The position numbers and the translations under genes were made by a program. Below the pieces are notes generated by a model that searched no databases, was not told the origin of the DNA, and saw only the letters and a program-made list of their open reading frames with translations. DNA of 64,000 nt from Apilactobacillus ozensis DSM 23829 = JCM 17196 (GTDB lineage Bacteria; Bacillota; Bacilli; Lactobacillales; Lactobacillaceae). Every line of letters starts with the position of its first letter. Positions within the stretch are counted from its first letter, which is position 1. The stretch covers positions 49,129-113,128 of the forward strand of contig NZ_AYYQ01000036.1 in NCBI RefSeq assembly GCF_001435995.1, in the 5' to 3' direction. Below, piece after piece: positions 1 through 64,000 of the stretch.

Positions 1-491
1 ATGCAGTTAAGTTAGTCGGTAAGAGCTATCGTCAGGGCAATAATTTTAGTTATGTAGTAGAGCCAACCCTATACAAAGCTGATGCGACTGAATTTAGTGT
101 TAGCAATAATCTTAATTTTATTAAATTAGTCGGTAACTATATTGGCGAACTAGCTTTCATGGGCCAAGGTGCTGGTAAGTTACCTACTGCAAATGCAATC
201 ATCCAAGATATCAATGATATTCAAGAAAATTGTATTAGTAAGAACTATCCTCTGGATAGCAAAATTAATATTAATAATGACATTGCCCAAGGCGAATACA
301 TCATACGGACCAAAGCACCAATTGATAAATACTTCGATAAAAACCAAGTTATCAAATCAGATAATGGTTATTACAACATCAAAAATATTTCAGTGGGTGT
401 TTTCCATAAGATTATTAAGAAACTACAAAAAATCGATTCTAATCTTTTCATGGCAAACATTTCTTCTAAACTTGAGGAGGCTAACGTATGA
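1..491 (+). CDS. hom: Homoserine dehydrogenase, C-terminal part
   Basis: This is the 3' end of a gene cut by the window edge; the reading frame is open from base 3. Homoserine dehydrogenase reduces aspartate semialdehyde to homoserine for threonine and methionine synthesis. The family's conserved MGQGAGKLPTA-type segment is at 159-191, followed by a C-terminal region that could be a regulatory ACT-like tail. The stop codon overlaps the start of the next gene (ATGA), so hom and aspartate kinase are translationally coupled. The identification rests on the GQGAG motif and on the neighbour. The N-terminal NAD-binding domain is outside the window. Confidence 0.85.
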   Translation, partial: AVKLVGKSYRQGNNFSYVVEPTLYKADATEFSVSNNLNFIKLVGNYIGELAFMGQGAGKLPTANAIIQDINDIQENCISKNYPLDSKININNDIAQGEYIIRTKAPIDKYFDKNQVIKSDNGYYNIKNISVGVFHKIIKKLQKIDSNLFMANISSKLEEANV

Positions 492-1789
492 TTTTAGCAA
501 AATTTGGTGGTAGCTCAGTCGCTAATAGTCATCAATTTAAAAAAGTAAAAAATATTGTAAATTCAGATGCAAATAAAAAATATGTAGTGGTTAGCGCTCC
601 TGGAAAAGATGAACAGCATGCTTTTAAAATCACTGAACTTTTAATTAAGTTGTATCATGCCCGCCCCAATTCAATTAATTTTAAAAATTTACATGCAGAA
701 ATTATGCAACGTTTTTATAACATTATTGATGAACTCAATTTAGATAAAAGTTTAAAATTGTTGGTAACAAATACTTTCAGTAATGTAAAAAAACTAAGTT
801 ACGCAAAATTAGTTTCTCGCGGTGAGTATTTAAATGCTCAAATTATGGCTAACTACTTAGGCTGGCATTTTGTCGATACTAATGATTTCTTAATTATCGA
901 AAATGGCCAAATTAATTACGTTGCTTCTCAATTACGGTTAGCCAACATTATGCATAATGACGATAAAATCGTCTTTCCTGGTTTTTATGGTGTGAACTTT
1001 AATGGCGAAATTCAATTATTACCCAGGGGTGGTGGTGATACATCTGGAGCAGCAATTTCGAATTTATTAGGTGTTGATAAATATGAAAATTGGACTGACA
1101 TTGATGGAATTCAAGTAGTTGATCCCCATATTATTAAAAACTCAGTTAAAATTGATAGTTTGTCATACGACGAACTACAGGAATTATCCTATATGGGATT
1201 ATCAGTATTTCAAGAAGATTCAATTAATCCACTAAAAAATAAAAATATTCCTCTCGTAATTCGTAATACGAACCATCCCCACCGCCTTGGTACTACCATT
1301 TCTAATCAAAATTCTAGTAGTGATATCACTGGTGTAATTGGCGATCAGGAATATAGTCTGATTAGCATTAAAAAGTATGGCCTAGCTAAGGAAACTAACA
1401 ATATGATTGCTATTTTAAATGTACTCAATCAATTCAATCTTGAAATAAAATGTATGGTCTCAGAATTCGATTCAATTAACTTATTTGTCAAAAATATCGA
1501 AAAAATAGGGCAGTTAGAAGCCTTCTTAGTTAAGAATAATATTAGTGCTAAAGTGCAATCAAACATTGCCCTGGTTGCGGTAATCTCTCAAAAAGTTCTG
1601 GCTAATAATAAATTGCAGCGTCGCATTATTGATATTTTAGAAAAGCACCACATTAATTCATTTATGTTTAATCAAAGTAGCAATGATATTAAATTTTTAT
1701 TTGGTATTTATGCTAAAGATTATCAACGGGCCATTAAAATAATCTATCAAAGTTTGTTTGAAAAAAATTTGGTAACTCAAGCATTATAG
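488..1789 (+). CDS. Aspartate kinase (monofunctional)
   Basis: This 433-residue protein phosphorylates aspartate, the first step towards lysine, threonine and methionine. KFGGSSV near residues 5-11 is the nucleotide-binding signature of aspartokinases, and LPRGGGDTSGA near residue 180 is the second conserved kinase motif. The remaining C-terminal ~140 residues fit tandem ACT domains. The length and the lack of a fused dehydrogenase fit the class III/YclM-like enzymes of Firmicutes. It starts inside the hom stop codon, and a strong GAGG ribosome site lies just upstream. It is the last gene of the operon, because an intrinsic terminator follows. Which amino acid inhibits it cannot be read from the sequence. 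Confidence 0.93.
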   Translation: MILAKFGGSSVANSHQFKKVKNIVNSDANKKYVVVSAPGKDEQHAFKITELLIKLYHARPNSINFKNLHAEIMQRFYNIIDELNLDKSLKLLVTNTFSNVKKLSYAKLVSRGEYLNAQIMANYLGWHFVDTNDFLIIENGQINYVASQLRLANIMHNDDKIVFPGFYGVNFNGEIQLLPRGGGDTSGAAISNLLGVDKYENWTDIDGIQVVDPHIIKNSVKIDSLSYDELQELSYMGLSVFQEDSINPLKNKNIPLVIRNTNHPHRLGTTISNQNSSSDITGVIGDQEYSLISIKKYGLAKETNNMIAILNVLNQFNLEIKCMVSEFDSINLFVKNIEKIGQLEAFLVKNNISAKVQSNIALVAVISQKVLANNKLQRRIIDILEKHHINSFMFNQSSNDIKFLFGIYAKDYQRAIKIIYQSLFEKNLVTQAL

Positions 1790-1814
1790 TAAATTATTAA
1801 ACATATATTTATGT

Positions 1815-1847
1815 AAAAAAGCTAGCATTTTGAATGCTAGCTTTTTA
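1815..1847. terminator. Intrinsic terminator after aspartate kinase
   Basis: A 9-bp stem (1821-1829 with 1833-1841) is flanked by A-run and T-run, so it can stop transcription from both sides. It lies between the convergent aspartate kinase gene and the small envelope protein gene. Confidence 0.9.
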
Positions 1848-2201
1848 GTCACACGACTTATTAAATATCTTAGGATTAAAGTTCTTAAACTCAAGCTGAT
1901 GCTTATCATTTACTTTTCCAACAATATGCTTAGTTTTGCTACTATCTTTCAAATCTATAAAGATTGATTTTCGACTTTGTGTATAGTTTCCAATTACTGT
2001 ACTTTTAGAATTACGATTATATGTATATAAAATTGCATCATGATTAGAAGCAAGTGTTAAAGAATAAACCTTCCCCTTATTAGAACTTGTATAAACACCA
2101 GTTATGTTAGGTGTATAGCTAAGCCACCATAAAAATCCTGCTACTATGACCAGCAAAATTAAAATTAATTTAGGAATATTTTTATTAATATATAAAACCA
2201 C
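1845..2201 (-). CDS. Small membrane-anchored envelope protein
   Basis: This 118-residue protein has one hydrophobic helix near residues 8-27 (LILILLVIVAGFLWWL) and then a soluble domain rich in Ser, Lys and beta-prone segments. It is probably an uncleaved signal anchor with the domain outside the cell. The C-terminal domain resembles small lipocalin-like or stress-type beta proteins in composition only; I do not recognise a family. It ends at the shared terminator with aspartate kinase and is transcribed alone. Confidence 0.6.
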   Translation of the reverse strand: MVLYINKNIPKLILILLVIVAGFLWWLSYTPNITGVYTSSNKGKVYSLTLASNHDAILYTYNRNSKSTVIGNYTQSRKSIFIDLKDSSKTKHIVGKVNDKHQLEFKNFNPKIFNKSCD

Positions 2202-2263
2202 CCTTTTATTCTATAATGTAATCGGTAGGAGTTTAACACAATTAAAGTTAAGGGGTCAAAATA

Positions 2264-2701
2264 ATGCTAATAGTTAAAAATACTAATGATTTAACTCCAA
2301 AGGAACTAGTTAAAATTTTTATGTTGAGAACCAGTGTTTTTGTCGTAGAACAAAATTGTCCTTATCAAGAAGTCGATACAGATGATTTAAACGATATTCA
2401 TGTTGTACTGGTGGATGATAAAACAAATAATATTAATGCATATACCAGAATTATCGATCATGATAAATATGTATCTTTTGGTAGAGTTATCGTTGCTAAA
2501 AACTATCGAAAACAGGGACTAGGCAATAAAATAGTTGCTGAAACGCTCAATGTTATTAATAAAAAATATCCTAAGCTACCCATTAAAATTCAAGCACAAG
2601 CCCACTTGCAAAAATTTTACGGAAGTTTTGGATTTAAAAGTACATCTTCTACCTATTTGGAGGATGGCATTCCACATATTGACATGGAAAAAATTGAATA
2701 A
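2264..2701 (+). CDS. ElaA-like GNAT N-acetyltransferase
   Basis: This 145-residue protein belongs to the ElaA branch of the GNAT superfamily. The N-terminal sequence LRTSVFVVEQNCPYQEVD is the ElaA signature, and the acetyl-CoA binding motif A (RKQGLGNKI) lies near residues 85-93. GNAT enzymes move acetyl from acetyl-CoA to an amine; the substrate of ElaA proteins is not known. It has a clear AAGGGG ribosome site and is monocistronic, followed by a strong terminator. Confidence 0.88.
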   Translation: MLIVKNTNDLTPKELVKIFMLRTSVFVVEQNCPYQEVDTDDLNDIHVVLVDDKTNNINAYTRIIDHDKYVSFGRVIVAKNYRKQGLGNKIVAETLNVINKKYPKLPIKIQAQAHLQKFYGSFGFKSTSSTYLEDGIPHIDMEKIE

Positions 2702-2703
2702 GC

Positions 2704-2735
2704 AAAAAAGAGTGGTTGTTACCACTCTTTTTTAG
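2704..2735. terminator. Bidirectional intrinsic terminator
   Basis: AAAAAAGAGTGG pairs with CCACTCTTTTTT around a four-base loop. It serves the acetyltransferase gene on the plus strand and the PH-domain gene on the minus strand, whose stop codon lies inside the distal arm. Confidence 0.92.
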
Positions 2736-3082
2736 TATAAATTATTAATTAACTTCTCTATTTCATTAGCATTTTCAATTCCCAGAACTAATAAATCATA
2801 TTTTTCATGATTTAAAGTTATTACCAGCGGTGTTTCACTTTTGGAAACGTTCCAGAAACTTTTCTCACCATCTAGTTGGAAAACACCACACCACTTTTGT
2901 CCTGAAACTGACAAGCCTGGACGCTTTAATCCTTTATAAGTATGAACTATATCTTTATCTATGGTGGCACCATTAATATGTTCAAATGGAATTGTTAACT
3001 TATTGGTTAATGAAAAAATCTTATCCAACGAGCTAGGTTCAACTATCATTTTATTACCCTTTAAAGTGATTTTATTACTCAT
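2732..3082 (-). CDS. PH-like domain protein, partner of TetR regulator
   Basis: This protein of about 116 residues follows the TetR gene with an 8-bp overlap (its ATG at 3082 sits in the TetR stop region). GGAG nine bases upstream favours this start over the ATG at 3097. The sequence alternates short beta strands and ends in an amphipathic helix (NEIEKLINNLY), with SGQKWCGVFQLDGEKSFWNV in the middle. This pattern is common to small bacterial PH-like proteins. It has no signal peptide or membrane segment. The function is unknown, and the overlap suggests co-expression with the regulator. Confidence 0.6.
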   Translation of the reverse strand: MSNKITLKGNKMIVEPSSLDKIFSLTNKLTIPFEHINGATIDKDIVHTYKGLKRPGLSVSGQKWCGVFQLDGEKSFWNVSKSETPLVITLNHEKYDLLVLGIENANEIEKLINNLY

Positions 3083-3458
3083 GTTTGTCATCTCCATTAA
3101 TTTTACTGCGTTGAATTATCATTTTTCCTAATTTATCACTCAACTCAGCATCGTTAACATCTACAAAGATAGCTTTTAATTTATCTCGCACGAGTTGATC
3201 TTGTGCAGATAATTCCATCATCCCTATTAAAATAATCTCCCATGTATCTTTATCATGTAGATGTTGCTTTAGACATGTATCTAAAACTGACACAAACATT
3301 GAACGTTTACTGCCAAATTCGGCATACAAACTCCCTCTCAACAATCCAGTAGCTTTAACTAAATCATCTAAAGAAGTTGCTTTATAACCATTTACTAAAA
3401 AAACTTGTTTCATTTTCTGAATGATATTTTTTACATCATATGTTTTTCTTCTTCCCAT
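3075..3458 (-). CDS. TetR/AcrR-family transcriptional regulator
   Basis: This protein of about 127 residues has an N-terminal helix-turn-helix (ATSLDDLVKATGLLRGSLYAEFGSKRSMF), the classic TetR recognition region. The ligand-binding part is short for the family (typical total 180-200), so the regulator is compact. I prefer the ATG at 3458, because the promoter -10 lies at 3465-3470, which would place the transcript start at about 3458 and make the message leaderless. No ribosome site precedes either possible ATG. A strong inverted repeat overlaps the promoter, so autorepression is likely. It is co-transcribed with the PH-like gene. Confidence 0.85.
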   Translation of the reverse strand: MGRRKTYDVKNIIQKMKQVFLVNGYKATSLDDLVKATGLLRGSLYAEFGSKRSMFVSVLDTCLKQHLHDKDTWEIILIGMMELSAQDQLVRDKLKAIFVDVNDAELSDKLGKMIIQRSKINGDDKHE

Positions 3459-3464
3459 ATCGCT

Positions 3465-3498
3465 ATCATACATATTGTTGACTAATCAGTCAACAATA
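3465..3498 (-). promoter_or_regulatory. Promoter with TetR-type operator
   Basis: On the minus strand TTGACT (3488-3493) and TATGAT (3465-3470) are 17 bp apart. An inverted repeat with 11-bp perfect arms (3473-3483 and 3488-3498, 4-bp spacer) covers the -35 box and spacer. This is the expected place for TetR autorepression. The -10 is only six bases from the ATG at 3458, implying a leaderless transcript. Confidence 0.75.
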
Positions 3499-3545
3499 AA
3501 ATAATAAAAATATGTTCTCAAATAAATGAAAACATATTCTTAGAT

Positions 3546-4058
3546 TTACAGTATCACCACTGACATGAAATATATCATCAAGGTTAGTATCAGCCATAAA
3601 CGATAATTACTAAATGCATGCACAGCCGCATATTGCCAACGCTTAGCAAAAGATCCAGTTTGATTTTCTTTCAACTTTATAATTTCATAGACGTACATAT
3701 ATAACAGATAATTACTCATGAGCATTATGAAACCAATAAAGAAATAAATAAACGCCCAACTAAGCACAAAAGATTTTAAAACTGCAATTCCTAAAGTTAC
3801 AAAGTAAGAAATTCGGATTAATTCAAATCCATAGATAAATAGTAAAACAAATTTATTTTTAAATAATGACGCCACAATGTATAACAGTACTACTAAAAAC
3901 ACTTCATGTGCCCCATCAAATAATCGACCTAAACTGAAACCCAATTCAGGTGTTGGGCCATCTAAACCAGGTAAATTAGAAAAGATTATAGTTACTAAAA
4001 AAATGGCTAACACACTACCAACGTTGGTCAAGGGATGTGATTTCATTTTTTCTATCAT
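3546..4058 (-). CDS. Small multi-spanning membrane protein
   Basis: This 170-residue protein has about four hydrophobic segments (near 15-28, 53-66, 72-90, 95-120) plus a C-terminal one (LWLILTLMIYFMSVVIL). A cytosolic Lys/Glu stretch lies around residues 125-140. I do not recognise a family. It is the only gene between the TetR promoter and the divergent secreted protein at 4210. An integral membrane location is well supported; the function is unknown. Confidence 0.6.
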   Translation of the reverse strand: MIEKMKSHPLTNVGSVLAIFLVTIIFSNLPGLDGPTPELGFSLGRLFDGAHEVFLVVLLYIVASLFKNKFVLLFIYGFELIRISYFVTLGIAVLKSFVLSWAFIYFFIGFIMLMSNYLLYMYVYEIIKLKENQTGSFAKRWQYAAVHAFSNYRLWLILTLMIYFMSVVIL

Positions 4059-4209
4059 AAATTATCACCACCAATCTAGTTTAAATGGTATTTTAGTTTA
4101 TTTATAATAAATTGCAACTTTAGTGTTGTATAATTCTCAAAGTAATATTACAATTATATGTATAAATTGTTACGAAAATGTTACATAGTTTTTAGAAAGC
4201 GTGATTATC

Positions 4210-4836
4210 ATGAAAAATATTGCTAAATCAATTTTATTTTTAACAGGAACAACTATTTTAGCACTAAGCTTAACCGTTGGCGTTAAAGCAGACAATCAGT
4301 CTATTCAGAAATGGCCTGCGGAACACATTTATGTAGATAAAGCTGTAACTCATCGCCTGCAACAAGAAGGCTACGCATATCGAATTAGTTCATCATCACG
4401 CGATGACATTCAAATTTTAGGCCAAAAAAATAAATATAATAAAAAAATAGCTAACAAAATTGTCAAAGATAAAATTAATTTTAAGGTTAAAAAAGTTTGG
4501 GTATATAGTGGTGCGACTGGTTCTGAAAGTATTGAATTAGTCTCTAAAAACAATAAATACCACGTTAGCGTGGACTATATCATCGATTACTACCATAAAG
4601 ACACTAAAATTAAAGCTTTAAAGCCAGTCATTAAGCAGGAATTACGCATGTTAGATAAGAATGAACGTGGCAAACTATTTCAAAAGGATTTTGCTAAATT
4701 AAACAAATTAATTATCAAAATTAAGAATCCTAATAATCGTCAGATTGCGGAAAAATCATATCAACAATTACAACAGTTCGTTAAAAATAATAAATACGAC
4801 ATTCCATCTATTTTAGTAGGACAAGGATTTTATTAA
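4210..4836 (+). CDS. Secreted protein of unknown function
   Basis: This protein of about 208 residues has a clear Sec signal peptide: MKNIAKSIL, a hydrophobic core, then VKADNQ, with cleavage likely after VKA. The mature part is Lys-rich and contains helical segments towards the C-terminus. I recognise no domain. The start at 4210 is preferred because an AGAAAG site lies about 10 bases upstream and the signal peptide begins there; a GTG at 4201 would add three residues. A terminator follows directly, so it is monocistronic. Confidence 0.65.
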   Translation: MKNIAKSILFLTGTTILALSLTVGVKADNQSIQKWPAEHIYVDKAVTHRLQQEGYAYRISSSSRDDIQILGQKNKYNKKIANKIVKDKINFKVKKVWVYSGATGSESIELVSKNNKYHVSVDYIIDYYHKDTKIKALKPVIKQELRMLDKNERGKLFQKDFAKLNKLIIKIKNPNNRQIAEKSYQQLQQFVKNNKYDIPSILVGQGFY

Positions 4837-4848
4837 TAAAGCCTATGA

Positions 4849-4878
4849 TAACCAACTTTACGGAGTTGGTTATTTTTT
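4849..4878 (+). terminator. Intrinsic terminator
   Basis: TAACCAACT pairs with AGTTGGTTA around a six-base loop and is followed by a T-run. It ends the secreted-protein transcript. Confidence 0.9.
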
Positions 4879-4954
4879 GTGCTTATTATTTGATAACTAA
4901 AAAAATTACATTTAAAGTTAGTAGTATAAATAAAGTTCACGAAAGGAATAAATT

Positions 4955-5917
4955 ATGAAAGTTATTACGTCTAAAAGTGTTAATAAACGCAAAGTAATTG
5001 AAAACGCTGATATTCCAACTATTGTTGATGGTCAGGTACTTATCAAAGTCCATAATGCTGGAATTAATCACATTGATTTAACGCAAGCCCAAAATTTTAA
5101 AAAAATTGATGAAAAAATCTTAGGAGTAGAAATATCGGGTGAAATAGTTGCTAGCAAAAGTGACAAAGTTGAAGTTGGTCAACGTGTCGCTGCATTATTA
5201 GATCAAGGTGGCTATGCTGAATATGTGGCTACTAGTGCTGACCGTATAATTCCAATCCCCGATAACATTAATTACCGTCAAGGTGCTAGCATCCCTGAAA
5301 GTTACTTAACTGCCTACCAAGCATTATTTAATATCGGTAATTTACAATCTAATCAAAGCGTACTAATTCATGCTGGAGCGAGTGGTGTTGGTGTAGCTGC
5401 TATTCAGTTAGCTAGAGCGATTGCTAATGCTAAAATCATTACTACTTCCAGTAGCAGCAAAACTAAGATTTGCATCAATAATGGTGCAGATAACGCAATC
5501 GACTATAAAACTCAAGATTTTGCCGAAGAAGTGGCCAATCTAACTAACACACAAGGTGTTAATTTAATTTTAGATTTTATTGGAGCTAGCTATTTTCAAC
5601 AAAATATTGATTCATTAGTAATCGATGGAAAATTGGTATTGATTGGAAATCTTGGTGGTAATGAAGTTAAAAAAGTCGACTTATTGCAACTAATGATAAA
5701 ACGTTTATCAATTACCGGAACGCTCTTGTCATCTCGTTCAGATGTTTATAAAGCGGATTTAATTGCTAAATTCAATCAAAATACTGCCGAAGCTTTTAAA
5801 GATAAATCTTTAACACCTAGTTTTAATAAGGTATTCCAGATGGAAGACGTCAAATTAGCTTACGATTACATTAAATCTGGTCAAAATATTGGGAAAGTTT
5901 TATTAGAAATGGAATAA
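4955..5917 (+). CDS. NADPH-dependent quinone oxidoreductase-type dehydrogenase (MDR family)
   Basis: This 320-residue medium-chain dehydrogenase/reductase has an N-terminal GroES-like part (VLIKVHNAGINHIDL) and a Rossmann domain with the motif HAGASGVGVAAIQLA near residues 139-153. The structural and catalytic zinc cysteines are absent, so it belongs with zinc-independent quinone oxidoreductases rather than alcohol dehydrogenases. It probably reduces quinones or alpha,beta-unsaturated carbonyls with NADPH in the cytosol. It has an AAAGGAA ribosome site and is transcribed alone. Confidence 0.9.
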   Translation: MKVITSKSVNKRKVIENADIPTIVDGQVLIKVHNAGINHIDLTQAQNFKKIDEKILGVEISGEIVASKSDKVEVGQRVAALLDQGGYAEYVATSADRIIPIPDNINYRQGASIPESYLTAYQALFNIGNLQSNQSVLIHAGASGVGVAAIQLARAIANAKIITTSSSSKTKICINNGADNAIDYKTQDFAEEVANLTNTQGVNLILDFIGASYFQQNIDSLVIDGKLVLIGNLGGNEVKKVDLLQLMIKRLSITGTLLSSRSDVYKADLIAKFNQNTAEAFKDKSLTPSFNKVFQMEDVKLAYDYIKSGQNIGKVLLEME

Positions 5918-5918
5918 A

Positions 5919-5959
5919 CAAAAAGTCACCACTATCGAAATAATAGTGATGACTTTTTT
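5919..5959. terminator. Bidirectional intrinsic terminator
   Basis: AAAAAGTCACCACTAT pairs with ATAGTGATGACTTTTT across a short loop. It separates the convergent oxidoreductase and threonine aldolase genes. Confidence 0.9.
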
Positions 5960-6983
5960 AAATTAATTTCAATAATTCTTGTACATTTTTTTCAGGCGTT
6001 GCCCAACAAGTTGAAAATCTAATGACTGAATGCGTATCATCATATCTCAGCCAACGCGCAAACCTTACTTTTTGTGCTAAAGCTTTAATTTTAGTATCTT
6101 CTACAATAAAAAATTGTTGATTGGTATCTGAATTTAAATATGGACGATAACCTTTTTCAAGGAATCCTTTTTTAACTATTTGGGACATTTCATCGGCATG
6201 TTTACTTAATTCAAAGTACAAATTATTACTAAACAATTCTAAAAATTGAATTCCAATCAGACGACCTTTCGCTAACAAAGCCCCATGTTGTTTTATGGTA
6301 GTAATAAAATGTTTAGGCTCATTATCACTGGTAAAGACCACTGCTTCTCCACATAAAGCCCCTGTTTTAGTTCCACCAATATAAAACACGTCACATAGTT
6401 GCGCTAATTCTTTAAATGTTATATCAGATGCTGAACTCATTAATCCATAGCCTAAGCGTGCTCCGTCAATAAATAACGGAATTTGATACTCTTTACAAAC
6501 TTGATGCAACTCGGTTAACTCTTTTTTACTATAAATCAATCCATATTCAGTCGGATAAGAAATATATACCATCCCTGGAAACACCATAAATTCGTGATGG
6601 TCATCATCATAAAAAGTTTCTAAATATTTGCGAACTTCCGCAGCTGTTAATTTACCATCAACCGTAGGCAATGATAATAATTTATGGCCAGTATATTCAA
6701 TAGCACCAGCTTCATGCACGTTCATATGGCCCTTATCAGGTGTAATGACCCCTTCATATGGTTCTAATAAGGCATCAATAACGATTTGATTAGTTTGAGT
6801 TCCACCTTGTAAAAAATGAACACTTGCACTGGGATTATCAATTACAGTTTTAATTTTAGCTTTAGCTTGCGCAGTAAAACTATCTTCACCATAACCAGCT
6901 TCTTGATGCATGTTGGTTTCCACCAATTTTTGTAAAATTCGGGGATGCGCACCTTCCGAATAATCATTTTCAAATGAAAGCAT
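5958..6983 (-). CDS. ltaE: Low-specificity threonine aldolase / beta-eliminating lyase
   Basis: This 341-residue PLP enzyme of fold type I splits threonine and allo-threonine to glycine and acetaldehyde. The PLP lysine is in YIGGTKTGALCGEA near residue 205, and FIDGARLGYGL near residue 173 supplies the aspartate and arginine typical of threonine aldolases. The length is normal for the family. It would feed glycine and acetaldehyde metabolism and complements the threonine branch encoded at the left edge. The start has a GGAGG site. The upstream promoter carries a long inverted repeat, so a dedicated repressor is likely but is not encoded next to it. Confidence 0.9.
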   Translation of the reverse strand: MLSFENDYSEGAHPRILQKLVETNMHQEAGYGEDSFTAQAKAKIKTVIDNPSASVHFLQGGTQTNQIVIDALLEPYEGVITPDKGHMNVHEAGAIEYTGHKLLSLPTVDGKLTAAEVRKYLETFYDDDHHEFMVFPGMVYISYPTEYGLIYSKKELTELHQVCKEYQIPLFIDGARLGYGLMSSASDITFKELAQLCDVFYIGGTKTGALCGEAVVFTSDNEPKHFITTIKQHGALLAKGRLIGIQFLELFSNNLYFELSKHADEMSQIVKKGFLEKGYRPYLNSDTNQQFFIVEDTKIKALAQKVRFARWLRYDDTHSVIRFSTCWATPEKNVQELLKLI

Positions 6984-7026
6984 GTATATTCCTCCGCATA
7001 ATTATTTATGAATATATATTATTATC

Positions 7027-7065
7027 AAATAATTATTCAATGTCAATATATTTGAATAATTATTT
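7027..7065 (-). promoter_or_regulatory. Threonine aldolase promoter with 14-bp inverted repeat
   Basis: Perfect 14-bp arms (7027-7040 and 7052-7065) flank an 11-bp spacer. On the minus strand a TTGACA box lies between the arms, with TAATAAT-like -10 sequence 16-17 bp downstream, so the repeat overlaps the core promoter. A partial third copy occurs at about 6998-7011. This layout suggests an operator. Confidence 0.6.
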
Positions 7066-7107
7066 ATAAATGTATTAATAATTATTGTTCAGAAATAATG
7101 ATACATT

Positions 7108-7407
7108 TTAATTTTTATGTCTGGTAAACATTTCAACATGCATACTCAATTTATATTTATCTCTCAAATGAGCGATTTCACTCATCATATTACTTTTGTG
7201 ATGGGCATCTAAATCATCAGCTGTTTTCCATTCATCTATTAATAATAAAGTCTCTGAGTCATTTATCGGAGAAAAATAATCGTACTTAATGTTGCCAGGC
7301 TCATTCCTAACTTTTTGAACTAAACCACTATTTATCATATCTTTATAAAATTTATAAGCTGAACCATTGTTACCTTTATAATATATGTTAATTACCAAAC
7401 TCATCAA
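7108..7407 (-). CDS. Antibiotic-biosynthesis-monooxygenase (ABM) domain protein
   Basis: This 99-residue protein has the ferredoxin-like ABM fold: VINIYYK at the start, GNIKYDYFSPIN...LLIDEWKTADDLDAHHKS in the middle, which is the most conserved part, and MHVEMF at the end. Relatives such as YgiN oxidise quinols or detoxify small aromatics without a cofactor. It is the last of four genes behind the MerR promoter, consistent with a role in quinone or electrophile stress. There are two adjacent ATGs; the second (MSLVINI) is equally possible. Confidence 0.85.
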   Translation of the reverse strand: MMSLVINIYYKGNNGSAYKFYKDMINSGLVQKVRNEPGNIKYDYFSPINDSETLLLIDEWKTADDLDAHHKSNMMSEIAHLRDKYKLSMHVEMFTRHKN

Positions 7408-7419
7408 AAAACTCCTTTT

Positions 7420-7665
7420 TTAAACATTAATTTTTATTTTATTAATATCATAATCTGCATTTTTAGGATAAAAAATATCTTTAGAAAGAAGCTCTTTTAC
7501 CCTAACAATACTATCAACGTTTAGAATTAAAAAACCCGAATGAGTTTTATCTTCATATGCTCCCGATAGAAATAAATGGTTTGCTATAGATTTTAACCAA
7601 TCACGATGCATTTTTATTTTACTATCAAAATTATTATCATTAATTCTAATATTAACTAAATACAT
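7420..7665 (-). CDS. YciI-like domain protein
   Basis: This 81-residue protein resembles YciI proteins: HRDWLKSIANHLFLSGAYEDKTHSGFLILNVDS has the family's HRxWL and SGA...GG-like spacing, although the usual second glycine is changed. YciI domains are small dimeric alpha-beta barrels that often accompany dehydrogenases and monooxygenases, with poorly known chemistry. It is the third gene of the MerR operon, 12 bp from the ABM gene and 15 bp from the flavodoxin-like reductase. Co-expression in quinone or aldehyde detoxification is an inference. Confidence 0.7.
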   Translation of the reverse strand: MYLVNIRINDNNFDSKIKMHRDWLKSIANHLFLSGAYEDKTHSGFLILNVDSIVRVKELLSKDIFYPKNADYDINKIKINV

Positions 7666-7680
7666 AAAAAGCTCCTTTCT

Positions 7681-8229
7681 TTATTCAAAATGACCTAGCA
7701 AAGATATATTTTCATTATTAATATACTTTAAATATACTTTCGATTGTTCTGATAACTTTTCATCATTAATTGACGATGCACCCGTTGTTACAAATGGTTT
7801 TAAAAATTTTGCACCAATTAAGTTACTAGTGGCTTGAAACGGTCTTAAAAAATCATTTACCGTGTATCCAAATCCACTTTCACGTCGGTAATATTCATCT
7901 TTTGCTCCGGGTGAAACTGCTATTAATATTTCTTTTCCTTTTAAAGCATTACCTTTAGATCCATAAGCCCATCCATGTGTTAAAACGTCGTCCAACCATT
8001 TTTTTAAAAGCGAAGGACTACTATACCAATACATAGGAAATTGTAAAACTATTCTATCAGCATTTAACAACTTCTTTTGCTCTGTTTCAATATCAATATT
8101 AAAATCCGGATACAAATCATACATATAACTAATCTTAATATTAGGCTGATCAGATATTCTATCAGCAAGACATTTATTAACATGTGAGGTTTTAATTGTT
8201 GGATGAAATACTAAAACTTGGACTTTCAT
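7681..8229 (-). CDS. NAD(P)H-dependent quinone reductase, flavodoxin-like fold
   Basis: This 182-residue flavoprotein is of the KefF/MdaB/general stress protein 14 type. FHPTIKTSHVNKCLADRI at the N-terminus matches the FMN/FAD phosphate loop region, and VLQFPMYWYSSPSLLKKWLDDVLTHGWAYG (about residues 60-90) is the hallmark of this family. It should reduce quinones by two electrons, so avoiding semiquinone radicals. It follows the MerR regulator by 15 bp and heads the three structural genes. Confidence 0.92.
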   Translation of the reverse strand: MKVQVLVFHPTIKTSHVNKCLADRISDQPNIKISYMYDLYPDFNIDIETEQKKLLNADRIVLQFPMYWYSSPSLLKKWLDDVLTHGWAYGSKGNALKGKEILIAVSPGAKDEYYRRESGFGYTVNDFLRPFQATSNLIGAKFLKPFVTTGASSINDEKLSEQSKVYLKYINNENISLLGHFE

Positions 8230-8244
8230 ACGTTATCAAACTCC

Positions 8245-8697
8245 TTAGTGTTTATGTGTTAAATTTTGCTTATTCTTATTATCTTTTTCTATTTCCTTGG
8301 CTATTTCATATTCTTCAAAATAACTTTTGTGCTTTTTTATCTCGCCACTATTATAAAGTGCAATCTTACTATTTAATCGGTCAATTGATTTTTGAATATC
8401 ATTTTGCTTACTAACTAAAATATTAACCTGGTCTCTTAATAAATTTTCACGAGTTTTTAAAGTAGCATCACCAGCTTGTAAAAGCTCAACGTATTCATAC
8501 AAAACCTCAATAGATATTCCCGAATGCCTTAAACATAAAAGCATTTCTAACCATTTTTGCATTTTATCATTATAATATCGATTACCATTACTTTGACGAG
8601 GTACACGTGGCAATAAACCAATTCTTTCATAATATCTAATTGTATTTTGATTAATATTATATTTATTGCTGATTTCTGTAATCGTTAAATTTGACAA
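8245..8697 (-). CDS. MerR-family regulator, NmlR/AdhR-like
   Basis: This 150-residue MerR protein has an N-terminal winged helix-turn-helix (TEISNKYNINQNTIRYYERIGLLP) and a C-terminal coiled coil. The segment LLCLRHSGISIE with Cys55, followed by LQAGDATLKTRENLL, is typical of the NmlR/AdhR group, in which one conserved cysteine senses aldehydes or other electrophiles. It is the first gene of an operon with a quinone reductase, a YciI-like protein and an ABM monooxygenase. The promoter just upstream has the distorted spacing that MerR activators need, so it is probably autoregulated. The effector is inferred, not shown. Confidence 0.88.
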   Translation of the reverse strand: MSNLTITEISNKYNINQNTIRYYERIGLLPRVPRQSNGNRYYNDKMQKWLEMLLCLRHSGISIEVLYEYVELLQAGDATLKTRENLLRDQVNILVSKQNDIQKSIDRLNSKIALYNSGEIKKHKSYFEEYEIAKEIEKDNKNKQNLTHKH

Positions 8698-8731
8698 TTT
8701 AATGTCACTTCCTTTCTAAACCTTTAAATGA

Positions 8732-8762
8732 ATTATATTAGTTTGACTAAGGTCAAAGTCAA
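8732..8762 (-). promoter_or_regulatory. MerR-type promoter with 19-bp spacer
   Basis: On the minus strand TTGACT (8757-8762) and TATAAT (8732-8737) are separated by exactly 19 bp. The spacer contains the dyad TTTGAC-N4-GTCAAA (8742-8747 and 8752-8757). A long spacer with a central dyad is the signature of promoters untwisted by MerR proteins. It drives the regulator and its three partner genes. Confidence 0.88.
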
Positions 8763-8860
8763 CAACAATTTTTAAATTAATTTTTTATATTATTAATTAT
8801 GTTCTATAATTAATAATATAAAAATTAAAAAGGCGACAATTAACAGAAAGGCGTTCAAAG

Positions 8861-9379
8861 TTGCTAAAACATAATGAAAATGAAGACACTAAAATCAAAA
8901 CCAAAAAGCGTGTATTGTCAGTAGATAAAAGATTTTTAACGGATACTTTTTTATCCATTTATTATGATTTTCACAACGGTAACTGGAAAAATGGTATGTC
9001 TTATTTCAGTAAACATCCCGAAAAAATAGTCATTAAACATACAAAGCGTGAATATATAAATACATTAGATGAACTAGAACACATTAAAACTAAGCATACT
9101 GTTAAATATCCACTAATTAAAATTACAAAGTATATTACTTCTGGATACTTATTAACTTTTTTATATCAGTATATAAACAGTCTTTCAAAAAAGTGGCTTT
9201 ATTTATTTGCATTTTTGCCTGGTTTAATTGTTTTTTTATCTGTAATGATTCCATCTTATCTTTCTGATTATTTTGATTACATGAATCCCTTAGCAAAAAT
9301 TAAAAATCGAATCTATTTTGAAAAATATTTAAGACAATGTATCAATAAAATTGATCAAAGTAAAAAAACAATTAGTTAA
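8861..9379 (+). CDS. Putative membrane protein, TTG start
   Basis: This 172-residue protein is mostly basic and soluble in its first 100 residues, with one strong hydrophobic segment near 115-133 (WLYLFAFLPGLIVFLSVMIP) and then a charged tail. The TTG start at 8861 is supported by AGAAAGGCG about 10 bases upstream. I recognise no family. It is divergent from the MerR operon and monocistronic, with a strong terminator behind it. Confidence 0.5.
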   Translation: MLKHNENEDTKIKTKKRVLSVDKRFLTDTFLSIYYDFHNGNWKNGMSYFSKHPEKIVIKHTKREYINTLDELEHIKTKHTVKYPLIKITKYITSGYLLTFLYQYINSLSKKWLYLFAFLPGLIVFLSVMIPSYLSDYFDYMNPLAKIKNRIYFEKYLRQCINKIDQSKKTIS

Positions 9380-9417
9380 AAATAAATTTCAATTAAACAT
9401 TACATTAAATAAAAAAA

Positions 9418-9460
9418 TAAGCATCTTAAAATCTAAAAACTTTTAAGATGCTTATTTTTA
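9418..9460 (+). terminator. Intrinsic terminator
   Basis: AAGCATCTTAAAA pairs with TTTTAAGATGCTT around a nine-base loop and is followed by T-rich sequence. Confidence 0.9.
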
Positions 9461-9469
9461 TAAATTATG

Positions 9470-9745
9470 ATAAAGATATTTCATATAGAATCATATGGTT
9501 AGCAGAATTAGACAACCCACCTATATAAATAGTTTAATCTCCAAAACTTCTAACATAGTAAATTTTTGCACCATTATACTTGTTACTGGATTATTGGAAA
9601 ATTTTATCGAATCTATGATTAATCAAATACTCATAGGTTCTATAATTGATAAAAATTCTTCTCAAATTCACATCCCTATTCAAAGCTGAACAAAACTGTG
9701 ACTACATGGAAGTTCATACTGAACAGTGATTAATTGATGATAAAT
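9470..9745. other. Gene-poor stretch, nothing recognised
   Basis: This interval between two operons holds only a 64-codon open frame (9495-9689) without a ribosome site or recognisable protein. I see no promoter, repeat or hairpin of note. It may contain worn remains of a gene. Confidence 0.3.
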
Positions 9746-10150
9746 TCAATTATTAAGTATATCTTTGTTTTCAGCTTGCTTTATTTCTGATTCTAGCTGA
9801 GCTGTGTGGTCATAAAAGTTAGTGATTTTATAGTCTAAATGATTAATCGCTAGTTGGATGTCATCCCTTTTTTCTTCCATAATAGCTTTTTGTTCTTTTA
9901 ATAGTTGAAGCTCTTCTTTTTGATGATTTTGCATTGAATCAAAAAGTTTAATATATTTTTTTAGAGCTTCAATAGTCATGCCAGCTAAACGCATTGTTTT
10001 AATAAATTTAATCCTACGTATCATATGTTCGTCGATATCTCTAACACCATTTTTGTCACGGCTGATATATGGAATTAGCCCTTCTTTTTCATAATATCGG
10101 ATAGTTGAAGAAGAAACACCAGTAATCTTATAAGCTTCTTTAATGTTCAT
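9746..10150 (-). CDS. MerR-family regulator of the efflux operon
   Basis: This 134-residue MerR protein has the N-terminal motif SSSTIRYYEKEGLIPYISRDKNGVRDI and a long C-terminal coiled coil (residues 75-125). It lacks cysteines in the sensor region, so it is unlike the thiol-sensing MerR at 8245. It lies last in an operon behind an MFS pump and a NAD(P)-binding protein. Its likely operator is in the pump promoter at 12134-12164, giving a feedback loop in which the regulator is made with its target. The inducer is unknown, probably a small lipophilic compound. Confidence 0.88.
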   Translation of the reverse strand: MNIKEAYKITGVSSSTIRYYEKEGLIPYISRDKNGVRDIDEHMIRRIKFIKTMRLAGMTIEALKKYIKLFDSMQNHQKEELQLLKEQKAIMEEKRDDIQLAINHLDYKITNFYDHTAQLESEIKQAENKDILNN

Positions 10151-10161
10151 TATATTCCCCT

Positions 10162-10758
10162 CTATTCTGGTCGATTAATTCCTAAACTTTCATGATTAGC
10201 ATAGTTTAAATTAGTTAAAGTTTTACTTGCTAAATCGGCAATCGCATTCCTAGATACATTATGTCCACCAAACGGACTCCCCTTAGCTGTAATCTCATAT
10301 TCATCATCTCCATTATCAAACCAAGCGGGTCTAATAATAGTGTAATTTAAATCACTATTTTCTATAATTTTAGCAGCTTCTTGATATGGTTTAAGCATTG
10401 CATTAAACTTAACATTTCCCATCGCACCAATTGTATCAGGAATTTCATTATATATTCCCATTGAAGCAATAAAAACTATTTTTTTAACGGAAGTATCAAT
10501 AACAACCCTAACTATATTTTTTATCATTGCTGGTAAATCCCCGATTAACGCAATAAAAACTGTATCAATATTATTCATAGCAAATTTTAAATCATTGTAA
10601 TTCATTACATCACCATTAATTCTAGATACATTATCCAGCTTAGGTAATGTAGTTGCTTTTCTGGAAAACAACGTTAAGTTTACATTATATTCATTAACTA
10701 ACTTGTGAGTTACTGCTTTACCAATAGAACCTGTTGCGCCAATTATTAAAATATTCAT
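10162..10758 (-). CDS. NAD(P)-binding atypical SDR / NmrA-like protein
   Basis: This 198-residue Rossmann protein begins IIGATGSIGKAVTHKL, the atypical SDR glycine motif. A middle segment (VFIASMGIYNEIPD) takes the place of the usual active-site serine and tyrosine region. Relatives reduce quinones or act as redox sensors. It is co-transcribed between the MFS pump (gap 15 bp) and the MerR gene (gap 11 bp), so it may modify the compound the pump exports. The substrate cannot be deduced. Confidence 0.85.
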   Translation of the reverse strand: MNILIIGATGSIGKAVTHKLVNEYNVNLTLFSRKATTLPKLDNVSRINGDVMNYNDLKFAMNNIDTVFIALIGDLPAMIKNIVRVVIDTSVKKIVFIASMGIYNEIPDTIGAMGNVKFNAMLKPYQEAAKIIENSDLNYTIIRPAWFDNGDDEYEITAKGSPFGGHNVSRNAIADLASKTLTNLNYANHESLGINRPE

Positions 10759-10773
10759 AATACATATACTCCT

Positions 10774-12099
10774 TTAATTTTTTTGAAATGAAATATTAAA
10801 TACTGCTATTACAGCAATCAACATCAATCCAGTTATAACAATTAATGAATGATTAAATGATTCAACCGGAGAAACATAGTGTCCAGTCAAAGCGATAACT
10901 ACAGACAATCCAAATGAGCTACCGACTTGATGAACCGTATTTACAACGCCTGAAGCTGCACCTGATATTTTTGCATTGGTATTAGCTACTCCAGAAACTG
11001 TTAATGGGCTTAAAGAAAAGCCTTGACCAATTCCAATAATAACCATAGGAATGCCTATTGAAAGCCAATATCCATTTTCAACTCCAATTAGCGTTCCCGT
11101 TAATAGTCCTATAAAAGTAGTGATAACTCCAAATAGTAAAAACTGTTTATTGCTATACTTATGATTCAATCTAGTTAATAACGTTGCACTTAAAAATTGC
11201 GGAATAGTTTCAGGTAAAAAGCCGATTGCAGCTAAAAGCGGTGTATATCCATAAACTTTTTGCATTGCTTGTGGAGTTAAAAAGAAATAGGCAATCATAG
11301 CACCTAAGAAAAAGAATCTAGCAATATAAGCACTACTGCGCTCATTACTTTTAAATATTTCTAATGGCATGATTGGATTATTACTGCGCTTTTCTTGCAA
11401 AATAAAAATAATTATAAATAATATTGATAAAGCTAAAAATATAAATCTATTCTTATTGACAGTAATACTATAAATAAGTGAACTCAATCCCAAAATTGAC
11501 CACAATGAGCCTAGCCAATCTAAAGATTCTTTAATTTTGGTATCTTCCTTAACATACTTAATAGTTAAAATCGACATAATAATTCCTATGGGTACATTTA
11601 TAATAAATCCATATCTCCAAGAAAAGTAACTGGCAATTAAACCACCAATCACCAAACCTAAACTGGCTCCCAAACCACCAGTCGCTCCATAGTATTCAAT
11701 AGCCTTAGTTCTCGTTTCGTCATGATAATTATCCATTAACAAAGCTAAAGTTGTGGGAGCTAAAATTGCGGATCCTAATCCCTGAACAGCACGCATCAAA
11801 ATAATCATTAGACCATTTATAGATAAGCCTACCATTAAAGAACCTACGCTAAATATAATCAGGCCCAGCAAAAAAATTACTTTCCGCCCATACACATCTC
11901 CAGCCTTACCCGCTAATAATAAAAAGCCACCAAATGTTAAAGCATAAGCATTAGTAACCCATGATAGAATTTGTGGGCTTAAACTTAATTCATTAGATAT
12001 TTTAACTGTACTAGTAAAAATAAGTGAATTATCTAATAAAATCATAAAATAGCTTAATAGAATTATAGGTAAAACAATTCCAAATTTATTTCTATTCAT
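10774..12099 (-). CDS. MFS multidrug efflux transporter (DHA2-like)
   Basis: This protein of about 441 residues has roughly 14 hydrophobic segments. The N-terminal half contains LLDNSLIFTSTVKIS and the loop motif LAGKAGDVYGRK (motif A, residues ~63-74), typical of proton-coupled DHA2 exporters. The ATG at 12099 has CTCCTTT-complement ribosome site spacing and lies just downstream of the promoter. A longer open frame to 12159 would run through the promoter, so I reject it. First gene of a three-gene MerR-controlled operon. Confidence 0.9.
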   Translation of the reverse strand: MNRNKFGIVLPIILLSYFMILLDNSLIFTSTVKISNELSLSPQILSWVTNAYALTFGGFLLLAGKAGDVYGRKVIFLLGLIIFSVGSLMVGLSINGLMIILMRAVQGLGSAILAPTTLALLMDNYHDETRTKAIEYYGATGGLGASLGLVIGGLIASYFSWRYGFIINVPIGIIMSILTIKYVKEDTKIKESLDWLGSLWSILGLSSLIYSITVNKNRFIFLALSILFIIIFILQEKRSNNPIMPLEIFKSNERSSAYIARFFFLGAMIAYFFLTPQAMQKVYGYTPLLAAIGFLPETIPQFLSATLLTRLNHKYSNKQFLLFGVITTFIGLLTGTLIGVENGYWLSIGIPMVIIGIGQGFSLSPLTVSGVANTNAKISGAASGVVNTVHQVGSSFGLSVVIALTGHYVSPVESFNHSLIVITGLMLIAVIAVFNISFQKN

Positions 12100-12133
12100 A
12101 ATACTAAAATACTCCTTTGTAATTTGTAAGAGT

Positions 12134-12164
12134 ATCGTAAACCTTAAAGCTAACTTCAAGTCAA
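12134..12164 (-). promoter_or_regulatory. MerR-type promoter of the efflux operon, 19-bp spacer
   Basis: On the minus strand TTGACT (12159-12164) and TACGAT (12134-12139) are 19 bp apart. The spacer carries the dyad CTTGAAG...CTTTAAG, a common MerR-family operator form. It is 35 bp upstream of the pump's ribosome site, and the regulator gene is the last of the same operon. Confidence 0.88.
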
Positions 12165-12294
12165 ATAAATAATCATTAAAGTAGATATTGTTGTATATTA
12201 AAAAGGTTTTATCAGGTACGTAATCTAAATTAGCAATTTACAGATAAAAATATGCTAAGATTAAGCTGACTTATGAATTATGAAGGGACTCTTA

Positions 12295-13476
12295 ATTACG
12301 AACAATCAAGAAAGAATATCAATTTTAGAAAAAACAGTTTCAATAAATACCGAAAATAATAATGAAGAACAACTGGCTAATTACTTGCAAGATTTACTTA
12401 ATCAACATGGCATAAAATCAGAAAAGTTGCCTTTTGCTCCTAATCGATCTAACTTAATAACTTCGATTGGCTCTAATGAAAGTAAAAGTATATTAGCATT
12501 GACTGGCCATATGGATACCGTGAACAGCGGTGAAATTAGTGCTTGGAAAAATAATCCTTTCAAGTTAACTGAAATTAATGATAAATTATTTGGTCGCGGA
12601 ACTTCTGACATGAAAAGTGGCTTAATCGCAATTGTTATCGCTTTAATTGAATTACATGACGAAAAAATATCTATTCCTGGACAAGTTCGTCTAATCGCTA
12701 CCGGTGGTGAAGAAAAAGGACAATTAGGCGCTGCAGATTTATTAGGTCGCGGATTAATTCAAGATATTGAATCATTAATTGTCGCCGAACCTTCGCGCTT
12801 ATCTAATCCCACTGGTGGCAAAGAAACTCAGTTTGCTATTTTTGCTCAAAACGGTGTCTTAGATTATGAAATAGTTTCACATGGCAAATCAGCGCATAGT
12901 TCAATGCCCAATTTAGGTATTAACGCTATCGATAATTTAAATTACTACCTAAATCAACAAAAGCAATACTTTGATGATTTGATGAAACATGACGATAAGG
13001 TTTTAGGAAAGATAGTCCCAGTAAACTCCATGATTACCGGTGGTGAACAAATCAACTCAGTCCCTGAATATGCTAAACTTACCGCTAAAATTAGAACTAC
13101 TAAATTATATGATGCCGATAAAATTATTAGTGACCTGAAAGCGTTGATTGATAAAATAAATCAACTACCAAATATGAACTTAGAATTCAAATTGTTGCGT
13201 AAATTATCACCCGTCATTACTAATACAAATTCTAAAATTATTAACTTAGTTTCTAAATATACACCTGAATTCTTTGATCAAAAAATAACCCTAAGAACCG
13301 TCGCAGGCACTACAGATGCAGCTACATTTGTTTCTGAAAACCAACACATGAATATCGTTCAAGTTGGACCAGGTAATGAAAGCAGTCATATGGTGAATGA
13401 ATATGTAAATAAATCTGCATTTATCAATTATATTGATTTTATTAAGAAAATAATTGTCGAGTATTTTAAAAATTAA
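12295..13476 (+). CDS. ArgE/DapE-family M20 metallopeptidase, possible ATT start
   Basis: This protein of about 393 residues belongs to the M20 family: it cleaves N-acyl groups, for example succinyl-diaminopimelate or acetyl-ornithine type substrates. Metal and catalytic motifs are ALTGHMDTVNSGE (H and D), GRGTSDMKSG and GEEKGQLGA (the Glu base), then AEPS and a late TTDAATF and VGPGNESSHMVNE with the last histidine. The ATG at 12280 has no ribosome site. AAGGGA lies six bases before an in-frame ATT at 12295, which gives ITNNQERI, closer to the family's usual N-terminus. The start is therefore uncertain. Confidence 0.85.
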   Translation: MTNNQERISILEKTVSINTENNNEEQLANYLQDLLNQHGIKSEKLPFAPNRSNLITSIGSNESKSILALTGHMDTVNSGEISAWKNNPFKLTEINDKLFGRGTSDMKSGLIAIVIALIELHDEKISIPGQVRLIATGGEEKGQLGAADLLGRGLIQDIESLIVAEPSRLSNPTGGKETQFAIFAQNGVLDYEIVSHGKSAHSSMPNLGINAIDNLNYYLNQQKQYFDDLMKHDDKVLGKIVPVNSMITGGEQINSVPEYAKLTAKIRTTKLYDADKIISDLKALIDKINQLPNMNLEFKLLRKLSPVITNTNSKIINLVSKYTPEFFDQKITLRTVAGTTDAATFVSENQHMNIVQVGPGNESSHMVNEYVNKSAFINYIDFIKKIIVEYFKN

Positions 13477-13486
13477 TCAATAATTA

Positions 13487-13522
13487 AAGAGCCATTGGAA
13501 TATCTCCAGTGGCTCTTTTTTA
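13487..13522 (+). terminator. Intrinsic terminator
   Basis: AAAGAGCCATTGGA pairs with TCCAGTGGCTCTTT and is followed by a T-run. It ends the peptidase transcript. Confidence 0.9.
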
Positions 13523-13537
13523 TAATAAAGTTGGTGC

Positions 13538-13714
13538 TTATTTTTTTAAATATTTATAACACATTAGTATAAAGAAAACACTAAAGACGAATGATAATGC
13601 TTGTACTAAATTTTTTATAAATGGAGTATTACCTATAAAAACAAATATAAACAATGGTAATAAGAATATAACTATTAGATACAATATAATCACTGAAATA
13701 AATTTATTTATCAT
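13538..13714 (-). CDS. Small membrane protein (58 residues)
   Basis: The frame begins MINKFISVIILYLIVIFLL and contains two hydrophobic helices separated by IGNTPFIKN, ending KYLKK. A TAGGAG ribosome site stands eight bases before the ATG. It is one of several tiny membrane proteins between 13.5 and 15.5 kb. I know no family for it. Confidence 0.55.
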   Translation of the reverse strand: MINKFISVIILYLIVIFLLPLFIFVFIGNTPFIKNLVQALSFVFSVFFILMCYKYLKK

Positions 13715-13901
13715 AAAATCTCCTAAATATGTATTTCCATAGAGCTTAACATACTAAAATAATGTTGTTAAACCTATAGTCATAAAATAATTATCTTATA
13801 TACGCATTAACCCAGTTATGGTAGAATTTTTATTGTATTTATAAAAAATTATGGTGCCATTAAATACAATCACAACATTTAAAATATAAAGGGAGTCAAA
13901 A

Positions 13902-14108
13902 ATGCTGTTTAAAATTATATTCGGTTCGTTAAGTGGAACTGTTAGATTGGCTGTAGCTATTATTGAAGGATTATTTTACATTGGTTGCTTAATTGTTTTG
14001 TTTCAAATTTTGAATTATTTCCACGTTTGGATTTATCTTTTAGAATTTTGTGTTGGTGCTTTTATGCCTTTGGCTGTTTGGATTTGGATAAAAACGTCAG
14101 ATAAATAA
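13902..14108 (+). CDS. Small membrane protein (68 residues)
   Basis: This 68-residue protein has two long hydrophobic segments (about 12-34 and 40-62) with few charges, ending IKTSDK. AAAGGGAG lies seven bases before the ATG, a strong ribosome site. No family is recognised. It is divergent from the 58-residue membrane protein and stands alone. Confidence 0.55.
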   Translation: MLFKIIFGSLSGTVRLAVAIIEGLFYIGCLIVLFQILNYFHVWIYLLEFCVGAFMPLAVWIWIKTSDK

Positions 14109-14390
14109 AATTTTTGTACAATTTAAAGATTTGATTGAAGGAAACTATCTAAATGTGTGAAATAAAGTTAACAAAAACTTGCAGAGTGGCTTATTTGAAC
14201 AAGAATCACTCCCGCGTATGCAGGAGTGATCCAAGAATAAGGCATTATTAGGATTAACTTCTGCTTAGGCATCCAAAATTATTTAGGCATTTACGATATT
14301 TATTTTTCACTTAAAGCTAAGCGTAATGACACATGGATATCTACTTAATTTAGAAATGAAATCCACTTAAAATAAGATACATAAAAAGGA
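14109..14390. other. Intergenic stretch holding one CRISPR-repeat-like element
   Basis: No gene is supported here. The only structured element is the 28-nt palindromic sequence at 14205-14232, listed separately. The rest is unstructured AT-rich DNA. Confidence 0.5.
14205..14232. repeat. Solitary type I-E CRISPR-repeat-like element
   Basis: This 28-nt sequence has arms ATCACTCC and GGAGTGAT around GCGTATGC and ends GTGATCC. It resembles 28-nt type I-E repeats in length, palindromy and the CCCGCGTATGC core. No second copy occurs 60-62 bases away on either side, and no cas gene is in the window. It could be a relic of an array or an unrelated hairpin. Confidence 0.35.
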
Positions 14391-14391
14391 C

Positions 14392-14428
14392 AGTAGCTCA
14401 TTTATTTGAGTTACTATCCTTTTTTGCT
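14392..14428. terminator. Intrinsic terminator
   Basis: AAAGGACAGTAGCTCA pairs with TGAGTTACTATCCTTT around a short loop with A- and T-runs outside. It ends the minus-strand small-protein operon; the stop codon of the 56-residue protein lies inside the hairpin. Confidence 0.85.
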
Positions 14429-14584
14429 TTGGTCAAAAGAGACCCCTATACAAATACCTACGCCTATACATAAAGATAACCAGATTATGTTATTTAAAAT
14501 AGTGTTCAAAGCAGATCCTAAAGAACACCCTAACGAAATACCTATAATTAATCCGTAATGCTTATCGTTATTTTTCTTCCCCAT
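14414..14584 (-). CDS. Small glycine-rich membrane protein (56 residues)
   Basis: The protein begins MGKKNNDKHYGLIIGISLG and has two hydrophobic stretches with regularly spaced glycines (GISLGCSLGS and IGVGICIGVS), a glycine-zipper-like pattern. GGAG lies about eight bases before the ATG. Its start overlaps the end of the upstream 69-residue gene by 17 bp, so translation is probably coupled. Function unknown; the pattern also occurs in small pore-forming peptides. Confidence 0.55.
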   Translation of the reverse strand: MGKKNNDKHYGLIIGISLGCSLGSALNTILNNIIWLSLCIGVGICIGVSFDQSKKG

Positions 14585-14777
14585 TGTTTTTCTCCTTAAT
14601 CCATGTAAATATTTTTAAACAATATGAAGATAGCGAACCGCTGAATATAATAATTAAAAATCCTAGAGCGAAAATAAACATTTCCAAGTCTCCCGAAATT
14701 AAAAATGAACTAAATAAGCTTATAGTAAATCCTAAAGCCTTGAAGAAAACGACAAGTCTTTTTTTATATGATTTCAT
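14568..14777 (-). CDS. Small membrane protein (69 residues)
   Basis: This 69-residue protein begins MKSYKKRLVVFFKALG and has two hydrophobic helices joined by SGDLEM, then a basic tail KIFTWIKEKNN. GAGGAG lies six bases before the ATG at 14777, which I choose over an upstream ATG at 14813 that lacks a site. It is co-transcribed with the overlapping 56-residue protein. Confidence 0.55.
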   Translation of the reverse strand: MKSYKKRLVVFFKALGFTISLFSSFLISGDLEMFIFALGFLIIIFSGSLSSYCLKIFTWIKEKNNGEEK

Positions 14778-14836
14778 ATTTTTCTCCTCGATCAATTTAA
14801 AAAATGCTAGCAAATTAAATACTTTAAGTCAAATAT

Positions 14837-14878
14837 AAAAAGACTATCAGCTCATTATTTGAGTTGATAGCCTGTTTA
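14837..14878. terminator. Intrinsic terminator
   Basis: AAAAGACTATCAGCTCA pairs with TGAGTTGATAGCCTGTTT. The hairpin resembles that at 14392-14428, which suggests duplication of the small-protein unit. It ends the transcript of the gene at 14896. Confidence 0.75.
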
Positions 14879-14895
14879 AAGTTATTAACATAATT

Positions 14896-15292
14896 TTATT
14901 TATTTAATTTTTCATAACCAAACATTGTCAGGTACACAATGTAAGAAAACATTGGAAACAAGTAGATTATAGTCATCCCAGAATCTTTATTAGTAGTTAA
15001 AGTGAGGATTACAAACACAATTGTAGCTACAGCAAAAAACGCTTTTATTTTTATATTTATAAACACAATCATCATTATTATAGAAACAGAAACCATGCTT
15101 GCTAATAAATTAATAGTAACTATATTATGAATCTGATTACTTGTTAGATAATTACTTCCAGAATCCCACACGATAAGTAATGGGAAAATACTGGAAAAAA
15201 TATATGCAAGATTAATAATTATTATTAACGTATTTACTATTATCCTACGTATTTTAATATGAACTTCACTCCAACTGGTATTATGATATTTC
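14896..15292 (-). pseudogene. Small membrane protein with lost or unusual start
   Basis: A 91-codon frame begins at a GTG (15171) without a ribosome site. The same frame stays open upstream to about 15292 and encodes KYHNTSWSEVHIKIRR followed by a hydrophobic helix, which looks like real N-terminal protein, yet it has no ATG, GTG or TTG. Adding one A near 15285 would join it to a TTG. The whole product would have four membrane segments. It may be a broken gene, a gene with a rare start, or a sequencing error. It follows the 64-residue gene at 15307. Confidence 0.45.
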
Positions 15293-15306
15293 TATTTCTC
15301 AAAATA

Positions 15307-15501
15307 TTAATTTTTATAAAAATAATCTAAAATTATTATCCCAAAAGCAGCAGTTAATGCTGCCGCAATTGCACCTAAAGTTCTTGGAAACCAAACACTA
15401 AAATTAGTTAAGAACCTACTTGATATTGAAAGAACAAGATTACCAAGAAAGATAGCAAGCAGTATAATTGAAAAGTTTAAGCATGCCTTAGTTTTATTCA
15501 T
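15307..15501 (-). CDS. Small membrane protein (64 residues)
   Basis: This 64-residue protein has two hydrophobic helices (residues 8-27 and 42-60) and begins MNKTKACLNFSIILL. GAGGAG lies six bases before the ATG. It is the first gene of the run of tiny membrane proteins on the minus strand. No family is recognised. Confidence 0.55.
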   Translation of the reverse strand: MNKTKACLNFSIILLAIFLGNLVLSISSRFLTNFSVWFPRTLGAIAAALTAAFGIIILDYFYKN

Positions 15502-15528
15502 AAAATCTCCTCTAAACCATTAAAAAGT

Positions 15529-16128
15529 TTATTCAGTTATTTGTTTACGGACAATGTCCCATTTCCAATGAGGATTGGCACCTGAATAATGATAAACTCT
15601 TTTAACTTGATGCTTGCCAAGCATCACAGAGAATAAACTACTATTAAACTTATTGCCAGAATAATTACAAAAGGCTTCAAAAACCTTGTTCCCTAAGGCT
15701 ATGATAGGCGCATCGTCAGCTATACCTACTTCACGTATTCGTTTCAAAAAACGCTCTACATTGGAGTTATCCAACTTAACTTTTTTAATATCGCTGCTGA
15801 CTTCTGAGCTTAAGTCAGTCATGTAACTTCCCCAAAATTTAGTACCGTATAAAACTGAAGCTAATCGAGCATCTTGGCTGGACTTTGGACCATGAAAGTT
15901 CATCATTTCCCCTTCTGGCAATAAATCTCCAGGGTTACATGCGACTACCACAGCATTCATATTTCTGTCTTCAATCCAATCATAGTTAAAAAAATTAGAC
16001 TTATAAACATTTTTAAAAGCATTAACTTTATCATCTGGATTTAAAGAATCGAAATTTTTAATATCAGGCGTGTTCCAAATAGCTAAACTTTCTATTCTTT
16101 CATAACTACTTTTATCAGACATGTCCAT
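15529..16128 (-). CDS. Uncharacterised protein, possibly uracil-DNA-glycosylase-like fold
   Basis: This soluble protein of about 199 residues has VVVACNPGDLLPEG near residue 62, NFHGPKSSQDARLASVLYGTKFWGSYMTDL near 80-110 and IIALGNKVFEAF near 140-155. The order of an early NPG-type motif, a D-rich middle and an ALGNKVF segment recalls the uracil-DNA-glycosylase superfamily, but the catalytic residues of known families are not clear. The start at 16128 is chosen because GGAG lies eight bases upstream. It is a lone gene between small membrane proteins and a toxin-antitoxin pair. Confidence 0.5.
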   Translation of the reverse strand: MDMSDKSSYERIESLAIWNTPDIKNFDSLNPDDKVNAFKNVYKSNFFNYDWIEDRNMNAVVVACNPGDLLPEGEMMNFHGPKSSQDARLASVLYGTKFWGSYMTDLSSEVSSDIKKVKLDNSNVERFLKRIREVGIADDAPIIALGNKVFEAFCNYSGNKFNSSLFSVMLGKHQVKRVYHYSGANPHWKWDIVRKQITE

Positions 16129-16212
16129 ACGTATCACTCCTATGTATAGTTTAATCTAATGCTAACATAAATTTAAAAAATTTATACCTCTACAATACAT
16201 AAAAATAATTAA

Positions 16213-16473
16213 ATTACATATTTTGATATACTAAAAAAATATTTAGATCAAATTAATGAAGATAACGAAACCGTGTATGTAACTAGAAGTAATAATGAAT
16301 CAGTTGCTGTAGTTAATCAAAATAAATTAAATTGGTTAGAAAAATATGCTAGATCAGAAGAAGGCTCTAGAGAACATGCTATTGCAAGAGATCAACTAAT
16401 TAGGCAAAAATTTATCTCTCCTGATCCAGTAGTAAAATCTGATGATAACTACTGGGGCCAATTCTATGAGTAA
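16213..16473 (+). pseudogene. Phd/YefM-type antitoxin with defective N-terminus
   Basis: The frame encodes ITYFDILKKYLDQINEDNETVYVTRSNNESVAVV, a Phd/YefM-like N-terminal domain, and a C-terminal toxin-binding tail ending DNYWGQFYE. A TAA stands directly before the ATT at 16213, so there is no normal start, and the first helix appears about three residues short compared with typical YefM proteins. The first standard start is GTG 16273, which would give 66 residues without the DNA-binding part. The toxin gene overlaps its 3' end by 8 bp. It may still neutralise the toxin but not autoregulate. Confidence 0.6.
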
Positions 16474-16792
16474 GCTAAGATTTAGACCTAGTAAGGATTT
16501 CAATGTTGAATTAAAGAGATTAGCTAAGTTAGATAAATCAATTGTTTCAGAAGTAAAGTCCGCCATAGATATACTATTGGAAAACTATGAGCTACCAAGT
16601 GAATTCAGAGATCATCAATTAAATGGAGAGCTAAGTGACTACAGGGAGTTTCACATTAGAGACACACCCAAAAATAAAAAGCCTTCCGAAATTAACGATA
16701 TAATTATTACTTATTCTATTAATTATGGTGATCTAGTTTTAACTGCAATCCATATCGGTACTCATAAAAAAATTTTTAATAATAAAAATTAA
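16466..16792 (+). CDS. YafQ/RelE-family mRNA interferase toxin
   Basis: This 108-residue toxin begins MSKLRFRPSKDFNVELKRL and contains HQLNGELSDYREFHI and a C-terminal LVLTAIHIGTHKKIF. The histidines and the final GTHxxIF follow the YafQ pattern, in which they form the ribosome-dependent RNase site. The ATG at 16466 overlaps the antitoxin stop, the normal layout for a coupled pair. The toxin looks complete although the antitoxin is damaged. Confidence 0.82.
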   Translation: MSKLRFRPSKDFNVELKRLAKLDKSIVSEVKSAIDILLENYELPSEFRDHQLNGELSDYREFHIRDTPKNKKPSEINDIIITYSINYGDLVLTAIHIGTHKKIFNNKN

Positions 16793-16799
16793 AACATCA

Positions 16800-16833
16800 A
16801 AAAGGCTCAGACTTTAAATATCTGAGTCTTTTA
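16800..16833 (+). terminator. Intrinsic terminator
   Basis: AAGGCTCAGA pairs with TCTGAGTCTT around a nine-base loop and is followed by T-rich sequence. It ends the toxin-antitoxin transcript. Confidence 0.85.
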
Positions 16834-16888
16834 TACTTCACTTACTTTTTATTTTGCAATTTTAATTCATTCTAAAATTATACCATTA

Positions 16889-17335
16889 TTACTTACTCAA
16901 TTTTCGTATCAGCTTTTTTGGATGGTTGAAAGTATGAAACTCTTTATTGGACACTCTAAAGGTAACTGGTCCAACTATTCCAGCGATGTTGCTAACAGTC
17001 ATGTATTTTACGTTCGAAAAAGCTTTCATTGTTACATTCACATTACCCTTGTTTTGATGCATTAAATATCGATAAATAACTTTAGCGTGATCAGAAGTTT
17101 TCACGGGCTTGGAATCAACTGAGTCCCCACCCTTATCGCCTACGAAGTCTGAAAAATACGCAATACTTTTAGCATTACTCAAGGTCTTAATTAATTTATC
17201 ATGACGATTATATATTTTCACATAATCATGGCCATGTGCATTAGTTTGCTGCTTGCCACAACCAGCTAGACCAATACCTAAAAGTAGTACAAAAAATAAA
17301 CTTGACCAACATACTATTTTCTTTGAAAATTTCAT
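16889..17335 (-). CDS. Lipoprotein of unknown function
   Basis: This 148-residue protein has a lipoprotein signal: MKFSKKIV, a hydrophobic core and the lipobox LAGC with Cys26, so it should be lipid-anchored on the outer face of the membrane. The mature part holds SKPVKTSDHAKVIYRYLMHQNKGN, then a beta-rich end. No domain is recognised. The upstream AAGGA site fits. It is divergent from the secreted protein at 17442. Confidence 0.7.
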   Translation of the reverse strand: MKFSKKIVCWSSLFFVLLLGIGLAGCGKQQTNAHGHDYVKIYNRHDKLIKTLSNAKSIAYFSDFVGDKGGDSVDSKPVKTSDHAKVIYRYLMHQNKGNVNVTMKAFSNVKYMTVSNIAGIVGPVTFRVSNKEFHTFNHPKKLIRKLSK

Positions 17336-17441
17336 TTCAATCCTTCTTTATTAAAAAATAACTTATAGAAACATTGTATCATTGTTAAGTGCTGTTATTG
17401 TGATAAAGGATTTAATTATACATATCAAAGGAGATGATAAA

Positions 17442-17801
17442 ATGAAGAAATTATTAATTGGATTAGTATGTTTACTTTCATTAACTATGATGGCTATGAG
17501 AACCAGTGTAAGTGCTAGCAGTAAACCAGGCTTTAATTCTAGCTACTGGAACAAGGCTAGAACTGTTAAGGTAACTAAACAAGTTAAGGCACAGCTAGTA
17601 ACTTTAAAAAATGGTAGTTGGGCTAACAATACTACTATTTTAAAAACTAAGTTATTGAGAAAAGGCAGCATCATTAAAGTTCAAAATGGTGGCGCTAGTT
17701 GGGGCTGGATAATAACTGGTAATGGCTTTAAGCATTCTCACAAATCATTTTGGGAAATGAGTAAGCAACTGAATACTAAATGGTTTAACGTTGTAAAATA
17801 G
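17442..17801 (+). CDS. Small secreted protein
   Basis: This 119-residue protein has a Sec signal peptide (MKKLLIGLVCLLSLTMMAM) with cleavage likely near SVSASS. The mature part is basic, with NGGASWGWIITGNGFKHSHKSFWEM in the second half. It carries AAAGGAGATGATAAA before the ATG at 17442, so the longer frame from 17382 is rejected. The family is unknown; similar short basic exported proteins occur elsewhere in the window. Confidence 0.65.
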   Translation: MKKLLIGLVCLLSLTMMAMRTSVSASSKPGFNSSYWNKARTVKVTKQVKAQLVTLKNGSWANNTTILKTKLLRKGSIIKVQNGGASWGWIITGNGFKHSHKSFWEMSKQLNTKWFNVVK

Positions 17802-17809
17802 GTAAACCA

Positions 17810-17848
17810 AAAAAGCCTCACTACTAAAATTAAGTAGTGAGGTTTTTT
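17810..17848. terminator. Bidirectional intrinsic terminator
   Basis: AAAAAGCCTCACTACT pairs with AGTAGTGAGGTTTTTT across a short loop. It lies between the convergent secreted-protein and zinc-ribbon/PH genes. Confidence 0.9.
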
Positions 17849-17865
17849 AAATCTATATATTTAAG

Positions 17866-18421
17866 TTAGTATTTATCAATAATTGACTGCAAATTGTTTA
17901 GATTCTCTTTTTGATAAGGCGAACCTAGTACTAAATTAGGCAAATAGAACTTACTAGTTTCATTACGCACGGTAAATTGTAGCACTCGGCGTAACATTCC
18001 ATGCCTAAACTTAATGTTTTGAATTTCGGCTTGCGGAATAAAAATGTTTTTACCATTAAAAAAGCCAAACTCATCTAAATCTAGCATAACAATTCCTTCA
18101 TCTTCAAATGAAAAAATGAAAAATTTAATCGACAGCATAGCCCAACACACTGATATCAACATCTTTTTCATATCAGCAACTTGACCAATGAAAACATTTT
18201 CAATGCCTGTATCCAAGCCCATATTATGCTTATATGTAAGAATATTTGGTGCTTTTAAATCACGATTCAACTTCTTATGGTAATTTTCAGGTACTGGAAT
18301 ATCAACATCTATGTTCTTAGGTTTATTAACTTCCGATGCAACATTAATTTGATAACCACACTTGGGGCAAAATTTGACCCCTGCATTTAATTTATGACCA
18401 CATTGTTCACAAAAAATCCAT
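17866..18421 (-). pseudogene. Zinc-ribbon plus PH-like domain protein, frame shifted near the start
   Basis: An ATG at 18421 with a strong GGAGG site runs for four codons to a stop. If the six-T tract (18411-18416 on the opposite strand) were five, the frame would read MDFCEQCGHKL and continue through KFCPKCGY, two CxxC knuckles, into a linker and a ~130-residue PH-like domain (VFIGQVADM...IFIPQAEIQNIKF...YLPNLVLGSP) to 17866. The downstream frame is open all the way. So one extra base in a homopolymer separates start and body. The product would be a cytosolic or membrane-associated protein of unknown role. Confidence 0.7.
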
Positions 18422-18493
18422 AATCGCCTCCAATGTTTATTATAAACATCTAGAAGGAAAATGAATAGCTACAAAGCTTAGCAGTCAGTCCTG

Positions 18494-18865
18494 TTAGGAT
18501 TTTTTAGTAATCGTTAACACCGTTAAATAACGCGTATCATCGTACCTACTATACATTTGACTAGCTGTATTATAATTGATTCTAGTGCCACCCATTTTAC
18601 GACTACCTACGTTAATGGTAAATTTATCAGCAGTAAATGGAGCTAGAAATGCTGATACTTTTTCATCATTAGTCGTTTTTAGAGTTTTAACAATCGTTTG
18701 GCCAGGTTGCATATTAGCTGCAATCTGTGGTGCTTGTGAAATAAATTGACTTAATTTTTTAATTCGATAATAATTGATAGCCATCATAAACAGTGTACAA
18801 AATATGCACATTAAAACTACGCTAATAATTAAAAAAGCAACAATATGATGATTAAAAAAATCCAT
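18494..18865 (-). CDS. Single-pass membrane protein
   Basis: This 123-residue protein has one N-terminal hydrophobic helix (residues 8-30) and a soluble C-terminal part with QPGQTIVKTLKTTNDEKVSAFLAPFT and repeated beta-type segments. It lies 60-70 bp upstream of the zinc-ribbon/PH gene on the same strand and may be co-transcribed. No family is recognised. Confidence 0.5.
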   Translation of the reverse strand: MDFFNHHIVAFLIISVVLMCIFCTLFMMAINYYRIKKLSQFISQAPQIAANMQPGQTIVKTLKTTNDEKVSAFLAPFTADKFTINVGSRKMGGTRINYNTASQMYSRYDDTRYLTVLTITKKS

Positions 18866-18939
18866 TTAATAATCCCTCCAATAATACTAACATCTTATCA
18901 GAAAGGACTTTATTCACCAAATTAGCGTAAACGATTCTA

Positions 18940-19731
18940 TTATTGCATTGCTAAATAGGCATTCGCCTGTTCGTCAAATAACTGCATACACGCTCTCATG
19001 ATGTATCCATTCGGATTATGTGCTTTACGATTAGCATTTACGATAATCGACTGCATACTGGCGGTTAACTTCTCGGTCAGTAAATGATTAATTTCAAACC
19101 GAAACGGACTGTATGCATTTTCGATAAAACGACTTGCTCGCTTGCTAACAGCGTGTTTAGCTTTAAAAATTAAACTAGCATATTCATATAATTTATCACG
19201 ACTGCCAAATGCATACACTTGCAGAATTTCAACTAACCGTTTGGGCAGGCCACCCTGTTGCACTAGTCCTGCTGCTAATGTATCCAAGGCATCATGATTG
19301 AGCTTTTCAACGTTATTGTTAGTGTCATTTGTGTCATCTGTAGATTTATTTTGATTAAAAGTGTTTTGATTAGATGTTACTTTTTGGGATTTAGTAATTG
19401 TAGAATGTAAACTTTGGGTATTTTTACTAGGTTTAGTATCAGGTAAAAAGATGCGAGTAGCATGACTAAAAACACGTTGCTTAATAATTAGTCCCAACGT
19501 AGCTAAATGTTTTAAGATTTTCACAGCAGTATTTTTACCGATGTTAAGCGTTTGAGCTAACTCATCAACTGAATAAATAACATAGTGGGCTTGACGTTTA
19601 CGATCAAAGAATTCCGAACGTTTTACTGATGATTTCATACGATCCATGATTAATGATAAAGCTAGTTTTTCATCAGAATTAAGTGCTTGATTATGTAAAA
19701 TTGGTGTTTCAACTTGTATGAATTGTGTCAT
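18940..19731 (-). CDS. repA: RepA_N-family replication initiator
   Basis: This 263-residue protein begins MTQFIQVETPILHNQALNSD and contains the conserved RepA_N winged-helix region (residues 1-100; LALSLIMDRMKSSVKR, IGKNTAVKILKHLATLGLIIKQR). A low-complexity Asn/Thr linker follows, then a C-terminal domain. RepA_N proteins start theta replication of large Firmicutes plasmids and usually bind inside their own gene. The start at 19731 has AAAGGGGA nine bases upstream; the longer open frame to 19806 is the untranslated leader. The N-terminal ~95 residues closely match the initiator at 49308; the linkers and tails differ. The leader is overlapped by a counter-transcribed RNA. Confidence 0.9.
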   Translation of the reverse strand: MTQFIQVETPILHNQALNSDEKLALSLIMDRMKSSVKRSEFFDRKRQAHYVIYSVDELAQTLNIGKNTAVKILKHLATLGLIIKQRVFSHATRIFLPDTKPSKNTQSLHSTITKSQKVTSNQNTFNQNKSTDDTNDTNNNVEKLNHDALDTLAAGLVQQGGLPKRLVEILQVYAFGSRDKLYEYASLIFKAKHAVSKRASRFIENAYSPFRFEINHLLTEKLTASMQSIIVNANRKAHNPNGYIMRACMQLFDEQANAYLAMQ

Positions 19732-19814
19732 TTGATTTATCCCCTTTAGATAAAAAAAGAGTGCAACAAGATATACTCTTGCCACACCCTTGCATACATT
19801 ATGCACAATAAAGA

Positions 19815-19843
19815 TTGAAACCGCCCCTAAAATGTTATATACT
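19815..19843 (+). promoter_or_regulatory. Promoter of RepA antisense RNA (copy 1)
   Basis: TTGAAA (19815-19820) and TATACT (19838-19843) are 17 bp apart on the plus strand, opposite to repA. The same -35 and spacing occur in front of the homologous antisense RNA at 49200-49228. Confidence 0.8.
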
Positions 19844-19849
19844 CAATTT

Positions 19850-19957
19850 ATAAGTTATATAACTTTATTAAGAGCGTTAAAAGGCGAGCAGGTAGTCGGT
19901 TTACTTGTAAGCTGATAGATAATTACTTGCAATAATTATCTATCAACGCTCTTTTTC
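19850..19957 (+). ncRNA. Counter-transcribed RNA controlling repA (copy 1)
   Basis: The RNA would start near 19850 and end at the T-run at 19952-19956. Predicted structure: outer stem AAGAGCGTT/AACGCTCTT (19870-19878, 19945-19953), a recognition hairpin CAGGTA/TACTTG (19889-19894, 19902-19907, loop of seven) and a 13-bp perfect hairpin (19913-19925, 19933-19945). The recognition stem has a G-U pair on this strand but an A-C mismatch on the repA strand, which favours this strand as the functional RNA. RepA_N plasmids such as pSK41 are controlled by such antisense RNAs. Confidence 0.75.
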
Positions 19958-20043
19958 TATGTAATTTTATATTTATAACTATACAGTAGTTGTCACGAAA
20001 AGTGAACTGTTTTTTGTTGTAAATATATTTAGAAAGGAGATTT

Positions 20044-20178
20044 ATGTTTAAATTATTAGCTGCATTACCCACTTTACTAACTATAATTGTTGGTATCATT
20101 GCATTTGTAGTCCTATCGTGGATATTGTGGGAGTTAATGACTACCCCACCATATCAGTTGGATTTTATTTTTAGATAA
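20044..20178 (+). CDS. Small membrane peptide next to repA (44 residues)
   Basis: The frame encodes MFKLLAALPTLLTIIVGIIA and further hydrophobic residues, then WELMTTPPYQLDFIFR. AGAAAGGAG lies five bases before the ATG, and an intrinsic terminator follows at once. One long helix with a short polar tail is typical of small toxic or regulatory membrane peptides. It is transcribed away from repA, just beyond its promoter region. No family is recognised. Confidence 0.55.
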   Translation: MFKLLAALPTLLTIIVGIIAFVVLSWILWELMTTPPYQLDFIFR

Positions 20179-20181
20179 CAA

Positions 20182-20222
20182 AAAAGCTTAAGGCCCTAGA
20201 ATTAATTGCTTAAGCTTTTATT
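20182..20222 (+). terminator. Intrinsic terminator
   Basis: AAAAGCTTAAG pairs with CTTAAGCTTTT. It ends the 44-residue peptide transcript and overlaps the 3' end of the convergent gene at 20202. Confidence 0.88.
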
Positions 20223-20528
20223 TTGATTTTTGGAAAATTCAAGATATTCATCAGTTACTGAATATTTATTATTTGACAATTCCAATTGTGGCTTTAAATC
20301 ACCTTTTTTGAAATAACCCTTTGAGTTATTAACTTTATAGTAAGCAATATCTTTACTACTACCTAAATAGTCCTTATGATGATCAACCATCCCATTTAAA
20401 ACAGATTTTAAAGTCCCCATTGTACAATCTTCGTCAAGTTTGGAAAATATTTCCTCTATTGTCAAAGGAGTATTGCCACCTGATTGTAAGATATCCTGAA
20501 CTTTTCTGGATAAAAATTTACGAGTCAT
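20202..20528 (-). CDS. Winged-helix-like small protein
   Basis: This 108-residue protein begins MTRKFLSRKVQDILQSGGNTPLT; TIEEIFSKL...TMGTLKSVLNGMVDHH looks like a winged-helix domain (residues 20-60), followed by a basic part and a polar tail. It may bind DNA. GGAG lies 9 bases before the ATG. It lies between the RepA module and the HEPN gene. I am not sure of the family. Confidence 0.5.
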   Translation of the reverse strand: MTRKFLSRKVQDILQSGGNTPLTIEEIFSKLDEDCTMGTLKSVLNGMVDHHKDYLGSSKDIAYYKVNNSKGYFKKGDLKPQLELSNNKYSVTDEYLEFSKNQNKSLSN

Positions 20529-20589
20529 TATAATTCATCTCCTTAAATAAATTATAATACTATAATTTATAAATGCATAGAATTACTTT

Positions 20590-21823
20590 CTATTTTAGTT
20601 TTAATTTAATAATGTAATCTTTAAGAGTATGTTTTTCCTTTTTATTAGAATCATTAAAGAAATCAAATTTATCTAAAAAGTAAAAAAACAAACACTGAGA
20701 TATTTTAAATAGGTAATCAACATCCCATTTAGTAACTCTAATTGTACCACCGTGACTAATAATGGATCTTTTATTATAAAGTTTAGTCATCTTGGTATAA
20801 ATTTCTTTTCTTTTATCAAAAGTTTTACCAATCAATAATGCAGTTCTTTCACATACCTGTTCGGTTATGCTCTGATTGAATGTTTTTTGTTCAACAAGAG
20901 CTTCAATTGCCGACATAAATTTAACCATACTGGTATTATAATCATCAGTATATAATCCTGAAGCCACTAAATTTACGACGTTTAATAAAGATCTTTCAAG
21001 TGGTAAAGTTTTTTCATTGTTGTAAATTTTGCTTTGTATGCTAAACATTTTATTTAGATATTCATTACCATTATCATTTAATTTATTGAAATTTACGCTA
21101 AAAGGAAGAAATTTAAAAGGATGTGATTTTAAAGCCTTATTTAATTCATTAGATCCAACTATAAATTCTTTATCGAATATAGATGAACTCTTTTTACCTA
21201 CGCCTAATTGATATAAATCATCTAAATTATAATTAAAAAGAAATTTTATAACATTAAGTGCTTTATATACCTCAGAAACTGCTATTTCGGAAGCCCTTTG
21301 AGATGATAATGATTTTACACTTATGGTAACAAAATTTTCGCCATCAAAATCGCCAACCTTACTACTCTTGCTAGTTAAAAATTTAGTAATATTTTTATTA
21401 TAATTAGCTTTTATAATTTTATTTTTCATTTCGGCAGGATAAAAATTAACAAATCCAAAATTATAATTTTTCCCCAAGATAACACCATGTATCGGTATTA
21501 TACAAAAGAACACTTTAGGCTCTGAATTAATTAAATTCATAATATCTTTAAAAATTAAATCATCATTTTTATTAGATGTAAGACCATTAGAAAATATATT
21601 AATAATACTTTTAGATAAATCTTCTTTTTCTGAAAAATAAAATCCCGAATCTGCATGCAATATTATATACTTTACAACGTCTTCCATTAAAACCGAAGAA
21701 TAAGATAATGATGTTCTATCGTAAGTAAAGAAATCCTTACTAACGTTAGAATCACATGATTTTATATTATTTAAAAGCGATATTACTTTTTTTTAAAATA
21801 TTAACATCAAAATTCTTTTTCAA
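20590..21823 (-). pseudogene. HEPN-domain protein with frameshift near the start
   Basis: The main frame (from ATG 21687) encodes 365 residues with a C-terminal HEPN helical domain: AIEALVEQ...ERTALLIG...YNKRSIISHGG, containing R307-x4-H312, the RNase motif of HEPN proteins. Upstream, a TTG at 21823 with GGAGAT would give MKKNFDVNILKK, then the frame is lost in an A8 tract (21787-21794); with seven A the protein would run straight into the main frame and gain about 45 residues. HEPN RNases often act in abortive infection or toxin systems. The gene is next to the RepA module. Activity of the shorter form is possible. Confidence 0.7.
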
Positions 21824-21964
21824 ATATAAATCTCCAAACGTTATTAGATAAACTAAATATATCATAAACACGGTCTAACTAAATAACATATTGATTTAAA
21901 TCCTAAAATAATGATAGAATAATACGTTAACATTTTATAAATACATAATTAGGAGTTTATTACT

Positions 21965-23080
21965 TTGAAAAATATAGATAAAAAGTCACTACTAATTGCA
22001 CCAATGGCAATAATGATTTTTGGGGGTTCTCTAAGTTCAAAAACAATTAAGGCTGATGAAGCAAATTGGTCACAACAAGAACAACAAAAAAATGACAAAC
22101 AACGTATAAATGATTTTAAAAATAAATATAACGATGCCAGTCTTGAAATATTAGCGAGTCAATACGAACAAGTTCTAAGTAATCAGGTAAATAAATCAAT
22201 TAACGGAATAAATGACAGATACAGTAGATTAAAATCTCAAATAGATTCAATAAATAAAGACAAATATTTTTTTGAAAATTTTGATTCAAATACCGAAAAT
22301 AGAGATGACATGAACGAACTGAGTAATAAAGTTTACTCAATCAACATATATTATTTATCAGGTACAATGAAAAAAGTAGATAGTTTAAAAAATTATATTA
22401 ATAATATAATGGTTCATTCTAATTTAAACAAACAACAAATTGAATACTCCAAAAAAGGTGCTTTAGACATATGTAATGAAGTATTGAATAATTTAGAAAG
22501 TGAATATAACGACAATACTCTAAGAAACAATATTATAAAATTACAAAACTAATACAATCAACTAATGAAAATGTCTCAAATTTATAAAAGTAAATACGAA
22601 AATAAATTAAATCAAAATACATTATCAAAAGAAACGTTTGAAGACATTAAAAATGTTTACAATGATTTTGAATTTTTACAAAGTGTTAAAGGCTTTGCCT
22701 ATGAAGATAATGAATTCTCAGATGTATATACTAAATTAATGCGTATATACAATACAATGTCTGAAATATTTAAAGACGCAACAGAAAATAGTAAGGAAAG
22801 TACTAAAAATTCAACAGGGATAATTCAAAATAGTAACCCAGATGAATATGACAACAATCAAAGCATAATATATTTAAAGAATGAACTTCTCAATAATAAA
22901 AAAGAAATAAATTCCTTAAAACAGCAAATCAATGATTTAAAAAATTCTATTAACAATAAAAAGAATAAAAAAAATAAAAAAGCTAAACATGTTAAGAAAA
23001 AAACTATTAAAAAACATAAAATATACTTACACCCAGGAAAAACTAATCACCTTAAAAAGTCTGATTTAGTTAGCAAATAA
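21965..23080 (+). pseudogene. Secreted coiled-coil protein interrupted by a stop codon
   Basis: The first part (TTG start 21965, AGGAG site) has a signal peptide ending near TIKADEA and long helical, Asn/Lys-rich coiled-coil sequence, 195 residues. A TAA at 22550-22552 interrupts it, but the same frame continues without a break as YNQLMKMSQIYKSKYEN to 23080, with more coiled coil and a Lys-rich tail (NNKKNKKNKKAKHVKKK). The second part has no ribosome site. One base change would restore a protein of about 371 residues. An exported fibrous protein of unknown role. Confidence 0.7.
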
Positions 23081-23123
23081 ATCATTATACAATATAGTTA
23101 TGACATCAAGTAGAAAAATAAAA

Positions 23124-23170
23124 AAGAAACCTTCGAAAAATCATTAATTTTTCAAAGGTTTCTTTTTAAT
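23124..23170 (+). terminator. Intrinsic terminator
   Basis: AAAGAAACCTTCGAAAAAT pairs with ATTTTTCAAAGGTTTCTTT with small mismatches, followed by a T-run. It ends the secreted coiled-coil transcript. Confidence 0.88.
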
Positions 23171-23271
23171 AATAAATAATAATATATACAAATAAACATT
23201 CTATATGTTTGATGATATTTCACTTCCTAAAAATATATATCATAATTTTTTGTTATTTATAAATAGCTAAA

Positions 23272-23622
23272 TCAACCAAAACGTTGTAGCCACAAGTATA
23301 TTATATAAACCGGACAAGTTAACAACGGCATAGTAAATGAAGAAAGTAAGTTAATATTATTTACAGTTTCTAACATTATAATGAGCAATAACGAGTTTAT
23401 AAAATACAAAGGCATCCTTTTATTTTCCTTTAAATTAACCAGAAGAATCATAATAATAGAGAAAAGTGTCATAGCTAGATAAGGTAAACTGTAGTATAAA
23501 AACTGAAAAAAGCCACTATAACTAGAATAGTCAGCTGCAGCTATTGATAAGATTCCACATAGAGAAAACAAACTATTTGTGACAACTATACCTAATTTTA
23601 TAAAAAGCTTTAAAAAATCCAT
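23272..23622 (-). CDS. Four-helix membrane protein
   Basis: This 116-residue protein has four hydrophobic segments with short loops (LKENKR, SSYSG), so it is an integral membrane protein with both ends probably inside. It has a weak GAGG site upstream. No family is recognised and it stands alone. Confidence 0.5.
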   Translation of the reverse strand: MDFLKLFIKLGIVVTNSLFSLCGILSIAAADYSSYSGFFQFLYYSLPYLAMTLFSIIMILLVNLKENKRMPLYFINSLLLIIMLETVNNINLLSSFTMPLLTCPVYIIYLWLQRFG

Positions 23623-23819
23623 AAATTATAATAACCTCAAATGTAAATAATAAAATTAACGTTTTATTAACAGATTTTTAAAATCAAAATTTGAGTGCTT
23701 ACCATATTGATTACAATTCAAACTTTTTTAAAATAAAGCGTTATTCCTTTGTAAGGATATATTAATTATAAATATTTGTAAAACTTTCATAAGATATTCA
23801 AAGTAATATTTTTTGAAAG

Positions 23820-23850
23820 AAAAAGAGATGCTTTCAAACATCTCTTTCTA
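23820..23850 (-). terminator. Intrinsic terminator of the GT2 operon
   Basis: AAAGAGATG pairs with CATCTCTTT around an eight-base loop. It lies just after the glycosyltransferase gene. Confidence 0.85.
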
Positions 23851-23882
23851 ATCCAACCATTATCCAAAATAAGATACGACTA

Positions 23883-25124
23883 CTATCTATCAACATGTGA
23901 CCAGCTGGACGTTTTATCTTTTTTATTTAAAATTTTTTTACAGTTTTTAATACACCTAATTAAAGATATATAATCTACAAAATTAATAATTTGTAGAAAA
24001 ATATACGTAAATGGCATAGAGAGACAAATTATAATTTTAACTTTTTTGCTTCTCAAACTTAAAATGCTGTCGGATAAAATAGCCGATCCTAGCAAAGTAC
24101 CATATAAAAATAAAATTGAAACGCATGAAATCCAAGAAAAACTATGCCAAATACTATAGAGCACAAAAATAGTCAAAAAAGGATCAAATAACATGTAAGC
24201 TTCTTCCAACAAAACTTTAGGAATTTTCCAAAAAGTTAAATTTTTGTAGAACCTGTAATCGCTATTAAAGAAAAGGCTATGGTGTTTATACAGAGCCTTA
24301 AACCTGCCATATTTCCAACGATATCTTTGCTTAATTAGTTGCCTAAGGTTATGCACAGGTTCAGTGTATACTATGACATCTTCAGCAAAGCCTTCTTTAT
24401 ATACTTTGTTTCCATAGTGACTAATGAGCTTTAAGGTAAAATCTATGTCTTCAGTAACACTATCTGTATCGTAATACCCGACTTGCTTCATTGCACTTTT
24501 TCTAAAAGTTGAACCAATACCACCAATAATATACTCTAACTTTAAAATTTCTTCCGAGCCTTTCAACTCATGCGATATTAAATACTCTATAAGCTGTGCG
24601 TATTCTATAAAATTAGTAAACTTGCTTATCTTAACATTGGTTGCCATTGCTATAATAGAGGAATCTTTAAAGTGCATCACCATCTTTTGTATTGCATCTG
24701 GTGATAACACAGAATCAGAATCCAAAATCATTATTAGTTCTCCGTGCGAATAATTCTTTACAGCGTTATTAATTGCCCTAGACTTACCACTATTTTTCTG
24801 GTTAACAATTTTTATATTAGGATGATAATATTTAATTTCATTTAAAGCTTCTAAGGTGCTATCAGTAGAACCATCATTTACAACAATTATTTCTTTATTT
24901 TCATACGAGTTGTCAATAACAGACATAATCGTTCGCTTAATTAATTTTTCTTCATTAAATGCAGGTATAATAACAGATATAACAGGATTATGTATTAATG
25001 AAATATCATTAAAACGCGATTTAACCAAATTTATCTTATGAATGTTCGAGAGTAATATTCCAATCATAATGCGAAGAAAAGAAAAGAATCCTAAAAAAAC
25101 AACTATATAATATAATATATACAT
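23883..25124 (-). CDS. Processive GT2 glycosyltransferase (polysaccharide synthase)
   Basis: This 413-residue protein has an N-terminal membrane helix, a GT2 domain and three C-terminal membrane helices, the order seen in PgaC/IcaA-like and hyaluronan-type synthases. Motifs: NDGSTD (D84), DSDS (D135, D137), TED (224-226, catalytic base) and QRYRW (266-270). It should polymerise a UDP-sugar, possibly UDP-GlcNAc, and export the chain. No deacetylase or cyclic-di-GMP partner is near. The preceding gene, a 56-residue LPQLG protein, ends one base before its ATG. Confidence 0.9.
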   Translation of the reverse strand: MYILYYIVVFLGFFSFLRIMIGILLSNIHKINLVKSRFNDISLIHNPVISVIIPAFNEEKLIKRTIMSVIDNSYENKEIIVVNDGSTDSTLEALNEIKYYHPNIKIVNQKNSGKSRAINNAVKNYSHGELIMILDSDSVLSPDAIQKMVMHFKDSSIIAMATNVKISKFTNFIEYAQLIEYLISHELKGSEEILKLEYIIGGIGSTFRKSAMKQVGYYDTDSVTEDIDFTLKLISHYGNKVYKEGFAEDVIVYTEPVHNLRQLIKQRYRWKYGRFKALYKHHSLFFNSDYRFYKNLTFWKIPKVLLEEAYMLFDPFLTIFVLYSIWHSFSWISCVSILFLYGTLLGSAILSDSILSLRSKKVKIIICLSMPFTYIFLQIINFVDYISLIRCIKNCKKILNKKDKTSSWSHVDR

Positions 25125-25125
25125 A

Positions 25126-25296
25126 TTAATACTTCTTACGATAATGAGATAATTTTAATTGTGATATAAAAACAATAACTATCAATAAAATGCCAACTAA
25201 AGTAATAAAATCATCAACAAAGTTGTTGCCACCAAGTTGTGGTAATAAAGATATTCCCATACCACTGGTCATTGTCGTTTTTATGTGTCCATACAT
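25126..25296 (-). CDS. 56-residue membrane peptide with LPQLG sorting-like signal
   Basis: The ATG at 25296 has AGGAAGTG seven bases upstream and gives a protein starting MYGHIKTTMTSG. It then has LPQLGG, a hydrophobic stretch DDFITLVGILLIVIVFI and a basic end HYRKKY, the layout of a sortase signal with Leu in place of Thr. It has no signal peptide. Its stop is one base from the start of the polysaccharide synthase, so both are in one operon. It could be a small synthase partner, or the tail of a lost surface protein. Confidence 0.6.
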   Translation of the reverse strand: MYGHIKTTMTSGMGISLLPQLGGNNFVDDFITLVGILLIVIVFISQLKLSHYRKKY

Positions 25297-25546
25297 AAAA
25301 TCACTTCCTAAAGTAAATCTATTCATACAAATATCAGCATGTATAGACATTGTATATCCATGGTTTACAAAGTTAAACAATATATACTCAAGCTTATAAA
25401 ATATATAATAATTAACCGTTTTTAGTTCAATTATAATTAGACTAAAATCTTTTGGATAATAAAAGAAAGTACTTAGTATTTATCTCTGATGTTACCTTTA
25501 TTTAATAATTTTATAAAAGAGTCATATGAAATTTATAGTTGACATT

Positions 25547-26317
25547 CTAATATCCAATTACGTCATATTCAATTGCACTAAGTACGTTGGCATCTATCTC
25601 ATCAATCGATTTACTATATAACATATTCAAACGTGGGTTAAAAATAGCTAATGTATTAATTGATTGGAAATGTTGATTAGTCGAATGCCTGCCCATAAGA
25701 TAATACATCGCAATTTGTAGCGTATATTTATTGGTGATGTTGTTTTTAGAAACTTTTAAATCCACAAGGGTATGCGTAGTTAAATAATCACCATCCCCAG
25801 TACTAACCATCGTGGTATAACCACCCGGCATTACAAACCCATTTTCCACGATTGGTTCATACTGTTCAAAAAAGTCTAATGTGCGCTGTACCATTACTTT
25901 AATATTATTAATGGTGGCTGAATTAGGGCATAGTTCATAGTTTTCTTTAGCTAAAACAGCTGCTCTAGGATTACGATACCAGACATCAAACGTGGCTAAC
26001 TTACAAGCATTAATAATAGAAGCATCATCTAATCCTTTAACTTCTAAAGCGGTTAAATCGACTGTGTCATGTGTGACGATTTGGTAATTTTTAATGCCCA
26101 TTAGTGAAATAGCAAAAGCTGATTCAAATGATTCATGCTGACAAAAACGTGTTAAATAATCGACTGCCAAACCTACCAAAGAAGCTGAAATGTTTTCTTC
26201 ATCTGATTTGATTTTCTTGGAATCATCAAACTGTGTTTTATTAAAAGTCCTAACTGGTAAATAACCTCCGTAAGGCTGTTTAACCATTCTGGATCGTTGC
26301 GTTAACGTATAATACAT
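25547..26317 (-). CDS. PD-(D/E)XK (RecB-like) nuclease-fold protein
   Basis: This 256-residue protein has GDGDYLTTHTLVDLKVSK near residues 174-191 (acidic residue, then D187-x-K189) and QIAMYY near 201-206, matching the D...DxK and QxxxY pattern of RecB-type nuclease domains. No helicase is fused. Such single domains occur in repair, phage and defence genes. It has no operon partner; neighbours are a polysaccharide synthase and a membrane protein. The nuclease reading is an inference from motif spacing. Confidence 0.6.
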   Translation of the reverse strand: MYYTLTQRSRMVKQPYGGYLPVRTFNKTQFDDSKKIKSDEENISASLVGLAVDYLTRFCQHESFESAFAISLMGIKNYQIVTHDTVDLTALEVKGLDDASIINACKLATFDVWYRNPRAAVLAKENYELCPNSATINNIKVMVQRTLDFFEQYEPIVENGFVMPGGYTTMVSTGDGDYLTTHTLVDLKVSKNNITNKYTLQIAMYYLMGRHSTNQHFQSINTLAIFNPRLNMLYSKSIDEIDANVLSAIEYDVIGY

Positions 26318-26670
26318 ATAATTATCATCCTTTTAATTGTTAAGTATTCGTTCTATCGTAACTCTATTTGAATTGAGCTTTCAACATATTAATGAGCGCT
26401 TTATTTCCATTAACATAAAATATGCCTTACAATGTAGTTGCTCTGATAAATAAGAGCTTTCTTCAAAGTCAAAACCATCCTTCTTTCTAATACGAAAGTT
26501 TCGTACAAAGAACCAATTCTATGAAAAATTCTAGCCAGTAATTAATATTGGCTAGAATTTTTTGCGTTCTTAAAACGGATTTACATAACTTTGCCAAAAA
26601 TTGAACAAAGTCAAAACTTGTGGTAGTCTTTTAGAAGTATAAATTATAGAAAACAAGGATTAGGTGATAT
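26318..26670. other. Intergenic stretch with orphan terminator, possible small RNA
   Basis: No gene is supported. A strong terminator hairpin at 26523-26564 has no coding gene in front of it, and a short palindrome CGAAAGTTTCG lies at about 26503-26513. A small plus-strand RNA ending at 26564 is possible; I find only a weak promoter candidate near 26420-26445. Confidence 0.35.
26523..26564 (+). terminator. Orphan intrinsic terminator
   Basis: AAAAATTCTAGCCA pairs with TGGCTAGAATTTTTT around an 11-base loop. No reading frame precedes it on the plus strand, and the next gene begins 100 bases downstream in the same direction. Confidence 0.75.
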
Positions 26671-27918
26671 ATGTTTAAGCAATTTAATAGTTTTAAGTAT
26701 TATCTATATTTGCTGTGTCTAATAATTAGTAGTGCAGGAATGATGATAATCCGTAGTGATAATACGGTTGTTACGCCAATTTTATCATTTGCGGTCGCTA
26801 TACTTGGGTTGAGTAATGTTTACTTTACCTATCAAGGACTGCAAACAAGACCGGTGAACATAAATATCGCCAAACGAGTTGGCATTAACACTGGGATTTC
26901 CACTATACTACTATTTATAATGATTTTATTTTTTGCTAGAACTAATAATGGATTCTTGTTTATCAATAATTTCATTGGTACATTGCAATTAATTTTTAAA
27001 AGTAGCAGTATGGCCATTGCAATTACCGTCTTACTGCATGCGCTAACTGGTGCTGAAAGTAAAAAGCATACGTTAGGTACTTCATTGATAGTTACTTTAC
27101 TACTATATGTAATCAACTTTTTTGATCATGACAACACACATATTTGGAATGTATTAGACTTTTACAATGGCACCATCTTCAACGGTGGACACACTTTTAA
27201 CGACGCTGAATGGTTCAAAACTTTCACCGTCTTATTGATGGCGATGGCAATTGGTCAAATCGGTTATGTTGTTAAGAACCATTTCAAGCCCAAATCCATC
27301 ATGTTTTTAACGTGTTGGGTGCTATTAGCCGTTATTGGATGCATGGGCTACAGTAGTTCATATACTAACTACCGTTCTAATGCATTAGTCAAAACGCAGT
27401 TAGCCAAGTCTTATCAAATTACTATGTATAACGATAAAATTGACACTACGGTCAACTTAAATCGACCTAGTAGCGGTTGGATTAATTTTAATTTTTATAG
27501 TGGTTTCCAAATCAATTATTTAAAAGCGATGAATCAAGATGGTAAATACGAACGCGTTGACTACCAAGTAAAAGATAATTATTTAACAATCAAACTACCT
27601 AAGAATCAAAAATATACTGCTGTTAAGCTTAATTACTATGGTGAATTTAATTTAAGTGATGACTCAGCTTACTTAAATAAAAAGTATATTAATTTAGACA
27701 GTAATGTAATCGCTTGGTATCCAGAAACCCAATTCGTTGATGTAGTTTCGTTCACCAATCAAACTGGTCATACTTTATACACCAATTCAACCGGCAACAA
27801 ATACGAAACTATTGGCAATGGTAAAACCGTTAACAATAAACTAGCTAAGTTCAAAGTTTTCAAAGATCCAATCGTTTTAAAAAGTATTAAAGAATCCGTT
27901 GTTGTACACAACAAATAA
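26671..27918 (+). CDS. Polytopic membrane protein with extracellular C-terminal domain
   Basis: This 415-residue protein has about seven hydrophobic segments in residues 1-230, then a beta-rich soluble domain of ~180 residues with YRSNALVKTQLAKSY, SGWINFNFYSGFQINYLKA and VIAWYPETQFVDVV. Topology suggests this domain faces outside. No family is certain. AGGTGA lies five bases before the ATG; a terminator separates it from the downstream MFS gene. Confidence 0.6.
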   Translation: MFKQFNSFKYYLYLLCLIISSAGMMIIRSDNTVVTPILSFAVAILGLSNVYFTYQGLQTRPVNINIAKRVGINTGISTILLFIMILFFARTNNGFLFINNFIGTLQLIFKSSSMAIAITVLLHALTGAESKKHTLGTSLIVTLLLYVINFFDHDNTHIWNVLDFYNGTIFNGGHTFNDAEWFKTFTVLLMAMAIGQIGYVVKNHFKPKSIMFLTCWVLLAVIGCMGYSSSYTNYRSNALVKTQLAKSYQITMYNDKIDTTVNLNRPSSGWINFNFYSGFQINYLKAMNQDGKYERVDYQVKDNYLTIKLPKNQKYTAVKLNYYGEFNLSDDSAYLNKKYINLDSNVIAWYPETQFVDVVSFTNQTGHTLYTNSTGNKYETIGNGKTVNNKLAKFKVFKDPIVLKSIKESVVVHNK

Positions 27919-27921
27919 ATT

Positions 27922-27958
27922 AAGCATCGCCATAACTTCATGGACGGTGCTTTTTTAT
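27922..27958 (+). terminator. Intrinsic terminator
   Basis: AGCATCGCCAT pairs with ATGGACGGTGCT with a mismatch and is followed by a T-run. Confidence 0.85.
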
Positions 27959-28008
27959 TTGACTGGATTTGATACAATGTTTATTGAATATATAAAGGAA
28001 GTGAAGAA

Positions 28009-29418
28009 ATGAAACATAAGCAGATAATGGTTATTTTATCGGTAGCTATCGTTTCGTTTTTAGGAACTGTGGATATGAGTATTGTGAATACTGCCCTACC
28101 CCAGATTTCTAAAGACTTAAACGTTCCGATGAACCAAGCTGAATGGATTTCATCCGCATATTTAATTCTAATCTGTATGTCACTAATTCTATTTGGTAAA
28201 CTAGGTGATCAACTTAGTAAATCAAGGATTTTCCAACTAGGAACTTTAGTCTTTACGATTAGTTCATTAGTTTGTGGGCTTAGTACTAATTTAATCGTTC
28301 TACTGGTTGCTCGATGTCTACAAGGCCTTGGGGCTTCCATGACAATGGCTACCAATCTAGGTATCATTACTGAATCCGTACCATTTGATAAACGTGGTAA
28401 GGCGTTAGGTATTAACACTACGATTGGTCAACTCGGTTATATTGCTGGACCCGCAGTGGCTGGAATTATCCTGTCATTTGCCAGTTGGAATTGGATTTTT
28501 CTATTTAATGTTCCAATCGGAATTGCAGCCTTTATTTTTGGTGAATTTGTCTATCAAAAACCTAATAAAGCAAAGCCACGAGCTAAATTAAATTTAGATT
28601 ATAGAGGATTTATAACTTTAGCTGCTGCCATTGGTTTATTCTTTGTTACCATTTTTATCGGCCAAGAAATCGGCTTTCATAATCTAGGTGTAATTAGTGC
28701 ATTTATTATTACCGCAATATTAGTTATCGCCTTTATTCGGATTGAATTAAAAGTTGCTGAACCCATTTTAGATTTATCATTATTTAAAAATCCGGGTTTC
28801 ACGATTAGCATTATTGCCCTAATGTTTATGTACATCATTATTTATTTCAACAACGTTTTATTACCATTTTACATTCAAGACAGTCTCAAGTTCTCACCTG
28901 CCAACACCGGTTTTATCATGAGTATTTTACCCGTTGTAAATGTCTTTACGGCTTATCTCGGTGGCGTGTTATGCGATAAATATGGAGCAGTCAAAATGTC
29001 TTTTAGAGCATCCATTATTTTTGTGATTGCCGAGGTAATTTTTGCGTTAGTACGTCCAAGTTGGCCATTAGCAATATTACTATTTGGATTTGTAATTTTT
29101 TCCACTGCCAATGGCTTATTTCAAAATAATCCTATGGTCATGGAAAATGCGCGCAAAGACCAACAAGGTGTTGCCGGTTCAGTGCTAGCTTTAAGTCGAA
29201 ATATTGGTTTTACAGTCGGCTTATCACTTTCCACATCGTTACTTTATACTGGAATGAGTATAAAAGCGAACCGCACAATTACTACTTATCCCTTTGGCCA
29301 CGATGATTGGTTCATTTTTGGGATGCACTTCACATACTTGATTGCTGCAATCATTATGCTATTAGTTGTGGTGATGCTGGTTTGGTTAATGCATCATCGT
29401 AAAAAAATCGCTAAATAA
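28009..29418 (+). CDS. MFS multidrug transporter, DHA2 family (14 segments)
   Basis: This 469-residue transporter has about 14 hydrophobic segments. Key motifs are GTVDMSIVNTALPQISKDL (motif D1), LFGKLGDQLSKSR (motif A, about residues 62-75), RCLQGLGASM (motif B) and GYIAGPAVAGII (motif C), all typical of drug:proton antiporters of the EmrB/QacA type. It has a GGAAGTGAAG site. No regulator is adjacent; the OYE/TetR pair downstream is convergent. Confidence 0.92.
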   Translation: MKHKQIMVILSVAIVSFLGTVDMSIVNTALPQISKDLNVPMNQAEWISSAYLILICMSLILFGKLGDQLSKSRIFQLGTLVFTISSLVCGLSTNLIVLLVARCLQGLGASMTMATNLGIITESVPFDKRGKALGINTTIGQLGYIAGPAVAGIILSFASWNWIFLFNVPIGIAAFIFGEFVYQKPNKAKPRAKLNLDYRGFITLAAAIGLFFVTIFIGQEIGFHNLGVISAFIITAILVIAFIRIELKVAEPILDLSLFKNPGFTISIIALMFMYIIIYFNNVLLPFYIQDSLKFSPANTGFIMSILPVVNVFTAYLGGVLCDKYGAVKMSFRASIIFVIAEVIFALVRPSWPLAILLFGFVIFSTANGLFQNNPMVMENARKDQQGVAGSVLALSRNIGFTVGLSLSTSLLYTGMSIKANRTITTYPFGHDDWFIFGMHFTYLIAAIIMLLVVVMLVWLMHHRKKIAK

Positions 29419-29422
29419 AAAT

Positions 29423-29463
29423 AAAAGCTCACAATCGTTATAATACGATGTGAGCTTTGTATT
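29423..29463. terminator. Bidirectional intrinsic terminator
   Basis: AAAGCTCACAATCGT pairs with ACGATGTGAGCTTT around a short loop. It separates the convergent MFS and OYE genes. Confidence 0.9.
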
Positions 29464-29472
29464 TATAATGAA

Positions 29473-30609
29473 TTAATTTGCAATATCAAACCATTTCCCA
29501 GAATTTTTAATAGTTTTCCATAGTTTATCTGGGAGTTTTAATTGATCTAATTCGGATAATTTTATACTACTTTGAATTTTTTCTTCATTATTGTTGGATA
29601 TGTTATACATCCAATCAGGATTAATAATCAATCCATGTCCCACAGCAGCAAAGTCTAGTCCGTTTTTAAGGGCATCTTCTACTAATCGAGGATTAGTAAG
29701 AGCACCGGCTGCTATAAATGGAACTTTATTATTTATGTGTTTATTTATTAAACTGAGATAAGTTTCACTGCTATTTTTTGTGTCAACTGGTTTAGAAGTT
29801 AAAGCATTGGAAAGAGAAGCGTGAATATAGTCTACCTTTTTGTTAATTAAAGCATCAATCAATCCATAAGTGTCATCAATTCTAAGCCCCCCATTAACAG
29901 ACTCTTCTGGGGAAACTCTATAACCCAAAATAAAAGGACCGTCTGCATATTCATCAATTACAGATTTAACCTCGTCAACAATGCATAGTGCAAATTTCAT
30001 GCGATTCTCTAACGATCCTCCCCAATTATCATCACGTCTATTATAATATGGAGATAGAAAATTTTGAATTAAAAATCCATGGGCTCCATGTAGTTCTATC
30101 CCATCAAAGCCAGCTTGTATGGCACGTCTAGTGGTATCTCCGAAAGCTTTTATAATTTTCAGTATGTCATCATTATTTAACTGTTTAGGGACTAAAGAAT
30201 CTGCGAATGATGTCTTACCGGTAGGTACATTACTTGCACTAACAACGTTTTCCTTACCTACAACTTGAGGTATTGCTTTATTTCCAGCATGAAAAATTTG
30301 CAAAATAGCTTTAGCACCACCACTTTTGGCGGCTTTAGACAATTTCTTAAGACTAGGTATAAATTTATCATCATAAGCTGCAAACTCATTTGTAAATCCG
30401 ATTCCATTGGGCATAACTGGTGTACATCCAGTAATAATCAATCCTGGTCCTTTAGCTCTTTTTTCATAATACTTAATTTCTTCTTTTGAAACAGTATAAT
30501 CACTATTGCTAGACCAAGTTGTCATTGGAGCCATTACCAACCTATTATCTACTTGGATACCATTTTTAAATTCAAATGACTCAAACATTCTTTCGTATTT
30601 TTTATTCAC
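29473..30609 (-). CDS. NADH:flavin oxidoreductase, Old Yellow Enzyme family
   Basis: This 378-residue FMN enzyme has an (alpha/beta)8 barrel: RLVMAPMTTWSS (residues 22-33), LQIFHAGNKA with the conserved histidine, GFDGIELHGAHGFLIQNFLSPYYNRR (FMN and substrate contacts) and AAVGHGLIINPDW at the end. OYE proteins reduce alpha,beta-unsaturated carbonyls, enoates or nitro compounds with NAD(P)H. It is followed upstream by its probable repressor gene 12 bp away, in one operon controlled by a perfect 26-bp palindrome. Confidence 0.92.
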   Translation of the reverse strand: MNKKYERMFESFEFKNGIQVDNRLVMAPMTTWSSNSDYTVSKEEIKYYEKRAKGPGLIITGCTPVMPNGIGFTNEFAAYDDKFIPSLKKLSKAAKSGGAKAILQIFHAGNKAIPQVVGKENVVSASNVPTGKTSFADSLVPKQLNNDDILKIIKAFGDTTRRAIQAGFDGIELHGAHGFLIQNFLSPYYNRRDDNWGGSLENRMKFALCIVDEVKSVIDEYADGPFILGYRVSPEESVNGGLRIDDTYGLIDALINKKVDYIHASLSNALTSKPVDTKNSSETYLSLINKHINNKVPFIAAGALTNPRLVEDALKNGLDFAAVGHGLIINPDWMYNISNNNEEKIQSSIKLSELDQLKLPDKLWKTIKNSGKWFDIAN

Positions 30610-30621
30610 AATAAAAACTCC

Positions 30622-31194
30622 TTATTTTTTTACAGCTTCCCAACTCATGTTGATAATATGCTGCAATTTTTGTTCATTCAATATTTCAGAACCCTTAAAG
30701 TACTCTTTAACAAACTGCATAGCAGGGTAATGAGTAAATATAATCAATAAGTTTATTTCAATGTTTTTTAAATATCCTTCTTTTTGTCCCCTTTGATAAA
30801 ATTTATTATGATTATAAATTATTTTTGAATATTCTTCTTTTGGAATTTTTTTTTCAAAAGGTGAATTATTAAATTGTTCCACAAAAAGAAAGACTTTAGG
30901 ATTATCAATAATATAGTTAATAAAGTTTAATAAAGCACTTTTGTATGATTTTTTAAAATTATCATTTTCATTAATACCATCATATATTTTCAGCATCATT
31001 TTTTCTTTCAGCTTAACATATAAACTGATTAATAAGTCCTCCTTACTTTCAAAATAAACATATATAGTAGATGATGAAATACCTGCTTTTCTGGCTATTT
31101 TAGAAACCGAAGTTTCTGATAAACCTACTTTAGTTACTAAATCAATTGTTGCATCGAAAATACTATTTAATTTTTCTTTATTTTTATATCGCAT
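30622..31194 (-). CDS. TetR/AcrR-family repressor of the OYE operon
   Basis: This 190-residue regulator has an N-terminal helix-turn-helix (VSKIARKAGISSSTIYVYFESKEDLL, residues 24-50) and a TetR_C-like ligand domain. It is the first gene of the operon with the OYE reductase. A perfect palindrome eight bases upstream of its start is the obvious operator, so it should repress itself and the reductase until an electrophile or similar ligand binds. Confidence 0.9.
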   Translation of the reverse strand: MRYKNKEKLNSIFDATIDLVTKVGLSETSVSKIARKAGISSSTIYVYFESKEDLLISLYVKLKEKMMLKIYDGINENDNFKKSYKSALLNFINYIIDNPKVFLFVEQFNNSPFEKKIPKEEYSKIIYNHNKFYQRGQKEGYLKNIEINLLIIFTHYPAMQFVKEYFKGSEILNEQKLQHIINMSWEAVKK

Positions 31195-31202
31195 AATTTA
31201 AA

Positions 31203-31228
31203 ATTATAAACGAACGTTCGTTTATAAT
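31203..31228 (-). promoter_or_regulatory. TetR operator: perfect 26-bp palindrome
   Basis: The palindrome is centred between 31215 and 31216 and its core is AAACGAACGTTCGTTT. It lies directly in front of the TetR/OYE operon. A second, near-perfect copy is at 31273-31290. Confidence 0.88.
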
Positions 31229-31272
31229 CAAATTAAAAATAAAAAAAGTTTATTAACTTACTTTTTCTATAA

Positions 31273-31290
31273 TAAACGACCGTTCGTTTA
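31273..31290. promoter_or_regulatory. Second TetR operator copy
   Basis: TAAACGACCGTTCGTTTA matches the core of the perfect palindrome 70 bp away with one mismatch between arms. It lies between the TetR/OYE operon and the divergent ASCH gene, so it may repress both directions. Confidence 0.75.
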
Positions 31291-31383
31291 AAATCAAGTA
31301 AAATTAGAATTTAATTGTTTCAAAACACTTCAATCCCAAATAGATGTATACTTAAAGTAAATAAACGTAATAAGGAGTTAGCT

Positions 31384-31845
31384 ATGAAACCTACAGAATT
31401 TTTCAACCAAGCTAAACTGGAACTAAAATTACCTGAAAACACCCCACTGCAAAGTAGCTATCAATTCGGTGCTGAAGCTGATAAACTTGCTGAACTAGTA
31501 AAGAAAGGAATCAAAACAGCTACAACTAGTGCTTACGATTTATATGAATCAAATGAGCCATTACCACAAATTGGCGCATACGATGTTATTTTAAATAGTC
31601 ATGATGAACCTGTTTGTGTGACCTATACCGACAATGTTCAGGTTGTACCCTATAATCAAGTCGATGCAAAACATGCTTATGAAGAAGGTGAAGGTGACCG
31701 TAGTTTTAGCTATTGGAAAAAAGTCCATGACCAATTTTTTATTGAAGAATATAAAAGTATGGGTAAGATGTTTAATCCAGATACTGCCACTATGGTACTA
31801 GAGAAATTCCATGTCGTTTATCCTAAGGTTAAGCAAAATGGATAA
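31384..31845 (+). CDS. ASCH-domain protein
   Basis: This 153-residue protein carries an ASCH domain: a GIKTATTSAYDLYE segment (residues ~39-52, the G-K-TTS signature), then EPVCVTYTDNVQVVPY and EGEGDRSFSYWKKVHDQFF. ASCH proteins share the PUA-like fold and are thought to bind or modify RNA or nucleosides. AAGGAGTTAGCT precedes the ATG at 31384, so the frame from 31315 is rejected. It overlaps the SAP gene by 8 bp. Confidence 0.9.
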   Translation: MKPTEFFNQAKLELKLPENTPLQSSYQFGAEADKLAELVKKGIKTATTSAYDLYESNEPLPQIGAYDVILNSHDEPVCVTYTDNVQVVPYNQVDAKHAYEEGEGDRSFSYWKKVHDQFFIEEYKSMGKMFNPDTATMVLEKFHVVYPKVKQNG

Positions 31846-32449
31846 ACTAACAATAGAGGAATATCAACAAAAATATTTTTATAAAATTGAACTGGTCCAA
31901 CTATGTAGACAGTATAAACTACCAACTTATGGGACTAAAGCGGAATTAAACCAATATATCATTAAATATTTATCTGGTGTTCCAGCTAAAAACATTAAAG
32001 CTAAACGTTGTCCTAGCAAAAAAGCTCAACATTTGCGTGCAAATCAAATTACTTTAAACACTAAGTTAATTAATTCAGGATTTAGTTTTAATAACGAAGC
32101 ACGCCAATTTTTTGCAAACTACTTTCAAGTAGATAAATTTTCTTTTAAAAAATCTATGGCAATCATTAAGCGTAGAGCTGAGCTTGAAAATGATGATACA
32201 ATTACAGTTGGCGATTTAATTAAAAAAATGCAAACAGTTAATACTAAAGCAACCCATGAGGAACATACTTACCAATGGAATAACTTTGTAAGTGATTTTT
32301 GCAGTTGCAAGCAAAGTAATATTTTTACAAATAAATTAAAAGTAGCTGCTATTTTATGGCAACATGTTAAAAAGTCAACGCATACAAAAACATTCGATAC
32401 ACAGTTGCTTAATCAATATCATGCCGAAATTAAATCGTTTATCAAATAA
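31838..32449 (+). CDS. SAP-domain protein
   Basis: This protein of about 203 residues begins MDKLTIEEYQQKYFY, then has a SAP motif (KIELVQLCRQYKLPTYGTKAELNQYI), a helix-hinge-helix that usually binds DNA. The C-terminal ~110 residues form an all-alpha domain with FNNEARQFFANYF and YHAEIKSFIK. Its ATG overlaps the ASCH stop region. It is in one operon with the ASCH gene and perhaps the membrane gene downstream. Its precise role is unknown. Confidence 0.8.
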   Translation: MDKLTIEEYQQKYFYKIELVQLCRQYKLPTYGTKAELNQYIIKYLSGVPAKNIKAKRCPSKKAQHLRANQITLNTKLINSGFSFNNEARQFFANYFQVDKFSFKKSMAIIKRRAELENDDTITVGDLIKKMQTVNTKATHEEHTYQWNNFVSDFCSCKQSNIFTNKLKVAAILWQHVKKSTHTKTFDTQLLNQYHAEIKSFIK

Positions 32450-32463
32450 AGGAGGAGTAATTT

Positions 32464-32874
32464 ATTAAATCAAAAAGTATTATCGGATTAGGAATCTTTA
32501 ACATTTTATTAGGTATCGCCATATTCTTTGTTCCATTTGCAATTCTTTTAGTGGGGATGGGCAATTATGGCGGAGATAATGGTGGTCTGATTATGGATAT
32601 TGTGGTTCTAGGACTATACACATTAACCTTAATTGCTTTAATTATGCATATACATTTACTAAGGAATAACAATGACAAAACTAACATTGTTGGTTCTATT
32701 ATATGTATAATTGCTAATTTGTTACCCACCGGATTATCTATTTTAATTTGTAGTCAAATCATAATATTAAATGACCTATTTATTATTCTTTCGATAACGG
32801 CAGTTTCATATTTAATTCTAATAATTATTGGCGTTACTTGTGAATTATGGTCGTTAAAAATTAAAAAGATGTAG
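32464..32874 (+). CDS. Membrane protein with probable ATT start
   Basis: This protein of about 136 residues has four hydrophobic segments. The frame is open upstream of the first ATG (32551) and encodes the first helix (GLGIFNILLGIAIFFVPFAI), so the ATG inside it is not the start. AAAGGAGGA at 32450-32458 is an excellent ribosome site placed before an ATT at 32464, which gives (M)KSKSIIGLG. No ATG, GTG or TTG is available. It follows the SAP gene by 14 bp. Confidence 0.6.
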   Translation: MKSKSIIGLGIFNILLGIAIFFVPFAILLVGMGNYGGDNGGLIMDIVVLGLYTLTLIALIMHIHLLRNNNDKTNIVGSIICIIANLLPTGLSILICSQIIILNDLFIILSITAVSYLILIIIGVTCELWSLKIKKM

Positions 32875-32901
32875 CTAAATCAGCTACATCTTTTTTAATG
32901 A
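32866..32901. terminator. Bidirectional intrinsic terminator
   Basis: AAAAGATGTAGCT pairs with AGCTACATCTTTTTT around a short loop. It separates the membrane-protein gene from the convergent aminotransferase gene. Confidence 0.9.
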
Positions 32902-34064
32902 CTTTGTACAAATTTTTGAATACGTTCCACAGCTTTTTTAATATTATCATTACTAGCAGCGTAACTTAAACGAATATAACCTTCGCCACCCTTACCGAAA
33001 CTGCTACCAGGGATGACGCCAACTTTAGCCTCATGGGCTAATTGACGACTAAATTCAAAATCATCTTGCGTAAATTGTTCTGGAATTTTAGCAAAGATAT
33101 AAAAAGCTCCACTAGGCTGTGGACTATGAAAACCGGCTTTTTCTAAGCCCGCACGTAAAATATCACGTCGAATTTCATAGGTCTTCTTCATTTCTAATCC
33201 ATCATCAGCACCGTTAGTTAGTCCTTCCAATGCCGCAAATTGTGCATTATCTGTCACACAAGTAACTGCGAACTGGTGAACAACATTAATACGATCAATT
33301 AAATCTTTTGGTCCCAGAATAAATCCAATACGCCAACCAGTCATAGCATGTGATTTGGACATACCATTTAACAAGATAGTATTATCTGGAGCAAGTTTAG
33401 CAATTGAAATGTGCTGACGACCGTAAGTTAATTCACTGTAGATTTCATCACTAATGCAAAATAAATTATGTTTTTTAATCACTTCTGCCAAAGCTGATAA
33501 TTGTTCAGCGGTATAAGCTACCCCTGTCGGGTTACCCGGTGTGTTAATAATTACTGCTTTAACATTTCCATTATGTTCTTTGATCACATTTTCTAGCTTG
33601 TCAGCAGTTAAAACAAATCCATCTTTCTCAGTATCTACAAAAATAGAATTAGCCCCGTTTAGAATCACGTCATCTTGATAAAGTGGAAATGTTGGGGTTG
33701 GAATAATCACATTGTCGCCTGGATTTAAAATAGTTGCTAAGACATCGTAAATTCCTTCTGTAACTCCAGCAGTTGTAATGACTTGTGTGTCAGGATTGTA
33801 TTTTAAATTATATTTATTGTCTAAAAATTGAGTTACCGCTTTTCTTAATGCATCGATACCACGAGGGTTGCTATAATGACTTTCGTTGTTCTCAATTGCC
33901 GCAACAGCTGCTTTTTTAACATGTTCAGGTGTATTGAAATCTGGTTCACCTAACGTTAGCGGAATTAAATCTTCTATCTGAGCAATCTCCTTATTGAATT
34001 GTAAAATGGAGTTCTCCTTAGCATTTTTTAAATTGTCATTAATCTGATCAATTAATTTAGTCAT
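32895..34064 (-). CDS. Class I aminotransferase (PatA/AraT-like)
   Basis: This 389-residue PLP enzyme has LTLGEPDFNTPEHVK near the N-terminus, NTPGNPTGVAY (about 175-185), CISDEIYSELTYG and the PLP lysine in NGMSKSHAMTGWRIGF near residue 235. It matches the aromatic amino acid / N-acetyl-L,L-diaminopimelate aminotransferases of lactic bacteria. An AraT role would supply the last step of tyrosine and phenylalanine synthesis, missing from the shikimate operon 4 kb away. Specificity cannot be read from sequence. Confidence 0.9.
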   Translation of the reverse strand: MTKLIDQINDNLKNAKENSILQFNKEIAQIEDLIPLTLGEPDFNTPEHVKKAAVAAIENNESHYSNPRGIDALRKAVTQFLDNKYNLKYNPDTQVITTAGVTEGIYDVLATILNPGDNVIIPTPTFPLYQDDVILNGANSIFVDTEKDGFVLTADKLENVIKEHNGNVKAVIINTPGNPTGVAYTAEQLSALAEVIKKHNLFCISDEIYSELTYGRQHISIAKLAPDNTILLNGMSKSHAMTGWRIGFILGPKDLIDRINVVHQFAVTCVTDNAQFAALEGLTNGADDGLEMKKTYEIRRDILRAGLEKAGFHSPQPSGAFYIFAKIPEQFTQDDFEFSRQLAHEAKVGVIPGSSFGKGGEGYIRLSYAASNDNIKKAVERIQKFVQSH

Positions 34065-34163
34065 TATATCAACATCCTCTCGCGAAACATCGTTTTTTCA
34101 TTAAATTTTAATGTTATTCTAATATTAGTTAGAGTGGATGTCAAACTGTATTTAATACTTAAT

Positions 34164-34200
34164 AAAAAATGGTATTAGAATGAAATATTCCAACACCATT
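34164..34200 (-). terminator. Intrinsic terminator after the DUF1275 gene
   Basis: On the minus strand AATGGTGTTGGAAT pairs with ATTCTAATACCATT and is followed by six T. Confidence 0.8.
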
Positions 34201-34207
34201 ATAAAAT

Positions 34208-34885
34208 CTAAAATTTATCTTTATATCCATAATTCAATAATAAAATTGCCGAAAGTAAAATTAAAATTGGCAAAACAATCGCATTAATCTGTAGCCATAA
34301 TACTGCTAGACCTGATACAAGTGCCCCTAATGTAAAACTAATTAAGACGAGTGTGGTATCTTTAACTCGTTGGTAAGCTAAGACTTTTTTATAAAAAATT
34401 GAATCAAATGATGCTTCTGCTAATTTTCTTAGGTTCCCTGTCATCATTAAAGGTGTAAAAGATACACCTTTTAATTTGCGAAATTCTTGAAGTTCAGCTG
34501 CCGCGGCCATCGATAAAAACATAATTACTACAATACTCGGAGCAACGTAACTAGCGCCCCACCCAATTAGTAGAAACAAAATTGCATATATCAATATCCA
34601 ACGTTGCCGATGCACTGGTGTTGGCATATCTGCAAAACGATATTGCAATATGCGGACAATAATCGTCCCTATAAAGAAAGCCAAAATAGATAGTACATAG
34701 TGAAAAGCATTTAAAAATTCTAACCGACCTAAATGAATTCCAAATAAAATTAAATTACCTGTTTGTAGACCTGCAAAAACTTGCCCATGTGCTAAGTATG
34801 AGTAAGCATCTAATGAACCAGCGGCCATTGTTAGCAGACTGGCAAATGGTAATCGTTCATGAATTGGGTATTGATTATCCGCCAT
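34208..34885 (-). CDS. DUF1275 (YoaK-like) membrane protein
   Basis: This 225-residue protein has six hydrophobic segments. MAAGSLDAYSYLAHGQVFAGLQTGNLILFG at the N-terminus and VSFTPLMMTGNLRKLAEA in the middle are the two conserved DUF1275 repeats, each with TGN. The function of the family is unknown. AGAAAGAAG lies nine bases before the ATG at 34885; the longer frame is rejected. It is monocistronic. Confidence 0.9.
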   Translation of the reverse strand: MADNQYPIHERLPFASLLTMAAGSLDAYSYLAHGQVFAGLQTGNLILFGIHLGRLEFLNAFHYVLSILAFFIGTIIVRILQYRFADMPTPVHRQRWILIYAILFLLIGWGASYVAPSIVVIMFLSMAAAAELQEFRKLKGVSFTPLMMTGNLRKLAEASFDSIFYKKVLAYQRVKDTTLVLISFTLGALVSGLAVLWLQINAIVLPILILLSAILLLNYGYKDKF

Positions 34886-34950
34886 GTTTAATTCTTCTTT
34901 CTGTGAATAGATTAAATAAATTATATCAAATTTTAAAAACACATAAATAC

Positions 34951-34986
34951 AAAAAAGGACTTCTAAATTTAGAAGTCCTTTTAAAT
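34951..34986. terminator. Intrinsic terminator
   Basis: AAAAAGGACTTCTAAA pairs with TTTAGAAGTCCTTTTA. It ends the minus-strand MFS transcript. Confidence 0.9.
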
Positions 34987-34992
34987 ATTAAT

Positions 34993-36372
34993 TTATTTTT
35001 TATTAATTTTAGTTGAAATAATAGCTAAAAATTGTATGAAACCTAGGATTAGTAAAAATAACAGGGCAAACTTGAAACCAACCGTTGCATTTCCACCACT
35101 ATATGAACTATTAATACTTGTGATAATAGTTGAAATAATAGCCGTTCCAATTGCTCCGGCAAATTGTTGAACAGTAGTTAAAATAGCATTTCCATCTGAA
35201 GTTAGCTCACTTGATAAATATGATAAGCCTTGGGTCATTAGGTTTCCATATGACATACCAATTCCAATCATGACTATTATATAAGCTACTAAGAATATAG
35301 TGTCACTTATGTTAGATGATAATGTGAATAAAACCAACAATGATAAAATAACCATTGCAATACCAGTTAGTATTGGTTTTTTAGCTCCCATCCGGTCTAA
35401 TAAACTTCCAGATATTGGCGACATAATAGCCCCCATGATTGCACCTGGTAATAAAATCAAACCTGCTAAACTAGAACTACTTTTATTAATAATTTGAATG
35501 TAATTTGGCACGATAAATGCTAAACCAAGAATAATTAACTGATTAATAAAGAAAGCTACAGTATATTTAGCGTAAGAAACATTTTTAAGTATATCTACTT
35601 TTAAAATTGGATTTTTAGATTTATTTTGCATTTTAGTGAAAATAATTAATGCTAAAACACCAATTATTATTGGAATAAGTACTTGATAACTAAGCAGTGA
35701 ATTTTCACTAACATTACTGATTCCAATTATTAAACCGGCAAACATCAAAATTATTAGCACAAAACTTCCATAATCAAATTTAACATCATGTAATTCGTTT
35801 TGGAAAGTTTTAGGTATTGAAAAAGAACCTAGCAATAGTGATATGAGTAAAACTGGGATTAACAGGATAAATATATATCGCCACCCTAATGAGTTAACTA
35901 CTAATCCACCAAAAGCTGGTCCTATAGCAGAAGCAGAGGCTGTAATTAGCGATCCCACTCCCATCATAAATCCTAACTTACTTTTCGGTACGTTATCTAA
36001 AATAATATTAAACATTAACGGAAGCGCTATTCCAGTTCCAATTCCTTGAACAAATCTACCTAACAATAATATAAAAAAGTTAGGTGAAAAGGCATTCAGA
36101 ATTAACCCAATTACGAATATTACATTAGAAAACAAAAATAAGTTATAAGTTTTAAACTTATTTTTCAAAAATCTAGATAGTGGGATTATTGTCGATAAAA
36201 CCAATAAATAAAGAGTTGTAATCCATTGAACCGTTCCTAAACCAACGTTGAACTCCGACATTAAAGTTGGAAACGTTATATTCATGGAGGTCTCAACAGT
36301 CACACCTCCAAAGGTCATGACTCCGACCGATAATACAGCAAATAAAACATTAATTGATAATTTATTTTTCAT
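34993..36372 (-). CDS. MFS multidrug transporter, DHA2 family
   Basis: This 459-residue transporter has about 14 hydrophobic segments. VETSMNITFPTLMSEF (motif D1-like), PLSRFLKNKFKTYN (weak motif A), RFVQGIGTGIALPL (motif B) and ASAIGPAFGGLV (motif C) support a DHA2 exporter. The ATG overlaps the stop of a three-codon upstream frame (ATG ATT ATT TAA) that carries the strong AGGAGAAG site, so translation may be by re-initiation. No regulator is adjacent. Confidence 0.9.
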   Translation of the reverse strand: MKNKLSINVLFAVLSVGVMTFGGVTVETSMNITFPTLMSEFNVGLGTVQWITTLYLLVLSTIIPLSRFLKNKFKTYNLFLFSNVIFVIGLILNAFSPNFFILLLGRFVQGIGTGIALPLMFNIILDNVPKSKLGFMMGVGSLITASASAIGPAFGGLVVNSLGWRYIFILLIPVLLISLLLGSFSIPKTFQNELHDVKFDYGSFVLIILMFAGLIIGISNVSENSLLSYQVLIPIIIGVLALIIFTKMQNKSKNPILKVDILKNVSYAKYTVAFFINQLIILGLAFIVPNYIQIINKSSSSLAGLILLPGAIMGAIMSPISGSLLDRMGAKKPILTGIAMVILSLLVLFTLSSNISDTIFLVAYIIVMIGIGMSYGNLMTQGLSYLSSELTSDGNAILTTVQQFAGAIGTAIISTIITSINSSYSGGNATVGFKFALLFLLILGFIQFLAIISTKINKK

Positions 36373-36383
36373 TAAATAATCAT
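36372..36383 (-). promoter_or_regulatory. Three-codon upstream frame coupled to the MFS start
   Basis: ATG ATT ATT TAA begins eight to nine bases after a strong AGGAGAAG ribosome site, and its TAA overlaps the MFS ATG (TAATG). The MFS ATG itself lies about 20 bases from that site, so coupled re-initiation may set its translation. Confidence 0.5.
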
Positions 36384-36562
36384 TATATTTCTTCTCCTAT
36401 AATTTTTTTACGTCAAAGACGCAAAGTATTTCGAATTATAAAACATGAAAAAAATTATTGCAAGCATAAATTATTAAAAGAATAAACTAATATGTTAATA
36501 TACCGGATTTTTTATATTATAATAAGAACTGTTCAAATATAATTAAAAAGGAGTGTATCTTC

Positions 36563-37168
36563 ATGAGTGAAGAAAAAGATAAAAATATTTTTTCTCGTAA
36601 AATAACCGAGGAAGGTATGAAAATTCCATTTACTAAAATGTATTTGGTGAATACCCAAAAAATTGGTAAACGTTTTATTAACGAAGATAAGTACAATCGT
36701 CTTAGTAACCGTTTTTTAAAGCTATATGAATTTTTTATTAAAGCCGAAAAGGGTAATAACGAAGAACTTGACGAAAAATATGATAGTTATGGAAACGATG
36801 ACTTATACGTAAGTCCTAATGACTTTAGTACCTTTGTTAAATCTCAAAATTTAAATTCTAATGATATTGATGATTTAATCGCTGAAGCTAATGAATTAAA
36901 TCAATCTGTCGCTGACGACGGAAGTAATATTTCTGGAATGGCTCAATTGTTTGCTCTTATTATTGGAATTGTTATTGGAGCTGGTTTCATAAATTTAATT
37001 ACTTCACGTCCAATGCTAACCTTACTTTTAGTAGTTATTTTATTAGCAATTGGCGCTTTAGTTGGCTATGCGCAAAAGAATTTACATAACTACTTCATAC
37101 CTAAAAAAGATGACTTTTACACTTTTAAGAAGTACTTACGTAATACTAAAAATAGTATGGAACAATAA
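36563..37168 (+). CDS. Membrane protein with cytosolic N-terminal domain
   Basis: This 201-residue protein has a charged N-terminal part (residues 1-125), two hydrophobic helices (about 127-145 and 150-168) and a basic tail. AAAAAGGAG lies about 10 bases before the ATG. No family is recognised. It is monocistronic with a terminator behind it. Confidence 0.55.
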   Translation: MSEEKDKNIFSRKITEEGMKIPFTKMYLVNTQKIGKRFINEDKYNRLSNRFLKLYEFFIKAEKGNNEELDEKYDSYGNDDLYVSPNDFSTFVKSQNLNSNDIDDLIAEANELNQSVADDGSNISGMAQLFALIIGIVIGAGFINLITSRPMLTLLLVVILLAIGALVGYAQKNLHNYFIPKKDDFYTFKKYLRNTKNSMEQ

Positions 37169-37177
37169 TTTTAAATT

Positions 37178-37213
37178 TGAAGTAGGTAGCTAAATTGCTA
37201 TCTACTTTTTTAA
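37178..37213 (+). terminator. Intrinsic terminator
   Basis: AAGTAGGTAGC pairs with GCTATCTACTT around a short loop, followed by a T-run. Confidence 0.88.
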
Positions 37214-37231
37214 ATAAAACTGGAGTTTTTT

Positions 37232-37609
37232 ATGAATAATATTTGGCAATCAATGTATCAAACAGCAACTACGTGCAATGAACCGCGTGAAATTTCAAAA
37301 ACTATATACACAGGTAGTGTAGCTGCTTGTATCGCAACTGCTGACAATCATTTATATACTGGAATTTCTATTGATACCGCTTGTTCCATTGGCTTTTGTG
37401 CTGAAAGAAACGCTATTGGATCAATGCTTACAGATGGTCAAAACAAACTTACTAAAGTTTTAGCAGTAAAAGACGGTCAAGTAATAATGCCTTGTGGCGT
37501 ATGCCGAGAACTAATGATGCAGATTGACCCCAATATTAAAGTATTGACTAGTATCAATCCCCTTAAAACAGTTGCTTTAAATAAATTGATGCCTAATTAT
37601 TGGATGTAA
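37232..37609 (+). CDS. Cytidine deaminase-family protein
   Basis: This 125-residue protein has the zinc-dependent deaminase motifs CAERNAIG (Cys51 and Glu53 region) and PCGVCRELM (two cysteines near residues 88 and 91). This C/PCxxC pattern, rather than HxE, matches cytidine deaminase and the related blasticidin S deaminases. It deaminates cytidine or a near relative, in pyrimidine salvage. GGAG lies seven bases before the ATG. Confidence 0.9.
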   Translation: MNNIWQSMYQTATTCNEPREISKTIYTGSVAACIATADNHLYTGISIDTACSIGFCAERNAIGSMLTDGQNKLTKVLAVKDGQVIMPCGVCRELMMQIDPNIKVLTSINPLKTVALNKLMPNYWM

Positions 37610-37622
37610 ACTATATATGCAA

Positions 37623-37700
37623 TGTATACAAAGTATATTATATTTACTTGTATTCTAAATATACAAAATATGCAAAATTTACTTATATAATATGTATACA
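37623..37700. repeat. GTATAC repeat cluster A
   Basis: GTATAC (37624-37629), AAA, GTATAT (37633-37638), further ATACAAAATATGC-type sequence and a second GTATAC (37694-37699) fill the gap between the deaminase and aroK. Similar clusters flank the first ParA cassette and occur at 59.47 kb. Confidence 0.5.
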
Positions 37701-37705
37701 TAAAA

Positions 37706-37745
37706 ATAACCGTTAAAATCAAAATATTATAACGGCTATTTTTTA
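37706..37745. terminator. Intrinsic terminator of the aro operon
   Basis: AATAACCGTTA pairs with TAACGGCTATT around a loop, with A-run and T-run outside. It ends the shikimate operon on the minus strand. Confidence 0.8.
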
Positions 37746-38245
37746 TTTAAAATTTTAATAATATGTTCAACAACTTGCTGTTTATTTAAATTATCAACCT
37801 TAATTACATAATCAGCTAACTTATTGTAAATTGAATGACGTTGATTTTTTAATTCAATTAAACCACTATATCCTAATTCTTCGACTAGTGGACGGTCATT
37901 AACTTTATCTTTTTGAATTCGATTTTCAATCACTGCATCAGACGCGTCCAAATAAAATGTTGGGCAATGACTTTTCTGAATTGTTTTAAATCCTTCAGCA
38001 TTGATAGGAGTTCCACCACCAGTCGATAAAACACCATCTAAATGTATAACTTTATTTAAATTTTCATTTTCCAATTTTCTGAACTGATTCTCACCGTACT
38101 GATTAAAATATTTAGAAATTGGCATTTTAATAGTATCTTCAATTACTTTATCTAAATCATAGGTCTTCAAATTAGTTTGTTCTGATAATAATTGGGCTGT
38201 CGAACTTTTACCGCTCCCCATAAATCCAATTAAGATTGCTTGCAT
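37736..38245 (-). CDS. aroK: Shikimate kinase
   Basis: This 169-residue P-loop kinase phosphorylates shikimate. GFMGSGKSSTA (residues 7-17) is the Walker A loop, DLDKVIE binds shikimate, LSTGGGTP (about residues 74-81) is the conserved glycine loop and NDRPL the lid. It is the last gene of the operon, three bases after tyrA. Confidence 0.95.
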   Translation of the reverse strand: MQAILIGFMGSGKSSTAQLLSEQTNLKTYDLDKVIEDTIKMPISKYFNQYGENQFRKLENENLNKVIHLDGVLSTGGGTPINAEGFKTIQKSHCPTFYLDASDAVIENRIQKDKVNDRPLVEELGYSGLIELKNQRHSIYNKLADYVIKVDNLNKQQVVEHIIKILNKK

Positions 38246-38248
38246 TTG

Positions 38249-39097
38249 TTATCCCTCCATTTCTGTACGTGCTTTATTAGCTCGTTCAATCATTGAAAAT
38301 ATTGCATCTTTATCTTTTTCTTCCATAAAATGCTTAAAGTCCTGCAAATTCTTTTCATAAATATTTAGTTGCTCTAAAATTTTAGAAGAGTTATTTAAAA
38401 TTACATCCGTCCACATTTGAGCATCTCCCATAGCAATTCGAGTAGTATCGTATAATCCACCACCTGCTAAAGTTAAATCCACTCCTAATAATTTAGCTTC
38501 TTGGCTAACACTATCCATAAAATTAAAAATTAATGCATGCGGTAAGTGACTTACTAAACTTACAAAATCATCATGTTTACTAGCAGGCATATTTTTAAAT
38601 ATTACATTCGCTGGTCGCATTAATGCTTTAAACATATCTATTTGATTTTCAGTAGCGTTTTGGTTAACTAAAAAGTAATAATGCTTTTTAAATAAGTTAA
38701 TATCACTAAACTGACTGCCACTTAAATGTGAACCTGACATTGGATGACCACCTAAAAATTTAATCTTTGGATTAGTTAATTTTTCTGCCATTTTTAAAAT
38801 GCTAGCTTTACTACTACCTACATCAGTAACTAAAACTGAGTGGTCAAACTTAATTTTGTTAAGTTCATTAAGGTTTTGCTTAATCACATTCACCGAAGCA
38901 GCTAATATAATTATGTCCGCTGACTTTGCGCCTTGTACAAAGTTATCAATATATCTAACTATATTTTGTTTTTGTAGATAATCGATGTTTTGCTTATCAA
39001 TATCAAAAGCAGTAATTTGAGTGTCTACTCTACTTTTTGCAATAATTTTTGCAATTGAACCACCAATTAAACCTAATCCGCTAATGAAAACATTCAT
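38249..39097 (-). CDS. tyrA: Prephenate dehydrogenase
   Basis: This 282-residue enzyme oxidises prephenate to 4-hydroxyphenylpyruvate for tyrosine. GLGLIGGSIAK (residues 7-17) binds NAD, FLGGHPMSGSH (about 113-123) holds the active-site histidine region, and SLVSHLPHAL is typical of TyrA. No ACT domain is present, so feedback control may rest on the leader attenuator. It is four bases after aroA. Confidence 0.94.
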   Translation of the reverse strand: MNVFISGLGLIGGSIAKIIAKSRVDTQITAFDIDKQNIDYLQKQNIVRYIDNFVQGAKSADIIILAASVNVIKQNLNELNKIKFDHSVLVTDVGSSKASILKMAEKLTNPKIKFLGGHPMSGSHLSGSQFSDINLFKKHYYFLVNQNATENQIDMFKALMRPANVIFKNMPASKHDDFVSLVSHLPHALIFNFMDSVSQEAKLLGVDLTLAGGGLYDTTRIAMGDAQMWTDVILNNSSKILEQLNIYEKNLQDFKHFMEEKDKDAIFSMIERANKARTEMEG

Positions 39098-39101
39098 ACA
39101 A

Positions 39102-40364
39102 TTAACTCCTTAATGATTTTAAATCTTGAAAAAAGTTAGGATAAGATATATCCACACAATCCGCATTTTCAATAAAAATATCACTATTAAATAACTGACT
39201 GGCAATTTTAAGGGTCATTGCAATTCGATGATCATTATGACTATCTAAATGACTATTTTGTAATTGCCAATTACGGTTTCCATGAATTAAAAAGCCATCA
39301 TCTAATTCTTTAATATTAATTCCCAATTTTTTAAATTCTTCAACAACCGTTTTGATTCGGTCTGACTCTTTAAACCTTAATTCTTTTAAATAATGTAACT
39401 CGCTAATTCCATCTGCTCGGGCAGCTAACAATGCCAGTAGTGGCGCTTCATCAATTAATGCTGGAACTTCTTCTTTATTTAAGCTAATTGGATTTAATTG
39501 TGCCGACTTAACCACTAAATCAGCAGTTGGTTCAACGGTGTCTTTAAAATTAATAATCTGGATGTTAGCCCCCATTCGTTGCATCACTTTAACTAATCCC
39601 ATGCGAGTAGGGTTCAAGCCTACTGATTTAATGATTAAATTAGAGTTAGGTATTATCGTAGCCGCAACCATCCAAAATGCAGCTGAGGAAATATCACCTG
39701 GCACGATCAATGTTTGAGCTTTAATATCACAATGTGGAGTTATGATGATTGAATTGTCTATTTTTTGAATACTTTTAGGACTGAATAACTTTAGCATCCG
39801 TTCGGTATGGTCACGTGATAGGGTTGGTTCGATAATAGTAGTTTTATTTTTAGCATTTAAAGCTGCTAAAATAATCGCACTTTTAACTTGAGCGCTAGGA
39901 ATTGGCAATTCATAATTAATACCATTTAATTGTTTTCCATTAACATCAACTGGTAAAGTTCCGGTCTCACTAGTTTGAATGTCAGCATTCATTAATCGCA
40001 GTGGTTCAGCTACACGTGACATTGGACGCCTAGATAATGATTCATCACCAACTAAATTTGCTTTAAATGGTTGGGAGGACAATAAGCCCATTATTAATCG
40101 AGTTGTTGTTCCAGAATTACCCATATTTAAAGTATTGATAGGTTTACTCAAGTGTCCATTACCATGAATAACAACTTGATTTTCATGTTTTTCAATTTTA
40201 ACCCCCATCGCTTGAAATGCTTTAATAGTGGTCTGACAATCCGCAGAATTTAAAAAATTGTTAACAGTTGTTACTCCATTGCTCATTGCTCCAAAAATAA
40301 TGCTACGATGTGAAATGCTCTTATCACCTGGTACCGTAATTATTCCGTTTATGCCCATTGCCAT
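39102..40364 (-). CDS. aroA: EPSP synthase (3-phosphoshikimate 1-carboxyvinyltransferase)
   Basis: This 420-residue enzyme joins shikimate-3-phosphate and PEP. GDKSISHRSIIFGAM (residues 13-27), MGNSGTTTRLIMGLL (about 81-95), SRDHTERML and ELRFKESDRI (about 327-336) are the family's substrate loops, all intact. It lies 16 bp after aroC in the operon. Confidence 0.96.
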   Translation of the reverse strand: MAMGINGIITVPGDKSISHRSIIFGAMSNGVTTVNNFLNSADCQTTIKAFQAMGVKIEKHENQVVIHGNGHLSKPINTLNMGNSGTTTRLIMGLLSSQPFKANLVGDESLSRRPMSRVAEPLRLMNADIQTSETGTLPVDVNGKQLNGINYELPIPSAQVKSAIILAALNAKNKTTIIEPTLSRDHTERMLKLFSPKSIQKIDNSIIITPHCDIKAQTLIVPGDISSAAFWMVAATIIPNSNLIIKSVGLNPTRMGLVKVMQRMGANIQIINFKDTVEPTADLVVKSAQLNPISLNKEEVPALIDEAPLLALLAARADGISELHYLKELRFKESDRIKTVVEEFKKLGINIKELDDGFLIHGNRNWQLQNSHLDSHNDHRIAMTLKIASQLFNSDIFIENADCVDISYPNFFQDLKSLRS

Positions 40365-40380
40365 GTTTAAAACCTCTTTT

Positions 40381-41547
40381 CTAAAATGCTTTAATTTCTG
40401 CTCGGTAGTTATCTATCTGTGTTTTTAATCGATTAATATTACTACCATCGAAAGTATCTGTAATTATTTTTGCTAATTCAATAGCGACTACGCTTTCAAT
40501 CACAATGGATGCCGGTACGATTGCTGTGGTATCAGACCTTTCAACATTAGCCTTCATCGTTTCTTTAGTGTTAATGTCTGTACTTTGTAAGGCTTTGTAT
40601 AAAGTTGGAATTGGTTTCATGGCAGCTTTAATAATTAAAGGCATTCCATTGGTCATTCCACCTTCAAAACCACCTAAATGGTCAGAGTTACGGCCAAAGC
40701 CAGCATTTTGATGCCAATTAATTTCATCCATGACCTTACTGCCAGGATTATTGGCATCTTGAAAACCATCACCAATCTCAACACCCTTCATAGCGTTAAC
40801 GCCCATTACAGCTGCCGCTAATTTAGCATCTAATTTGGTATCCCAACTAACGTAGCTGCCTAGACCGGCTGGCACATTGTTAGCAACTACGCGAATTACA
40901 CCACCTAAAGTGTCACCAGCTCGCTTAGTGTCGTCAATTAGTTCATAGATTGCTGACACATTTGATTCATCAAAAATTCTTAAATCATTTTTTTCCACTT
41001 TATTAACGATTTCTTGAACATTAACTGAATTTTCCTTATCAGCCTTAATTCCTCCAATCGATTCAACATAGCCCACTAAAGAAATATCTAACTGGGACAA
41101 CAGCTGTTTACATATATTTCCAATCGCAACACGCATAGCTGTTTCACGAGCTGATGAGCGTTCCAACACATTTCTCAAATCATGGTGTCCGTATTTCATA
41201 CCGCCCACTAAATCTGCATGTCCTGGACGCGGACGGGTTACTTTACGCAGTGTGTTTTGTGCATTTTCAGGTTCAGTCGGACTCATAATTGACGACCAGT
41301 GTGCGTGGTCACGATTTTTAATCGTTAAGGCAATGGGAGAACCTAGTGTTTTTTGATGTCTTACGCCACCAGTAATAATCACTTGATCATGTTCAATTTT
41401 TTGACGATTGCCACGACCGTAGCCGCCCTGTCTTTTTGCTAAAGCCCTATTAATTTCATCTATATCAATGTGTAGACCTGCCGGAATGTCAGTTAAAATT
41501 CCACTTAATTCGGGTCCATGTGATTCACCTGCAGTTAAAAAATTCAT
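40381..41547 (-). CDS. aroC: Chorismate synthase
   Basis: This 388-residue FMN enzyme converts EPSP to chorismate. TAGESHGPELSGIL at the start, KRQGGYGRGNRQKIE (about 38-52), RPGHADLVGGMKYGHHDLRNVLERSSARETA (about 106-136) are the three signature regions. Full length. It follows the MFS/chorismate mutase fusion by five bases, so the enzyme that makes chorismate and the domain that uses it are adjacent. Confidence 0.96.
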   Translation of the reverse strand: MNFLTAGESHGPELSGILTDIPAGLHIDIDEINRALAKRQGGYGRGNRQKIEHDQVIITGGVRHQKTLGSPIALTIKNRDHAHWSSIMSPTEPENAQNTLRKVTRPRPGHADLVGGMKYGHHDLRNVLERSSARETAMRVAIGNICKQLLSQLDISLVGYVESIGGIKADKENSVNVQEIVNKVEKNDLRIFDESNVSAIYELIDDTKRAGDTLGGVIRVVANNVPAGLGSYVSWDTKLDAKLAAAVMGVNAMKGVEIGDGFQDANNPGSKVMDEINWHQNAGFGRNSDHLGGFEGGMTNGMPLIIKAAMKPIPTLYKALQSTDINTKETMKANVERSDTTAIVPASIVIESVVAIELAKIITDTFDGSNINRLKTQIDNYRAEIKAF

Positions 41548-41552
41548 ATTAT

Positions 41553-43001
41553 CTACTCCTTGTTCATCGTCTTTAATAGTTCTTGGTATTTCTTAGAATT
41601 ATCCATGATATTTTGGAAAATATTTTGATTAAAACCTTTAATTTCACTTTTATTCGTCATTTCATTAATTCGTTTTAAGACTACATTTTCTCTACTTTGA
41701 TCCTTAGTCGCAATATTTTGTTGCTTTTTAGCAGCGTAAACATCTTCTACCACTTTGAAACGTTTTTCCAAAAGTCTAACTATTTTAGAATCAATATTAT
41801 TAATCTTATTACGTGATTTTTCTAAATCATTATTTTGCGGAACTGTTTCGAAAATAACAATTGCTGAAATTAATCCCACAATCGCCACAATAATATCTCC
41901 ATTAACAATTTGTGGTGAACCGAATTTTGCCAGCAACCCAGTAATAATCGGTACCGTAAATGAAGCAATACTTCCAAAAATGAAGTATAATCCGGTAAAA
42001 ATTCCCTTATGCTTTGGGAAAATATTAAGTAAAATATTCAAAGCAATTTGCATAGCTCCACCTGATGCACTAAAGCCAAACAAGAAAGCAAATATCATTG
42101 AAACTAAAGTAATACGACTAAATGCAATAGTAGCAATGGATATAGTTGCTAGCATATTCATACCCAATAACCAATGGTTTCGCAAATTGAACTTTTTCAT
42201 CAATACAAAACTACTAAGCACTCCGGTAATCGATCCAATACTGTATAGTGATAATAAAAAATGTGCTGACCAATCATTAAATCCAATACTGTTAGCAAAA
42301 ATGGTTATCCACTGGGTAAACCAAATCATAACTGCCATAGAAGTGTACCCGTATACTAATAATGCTGAAGTTGCCATTATCTTACTTTTACCGTTTAAAT
42401 TCAATTGCGATTTAAGATTGCTATTTGCGTTAACTGATGCATGTGGAAATTTAATGGTCATTAAGTTTAATAAATTAAGTACCAAGATAATAGCTGGAAA
42501 AATAAATGATAAGCCAAACCACATTTGATTATCTTTTAGGAAAATAACCATTAATGGTAATATAAATTCTCCAATAGAGATAAAGGCCTTAATCAAGATG
42601 TTATTAGAACTGCTTTTCGCGTTAAATTCCGTAAATAATGGGTAGGTGGCTGAATCTAGCGCCGAATTAGATATACCCGCTACAATTGATAGTAAGTAGG
42701 CTAAGAAAATTTGATGATTAAAAGGAGTTGCAATGAAGAAAATTAGGTAAGACAACATTCCAATTATTAATGTAGTCTTTCGACCAAATCGATCTGAAAT
42801 GGCCCCCATGATTAAGTATGCTAATAATCGGCCAATTCCAATTCCCGATAAAACAAATGATGCTGTTGCTAAATTACTATGCCAGTTGGCAGATAGTTCT
42901 ATTAAATTTTGTGTCAAAATAATTAAGGCAAACCCATGCACTAAGTAATTCATGAATAACCCTATTTTTAAACGACTCTGCATTTTTTCCATACATATCA
43001 C
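41553..43001 (-). CDS. MFS transporter fused to an AroQ chorismate mutase domain
   Basis: This 482-residue protein has about 12 membrane segments (residues 1-385), with motif A-like MGAISDRFGRKTTL near residue 66, and then a ~90-residue AroQ domain (390-482). Aligned with the E. coli P-protein mutase, R397, R414, K425, D434, R437, E438, S469 and Q473 match R11, R28, K39, D48, R51, E52, S84 and Q88, so the active site appears complete. It should convert chorismate to prephenate on the cytosolic face of the membrane. The transported compound is unknown; shikimate-pathway acids are an inference from the operon. The frame is continuous with no stop between domains. Confidence 0.88.
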   Translation of the reverse strand: MICMEKMQSRLKIGLFMNYLVHGFALIILTQNLIELSANWHSNLATASFVLSGIGIGRLLAYLIMGAISDRFGRKTTLIIGMLSYLIFFIATPFNHQIFLAYLLSIVAGISNSALDSATYPLFTEFNAKSSSNNILIKAFISIGEFILPLMVIFLKDNQMWFGLSFIFPAIILVLNLLNLMTIKFPHASVNANSNLKSQLNLNGKSKIMATSALLVYGYTSMAVMIWFTQWITIFANSIGFNDWSAHFLLSLYSIGSITGVLSSFVLMKKFNLRNHWLLGMNMLATISIATIAFSRITLVSMIFAFLFGFSASGGAMQIALNILLNIFPKHKGIFTGLYFIFGSIASFTVPIITGLLAKFGSPQIVNGDIIVAIVGLISAIVIFETVPQNNDLEKSRNKINNIDSKIVRLLEKRFKVVEDVYAAKKQQNIATKDQSRENVVLKRINEMTNKSEIKGFNQNIFQNIMDNSKKYQELLKTMNKE

Positions 43002-43015
43002 ATCCTAACTATTTA

Positions 43016-43774
43016 CTATTGAATGGTTTTTAAAATGTTCTTTAGATTTTTTACACATATTTGACCAGGTGCTGATTCGTTATGCTGACTTAAGCTACCA
43101 AAGGTAAGGACCGAACCGCTAGTGTTACCACTAATGCGACTTGTTTTTCCTAACGCTCCCATAGACATCGTAATTATTGGCTCATCGTAACTATCAGCAA
43201 TATTTCTTGTAATTGTCATTAGTCTTAAGACGTCTTGGCTATTAGTTGGCATAAATGCTAACTTAAATATGTCTGCACTAACTGCTTGCATGTTAGCAAT
43301 TTTATTCAAGATAAAATCATTATCCGGAGTTATGCGAAAATCATGTAAGCTACCTAATGCTAATTTTTGATTAGCATGTAATTGCTGAATAACTTTACTA
43401 ATTAATTTAGTATCATGATTAATTTCTATATCTAAAATATCAAGACTATTATCTTGTGATAGCTTACTCAGCAGTTTTAAGTATTGCTGCTCTGATAAAT
43501 GATAATTGCCACCCTCGGCAATACTTCTAAAAGTGCATATTAGAGGAATCGATTTAGTTAGTTGACGAATCTTAGATAAGATAGAATGTAAGTATTCATA
43601 ATTGGGGATGCAACTTAAATAGTCAATTCGCCATTCAACTACGTCTGGTGCTAACTTCATAATTTGATTAACTTGCGATATAATTTGCAGCTTATCTTTG
43701 CCAGTTATTGATACAGCAATCTTAGGAATTCCTGAACCTAATAGTGTATTGTTAATTTTAATTGGCTTCGTCAT
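43016..43774 (-). CDS. aroD: 3-Dehydroquinate dehydratase, type I
   Basis: This 252-residue Schiff-base enzyme dehydrates 3-dehydroquinate to 3-dehydroshikimate. VVEWRIDYL (about 39-47), LGSLHDFRITP with the catalytic histidine (about 142) and ADIFKLAFMP with the Schiff-base lysine (about 170) are present, then TMSMGALGKTSRI near the C-terminus. Its start overlaps the aroE stop by 17 bp; it precedes the MFS fusion by 14 bp. Confidence 0.94.
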   Translation of the reverse strand: MTKPIKINNTLLGSGIPKIAVSITGKDKLQIISQVNQIMKLAPDVVEWRIDYLSCIPNYEYLHSILSKIRQLTKSIPLICTFRSIAEGGNYHLSEQQYLKLLSKLSQDNSLDILDIEINHDTKLISKVIQQLHANQKLALGSLHDFRITPDNDFILNKIANMQAVSADIFKLAFMPTNSQDVLRLMTITRNIADSYDEPIITMSMGALGKTSRISGNTSGSVLTFGSLSQHNESAPGQICVKNLKNILKTIQ

Positions 43775-44654
43775 GTGCTTTATCCTTTTCTAAAAGCTGT
43801 TGTTTAACAAAATCGATTGGCATATCTTGACCAGTCCATAGTTTAAAGGCTGCTGCCCCTTGTTCAATCATCATGCCTAAACCGTTATATACGTGCTTTA
43901 CACCAGCTTGCTTAGCAATTTTCATAAGTTTAGTTTCACGAGGCGCATATACTGTATCAAAAACCACCATATCTTTTTTAAACCAAGCCGGATTATTTAC
44001 TAAACTAACATCTGATAATTTTCCCATGCCTACGCCAGTTGCATCACAGTAAATGTCACATACTTGTAATGAACGTTTGAATTTTTCAGTATCCGATAAA
44101 TCAAATAATTCAGCGTGACTGTTGGTTTTTTGATTTATAATTTCAACATTTCTTTTTGCATTATCCCAATGCTGATCATGTTGATTAACTATGATAACTT
44201 TACTAGCACCATCTAAAGCTGATTGAATTGCAATCGGTGTACCGGCACCACCTGCTCCTGCTACTAAAATAGTTTTATCACTTACTGTATGTCCTTTACT
44301 CTTTAAATCATTGATAAATCCAATTCCATCAGTTGTATAACCAGTAAGTACACCATTATCATTAACAACTGTATTAACAGCTTGATTTAGTTCGGACGTA
44401 ATATCTAATTTATCTAGATATGGAATTATTTTTTGTTTATTTGGCATTGAAACATTAGATCCGCGCATTTCTAAGGTTCTAATAGCTTTTACACCATCCG
44501 ATAAATGTTCAGCATCAACATCAAAAGCTAAATAAACAAAGTTTAAATTAAGTTTTTGAAACGCTGCATTGTGCATTGTAGGTGACATGGAGTGGCGAAT
44601 TGGGTATGCCATCAAACCAATTAAAATTGTATGTCCATCAATAAAATTATTCAT
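43758..44654 (-). CDS. aroE: Shikimate dehydrogenase
   Basis: This 298-residue enzyme reduces 3-dehydroshikimate to shikimate. YPIRHSMSPTMHNAAF (about 17-32) and GSNVSMPNKQ (with the catalytic lysine) bind shikimate; GAGGAGTPIAI is the NADP loop, and NGLGMMIEQGAAAFKLW closes the C-terminus. The ATG at 44654 follows AGAAAGGAA; a longer frame to 44732 would run through the attenuator and is rejected. It is the first structural gene of the operon. Confidence 0.95.
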   Translation of the reverse strand: MNNFIDGHTILIGLMAYPIRHSMSPTMHNAAFQKLNLNFVYLAFDVDAEHLSDGVKAIRTLEMRGSNVSMPNKQKIIPYLDKLDITSELNQAVNTVVNDNGVLTGYTTDGIGFINDLKSKGHTVSDKTILVAGAGGAGTPIAIQSALDGASKVIIVNQHDQHWDNAKRNVEIINQKTNSHAELFDLSDTEKFKRSLQVCDIYCDATGVGMGKLSDVSLVNNPAWFKKDMVVFDTVYAPRETKLMKIAKQAGVKHVYNGLGMMIEQGAAAFKLWTGQDMPIDFVKQQLLEKDKAHDEAN

Positions 44655-44675
44655 AAATAAATTCCTTTCTAAAAC

Positions 44676-44711
44676 AAAAAAACCAGCTAGACGATAATCA
44701 TCTAGCTGGTT
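44676..44711 (-). terminator. Attenuator terminator
   Basis: AACCAGCTAGA pairs with TCTAGCTGGTT around a nine-base loop, followed on the minus strand by seven T, 22 bases before the aroE start. Its 5' arm includes the sequence that pairs with the antiterminator segment. Confidence 0.93.
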
Positions 44712-44859
44712 AATAATATTTAAGTTCCGCAAAAAAGAACTATCCTACTAATAATCAATTAACTAGATGAATTTCACACCTAGTTAATCAAATCAAAAAT
44801 GACTTTATTACTTAGATGCGAACGCATGTGTACGCTCGCATCATTAATACGATCGTACT

Positions 44860-44913
44860 TTACAAGTAATAATAGCCATAATATTGATTTAATTTAATAA
44901 ATTGATTATTCAT
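44860..44913 (-). CDS. Tyrosine-rich leader peptide (17 residues)
   Basis: The peptide reads MNNQFIKLNQYYGYYYL, with Tyr at 11, 12, 14, 15 and 16. GAAAGGAAG lies about nine bases before the ATG. It would sense charged tRNA-Tyr: a ribosome stalled at the Tyr codons would disrupt the first pairing and allow the antiterminator to form. It is the only frame in the leader with a good ribosome site. Confidence 0.85.
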   Translation of the reverse strand: MNNQFIKLNQYYGYYYL

Positions 44914-44948
44914 AATTAAGTTCTTCCTTTCTCGTTTAAGTTGTTATC

Positions 44949-44977
44949 ATTAAAACATTAATAAAATTAAAAATCAA
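44949..44977 (-). promoter_or_regulatory. Promoter of the shikimate operon
   Basis: On the minus strand TTGATT (44972-44977) and TTTAAT (44949-44954) are 17 bp apart. Transcription would begin near 44942, about 30 bases before the leader peptide. Confidence 0.7.
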
Positions 44978-45101
44978 GACTTTTTCTAATTTTTTTCTAA
45001 TTTAGCATAAATATCAAATGAAAAAAATTAAAAACTAATGTTTAGAAATTTAACATCCATTATCGTTATAATAAAAATAATCACATTAGGAGGAAATAAT
45101 C

Positions 45102-45578
45102 ATGATAATGAATTTAGCACAAATGCAATACATTCAAAAAGCTTTAAACTACGTTACTGAAACTTTAGATACTAAATATAAATACGTTCCTGTTTTTAAA
45201 CTAGATCATCAAATGATGACTGCTGAATTTTTTACAGAAGATGCTAATGGACAACCCGCTGAAATTAATATCGATGAAAATAATCAGTTAAGTGGATTTT
45301 ATAACACGAATGAAATTTATAAAAATTTAAAATTAGCGATTACGCAAGCTTATTTAGATTTTAATAACACTGAGAATTTCAATCATTCTATTATAGAAAA
45401 TCCGCGATTATTATTTAAGTGGTTAAGTCAAAAGGCCACCACCATTAAAAATAAGAAACCGATTGATTCCGAATTAATTAATGTTAAATTTTTCGATAAT
45501 AGTAAGTTATTAGAATTTATGAATGTATCAGAATATGCTGCTTTTGATTTTGTCAGTATACTCAAAGTAATGAAATAG
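45102..45578 (+). CDS. Hypothetical soluble protein between aro operon and ParA cassette
   Basis: This 158-residue protein has no signal peptide or membrane segment. It contains YKYVPVFKLDHQMMTAEFFTEDANGQPAEINIDENNQ, then helical sequence. AGGAGG lies eight bases before the ATG at 45102, so it is well translated. No family is recognised. GTATAC repeats begin within its last codons and continue behind it. Confidence 0.55.
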   Translation: MIMNLAQMQYIQKALNYVTETLDTKYKYVPVFKLDHQMMTAEFFTEDANGQPAEINIDENNQLSGFYNTNEIYKNLKLAITQAYLDFNNTENFNHSIIENPRLLFKWLSQKATTIKNKKPIDSELINVKFFDNSKLLEFMNVSEYAAFDFVSILKVMK

Positions 45579-45735
45579 TATACTAAGTAAATTATGTATA
45601 CATTTAATTTAAAGCAAAAATGGCATGAGATTATTATTCTCATGCCATTTTTACATACATATATAAAGTATATTTAGCATTCTTTGTATACATGTATACA
45701 AAATATTCTTAGTATAAATGTATACAAAATTAATT
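45556..45735. repeat. GTATAC repeat cluster B
   Basis: GTATAC occurs at 45556, 45578 and 45596, and the paired form GTATACATGTATAC is at 45686-45699, with another single copy at 45720. The cluster flanks the 3' end of the first partition cassette. It includes a terminator at 45617-45653. Confidence 0.55.
45617..45653 (+). terminator. Intrinsic terminator
   Basis: AAAAATGGCATGAGA pairs with TCTCATGCCATTTTT around a short loop. It ends the hypothetical gene at 45102. Confidence 0.9.
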
Positions 45736-46092
45736 TTATTGGATATTATTCAGCATTTGATAGAACATATCGCGTTGACGGTCTGTTAAATTTTTATTAA
45801 CGTAGTCGTCCATTAAATCATTTAATATATCGTTAAAAGAAGTATGCACACTACCTTTTTCTTTTGGAAAAAAGAAGTAAAGTAGTTTTAACTTTTCAAC
45901 AGTTTCATTGCTAACCCGTTGAGTGCTATTAATTGGTTGTTTTTTAGCTGGCTTTGTAACTGAATCATCTCTATTATTTAAAGCATCACTAATACTTCCA
46001 AAATCATTATTACCCGAAATATTAACTTGTTTATCCTTAAGGTTAGATTTATGCTTCAAAATTGGTTGTAATTTCTTAGTATCTTCACTCAT
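45736..46092 (-). CDS. ParA partner protein, ribbon-helix-helix-like (cassette 1)
   Basis: This 118-residue protein has a disordered basic N-terminal part (residues 1-60) and a C-terminal segment STQRVSNETVEKLKLLYFF...TSFNDILNDLMDDYVNKNL that looks like a strand and two helices of a ribbon-helix-helix domain. It follows parA by 13 bp, the usual place for the DNA-binding partner of a type Ib partition system. It probably binds the nearby centromere-like repeats. Confidence 0.7.
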   Translation of the reverse strand: MSEDTKKLQPILKHKSNLKDKQVNISGNNDFGSISDALNNRDDSVTKPAKKQPINSTQRVSNETVEKLKLLYFFFPKEKGSVHTSFNDILNDLMDDYVNKNLTDRQRDMFYQMLNNIQ

Positions 46093-46105
46093 TAAAATAT
46101 CCCTC

Positions 46106-46915
46106 TTAATTTAATTCTTGTTCATGGGCATCTAGTTCAGTTAATACATCATCAAATAAATCATGTGCTCGTTTATCCCATTGGTCTGGTTGGCCAGTGT
46201 AAGTAGTATTCAATGTAATGCCTTCAGAATCATATGCTTTCAAACGTTCTTGATGTTTAACAATTGTATGTAAAACATTGTCACCATACATTTCACGTGC
46301 ATCGTCCAATATTTTTTCGTCGACACGACCACCTGGACGTAGCATACAAGGTAAAATTCCTAAAATATCAATATTAATATCGTAATTATCAATTAAATAT
46401 TGCATATAGTTAATGTAAGTTTTTGCACCATCTAAACTAAGTTCTTGTGTTTGTAAAATGATAATACAATAATCGGCTGAAACCATGGCATTATCAGAAA
46501 AATCACTAATAGTAGGTGGTACATCTAGATATATCGCATCATATTTAGCTTTTAAGGGTTCAATTAGAGTTCTCAAGTAGCTAATTTGTTTAGTGTTATC
46601 GTCTGGAAACTTTTTCATTAGAATTTTTGGTAAGTCTTTAAACTGTGTATTGGCAGCAATTAAATCTAAATTAGGTAAAATTGGAGTAATTTGATTTTCC
46701 AAGTTACCTTCCAAAAATCCATTTGTAATCGTTTTTTCGATACTTGTTAAATTGCCAGTTTTAGCTAATACACTGGTAGCATTACCCTGTGGATCTAAAT
46801 CAATAACTAAAGTTTTACGATTTTTTCTAACTGCCGAAATATAAGATAGCATTGTAACTGTTTTAGTCTTACCAACGCCACCTTTAAAGTTTCCAACTAC
46901 GTAAGTTTTACCCAC
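46106..46915 (-). CDS. parA: ParA-family partition ATPase (cassette 1)
   Basis: This 269-residue ATPase has the deviant Walker A box GNFKGGVGKTKT (about residues 8-19), DLDPQGNATSVL (about 40-51) and YLDVPPTISDFSDNA (Walker B), and no N-terminal helix-turn-helix, so it is type Ib. It drives plasmid or chromid segregation by binding DNA with ATP. I prefer a GTG start at 46915 with GGAG 10 bases upstream; 46924 is too close to that site. Its sibling at 47830 has exactly the same length. Confidence 0.93.
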   Translation of the reverse strand: MGKTYVVGNFKGGVGKTKTVTMLSYISAVRKNRKTLVIDLDPQGNATSVLAKTGNLTSIEKTITNGFLEGNLENQITPILPNLDLIAANTQFKDLPKILMKKFPDDNTKQISYLRTLIEPLKAKYDAIYLDVPPTISDFSDNAMVSADYCIIILQTQELSLDGAKTYINYMQYLIDNYDINIDILGILPCMLRPGGRVDEKILDDAREMYGDNVLHTIVKHQERLKAYDSEGITLNTTYTGQPDQWDKRAHDLFDDVLTELDAHEQELN

Positions 46916-46924
46916 AAATATCAC

Positions 46925-47118
46925 GCTCCATTTTATTTATAATTATTATGCTAGACTAATTCGTAAAATATATCAAGTGTATACATATTTAAATGTTTGT
47001 TTTGTATACATTATTGAAAAAGGGTTAATACAGAATAAAATAGCGAATACAAAATATGCATGGTATATTAAATTTACAAATATACAACGTATACTTGTAT
47101 ACTTAGAATACTAAGTAT
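46925..47118. repeat. GTATAC repeat cluster C upstream of parA cassette 1
   Basis: Single GTATAC copies at 46979 and 47004 and the paired form GTATACTTGTATAC at 47089-47102 lie in the gap upstream of the first parA, plus related ATACAAAATATGC sequences. The position matches that of the octamer array upstream of the second parA, so it may be a centromere or operator. Confidence 0.55.
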
Positions 47119-47156
47119 ATAAAAAGATGCCTATTTTTAATTGAAGGCATCTTTCA
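47119..47156 (-). terminator. Intrinsic terminator
   Basis: AAAGATGCCT pairs with AGGCATCTTT on both strands. It ends the acetyltransferase gene at 47159. Confidence 0.85.
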
Positions 47157-47158
47157 AA

Positions 47159-47425
47159 TTATACTAATAAAGCATTATATTTATCTGTATGTTCAAAAAA
47201 TTTCACTGCATAGGAGCACACTGGTTTAATTAATAAATTATGCTGTTGTGCATAACTGATTACCTTTAAAATTAATTTTCTGGCAATTCCTTTACCACGA
47301 TAATTATTATTAACAAAAGTGTGATTGATGCTTAAAACATTATTGTTAATCTCAAATTTAATTTCAGCAATCAACTCATTATCATTTTGCATATAGAATC
47401 GACCTGGTTCATAACTAAAATCCAT
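47159..47425 (-). CDS. Small GNAT-like acetyltransferase (YidJ/Gcn5-related)
   Basis: This 88-residue protein has the short GNAT form: EIKFEINNNVLSINHTFVNNNYRGKGIARKLILKVISYA includes the acetyl-CoA motif (RGKGIARKL, about residues 50-58), and LLIKPVCSYAVKFFEH closes the domain. GGGGTG lies six bases before the ATG at 47425. The substrate is unknown. It sits between the two partition cassettes. Confidence 0.85.
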   Translation of the reverse strand: MDFSYEPGRFYMQNDNELIAEIKFEINNNVLSINHTFVNNNYRGKGIARKLILKVISYAQQHNLLIKPVCSYAVKFFEHTDKYNALLV

Positions 47426-47465
47426 ACAAATCACCCCATACATTATTTATACATACTATAGTACA

Positions 47466-47502
47466 AAAAAGCCTAGAAAATAAATTCTAGGTTTTTTATT
47501 AT
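47466..47502 (-). terminator. Intrinsic terminator
   Basis: AAGCCTAGAA pairs with TTCTAGGTTT around a short loop, with A- and T-runs. It ends the second partition operon. Confidence 0.9.
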
Positions 47503-47837
47503 TTATTTTTCTTACTAACATCACGTGCCTCTAAGGTATTAGCTTGTAAATCTACCGCTTCACGTTCATTTTTAGTAAGACTTTCCATGTAAGCAGCTAG
47601 GGCAATTTCAATTGCATCCTTTTGATTTTCTGCTAAACCAGTTAGGGCCATCGCCTGCAGCTTATTCCGAATATGATTATTAATCTTCAAGTTGGTATTA
47701 AAAGTAACCGAAGTTACATTTTTATCATTTTTATTACTATCTTTTTTTTCCTTAGTAGATTGTTTTTTATTGAAATCTTCAATACTAGCTTGATTTTTAG
47801 GTTTAATATCGCGATTGGATCGAACTAAACTACTCAT
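47499..47837 (-). CDS. ParA partner protein, ribbon-helix-helix-like (cassette 2)
   Basis: This 112-residue protein has a charged disordered N-terminus and then VTFNTNLKINNHIRNKLQAMALTGLAENQKDAIEIALAAY, a plausible ribbon-helix-helix DNA-binding unit (strand, then two helices). It overlaps parA by 8 bp. It probably binds the octamer array 0.8 kb upstream. A similar layout and size to the partner at 45736, but different sequence. Confidence 0.72.
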   Translation of the reverse strand: MSSLVRSNRDIKPKNQASIEDFNKKQSTKEKKDSNKNDKNVTSVTFNTNLKINNHIRNKLQAMALTGLAENQKDAIEIALAAYMESLTKNEREAVDLQANTLEARDVSKKNK

Positions 47838-48639
47838 TTTCCATCACTCCAATTCTCTCAATTAATTCTTTCACCACTTTATCATAAATAGCAAACACGC
47901 GACGATCAAACATCGTATTACTAGTAATTCCAGTTAACCCAAATCGTTTGATGCGTTGCATATAGTGAATTTTAGTTGCAAAAATATTACTATCACCAAA
48001 CTCATCAAAAGCTGCTTGCATCGCTACTTCGTCTACTGGGGCTGAAGCCTGCATCAATACAGCTAAAATTCCAATTACATCTAACCGTGGAGCTTTATAT
48101 GTATCAATGACTTGAGTTTGAATATATTCAATATATGCTTTAGCACCTTCAAATGAGTGTTCATGGGTTTGCATAATTACTAAACAATAGTCACTAGCAT
48201 ACAAAGCTGAATCAGTAATTAATGAAATAGTAGGGGGCGTATCAATAATTACATAGTCATAGTTACCCTTAATCTTAACTAAAAGATTATTAAAAGCGCG
48301 AACTCTTTCATTATAATCGGTATATTTTTCCATATACCTAGGAAATAGCGAAAAGTCTGGAGCTGATGCTAGTAAATCTAAATTGTCTTTAATATTAACT
48401 AATGATTGTGACAAGTCTTCATTTTCAATTGAAACCATTAAAGAATTATCAACATGACTAACTTGTCCATCAATATTTGCTTTTGTGTTCAATAAAATAT
48501 TAGTGGCATTGCCTTGTGGATCTAAATCTGCAATTAAAACTTTTTTATCCATTTTACTTAATTCATACCCAACTAAAGTTGCGTTAGATGTTTTACCCAC
48601 ACCGCCTTTGAAATTACCAAAAGTAATTACTTGCGTCAT
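47830..48639 (-). CDS. parA: ParA-family partition ATPase (cassette 2)
   Basis: This 269-residue ATPase begins MTQVITFGNFKGGVGKTSNATLV with the deviant Walker A box, then DLDPQGNATNIL and VIIDTPPTISLITDSA. Like its sibling it lacks a DNA-binding N-terminus (type Ib). The region upstream of its start is a centromere-like octamer array, and the RepA_N gene lies beyond it, divergent. This is a standard plasmid maintenance block. Confidence 0.94.
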   Translation of the reverse strand: MTQVITFGNFKGGVGKTSNATLVGYELSKMDKKVLIADLDPQGNATNILLNTKANIDGQVSHVDNSLMVSIENEDLSQSLVNIKDNLDLLASAPDFSLFPRYMEKYTDYNERVRAFNNLLVKIKGNYDYVIIDTPPTISLITDSALYASDYCLVIMQTHEHSFEGAKAYIEYIQTQVIDTYKAPRLDVIGILAVLMQASAPVDEVAMQAAFDEFGDSNIFATKIHYMQRIKRFGLTGITSNTMFDRRVFAIYDKVVKELIERIGVMENE

Positions 48640-48712
48640 AAAAATTACCCTCTTTTTTATAAAAATTGCGAATCCTTTTGCCTAATATTATAACAGCTAA
48701 AAATTATTTTTT

Positions 48713-48808
48713 GTAGTGCTGTAGTGCTGGCACTAGGTAGTGCTGTAGTGCTGTAGTTCTATAGTGCTGTAGTGCTGGCACTAGGTAGTGCTGTAGTGCT
48801 GTAGTGCT
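48713..48808. repeat. Octamer array block 1 (candidate parC centromere)
   Basis: GTAGTGCT is repeated in tandem about ten times (one copy GTAGTTCT, one ATAGTGCT), and is broken twice by inverted half-sites GGCACTA, giving the dyad TAGTGCTGGCACTA. It lies just upstream of parA cassette 2. Short tandem repeats like this bind ribbon-helix-helix partition proteins. Confidence 0.85.
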
Positions 48809-48834
48809 TATGCTTTTATTTTTCATAGTGTTAG

Positions 48835-48856
48835 AAACGTTGATTTAACAACGTTT
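48835..48856. repeat. Inverted repeat between array blocks
   Basis: AAACGTTG and CAACGTTT (8 bp, perfect) flank a six-base spacer. It lies between the two octamer blocks and could be a separate operator or a hairpin at the parA promoter. Confidence 0.6.
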
Positions 48857-48869
48857 AAAATTAAAAAAA

Positions 48870-48949
48870 GTAGTGCTGTAGTGCTGGCACTAGGTAGTGC
48901 TGTAGTGCTGTAGTGCTGGCACTAGGTAGTGCTGTAGTGCTGTAGTGCC
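48870..48949. repeat. Octamer array block 2 (candidate parC centromere)
   Basis: Eight GTAGTGCT units (the last ends GCC) and two inverted GGCACTA half-sites follow the same pattern as block 1. It lies between the ParA and RepA genes. Confidence 0.85.
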
Positions 48950-49005
48950 GCTTGTCAAAACGTATTGACTTTACCAAAATTAAGTAATAGGATTAATGCA
49001 TAAAC

Positions 49006-49042
49006 AAAAAAGCGACAAACCATTTTGGCTCATCGCTTTTCA
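49006..49042. terminator. Intrinsic terminator
   Basis: AAAAGCGA pairs with TCGCTTTT around a 19-base loop with inner pairing. It lies between the parC array and the repA leader and may insulate the two transcripts. Confidence 0.75.
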
Positions 49043-49062
49043 AATTAAATACATAGAAATAG

Positions 49063-49193
49063 AAAAAGAGCGTTGAATTATAATTACTGGTAATAATCAT
49101 AATTCAGCTACAAGTACCACAACTACTTGCTCGCCTTACGCTCTTATTATTTACTATTTAGTTATGTTAGCAACAAATGTTACTAACTATTCA
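49063..49193 (-). ncRNA. Counter-transcribed RNA controlling repA (copy 2)
   Basis: The RNA runs opposite to repA from about 49193 to the T-run at 49063-49067. Outer stem AAGAGCGT/ACGCTCTT (49067-49074, 49138-49145), recognition hairpin CAAGTA/TACTTG (49111-49116, 49124-49129, seven-base loop) and an AT-rich hairpin (about 49074-49105) mirror the RNA at 19850-19957. Stems are kept although their sequence differs, which supports a conserved structure. Confidence 0.75.
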
Positions 49194-49199
49194 ACTACC

Positions 49200-49228
49200 A
49201 TTATAGTAGATAATGAGAGATTTTTCAA
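49200..49228 (-). promoter_or_regulatory. Promoter of RepA antisense RNA (copy 2)
   Basis: On the minus strand TTGAAA (49223-49228) and TATAAT (49200-49205) are 17 bp apart, facing away from repA. The same -35 and spacing occur at the first RepA locus. Confidence 0.85.
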
Positions 49229-49307
49229 TATATTACATAATATTTTGAGGGCAGCAAGTTTAAAACTTGTTGTCCTTTTTCTATCTATAAACAGAGGAGA
49301 TAGAAAT

Positions 49308-50267
49308 ATGAATCAATTTATACAGCTAGACATAAATATTTTAAACAACAATGATCTCAATTCAGATGAAAAAATAACTTTATCACTTATCCTAGATCGT
49401 ATGAAGTCATCAATAAAACGTCGTAGTTTCTATGATGACCGTAGGGGAGATTACTATGTAGTGTACCCAATTCAAGAGTTAATGGATATTTTAGGGGTTG
49501 GAAAAAATACGGTCATTAAAGTTTTGAAGAAACTAGAATATTTAGGACTTATTATTAAACAGCGTGCTTTTAACCAAGCTACGCGAATTTTTATCAGTTC
49601 AGCTATGATGGCTAAAAATATTGTTGATGAAGAGATAAAAAAAGCAAGTGTAAATATTAAACCTTCTAAATCCCAAAAAATAAACTTTAATCAAAAAACA
49701 AATCATAAAAAACATAATAATACAGTTAATACAGCATCAGTTGCTGAAAGTGAATCCGTAGTGGATAAAGTTAAACAATGGAGTCAAGCAACGCAACAGA
49801 AGTTAGGTTTAACTTTTAGTTCAATTCAAGCTATTCAAAAATTCTGTAAGAACAACGTTGAAAAGTGTAAACACGTTGTCCGTTTAATTTTAAATGCACG
49901 GAATGCTGTAGCTAAACAGAATCAAATTGCCAAAAGTAATCTAACGCAATTTGAATCTAATCTAAATATCAAACATGGACTAGCTAAACAACTAGAACAT
50001 ATCTTTTCATATGCTCTAAATTTACCTAAAAGCAACTATGCTGGCTACGTAACCAACGCTTTAAAGACTTACTTTACCCAAGCTTTTGGATTAGAAACTA
50101 CTCAAACCGTAAAACCTAAAATACATCAAGTAAAGTTTAATAATGGTCAAAAACATATTCATGAAGAACTACCCGAATGGGCAAAGGATGACTATGTGTA
50201 TGTCCCAGATAAACATGTAGACTTGAAGAAACAAGCTAAATTAAAGGCGATGTTGGCAGATTTGTAG
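49308..50267 (+). CDS. repA: RepA_N-family replication initiator
   Basis: This 319-residue initiator begins MNQFIQLDINILNNNDLNSD and keeps the RepA_N winged helix (residues 1-100; SLILDRMKSSIKR, GVGKNTVIKVLKKLEYLGLIIKQR). A linker and a C-terminal domain rich in Asn and Lys follow. GAGGAG lies 9 bases before the ATG; the longer frame from 49164 is the RNA-controlled leader. It is divergent from the second ParA cassette, with the centromere array between them. N-terminal part closely matches the initiator at 18940. Confidence 0.9.
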   Translation: MNQFIQLDINILNNNDLNSDEKITLSLILDRMKSSIKRRSFYDDRRGDYYVVYPIQELMDILGVGKNTVIKVLKKLEYLGLIIKQRAFNQATRIFISSAMMAKNIVDEEIKKASVNIKPSKSQKINFNQKTNHKKHNNTVNTASVAESESVVDKVKQWSQATQQKLGLTFSSIQAIQKFCKNNVEKCKHVVRLILNARNAVAKQNQIAKSNLTQFESNLNIKHGLAKQLEHIFSYALNLPKSNYAGYVTNALKTYFTQAFGLETTQTVKPKIHQVKFNNGQKHIHEELPEWAKDDYVYVPDKHVDLKKQAKLKAMLADL

Positions 50268-50285
50268 GAGTTTAATGGATTTAGT

Positions 50286-50483
50286 ATGTTAAAAAAATTA
50301 ATTTATATATGCAAATGGATAATAACCGCAATGATTTTTTCCTTAGTGCCAGCCATAACTGATGGATTTTTAGGAGGTAACTATAGCTCACTACAAAATT
50401 TTTTGAAAGAGATTTTGATAGTGTATGTGGTTTCAATTGTCATTTGGATAATAATTTTTATTTACTTATACTTTAAAAATTAA
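50286..50483 (+). CDS. Small membrane protein after repA (65 residues)
   Basis: This 65-residue protein has two hydrophobic helices (about 8-24 and 42-62) with a polar loop GGNYSSLQNF. It begins 18 bp after repA and may be co-transcribed with it. A GGAG site is about 20 bases upstream, rather far. No family is recognised. Confidence 0.45.
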   Translation: MLKKLIYICKWIITAMIFSLVPAITDGFLGGNYSSLQNFLKEILIVYVVSIVIWIIIFIYLYFKN

Positions 50484-51268
50484 TTTATAATTGTTGAAAA
50501 ATCATCATAACTAAACAACCATTAACAATGTTATTGTCGAAACTTTTCTACTTAAATAAATTTTATTGTTAATAAGATTAATAAAGTTTTGATGTCATTA
50601 TTAATATCATTATTTATTTTTCTAAAAAACAAGTTTGTATTTATTTATAAAAAAAGTGGTTGATTTTATTGCTCTAAGGATGGTATTACATTTGCTGGAA
50701 TTTAATAATTAATTGTTTATTATACTTATACATAAATGCAATCAGCATGATGCTATTAGTTATTGACTTCTTAGTCTGATATTTTCTAAATAATAATCCA
50801 TACCAAATTTTAAATGAAATATTTTTTTGATATTCAGAATGTAATTTTTTGAGACTATTTTCTAAGTAAAATAAAATCCAGTCAAAAATAATAATCCAGT
50901 AAAACTAACACTTATTTTAGATATAAAAAATCGAATTATAAATTGTTCAAAAAATTTAATTTATACAATTCTTGAAATATATAATCATAATAGATTAAAA
51001 TATAATACTTTGATTATTTTATTTAAAGTTTTAATAAGTTTGCACTACTCACTATAGTAGATAAAAAATAATCACTTATTATTTATCATTACTCCGTTAA
51101 TTTAATTACATATTTTTTAAAATTATTTTAAGATTATTATTATTCTTATATGTTTTTTATATAATTTTTTTATAAACATTAAATTTTATTTAACTAAGTA
51201 TGTACTTATAATTAAATTAAAAGTATCCTTAACCATTTAGTGTTAGAATTTCAATTGAGGTGATATAT
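50484..51268. other. 785-bp gene-free AT-rich stretch
   Basis: I see no gene with a ribosome site here on either strand. The stretch is extremely AT-rich and holds only short open frames. A bent or replication-associated region next to repA, or worn-out genes, are both possible. The adhesin promoter probably lies near 51200-51240. Confidence 0.4.
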
Positions 51269-54200
51269 ATGAAATTTAATTCACAAAGATACGAATTGGC
51301 TAACAAAAAGGTTTTACATAAAGTAAAAAAACAATGGGTAACCTTTTCAATCGTGGGTTGTTCATTATTAGGTTTTTCTGGAATGATGGCTTTATCCGAT
51401 AATATCATATCTAAAGCTGATATTACTTCAAACTATTCGGATACTGGTTTGGTTAAAGAATCACAAAATATTAGACCTAAACCTAGTGACAATTTAATTA
51501 ACAATCCAAGTCAAAAAAATGATTTAAATGGTGTTGATCATGAATCTTCTCAACATGAAAATAAAGAATCACAAAATATGGATATTGAATCCAATGACAT
51601 CTCTACCAACAATGCAAGTCAAAAAAGTGGTTCAAATAGTTTTAATCAAGAAGTTTATGAAAGTGGAAACAATAAAGAAAACAAACAAATACAAAACACA
51701 AAAAGTACTCCTAGTAATGATAAAATGAATAATCAATCTAATAAAGAAAGTTCAGATAATGGAGTTAATCAAAAAACCTATCAGACTAACAGCGATAATA
51801 ATATTCAAGGATCACAAAAAACAAATAGATCTACTGGCAATATTTTAAGTGACAGTCAATTGCAATCAAACAATAAAAATGTTTTATCTGGTTTTAATAA
51901 TCAAAAAGCTTCTCAAAAAACAAATAGTAAATTTAATGATTTCAATGTTTCTGGTGATTATTCATTAGATACACAACAAAACACAGGTTTAAAGACTAAT
52001 CCAGCTAATGTTAACAATTACAATACTTTTGAATCTAAACTACAAATGAATAAAAGTACTTATAGTGTTGATGACAATGGAGTACTTAGAATTAACGAAG
52101 GGACATTAGGCAGAGGAGATAATTTATCTTGGAGTAATAAAAAAGATTTTATAAATACTATATCCTTCGATGGTGACGTATATTTAAATAACGATTCTTC
52201 ATACTTATTTTCTTACCTACCTAAATTACAAAAAATTGTTAATGGCAATAGATTGCATTTTGATAATGCAACAAATGTTACAGGTTTATTTTCGTCTAAT
52301 AACAATTTAACCTCGTTCGATAACTCTAATTGGAATACAAGTAATGTTAAAAATATGAGTAGTATGTTTAGTGACTGTTATAGTTTAAAAAGTATTGACA
52401 CATCAAATTGGGATACTTCTAATGTTATATATATGGATCGTATGTTTGCCAATGATAATTCACTAGAAAATATAGACACATCAAATTGGAATACTCAAAA
52501 TGTTGAGGATATGAGTTGGATGTTTTATAACAGTAGCAATCTAACTAGTCTAGATGTATCAAAGTGGAACACTAGTAATGTTACAAATATGGGGATAATG
52601 TTCTACGGTAATGGTAAATTGAAAAACCTAGATGTTTCTTTATGGGATACGAGCAATGTTACAAATATGTACTCAATGTTTAACAGTGATTTGAATCTAA
52701 AAAAATTAGATGTATCAAAGTGGAACACTAAAAATGTTAAAGATATGAGTTGGATGTTTTTCAATACAGGGGTATCTGATTTAGATGTATCAAAGTGGAA
52801 CGTAAGTAATGTAAACAATTTATCAGCAATGTTTTTCAAAAGCAATAAATTAAATACTATAGATGTGTCAAATTGGAGCACAGACAGTGCCACTAACATG
52901 AGTTCTATGTTTAGAGATCTAAATCTTAAAAAATTAGATGTATCAAATTGGAATACAAGTAATGTTAATAACATGAGTTCTATGTTTTATAATACAGTAA
53001 TATCCGATATAGACGTATCAAAATGGGATACTTCGAATGTTAAAGACATGAGCTATATGTTTCAAAATTCGCGTATCTCTATTTTAGATTTATCTAACTT
53101 TACTACAAAATATAACACAAACATTAAAAACATGATGTCACAGATACCTAACTTAAAAATTATTATACTTGGTAATAATTTATATAATATAAAAGATTCC
53201 GGTTTGAATTCAAACGTATTATGGAGGGCAGTTGGAAATGGAGATATAAGTAATCCAAAGGGAAATATTTTGTATACCTCAAATTCGTTATCAAATTTAT
53301 ATAATCCGTCCATGGCAGATACTTATGTTGCTTCTAATTCAATTGATGTCAATTCAGATAGTCCTAAATTAGCTAATAGTTTAGTAAATCCTGATGACTC
53401 AACTGGTCCAAAGTATCCAAGCGGTTTAAGCGAAAGTAATTTAAATATCAAAGCTACTAGAACAATTGAATATGTAGATAATAATGGTAAAACACTAAAA
53501 TCTCCAGTTGTTCAAACTGTTGAATATAAGCGTAATGCGATAGTCAACTTTAGCGATGTAAACAATCCAACAGTAAGTTATGGATCTTGGATGCCAGCAG
53601 ACAGTAACATAGATAGTTATCCGGCCGTAACCGATTTACAAATAGATGGCTACGTAACTAATCAAAAAGCAGTGTCGTCAGCTAAACCCTTCAGTAATAG
53701 TGAAAACATTACTGTTCAAGTAAAATATATTCCTAATAAAGTAACTGTCGATAATGTTATTAAAGAAGGTACACCTGTAGATTCAAATAATCCAACAGGT
53801 CCAAAATATCCAAGCGGCTTAAGCGAAAGCGATTTAAATAGCACGTCCACTAGAACAATTGAATATGTAGACAATAATGGTAAAACACTAAAATCTCCGG
53901 TTGTTCAAACTGTTGAATATAAGCGTAATGCAATAGTCGACTTTAGCGATGTAAACAATCCAACAGTAAGTTATGGATCTTGGATGCCAGCAGACGGTAA
54001 CATAGATAGTTATCCGGCCGTAACTAGTCCTCAAATAGATGGTTATTCATCAAACATAGGAGTAGTTAACTCAAAAGTGTCCAAGTTTGATGATGGCAAT
54101 CTTAAGATAACGGTTGTCTATACCCCTATTATCAATAGCTTTTATAATGAGCGTATTGACATTTATGCTTACCATTTTAGAGGATACACAAAGCCTAATA

Positions 54201-54640
54201 CTGTTAAGTTTTATGATGATAGTAATTTAGTTCAATTTAATAACAACTTGAATTCTTACAAAAGTGAGAATGGTTCTCCAATGTTCAAAGTATTAGAAAA
54301 GGTCCATAACTCCAACGGTTCAACTTCATATAAAGTTCAAATGATTAGTAAGTATACTGGACGTTTAAGTTCTAAGATAGCTTACTTATTATCAGAAGAT
54401 ATTAATAAAGTATTACCGCTTTATTATACTAATGAAAATAGGCCAAATAGGATAAAGGTTATTGGTAGTCTTGTATGTGGATACAAAAATGCTAACTTAA
54501 CTGGTCGTAAAAACATCTATAACCAAGGTAAAATTTTATATGTAAGTTCAATCGTTAAGGATGGTTTGGTATACCGCCTTCAACTAACTAATGGTGAATA
54601 TATAACTGCTAATAGACTTTATGTTAGTGAAGTTAAATAA
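51269..54640 (+). CDS. Large secreted adhesin (KxYKxGKxW-like signal, DUF285, mucin-binding-like repeats, DUF5776-like end)
   Basis: This 1123-residue exported protein has a variant KxYKxGKxW signal (HKVKKQWVTFSIVGCSLLGFSG, residues ~20-42), a Ser/Asn/Gln-rich spacer to about 260, DUF285 repeats (about 340-610: WNTSNVKNMSSMF-type units), two MucBP-like repeats (about 711-820 and 845-940, each starting near GPKYPSGLSES and containing TRTIEYVDNNGKT) and a C-terminal ~165-residue DUF5776-like domain. No LPxTG anchor. Probably binds host glycans or cell walls. GAGGTGA before the ATG at 51269 fixes the start. Confidence 0.88.
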   Translation: MKFNSQRYELANKKVLHKVKKQWVTFSIVGCSLLGFSGMMALSDNIISKADITSNYSDTGLVKESQNIRPKPSDNLINNPSQKNDLNGVDHESSQHENKESQNMDIESNDISTNNASQKSGSNSFNQEVYESGNNKENKQIQNTKSTPSNDKMNNQSNKESSDNGVNQKTYQTNSDNNIQGSQKTNRSTGNILSDSQLQSNNKNVLSGFNNQKASQKTNSKFNDFNVSGDYSLDTQQNTGLKTNPANVNNYNTFESKLQMNKSTYSVDDNGVLRINEGTLGRGDNLSWSNKKDFINTISFDGDVYLNNDSSYLFSYLPKLQKIVNGNRLHFDNATNVTGLFSSNNNLTSFDNSNWNTSNVKNMSSMFSDCYSLKSIDTSNWDTSNVIYMDRMFANDNSLENIDTSNWNTQNVEDMSWMFYNSSNLTSLDVSKWNTSNVTNMGIMFYGNGKLKNLDVSLWDTSNVTNMYSMFNSDLNLKKLDVSKWNTKNVKDMSWMFFNTGVSDLDVSKWNVSNVNNLSAMFFKSNKLNTIDVSNWSTDSATNMSSMFRDLNLKKLDVSNWNTSNVNNMSSMFYNTVISDIDVSKWDTSNVKDMSYMFQNSRISILDLSNFTTKYNTNIKNMMSQIPNLKIIILGNNLYNIKDSGLNSNVLWRAVGNGDISNPKGNILYTSNSLSNLYNPSMADTYVASNSIDVNSDSPKLANSLVNPDDSTGPKYPSGLSESNLNIKATRTIEYVDNNGKTLKSPVVQTVEYKRNAIVNFSDVNNPTVSYGSWMPADSNIDSYPAVTDLQIDGYVTNQKAVSSAKPFSNSENITVQVKYIPNKVTVDNVIKEGTPVDSNNPTGPKYPSGLSESDLNSTSTRTIEYVDNNGKTLKSPVVQTVEYKRNAIVDFSDVNNPTVSYGSWMPADGNIDSYPAVTSPQIDGYSSNIGVVNSKVSKFDDGNLKITVVYTPIINSFYNERIDIYAYHFRGYTKPNTVKFYDDSNLVQFNNNLNSYKSENGSPMFKVLEKVHNSNGSTSYKVQMISKYTGRLSSKIAYLLSEDINKVLPLYYTNENRPNRIKVIGSLVCGYKNANLTGRKNIYNQGKILYVSSIVKDGLVYRLQLTNGEYITANRLYVSEVK
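53401..54020 (+). repeat. Direct repeat of about 240 bp inside the adhesin gene
   Basis: The DNA coding for the two mucin-binding-like repeats (53401-53640 and 53791-54020) is nearly identical over long stretches. This indicates recent duplication or gene conversion, and could allow repeat-number change. Confidence 0.8.
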
Positions 54641-54642
54641 AT

Positions 54643-54682
54643 TTTTTAAGACTTCGTATTTAATATGCGGAGTCTTTTTTAT
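54643..54682 (+). terminator. Intrinsic terminator
   Basis: AAGACTTCGTATTTAA pairs with TTAATATGCGGAGTCTT with one mismatch and is followed by a T-run. It ends the adhesin transcript. Confidence 0.85.
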
Positions 54683-54692
54683 TAATTTGCAA

Positions 54693-54708
54693 ATGCAAGC
54701 GCTTTCAT
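54693..54708 (+). promoter_or_regulatory. CcpA catabolite-responsive element (cre)
   Basis: ATGCAAGCGCTTTCAT fits the consensus WTGNAANCGNWNNCAW in every position. It lies 64 bp before the nucleoside hydrolase start, so the gene was probably repressed when preferred sugars were present. Confidence 0.78.
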
Positions 54709-54772
54709 AAAATGGATATTAATGATAATATGAACTTGTAATATCACTTATAAAACTAAGGATGATGTAATT

Positions 54773-55685
54773 ATGACTAAAATTATCATGGATTGTGACC
54801 CTGGAATTGATGATGTTGCAGCACTATCAGTCGCTATTAATAATAAAAGTTTAGATTTAGAATTAGTAACAACTATTGCCGGAAATGTAACTGTTGATAA
54901 AACAACCAGTAACGCTTTACAAATAATTAATTTTTTCCATAAAGATAATGATATTAAAGTTGCATCCGGAGCTAGTTGTCCACTAATTAAACCATTTGAA
55001 GATGCCGCTCGCATCCATGGAAGTTCAGGCATGCGTGGGTATAATTTTAAGTCTACAGTTGCATTTAATCCTATGAAAAAGGGTGCAATACAGGCTTTAC
55101 ATGATTATATTATGAATAGTGATGAACCAATTATCCTAGTTGCCACTGGCGCTTATACTAATATAGCGTTACTAATTTCTGAATATCCAGAAGTTAAGGC
55201 CAATATTTTCAAGATTATTGCGATGGGGGAAGCTTAGGCTATGGGAACATGACTAGTGCCGCGGAATTTAATTGTTTTACTGATCCACATGCAGCTGATA
55301 TTATGTACAATTCAGGCATTCCAATTGTGATGGTTGGTTTAGATGTAACTAAAAAGGCCTTATTGACTGATGAAACTCTAACAAAAATTAAGCAACTCAA
55401 CCGTGCTGGTGGAATGCTATATAGCATTATTTCTTCTGATGGAGATAAAAGTGAACAAGGGGTAGCTATGCACGATGTAAATACGATTTTTATTTATTAC
55501 ATCCAGAAGCCTTTGTAACGAAAAAATATTGGATTGATGTACAAACCATTGGACATGCTAACGGTGCTACTGTTGGTGATATTCGTGGAGCTTACCATAA
55601 TGGAAAAACCAATGCTGATGTTTGTATCAATATCGATTCCAATGAATTTAATCATTGGTTTATTGAAGAAGTCAAAAATATGTAG
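54773..55685 (+). pseudogene. Ribonucleoside hydrolase (RihC/IunH-type), broken by two frameshifts
   Basis: Three open pieces together encode a complete nucleoside hydrolase, which splits the N-glycosidic bond of purine or pyrimidine nucleosides. The first has DCDPGIDDVAAL, the metal-binding signature, and VATGAYTNIALL. The frame breaks in a G5 tract at 55225-55229; six G would restore IIAMGGSLGYGNMTSAAEFN. It breaks again in a T5 tract at 55487-55491; six T would restore FYLLHPEAFVTKKYW, and the last piece ends at 55685. Both changes are single-base homopolymer losses. Confidence 0.88.
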
Positions 55686-55710
55686 GTAGTTATAATTATT
55701 TTAAATGCTA

Positions 55711-55755
55711 AAAAATCCACCATTAACTTAAACAAGTATAATGATGGATTTTTAT
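55711..55755. terminator. Bidirectional intrinsic terminator
   Basis: AAAAATCCACCATT pairs with AATGATGGATTTTT with one bulge. It separates the convergent nucleoside hydrolase remnant and secreted-protein gene. Confidence 0.85.
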
Positions 55756-55756
55756 T

Positions 55757-56236
55757 TTACCAACCGAATGAGTTTTGTAACTGTCTTACCTTGATGTTGC
55801 TTTGATACATATTTCCTTGTTTCTTATCTCCTAAAACATCAAATCTTGTCTTCTTAGTTACATTTAAATGTTTAGCTCGGATTATTGTTCCTTTGTAATT
55901 AATTGTGAACTGGTCTTTGCTCCATCCTCCATATGAAATATTTATAGTATATTTATTTCCGGATTGTTTATATTCCATTTTTCTAAAAATTGGTCTATTT
56001 CCAGCGTAGTGCATCATCAAATCTGCTGCACATTTGTTGTTTGTAAACTCTATAAAGTTAAAGTGTCTAGCACAAGTTTGTGGTTTCTTAGTTGAGTAAT
56101 AAGTTTTATTTCTCAATGCGCTAGGTACACCCTCGTGCCAATCTTTATTACTACTAGCATTTATATTAACAGTGCCTATAAGAATCATTGTGATTGCTAC
56201 TGATAAAATCATTGCGACTACATTAAATCTTTTCAT
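55757..56236 (-). CDS. Small secreted protein
   Basis: This 159-residue protein has a Sec signal peptide (MKRFNVVAMILSVAITMILIGTVNINA), with cleavage likely near INASSN. The mature part has two cysteines, CARHFNFIEF and KCAADLM, that may form a disulfide, and many beta-type segments. GGAGGAG precedes the ATG. No family is recognised; the fold may resemble the secreted protein at 62844. Confidence 0.65.
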   Translation of the reverse strand: MKRFNVVAMILSVAITMILIGTVNINASSNKDWHEGVPSALRNKTYYSTKKPQTCARHFNFIEFTNNKCAADLMMHYAGNRPIFRKMEYKQSGNKYTINISYGGWSKDQFTINYKGTIIRAKHLNVTKKTRFDVLGDKKQGNMYQSNIKVRQLQNSFGW

Positions 56237-56367
56237 GTATAAATCTCCTCCCTAATAAAAGTTTTAACATAACAAATTTTATATTTCAATATAATTTTAA
56301 TGTAATCAGCGTTACTTATTAATGATAAAAATGTTATTATATGTATATAATTTTAAGGAGTGATTTT

Positions 56368-57348
56368 TTGAAAAAATCTATTATATTTAAAGTTTTACTA
56401 ATTCCATTAGTTACTGGATTGTTATTTCAAACTGATGTACAAGCTCGTAATAAATCTCATAAAGTAATCAAGCATACATTGGTAGTTAAAAAGCACCATA
56501 ATAAACATATTCATCAGAATAATAAAAATAAGTTACATAAAAAAACAGGTAAAGTTAAAAAAAGCAATAATTTGCCAGCTGGTTTTGTGAAATATTCTGA
56601 TAATTCTAATTTTGGTTATGGTTCTAAATCTATTGCGACCTCCAATGCAACTGACACTATAAATATTCCTGCTGGTTTTCCATTTTATTTTCAAGATGGC
56701 AAGATAAATATGCAAAGTAGTTTTAGTAATGAATTCACTAAGACCAGTTATAAAATCAATAAATTTAATCCGAACACCAATGATGTTAACGAAAAAGTTA
56801 ATCTTACAAGTGTTACTAAAGCTCAACAATACGAAATGACTAAATATGCAGCTGACTTAATTAATTCAGTTAGACATAGAATCTCCAATAATGTTAGCTA
56901 TACTGCTGATTTATCAGCTGATGACACTGCAATGAATATGGCTAATGATATTGTAGCTAAGTACAATCAAGATAAATGGAGTATCTTTAATGGACATGAC
57001 GTCAAGGCTATTAATGAAGTGGCTAAGAATTATGGATTGGATTATTCTACTGACTATAGTACTGTCGATAATCAACAATACTATGAAGATGCTGCAACAT
57101 CTAACTTGAGTAACCATACAACGATGGCTAATGTTAAACAAAACATTTATGAAGCTATATGTGCAATGTTATTTGATGATGCTGATTCTGCGTGGGGACA
57201 TACGAAGAGTTTCCTATCTAGTGATAATTTAGGTGAACAATTTGAACACTTTGGGGTTGCCATTGATGACTTGAAGCAAATTCACTTTGAAACGATTCCA
57301 TATTCATATACGCAAGGCTATCAAAATAACTATGATGATAGCTATTAA
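56368..57348 (+). CDS. Secreted SEC10/PgrA-like (CAP-type) protein
   Basis: This 326-residue protein has a signal peptide ending near TDVQARN, a Lys/His-rich linker and a C-terminal domain (about residues 160-310) with AADLINSVRHRISNN, FNGHDVKAINEVAKNYGL and KQNIYEAICAMLFDD...WGHTKSFL. The pattern matches the SEC10/PgrA surface-exclusion domain. A TTG start at 56368 fits AAGGAG and the signal peptide better than an ATG at 56341. No LPxTG anchor, so the protein may be released or bound by charge. Confidence 0.8.
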   Translation: MKKSIIFKVLLIPLVTGLLFQTDVQARNKSHKVIKHTLVVKKHHNKHIHQNNKNKLHKKTGKVKKSNNLPAGFVKYSDNSNFGYGSKSIATSNATDTINIPAGFPFYFQDGKINMQSSFSNEFTKTSYKINKFNPNTNDVNEKVNLTSVTKAQQYEMTKYAADLINSVRHRISNNVSYTADLSADDTAMNMANDIVAKYNQDKWSIFNGHDVKAINEVAKNYGLDYSTDYSTVDNQQYYEDAATSNLSNHTTMANVKQNIYEAICAMLFDDADSAWGHTKSFLSSDNLGEQFEHFGVAIDDLKQIHFETIPYSYTQGYQNNYDDSY

Positions 57349-57353
57349 TTAAA

Positions 57354-57388
57354 AGAAGTCCATTTATGTCTATGGGCTTCTTTTTTAC
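57354..57388 (+). terminator. Intrinsic terminator
   Basis: AAAAGAAGTCCAT pairs with ATGGGCTTCTTTT and is followed by T-rich sequence. Confidence 0.85.
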
Positions 57389-57433
57389 ATAAATGTTATA
57401 ATCAAAACCAAAAAGGAAGAGAGGTTGAATAGT

Positions 57434-57850
57434 ATGCAAACTAATGATTATCGAAAAACATCTAAATTAGTTGTAGCCAATTATATTATGTTAATCGTAA
57501 GTTGTATTCCCGGTTTTGGAACATTATTAAATTTTATAGGAATTTTAGATTTGGCGATATTAATTCTTAGCTCGATTATTTTGGCACGTAGAATCGTTAA
57601 ATCTAAAGTAGCAACTTGGTTAGCTATTGTTGGAGGTTCCATTCATTTAGTTTTATCAATAACGACATTTATATCTTTAGCGATATTTTTTATGAAAAAC
57701 ATTAATAAAACACCGATTGATAACGTTACTTTTGGTACGAATACGACAGGGGTAGTGATGATTACAATCGCCATAATAACTTGGGTATTAAGAGTTATTG
57801 CGATAGCTCTATATACAAATGGAATATTTGGTAAAAATAAGCAAGTCTAA
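57434..57850 (+). CDS. Membrane protein upstream of an XRE-type regulator
   Basis: This 138-residue protein has four hydrophobic segments and short loops. AGAGAGG lies nine bases before the ATG at 57434. It is followed by an XRE-type membrane regulator 13 bases away, in the same direction, and probably forms an operon with it. No family is recognised. Confidence 0.6.
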   Translation: MQTNDYRKTSKLVVANYIMLIVSCIPGFGTLLNFIGILDLAILILSSIILARRIVKSKVATWLAIVGGSIHLVLSITTFISLAIFFMKNINKTPIDNVTFGTNTTGVVMITIAIITWVLRVIAIALYTNGIFGKNKQV

Positions 57851-57863
57851 GGAGTATGTACTT

Positions 57864-58442
57864 TTGAATGAAATTGGTAAAAAATTAAAAGAAATGCGTG
57901 TAGGCAAAAATATTGATATTGACACAGTGGCTAAAGCTACGAATATTTCTGCAAAAACGATTTTAAAAAATGAGCAAGGGTATTACACTCCAGAACTACG
58001 ATTAGTTTTTCAACTATCGCGATACTATCAAGCTTCCTTAATCGATATTTATGGAGCAAACGTGCTAAAGAAAAAGTTAAATACGGCATTTTGGGTATAT
58101 TTGATTGCATTTCTATTTTTTAATTTTATTTTATTGACGCTTGATGTTTTTGACATTTGCTGTTTTGCGATTGCTTTTGTTTCTAGTTTGAATGCCATTT
58201 TATTGAATATGCATATTAGAAAAGAATATAAGATTCCTAACCCAATTCAACATTATTTAGGCAACTTATTTAATATATGTATATATGCTCTTTTAGGATT
58301 ATTATTAATGTTTTCAATAATATATGTATTTTATAATTATCTGATGATTCATCCATATTTAACGATTATTTTAACTATTTTATTTATTGCAGTAGTTATT
58401 TTTGATTTAAATATGTACTATCGAAAAGTTGCATCTGATTAA
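57864..58442 (+). CDS. XRE-type HTH regulator with membrane domain
   Basis: This protein of about 192 residues has an N-terminal helix-turn-helix (IDTVAKATNISAKTILKNEQGYYTPELRLVFQLSRYY, residues ~18-55) and four hydrophobic segments in the C-terminal half. The design of a DNA-binding head on a membrane bundle suggests a membrane-bound sensor-regulator. A TTG start at 57864 with AAGGAG is preferred over an earlier in-frame ATG at 57819 inside the upstream gene. Target genes unknown. Confidence 0.75.
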   Translation: MNEIGKKLKEMRVGKNIDIDTVAKATNISAKTILKNEQGYYTPELRLVFQLSRYYQASLIDIYGANVLKKKLNTAFWVYLIAFLFFNFILLTLDVFDICCFAIAFVSSLNAILLNMHIRKEYKIPNPIQHYLGNLFNICIYALLGLLLMFSIIYVFYNYLMIHPYLTIILTILFIAVVIFDLNMYYRKVASD

Positions 58443-58461
58443 TAGGATAGCAACTTTTTAT
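58424..58461 (+). terminator. Intrinsic terminator overlapping the regulator stop
   Basis: AAAAGTTGC pairs with GCAACTTTT; the loop includes the stop codon of the XRE gene. Confidence 0.75.
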
Positions 58462-58534
58462 TTGGATAATATGAAAATTGTTGATTAGTAATGTTACAAT
58501 TATTAATTATAGACTGCAAGAAAGGCTGGCTGTT

Positions 58535-59395
58535 ATGAAAAATAAAATATTAATTATATTCTTATTTTTTGTTTCTTTCACTTTTTTTGCTACTAATGCA
58601 GAAGCTAAGACTTTGGCTAATAAGAAGTCTAATACATATGATGAAGAAACAAATCAGTTGAGTGCTTATCAGCGCTTACTAACTAATCGATATAATATAT
58701 CGATAGATAATTCTATAGAAAGATCGAATAAGTATAAACTAATTTGGCGAAAACATATTCCCAAAACTTTATTATATTTAACCGGTGTTGAGGGATTATA
58801 TTCACCAAATTTTAGAACTAGATATTACTATGGACCTAATTCTAATCAACTATTTGGAGTTCCTTATCATGCTGTTGAAAAAGAAAAGGTATACAATAAG
58901 CTTGATAAAAATAGTTACACTTTTTATAAGCTAGAGAAAAATAGCAATATTCCTTACAACGCCTGGGTTCTAGACTACGGAACTATCTTTAGTGATGGTA
59001 TGGGATACTCCGTTTACAAAAAGATGCTTGCTAGTATTGAATATGCTAAATATGATAAAAATCTTCAGAAATGTGCGTTTATAGCTGCTACACATTTTGT
59101 ACAGGGAGATACTTCTGATGATAGTTTTGCTGAAGACTACTCTGATACAATATATGAACAAACTCATAAAACTAATTACAATCAAAAAATCATTAAGCCA
59201 GATGCTGATGCATATAGTAAAAAAATATTTAGTATGCTAAGTAATGGCAAAATTAGTTATGTTGAATACTTTAAGCTAATGTTTAAACACCAAATTGGCA
59301 ATATTAATGCTTGCGGAAATAGAATTGGTGTCTACGCATATCCTCCATACAGTTCAATTTATGGACGTGTAGTTTTATTTTACCTTCATAAATAA
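58535..59395 (+). CDS. Secreted protein of unknown function
   Basis: This 286-residue protein has a signal peptide (MKNKILIIFLFFVSFTFFATNAEAKT) with cleavage likely after AEA. The mature part is rich in Tyr and Lys, with NSNIPYNAWVLDYGTIFSDGMGYSVYKKML and QKCAFIAATHFVQGDTSDDSFAEDY. No domain is recognised. GAAAGGCTGG lies before the ATG at 58535, which is chosen over 58478. Confidence 0.65.
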   Translation: MKNKILIIFLFFVSFTFFATNAEAKTLANKKSNTYDEETNQLSAYQRLLTNRYNISIDNSIERSNKYKLIWRKHIPKTLLYLTGVEGLYSPNFRTRYYYGPNSNQLFGVPYHAVEKEKVYNKLDKNSYTFYKLEKNSNIPYNAWVLDYGTIFSDGMGYSVYKKMLASIEYAKYDKNLQKCAFIAATHFVQGDTSDDSFAEDYSDTIYEQTHKTNYNQKIIKPDADAYSKKIFSMLSNGKISYVEYFKLMFKHQIGNINACGNRIGVYAYPPYSSIYGRVVLFYLHK

Positions 59396-59420
59396 AAAGC
59401 CCTTAAATAAGGGCTTTTTA
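59394..59420 (+). terminator. Intrinsic terminator
   Basis: AAAAGCCCTTA pairs with TAAGGGCTTTT. It ends the secreted-protein gene at 59395. Confidence 0.9.
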
Positions 59421-59429
59421 TATGCAAAG

Positions 59430-59490
59430 TAGTACAAATATACAAAATATACTTGTACATAATATATACTTTGTATACAAGTATACTTAA
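59430..59490. repeat. GTATAC repeat cluster D
   Basis: The paired form GTATACAAGTATAC is at 59473-59486, preceded by ATACAAAATATACTTGTAC. It resembles clusters near the first partition cassette although it lies 12 kb away. Confidence 0.5.
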
Positions 59491-59897
59491 TTTACATAAA
59501 TTTTATCTATTTTATACTTAGGAAATAATATGTTTATTCCATTCATATTAATTTTTCCGCGAATTCCGATACTTTTAGATCCATATTCACCGCAATAATA
59601 AAATATATGTCGACTGCCTTGATTATCAGTCATGTGCTTTAACTGATTGTTTTTATGACTAATAAAATAACGTAAATCTTTTTGATTGCAGTATTTAGCA
59701 ATCGATTGTTTTTTAGCATGTAGGATATTTTGGGTTTGCCATTTGACAATTATGCTATCCCCAAATCCCCAGACAAAGCCAAAATACATGCCTATTAAAA
59801 TAAATAAACTCGTTAATATAATACGGTGTTTTGATTTAACTACAATACATATAGCAATTAATATAAAGAGAATTCCTAATAAAACTATGTTTAACAT
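59487..59897 (-). CDS. Membrane protein with a soluble C-terminal domain
   Basis: This 136-residue protein begins MLNIVLLGILFILIAICIVV and has two hydrophobic helices followed by a soluble domain with GIRGKINMNGINILFPKYKID. AAGGCATTAT before the ATG at 59897 fixes the start. It lies after the ABC exporter operon, about 20 bp from it, and may be co-transcribed. No family is recognised. Confidence 0.55.
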   Translation of the reverse strand: MLNIVLLGILFILIAICIVVKSKHRIILTSLFILIGMYFGFVWGFGDSIIVKWQTQNILHAKKQSIAKYCNQKDLRYFISHKNNQLKHMTDNQGSRHIFYYCGEYGSKSIGIRGKINMNGINILFPKYKIDKIYVN

Positions 59898-59917
59898 ATA
59901 ATGCCTTCTTTTCAATA

Positions 59918-60685
59918 TTAGTTAGCTGACAAATATCGCTTAGTTCCATTTTGCCAAACTAACTTAGAAATATAAAATAATATCACTTCAAAAATAATTA
60001 CATAAATTAAATAATTCCAACTGCCTGCGTGTTTAATCAATAAAACAGGTAGATTAGTAACTAGTAAAATAGGAAAAATGGTTGTAAAAATCATTTGAAT
60101 TATTTGGGGGAATATTTGCATAGGACGGCTAAACAAATTAACGGTATTTTCAATGATACCACCTAGTGCTGAAAATCCATCCAGCCAAAAACTTAATGAT
60201 ACTGCGATTTGATTAGCTAAAAAGATAAAGCCAACTCCTAAAATAATTGATAATATATATACAAATATATCTAATAGGTGAACGTGTTCTTGAATGAGTA
60301 AAAATGCTGAAACTACTAATGAAATTATTAAATTAAAAATACTTGGAATATCGATGCGGTTGGTTACTATATACCAATAGGAATTCATTGGTCGGATTAA
60401 ATCATAGTCCAATTGCCCACCTAAAATTTTCGTACTTAAATTTTCGTGACCAATAATGAAGAAAATGTTGTATAGATATACAATATTGCTAATGGTGGTT
60501 ACTAATAGTAGGTAGTCAACTTGTTGCCAACCGTTAACGCTGTTTTCCATGGAAAAGTAAACTAATCCAGTGATTATTTCAACTGAAAAGAACATGGTAG
60601 CCAATATAAAAGTTAAAATGCTAGTAGTTCGATATGCTAAGAATTCCTGTAGACTGAGTCGCCATGCTAAGCGTAAAAATTTCAA
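59918..60685 (-). CDS. ABC-2-type permease subunit 2
   Basis: This 255-residue protein has six hydrophobic segments and ILGGQLDYDLIRPMN near residue 87, a segment shared with its sister protein at 60688 (QLTTILLRPISIYGEQ). It belongs to the ABC-2 exporter membrane family. Together with the sister permease and the ATPase it should form an efflux pump; the substrate is unknown. It lies two bases after its sister. Confidence 0.9.
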   Translation of the reverse strand: MKFLRLAWRLSLQEFLAYRTTSILTFILATMFFSVEIITGLVYFSMENSVNGWQQVDYLLLVTTISNIVYLYNIFFIIGHENLSTKILGGQLDYDLIRPMNSYWYIVTNRIDIPSIFNLIISLVVSAFLLIQEHVHLLDIFVYILSIILGVGFIFLANQIAVSLSFWLDGFSALGGIIENTVNLFSRPMQIFPQIIQMIFTTIFPILLVTNLPVLLIKHAGSWNYLIYVIIFEVILFYISKLVWQNGTKRYLSAN

Positions 60686-60687
60686 AA

Positions 60688-61452
60688 TTAGATGCCAATC
60701 CCTTCATATTTTTTAATACCCACTTTAATTAATATTCTATAAATCAAAAGAGTTATTATAAGCCAACTAGATACAGCTATGAAATATGGCGTTGAATCAT
60801 TGATTAGATGCGTTACCATACGTGCAGGGACATCGGCAACTAGGGAAAATGGATTGAATTGTAGCCATTTATAAATACCTTTGCCTAAAAAGGTGAGCGG
60901 AAATGACAATCCGCCTAGAATTAAGTAGCAGGCGTTTACTGCCGAACGTAATGGCCACATGTTAATTAACCAAAAACTCAGCGTCCCAATCACTAGCATA
61001 GTAGTAAAAAACATGATGAATGCTAATGTCAAATACGTAATTAAAATAAGTTTAGACTGTAAACTTTGATTACTATAAATTAGTAGTAGGCCAAAATTAA
61101 TACATAGATATGGGAACTGACTGCCCACATAGTAAGTGATTTGTTCGCCATAAATAGAAATGGGCCTTAATAAAATGGTAGTTAGTTGCCCGGACTTAAC
61201 CTGGTTAGCCATCCTAAAAATTGGACTAGCTGAAAATAAAATAGCAGTTAAATTAGTAATTACTAAATACTGAATCATTTGGGATAGAGCCATGTTATTT
61301 AAAGTATGCCGGTCAGTGCCATGATAAATGCTTATCCACATTAAAATACTAATTACCATTTGCAAGCATTGCGTTAATAAATACGTAATTTCATTGCTGC
61401 GATAAACTAATTTAGCAGTTAAACTATTAAAGCCGATAATAAGATATTTCAT
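60688..61452 (-). CDS. ABC-2-type permease subunit 1
   Basis: This 254-residue protein has six hydrophobic segments and the LLRPISIYGEQ motif near residues 94-104 that is diagnostic of this ABC-2 group. Its ATG overlaps the ATPase stop by 4 bp. Paired permeases with one ATPase are the rule for this exporter type. Confidence 0.9.
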   Translation of the reverse strand: MKYLIIGFNSLTAKLVYRSNEITYLLTQCLQMVISILMWISIYHGTDRHTLNNMALSQMIQYLVITNLTAILFSASPIFRMANQVKSGQLTTILLRPISIYGEQITYYVGSQFPYLCINFGLLLIYSNQSLQSKLILITYLTLAFIMFFTTMLVIGTLSFWLINMWPLRSAVNACYLILGGLSFPLTFLGKGIYKWLQFNPFSLVADVPARMVTHLINDSTPYFIAVSSWLIITLLIYRILIKVGIKKYEGIGI

Positions 61453-62375
61453 TTATTTTTATACTCCAAATATAGTTTCTGAACAAATGCCTCTAGTGAT
61501 ACACCTTCACGCTTTATACTGATAATATTTTCACTATCTATTTGATTGATAAAAGTCTTGAGTTGATTGCTAGGAACTTTTTCTGTGACTGTCTGGTTAT
61601 TTTTTAAATACTTGCAGGTGAAGTTATCTAATTGATTAGGCTGGATGGGAATATTATTAGTCTGACCCTGATAGACAAAATTACCATCTACTAAGATTAA
61701 TAGTTTATCGGATAACATTTCGATATCCTTTAAATAGTGTGATGTAATTAAAATAGTTGTATGGTTTTGTTGATTTTCTGCTCTTAGAAATTTATAGATA
61801 TGTTGTTGAGTTAGTAAATCTAGTCCCAAAGTGGGTTCATCTAAGAAAAGATATTTAGGTTCATGAATGAGCGCACAAATTAATTCACACCGCACGCGTT
61901 GACCTAATGACAGCTTACGTACAGGCTGATTGATAAATTCTTGAGCATCTAGCATGTTAATTAAAGTTTGCTTACGGTTAATATATTTATCGTGTGGGAT
62001 TTTATAAATGTAAGCTAACATGTTTAGGGTATCAATCGCTGGTAAATCCCAGGTAAGTTGCGATTTTTGACCAAACAAAATGCCAACTTGTTTTAAATAC
62101 TTATTGGCTCTATAGGTCGGAATTTGATTATCTACAATTACACTACCGTGGGTGGGGGATAAAATACCAGTTAATAATTTAATGAAGGTGGTTTTACCAG
62201 CACCATTAGGGCCAATTAAACCAACCATATCCCCATCATTGATGGTAATACTATTATTCTTTAGAGCCTGAATAGTTTTAGTTTTTCGTTTAAAAAAATC
62301 ACTGATGGACCCTTTAAGACCAGGCTCTTTAACAAATGATTCGTATTCAAAACTAAGCTGTTTAGTTTTTATCAT
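61449..62375 (-). CDS. ABC-2 exporter ATPase
   Basis: This 308-residue ATPase has GLIGPNGAGKTTFIKLLTG (Walker A, about residues 51-69), LSLGQRVRCEL (signature, about 155-165), YLFLDEPTLGLD (Walker B) and ITSHYLKDIEMLSD (switch histidine). The N-terminal segment SISDFFKRKTKTIQAL is typical of ATPases paired with ABC-2 permeases of this type. AAGGAGG lies six bases before the ATG at 62375. Confidence 0.95.
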   Translation of the reverse strand: MIKTKQLSFEYESFVKEPGLKGSISDFFKRKTKTIQALKNNSITINDGDMVGLIGPNGAGKTTFIKLLTGILSPTHGSVIVDNQIPTYRANKYLKQVGILFGQKSQLTWDLPAIDTLNMLAYIYKIPHDKYINRKQTLINMLDAQEFINQPVRKLSLGQRVRCELICALIHEPKYLFLDEPTLGLDLLTQQHIYKFLRAENQQNHTTILITSHYLKDIEMLSDKLLILVDGNFVYQGQTNNIPIQPNQLDNFTCKYLKNNQTVTEKVPSNQLKTFINQIDSENIISIKREGVSLEAFVQKLYLEYKNK

Positions 62376-62628
62376 GATAGCCTCCTTATCTTTTATCAAA
62401 TAATTAGTTCAAAATATTTTAATTTATTTTTAATTTAAATATAATCTTATTTTAACACAAAGGCTGAATTTAAAAATACTTTTTAATTTTTTCTTAAGCC
62501 GAATGTTTTTATTTATAAAAAAATTAAGGTATACTCCAGATAGGGACTGTTATAAGTTAAGACTACTTTTAGTGAGAAGTGGAGCAAAATTATTCTTTGC
62601 GTCAGTTATCCGAGAAAGGAGTCCTCTA

Positions 62629-62742
62629 ATAATTATTTTCCTAAATTGTTTAGAATTAGTGCTAGAACTAGCTATTCTAATTATAGCCGCGACGGCACTA
62701 ATTATTGGGCTGACTAAAATCAATCATAAAGACAATCGTTAA
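62629..62742 (+). CDS. Type I toxin-like hydrophobic peptide
   Basis: A 37-residue peptide with a long hydrophobic helix (LELVLELAILIIAATALIIG) and a charged tail (LTKINHKDNR) resembles the holin-like type I toxins of lactic bacteria. AAAGGAG lies seven bases before an ATA, then two ATT codons; no normal start is present at the right place. The frame is also open upstream from an ATG at 62503, but that ATG has no ribosome site. A strong terminator follows. Type I toxins are usually paired with an antisense RNA, which I could not define here. Confidence 0.4.
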   Translation: MIIFLNCLELVLELAILIIAATALIIGLTKINHKDNR

Positions 62743-62782
62743 AGCCCGGAAAACAACTTACGGTTTTTGATTGATTCTGAGA

Positions 62783-62816
62783 AAGTCCTATATCACTATA
62801 TGGGACTTTTTTTTGT
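62783..62816 (+). terminator. Intrinsic terminator
   Basis: AAAGTCCTATAT pairs with ATATGGGACTTT and is followed by eight T. It ends the type I toxin-like transcript. Confidence 0.88.
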
Positions 62817-62843
62817 CTGTATGGTTATGTAAAAGGTGATTAT

Positions 62844-63341
62844 ATGAATAAAAAATCTAACTTAATAATAAGTATTTTGACATTGTTTATTATGTTTAGT
62901 ATCGGTGTGGAAAATGTAAAAGCTAACTCACGCCAATTAACTAATATTCCTAAAATATTTCGTGGTGATTGGTACAACTATTTTTATCATAATAAACAGT
63001 ATACTAGAATAAAAATAAATCCTAAAACCATTAATTATTATGCTGATGATAATAAAACAGTTGATTATACTTTGCATGTGCATGCTTCTAATAATAAATT
63101 TTTAAAAAGCAAAAGGGGTAATGACGATATATCGGTTAGTAAAATTGGTCATTCCACCAAAAATAACCAATCGATTATAATGTTTGCTTTGCATAGTAAT
63201 GGTGTAGGTAATACTTTTCATGTTTATAAGCAGGGCTACCACTGGATTATGGTCAACGAAAGTGGATCGCATATAGGCTCTAAAGATTATTATTATCACA
63301 ATACGAGATTAGCTAAAAAATTATATACCAAAAATAAATAA
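62844..63341 (+). CDS. Small secreted protein
   Basis: This 165-residue protein has a signal peptide (MNKKSNLIISILTLFIMFSIGVENVKANS) with cleavage likely after VKA. The mature part contains IFRGDWYNYFYHNKQYTRIKINPKTINYY and beta-rich sequence, with several histidines. Its layout recalls the secreted protein at 55757. AAAAGGTG precedes the ATG. Function unknown. Confidence 0.65.
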   Translation: MNKKSNLIISILTLFIMFSIGVENVKANSRQLTNIPKIFRGDWYNYFYHNKQYTRIKINPKTINYYADDNKTVDYTLHVHASNNKFLKSKRGNDDISVSKIGHSTKNNQSIIMFALHSNGVGNTFHVYKQGYHWIMVNESGSHIGSKDYYYHNTRLAKKLYTKNK

Positions 63342-63378
63342 AAGGGCATCAACTCGTTAAAGTTGATGCCCTTTATCA
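63341..63378. terminator. Bidirectional intrinsic terminator
   Basis: AAAGGGCATCAACT pairs with AGTTGATGCCCTTT around a short loop. It separates the secreted-protein gene from the convergent vsr gene. Confidence 0.9.
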
Positions 63379-63429
63379 TGTGATAACATAGCAATGTTCC
63401 CTATAATTATACCATATTAAATTATTTAA

Positions 63430-63876
63430 TTATAAATCATTATTATACTTAATATAAAAATGAATCAGCTCTATGCAGTAATCTACGTTATTTTTAACAG
63501 TGTTACCCCAAAAATGTAAGGAAATCCATCCAATTTTTCTTAACTCATCGTCTTTGTGTTTATCTCTTTTCATATTGGTTTCAATTTTATTGATCCAATA
63601 TTCTCGGTTTCTTTTTAATCTTTGTTTTCTTTGTTCCCAATTAAAACCATTCCAAAATTCTCCATCAATAAATACTGCTATTTTATATTTTGTTATAGCT
63701 ATATCAGGTAATCCAGGCAAATTTTTGTAATTTCTTCGATATCTAATGCCTTGATACCATAATTTTTGGGCTAAGGTATTTTCTAAAGGGCCACGCTTTA
63801 GTTTAACTTTCGACATACGTTTACTAGTTTTCTTATCAGTCTTAAGATTATATCTTAGTTCTAAATCCTTACGCAA
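63430..63876 (-). CDS. vsr: Very short patch repair (Vsr) endonuclease
   Basis: This 148-residue nuclease has GLPDIAITKYKIAVFIDGEFWNG (about residues 55-77), REYWINKIETNMKRD and LRKIGWISLHFWG, the Vsr pattern. The usual HGCFWHG is IDGEFWNG here, so the zinc ligands of the E. coli enzyme may be absent. Vsr nicks beside T:G mismatches from deaminated 5-methylcytosine. A TTG start at 63876 with AAGAAGTG is used. The gene upstream on the same strand may be its methyltransferase. Confidence 0.85.
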   Translation of the reverse strand: MRKDLELRYNLKTDKKTSKRMSKVKLKRGPLENTLAQKLWYQGIRYRRNYKNLPGLPDIAITKYKIAVFIDGEFWNGFNWEQRKQRLKRNREYWINKIETNMKRDKHKDDELRKIGWISLHFWGNTVKNNVDYCIELIHFYIKYNNDL

Positions 63877-63894
63877 AAATCACTTCTTAAATTT

Positions 63895-64000
63895 TTAACC
63901 TATTAAGTCTTTAATTACTGATTTAATGTAGGAATTATTTATCCAAAAAGATTGCGTTGTCATATATTTTGGATCATAATCACTAGGCTTATTAATCCAA
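63895..64000 (-). CDS. C-terminal end of a gene upstream of vsr (possible cytosine methyltransferase)
   Basis: The visible frame ends FWINNSYIKSVIKDLIG before a TAA at 63895 and runs out of the window. Its position before vsr suggests a DNA cytosine methyltransferase, as these genes are usually neighbours. The 34 residues seen are too few to confirm it. Confidence 0.45.
   Translation of the reverse strand, partial: WINKPSDYDPKYMTTQSFWINNSYIKSVIKDLIG

Follow-up and report, generated by a model that had tools for sequence, protein, structure and literature searches.

The window analysed here is a stretch of 64,000 nucleotides from Apilactobacillus ozensis DSM 23829 (genome of 1.48 Mb, 99.96% complete), part of a contig of 159 kb, and carries on its minus strand an operon with the gene order aroE, aroD, MFS–CM, aroC, aroA, tyrA and aroK (Table 1), which appears to make tyrosine. 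The third gene encodes an MFS transporter fused to an AroQ chorismate mutase (CM) domain, and its nearest named relative, at 79% identity, is that of Apilactobacillus xinyiensis. Its location between aroD and aroC and its continuous frame of 482 codons, both given in a preliminary description of the sequence, were confirmed, with the addition that the frame, counted from a GTG, lies on the minus strand, which had been left unstated; the plus-strand translation of positions 41553–43001 contains many stops. An AGGA-type ribosome site suits the ATG at 42992, three codons downstream of the GTG, better than the latter, and the protein is accordingly likely to comprise 479 residues. For aroE, a longer call of 324 residues from 44732 would run through the terminator preceding the gene, and ATG 44651 is the probable start instead.

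Table 1. Features of the aromatic operon of A. ozensis and of its leader, with positions in the window.
Feature	Position	Strand	Basis or remark
Leader peptide MNNQFIKLNQYYGYYYL, 5 Tyr of 17	44860..44913	-	ORF behind an AAGGAAG-type site
Leader hairpin, candidate antiterminator	44755..44791	-	3' arm CATCTAG could pair with terminator 5' arm CTAGATG
Intrinsic terminator just before aroE (putative attenuator)	44681..44711	-	Terminator prediction, covariation
aroE, quinate/shikimate dehydrogenase-type	43758..44651	-	Probable start ATG 44651
aroD, type I 3-dehydroquinate dehydratase	43016..43774	-	Profile matches
MFS–chorismate mutase fusion gene	41553..43001	-	Frame, Pfam, model; likely start ATG 42992
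MFS transporter domain, residues 1–386	41844..43001	-	Pfam and model; putative shikimate/quinate importer
Linker, residues 387–392	41826..41843	-	Model
AroQ chorismate mutase domain, residues 393–479	41565..41825	-	Pfam, alignment, model
aroC, chorismate synthase	40381..41547	-	Profile matches
aroA, EPSP synthase	39102..40364	-	Profile match
tyrA, prephenate dehydrogenase	38249..39097	-	Profile matches
aroK, shikimate kinase	37736..38245	-	Profile matches

The segment adjoining the operon (45736–50267) carries what we take to be two ParA-like ATPases, small partner genes and a replication-initiator-like gene, and open reading frames of similar size at the matching place in A. xinyiensis (L103) hint at a plasmid-derived neighbourhood. 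In Nicoliella spurrieriana (L164; NZ_CP093360.1) the same operon and fused gene are found near trp genes on a replicon of 344 kb that its record gives as a plasmid. Further along the window, positions 51260–54640 encode a large repeat protein of 1126 residues with many WNTSNV-type repeats.

Both halves of the fusion exceed their Pfam cut-offs, with an MFS_1 match over residues 15–348 (122 bits against a cut-off of 33.4) and a CM_2 (PF01817) match over residues 397–474 (61 bits against 27). The division into a 12-segment transporter and an AroQ domain that was proposed earlier is borne out by these matches and by an AlphaFold2 model (23-sequence alignment, mean pLDDT 81.5, pTM 0.70), in which 12 helices of membrane type can be made out up to residue 386 and a linker of about six residues leads to a three-helix mutase protomer (helices 393–428, 435–448 and 452–479). 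In MFS proteins with 12 helices the N- and C-termini are both cytoplasmic, and the mutase domain is therefore expected on the cytoplasmic face of the membrane; the protein would presumably form a dimer by way of this domain.

All eight catalytic positions are kept in the mutase domain, as had been stated from its alignment with the E. coli enzyme: R397, R414, K425, D434, R437, E438, S469 and Q473, which we take to be the equivalents of E. coli R11, R28, K39, D48, R51, E52, S84 and Q88. Seven of them, all but S84, agree with the active-site residues that the accessible part of PMC5526877 gives for the B. subtilis domain. Among 33 distinct fused sequences the equivalents of R11, R28, K39, D48, E52 and S84 are invariant, that of R51 is kept in 32, and that of Q88 in 30 and replaced by Glu in the other three. 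Conservation in 32 distinct free mutases from the fetched loci is lower at D48 (25/32), S84 (17/32) and Q88 (14/32), and in the three shikimate kinase-fused mutases examined D48 and E52 are both changed. Comparison of the window gene with that of A. xinyiensis gave a dN of 0.105 and a dS of 1.43 for the MFS part, whereas linker and mutase together have a dN of 0.305 and a dS of 0.98; both parts are thus constrained, the mutase part less tightly, and the mutase evolves faster than the transporter. The CM_2 match of the fusion is the sole one that profile searches returned from the A. ozensis genome, where no match to an AroH-type mutase was found, and the fused AroQ domain, the only chorismate mutase detected in its genome, looks catalytic.

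The fusion is real. The recurrence of the frame, present in at least 48 of 301 genomes of the family, rules out an assembly error or frameshift, and the Pfam scores together with the catalytic positions rule out a chance domain match. That the gene is an artefact of assembly or gene calling, or that its mutase domain is dead, is extremely improbable: the domain does score below one NCBIfam cut-off, reaching 60.1 bits with the Gram-positive mutase equivalog TIGR01805 (cut-off 71.2), to which it is therefore not assigned, but the same frame is repeated across the family, six of the eight catalytic positions are invariant in the fused sequences and dN lies below dS in both parts.

The sample of 301 family genomes includes 158 with a CM_2 match. 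The 48 fused cases are a lower bound, the place of the mutase not having been recorded for eight of the 158; an MFS gene directly precedes a free mutase in 19 others, a mutase fused to shikimate kinase precedes the MFS gene in four, a matching MFS gene (E up to 1e-30) lies elsewhere in 41 and none is found in 46. Some of the genes counted as elsewhere belong to an aro operon but stand apart from the mutase (L138–L140, L161 and L162). The union of both domains in one frame is thus not confined to a single assembly, a possibility that the preliminary description had raised, and extends over 11 genera. Within Apilactobacillus the genes are fused in G000 and G023 and split in G141, G164, G223 and G239, with no CM_2 match in nine further sampled genomes of the genus. 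A scan across the order (395 genomes, of which 72 had a match at E up to 1e-40) found a single open frame through the mutase domain only in matches from Lactobacillaceae; those of other families stop by about residue 402 or continue through stop codons.

Two arrangements in the same family bear comparison with the fusion. The free AroQ mutase just after the MFS gene in some Limosilactobacillus and other Apilactobacillus involves the same two genes in the same order, mostly no more than 20 nt apart, but yields two separate proteins. The aroK::CM fusion of other Lactobacillaceae is likewise a mutase fusion within an aro operon, but one in which the mutase is joined to shikimate kinase and, in the three cases inspected, has lost D48 and E52. 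Shikimate kinase–AroQ fusions of 262–266 residues were noted in other genera at L125:5110, L126:5684 and L127:8070–8870.

Profile searches of the A. ozensis genome returned no match to DHQ synthase or to class I DAHP synthase (PF00793), each of these searches being positive in 11 of 14 known genomes used as a control; the pathway searches covered class I DAHP synthase and type I dehydroquinase, as distinct from the type II families PF01474 and PF01220. The genome nevertheless keeps a quinate-type aroE together with aroD, aroK, aroA, aroC and tyrA. Since the early enzymes have no match and the later genes are kept, an intermediate of the pathway must be imported. A set of 40 genomes, including that of A. 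ozensis, shares the lack of DHQ synthase and an MFS gene linked to the mutase (fused in 27, adjacent in 12 and preceded by the mutase in one). In this set the PF00793 match is absent from 37 genomes, AroD is present in 24 and absent from 16, and AroE is present in 25 and absent from 15. Neither AroD nor AroE is found in 15 genomes (G040, G041, G063, G066, G121, G145, G154, G155, G167, G188, G194, G207, G208, G224 and G239), and two of the three PF00793-positive genomes of the set (G121 and G145) are among them. Because AroK, AroA and AroC alone remain in these 15, shikimate is the sole pathway compound that fits, with the qualifications that in G063 the MFS match is interrupted by one TAG, in G121 it is shortened (query 5–341), in G145 aroC is in two pieces and G040 is 87% complete.

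The gene sets range from the complete pathway, through loss of aroF–aroB, to loss of aroE–aroD. In A. xinyiensis (G023) aroD (L103:7649–8242 and upstream) is interrupted by a stop codon in frame, which would suit a pathway that is being reduced to shikimate alone. The MFS gene, with or without the mutase, has a conserved place before aroC, one that is held by aroF–aroB in L127 and L142 (AroF and AroB being Pfam-confirmed in L091 and BLAST-matched in L127 and L142); in other genomes that have aroF–aroB these genes lie away from aroC, as in L129 and L148. DHQ synthase is kept in 21 of the 48 fused genomes, for which import is not the only source.

In numbers of genomes, DHQ synthase is missing from 39 of the 67 in which MFS gene and mutase are linked as against four of the 46 mutase-containing genomes without an MFS match at E 1e-30, from one of the four with the mutase before the MFS gene and from 10 of the 41 with the MFS gene elsewhere. 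Counted by genus, a linked genome without DHQ synthase occurs in 10 of the 16 genera that have a linked genome, and a genome without DHQ synthase in seven of the 18 genera that have none. No association between linkage and loss was seen inside mixed genera, and the association was set aside as statistical proof, being driven by lineage; for this reason the argument for import rests on the logic of the pathway.

The same logic bears on the direction of transport. MFS proteins can export, and the top rows of a Foldseek search are the NorA efflux pump; the carrier might accordingly expel a pathway product or a toxic acid and import no precursor. This is, however, very unlikely, as genomes with no match to AroB, AroD and AroE, and mostly none to AroF, cannot make shikimate by the known route, and in the operons read they keep AroK, AroA and AroC along with the linked MFS gene, enzymes that would be left without a substrate unless there were another importer.

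The relatives of the operon genes point to the compounds that an inward carrier would handle. The AroE of the operon is 61–64% identical to the AroEs of Lactobacillaceae clusters containing MFS paralogues and AroD, and 34–39% identical to AroEs encoded beside aroF–aroB. In a 52-row AroE tree, which carries a long-branch warning, the window AroE and all 13 quinate-cluster AroEs belong to one group of 43 rows (SH-aLRT 100); five of the six aroFB-labelled AroEs lie outside this group, together with those of three MFS–aroC operons (L113, L121 and L122) and one other, and the sixth lies inside, in a quinate cluster next to aroFB. Among MFS relatives from outside the family (L153–L159), a quinate-type AroE and a LysR gene stand beside the MFS gene in all seven loci and aroD in six. 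The MFS paralogues of L129–L134 and L153–L159, with a quinate-type aroE and mostly aroD and LysR, probably belong to quinate/shikimate gene sets; a FMN/FAD reductase was noted in the quinate-type clusters of L129 (by Pfam, alongside a LysR regulator) and L157 (by BLAST). E. coli YdiN is 34% identical to the fusion over 81% of the query, and the E. coli cluster ydiM–ydiN–ydiB–aroD, whose ydiB is annotated as quinate/shikimate dehydrogenase, resembles the present case in placing a homologous MFS gene beside such a dehydrogenase and AroD; it differs in that YdiN and YdiM have no mutase domain and are encoded outside any chorismate–tyrosine operon. By homology and by linkage to quinate-type AroE and AroD, the transporter groups with these YdiN-like, shikimate/quinate-linked MFS proteins.

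A structure search with the model, which bears on the MFS part (at least one-fifth of the rows span residues 1–390 only), matched the E. coli D-galactonate:H+ symporter (Z 41.5, rmsd 2.5, 366 aligned residues), with SLC37A4, sialin, OAT4/URAT1 and NorA as other neighbours. These are compatible with an organic anion as the substrate of the modelled carrier and are not specific for one. The best NCBIfam MFS matches fall far under their cut-offs (MhpT, 44.7 bits against 410; aromatic acid/H+ symport, 43.6 against 418.55), and the specificity of the MFS part is unreadable from its sequence. Gene content and neighbourhood nevertheless make the transporter of the fusion the best candidate for a shikimate/quinate importer, and the transport of a pathway acid suggested in the preliminary description stands in this narrower form, with shikimate and/or quinate as the most likely substrate and inward as the most likely direction.

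It is probable, in our view, that an inward transporter of shikimate and/or quinate has been joined to the only chorismate mutase detected in the cell and that the operon serves as a salvage route to tyrosine. The transporter would bring the plant acid into the cell; quinate-type AroE and AroD would convert quinate or dehydroquinate to shikimate; AroK, AroA and AroC would carry shikimate to chorismate; and the AroQ half of the fusion, facing the cytoplasm, would turn chorismate into prephenate, from which TyrA would lead on to tyrosine, so that import would stand in for DAHP synthase and DHQ synthase. Membrane channelling, which the preliminary description had put forward, is set aside, because AroK, AroA and AroC separate shikimate from chorismate and the likely product of the transporter is not the substrate of the mutase. 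Its other suggestion, a coupling of transport to flux at the chorismate branch point, is doubtful for A. ozensis, whose genome has no Chorismate_bind match and no Pfam prephenate dehydratase match and thus no detected rival user of chorismate; of the 40 genomes without DHQ synthase, however, 21 do have a Chorismate_bind match. A Pfam prephenate dehydratase match is likewise missing from all 40.

A protein of 175–185 residues was noted in or near many related aro loci (L090:9212–9739, L095:9096–9623, L046:9268–9822, L034:7520–8068 and others; 43 rows). Five of 12 members match the Pfam PDT profile weakly (best E 0.0005), and its model is closest to prephenate dehydratases (the top three, Z 11.1–10.4), with no ACT domain; a profile search of solved structures with the 175-residue operon protein gave chance rows only. 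No such short, ACT-less prephenate dehydratase-like protein was found within the 64-kb window, and a phenylalanine branch may be encoded elsewhere in the genome.

Expression of the operon may respond to its end product. Upstream of aroE, on the minus strand, a short open reading frame rich in tyrosine codons precedes an intrinsic terminator, an arrangement that on sequence evidence corresponds to an attenuator. The leader RNA is highly stable (331 nt including the leader peptide, z −10.2) and ends in the terminator at 44711–44681; an alternative pairing of 7 nt between the leader hairpin, a candidate antiterminator, and the terminator was seen by inspection. The leader peptide is conserved as a Tyr/Phe-rich peptide, typically ending in YYGFYYFR (window leader region 44660–44990). 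A criterion set after this leader had been seen called for an open reading frame of 8–40 codons with, near its end, eight residues of which five are aromatic, including two Tyr; it was applied to the 500 nt before the first gene and to the first 90 nt of that gene. By this criterion a leader is present in 58 of 66 aro operons, where the remaining sequence of these loci would predict 1.06; many of the loci are close relatives and do not represent independent events. With an earlier rule, which asked for four Tyr among seven residues, the count was 36 of 67. A terminator-like hairpin accompanies the leader in 45 of the 58 operons, the picks in L036 and L091 being doubtful, and among 16 hand-chosen terminators eight of the 13 pairs show pair-keeping changes on both sides. 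A search with the Rfam models, T-box included, gave no match in ten loci at gathering scores, and in positions 34000–50500 of the window at E up to 1 it gave a single weak one, between the leader hairpin and a microRNA model (32 bits against a gathering score of 83), which was taken as chance. The whole looks like ribosome-mediated attenuation by tyrosine, and in relatives by phenylalanine, in which the leader peptide and the terminator would switch the operon on when charged tRNA-Tyr is scarce; the accessible part of PMC2965389 (2010) was set beside this reading.

Why the two proteins should be covalently joined is a separate question. The spacing of unfused MFS–CM pairs ranges from −56 to +19 nt and stays within 20 nt in 19 of the 21, so that small changes would suffice for their fusion, and fused and split states persist in one genus. 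The joining may thus have been neutral, adjacent and translationally coupled genes being merged by loss of a stop with co-expression as the gain at most, an explanation that we consider a serious possibility short of being probable. It has to contend with the neighbour pairs of the same loci, where 31 MFS::CM and three aroK::CM fusions were counted beside the 21 unfused MFS–CM pairs, but no fusion in five equally tight pairs: CM–aroC (58 pairs), tyrA–aroK (56), aroA–tyrA (55), aroC–aroA (39) and aroE–aroD (24). These loci were picked for having both an MFS gene and a mutase, and many are close relatives. The spread of the fused state over 11 genera also speaks against a neutral event, with the reservation that the loci are not independent and that protein ends differ in their tolerance of fusion.

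The history of the fused state was followed in trees of the MFS part. In an 87-row tree with 32 fused rows, in which L146 is labelled as elsewhere though counted as adjacent in the genome tally, six changes of state are needed and at least three are forced by well-supported branches. A single clade of 31 fused forms was rejected (p-AU 2.6e-5) in a 74-row tree, from which every other paralogue had been dropped along with six rows that were long or divergent (one of these six being fused); fusion has therefore been gained or lost more than once.

Both the rejection of a single fused clade and the lack of fusion in the five other neighbour pairs would also suit a regulatory fusion, in which the mutase domain senses chorismate or prephenate and throttles import. 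The closest parallel in working principle, the only level at which they are compared here, is given by the DAHP synthase–mutase fusions (B. subtilis AroA(G) and Listeria DAHPS), in which an AroQ domain is likewise attached to the feeding step of the pathway; according to the accessible part of PMC5526877, DAHP synthase is regulated by binding of chorismate or prephenate to the fused mutase domain, which is thought to be mainly regulatory. Import seems to replace DAHP synthase in A. ozensis. In those proteins, however, the mutase forms the N-terminal part and is joined to an enzyme, whereas here it is C-terminal, has a transporter as its partner and, as the only one detected in the cell, must catalyse. 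Unfused pairs are moreover found in many species, including some of the same genus; the loci behind the pair counts were preselected, with many close relatives, and three of them carry aroK::CM instead; and fusion may simply be better tolerated by a domain that is short, helical and carried on a cytoplasmic tail. On our analysis, regulation of import by the mutase domain is thus a tentative and rather unlikely explanation. A fuller version is offered as a speculation of low probability: the transporter would have replaced DAHP synthase as the committed entry step, with the captured mutase acting as both sensor and enzyme, its dimer bridging two carriers and chorismate or prephenate gating the uptake of shikimate, in a fusion gained or lost more than once and under a Tyr/Phe leader attenuator. 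Under the more probable reading, import of shikimate and/or quinate into a tyrosine salvage route, the likeliest gains of the covalent link would be a fixed 1:1 supply of the entry and exit steps, or feedback of chorismate or prephenate onto the carrier.

The known fusion partners of chorismate mutase are prephenate dehydratase, prephenate dehydrogenase, cyclohexadienyl dehydratase and DAHP synthase, as far as the accessible parts of PMC10520331, PMC5526877, PMC4921024 and PMC11237513 go. PheA (CM–prephenate dehydratase) and TyrA (CM–prephenate dehydrogenase) share with the present protein an AroQ domain fused to a protein of the same pathway, but their partners use the product of the mutase, whereas that of the present protein is a carrier which acts several steps before it. 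No mutase–transporter fusion was found in the accessible parts of the fusion surveys PMC4921024 and PMC11237513 or of the mutase paper PMC10520331, nor any description of one in the literature searched, which lay mostly outside subscription journals.

A shikimate-dependent route in lactobacilli has been inferred by a genome survey (PMC9026213), in whose accessible part no transporter is named, and the fusion supplies a candidate importer for it. Such an importer would account for a possible synthesis of tyrosine in lactic acid bacteria of flowers and bees whose pathway lacks its first half. In the public record of Nicoliella spurrieriana the fused protein is annotated as 'MFS transporter' only, and metabolic models can miss a mutase that is hidden in this way. 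If the mutase does gate the carrier, control of entry into the pathway would have moved from an enzyme to a transporter.
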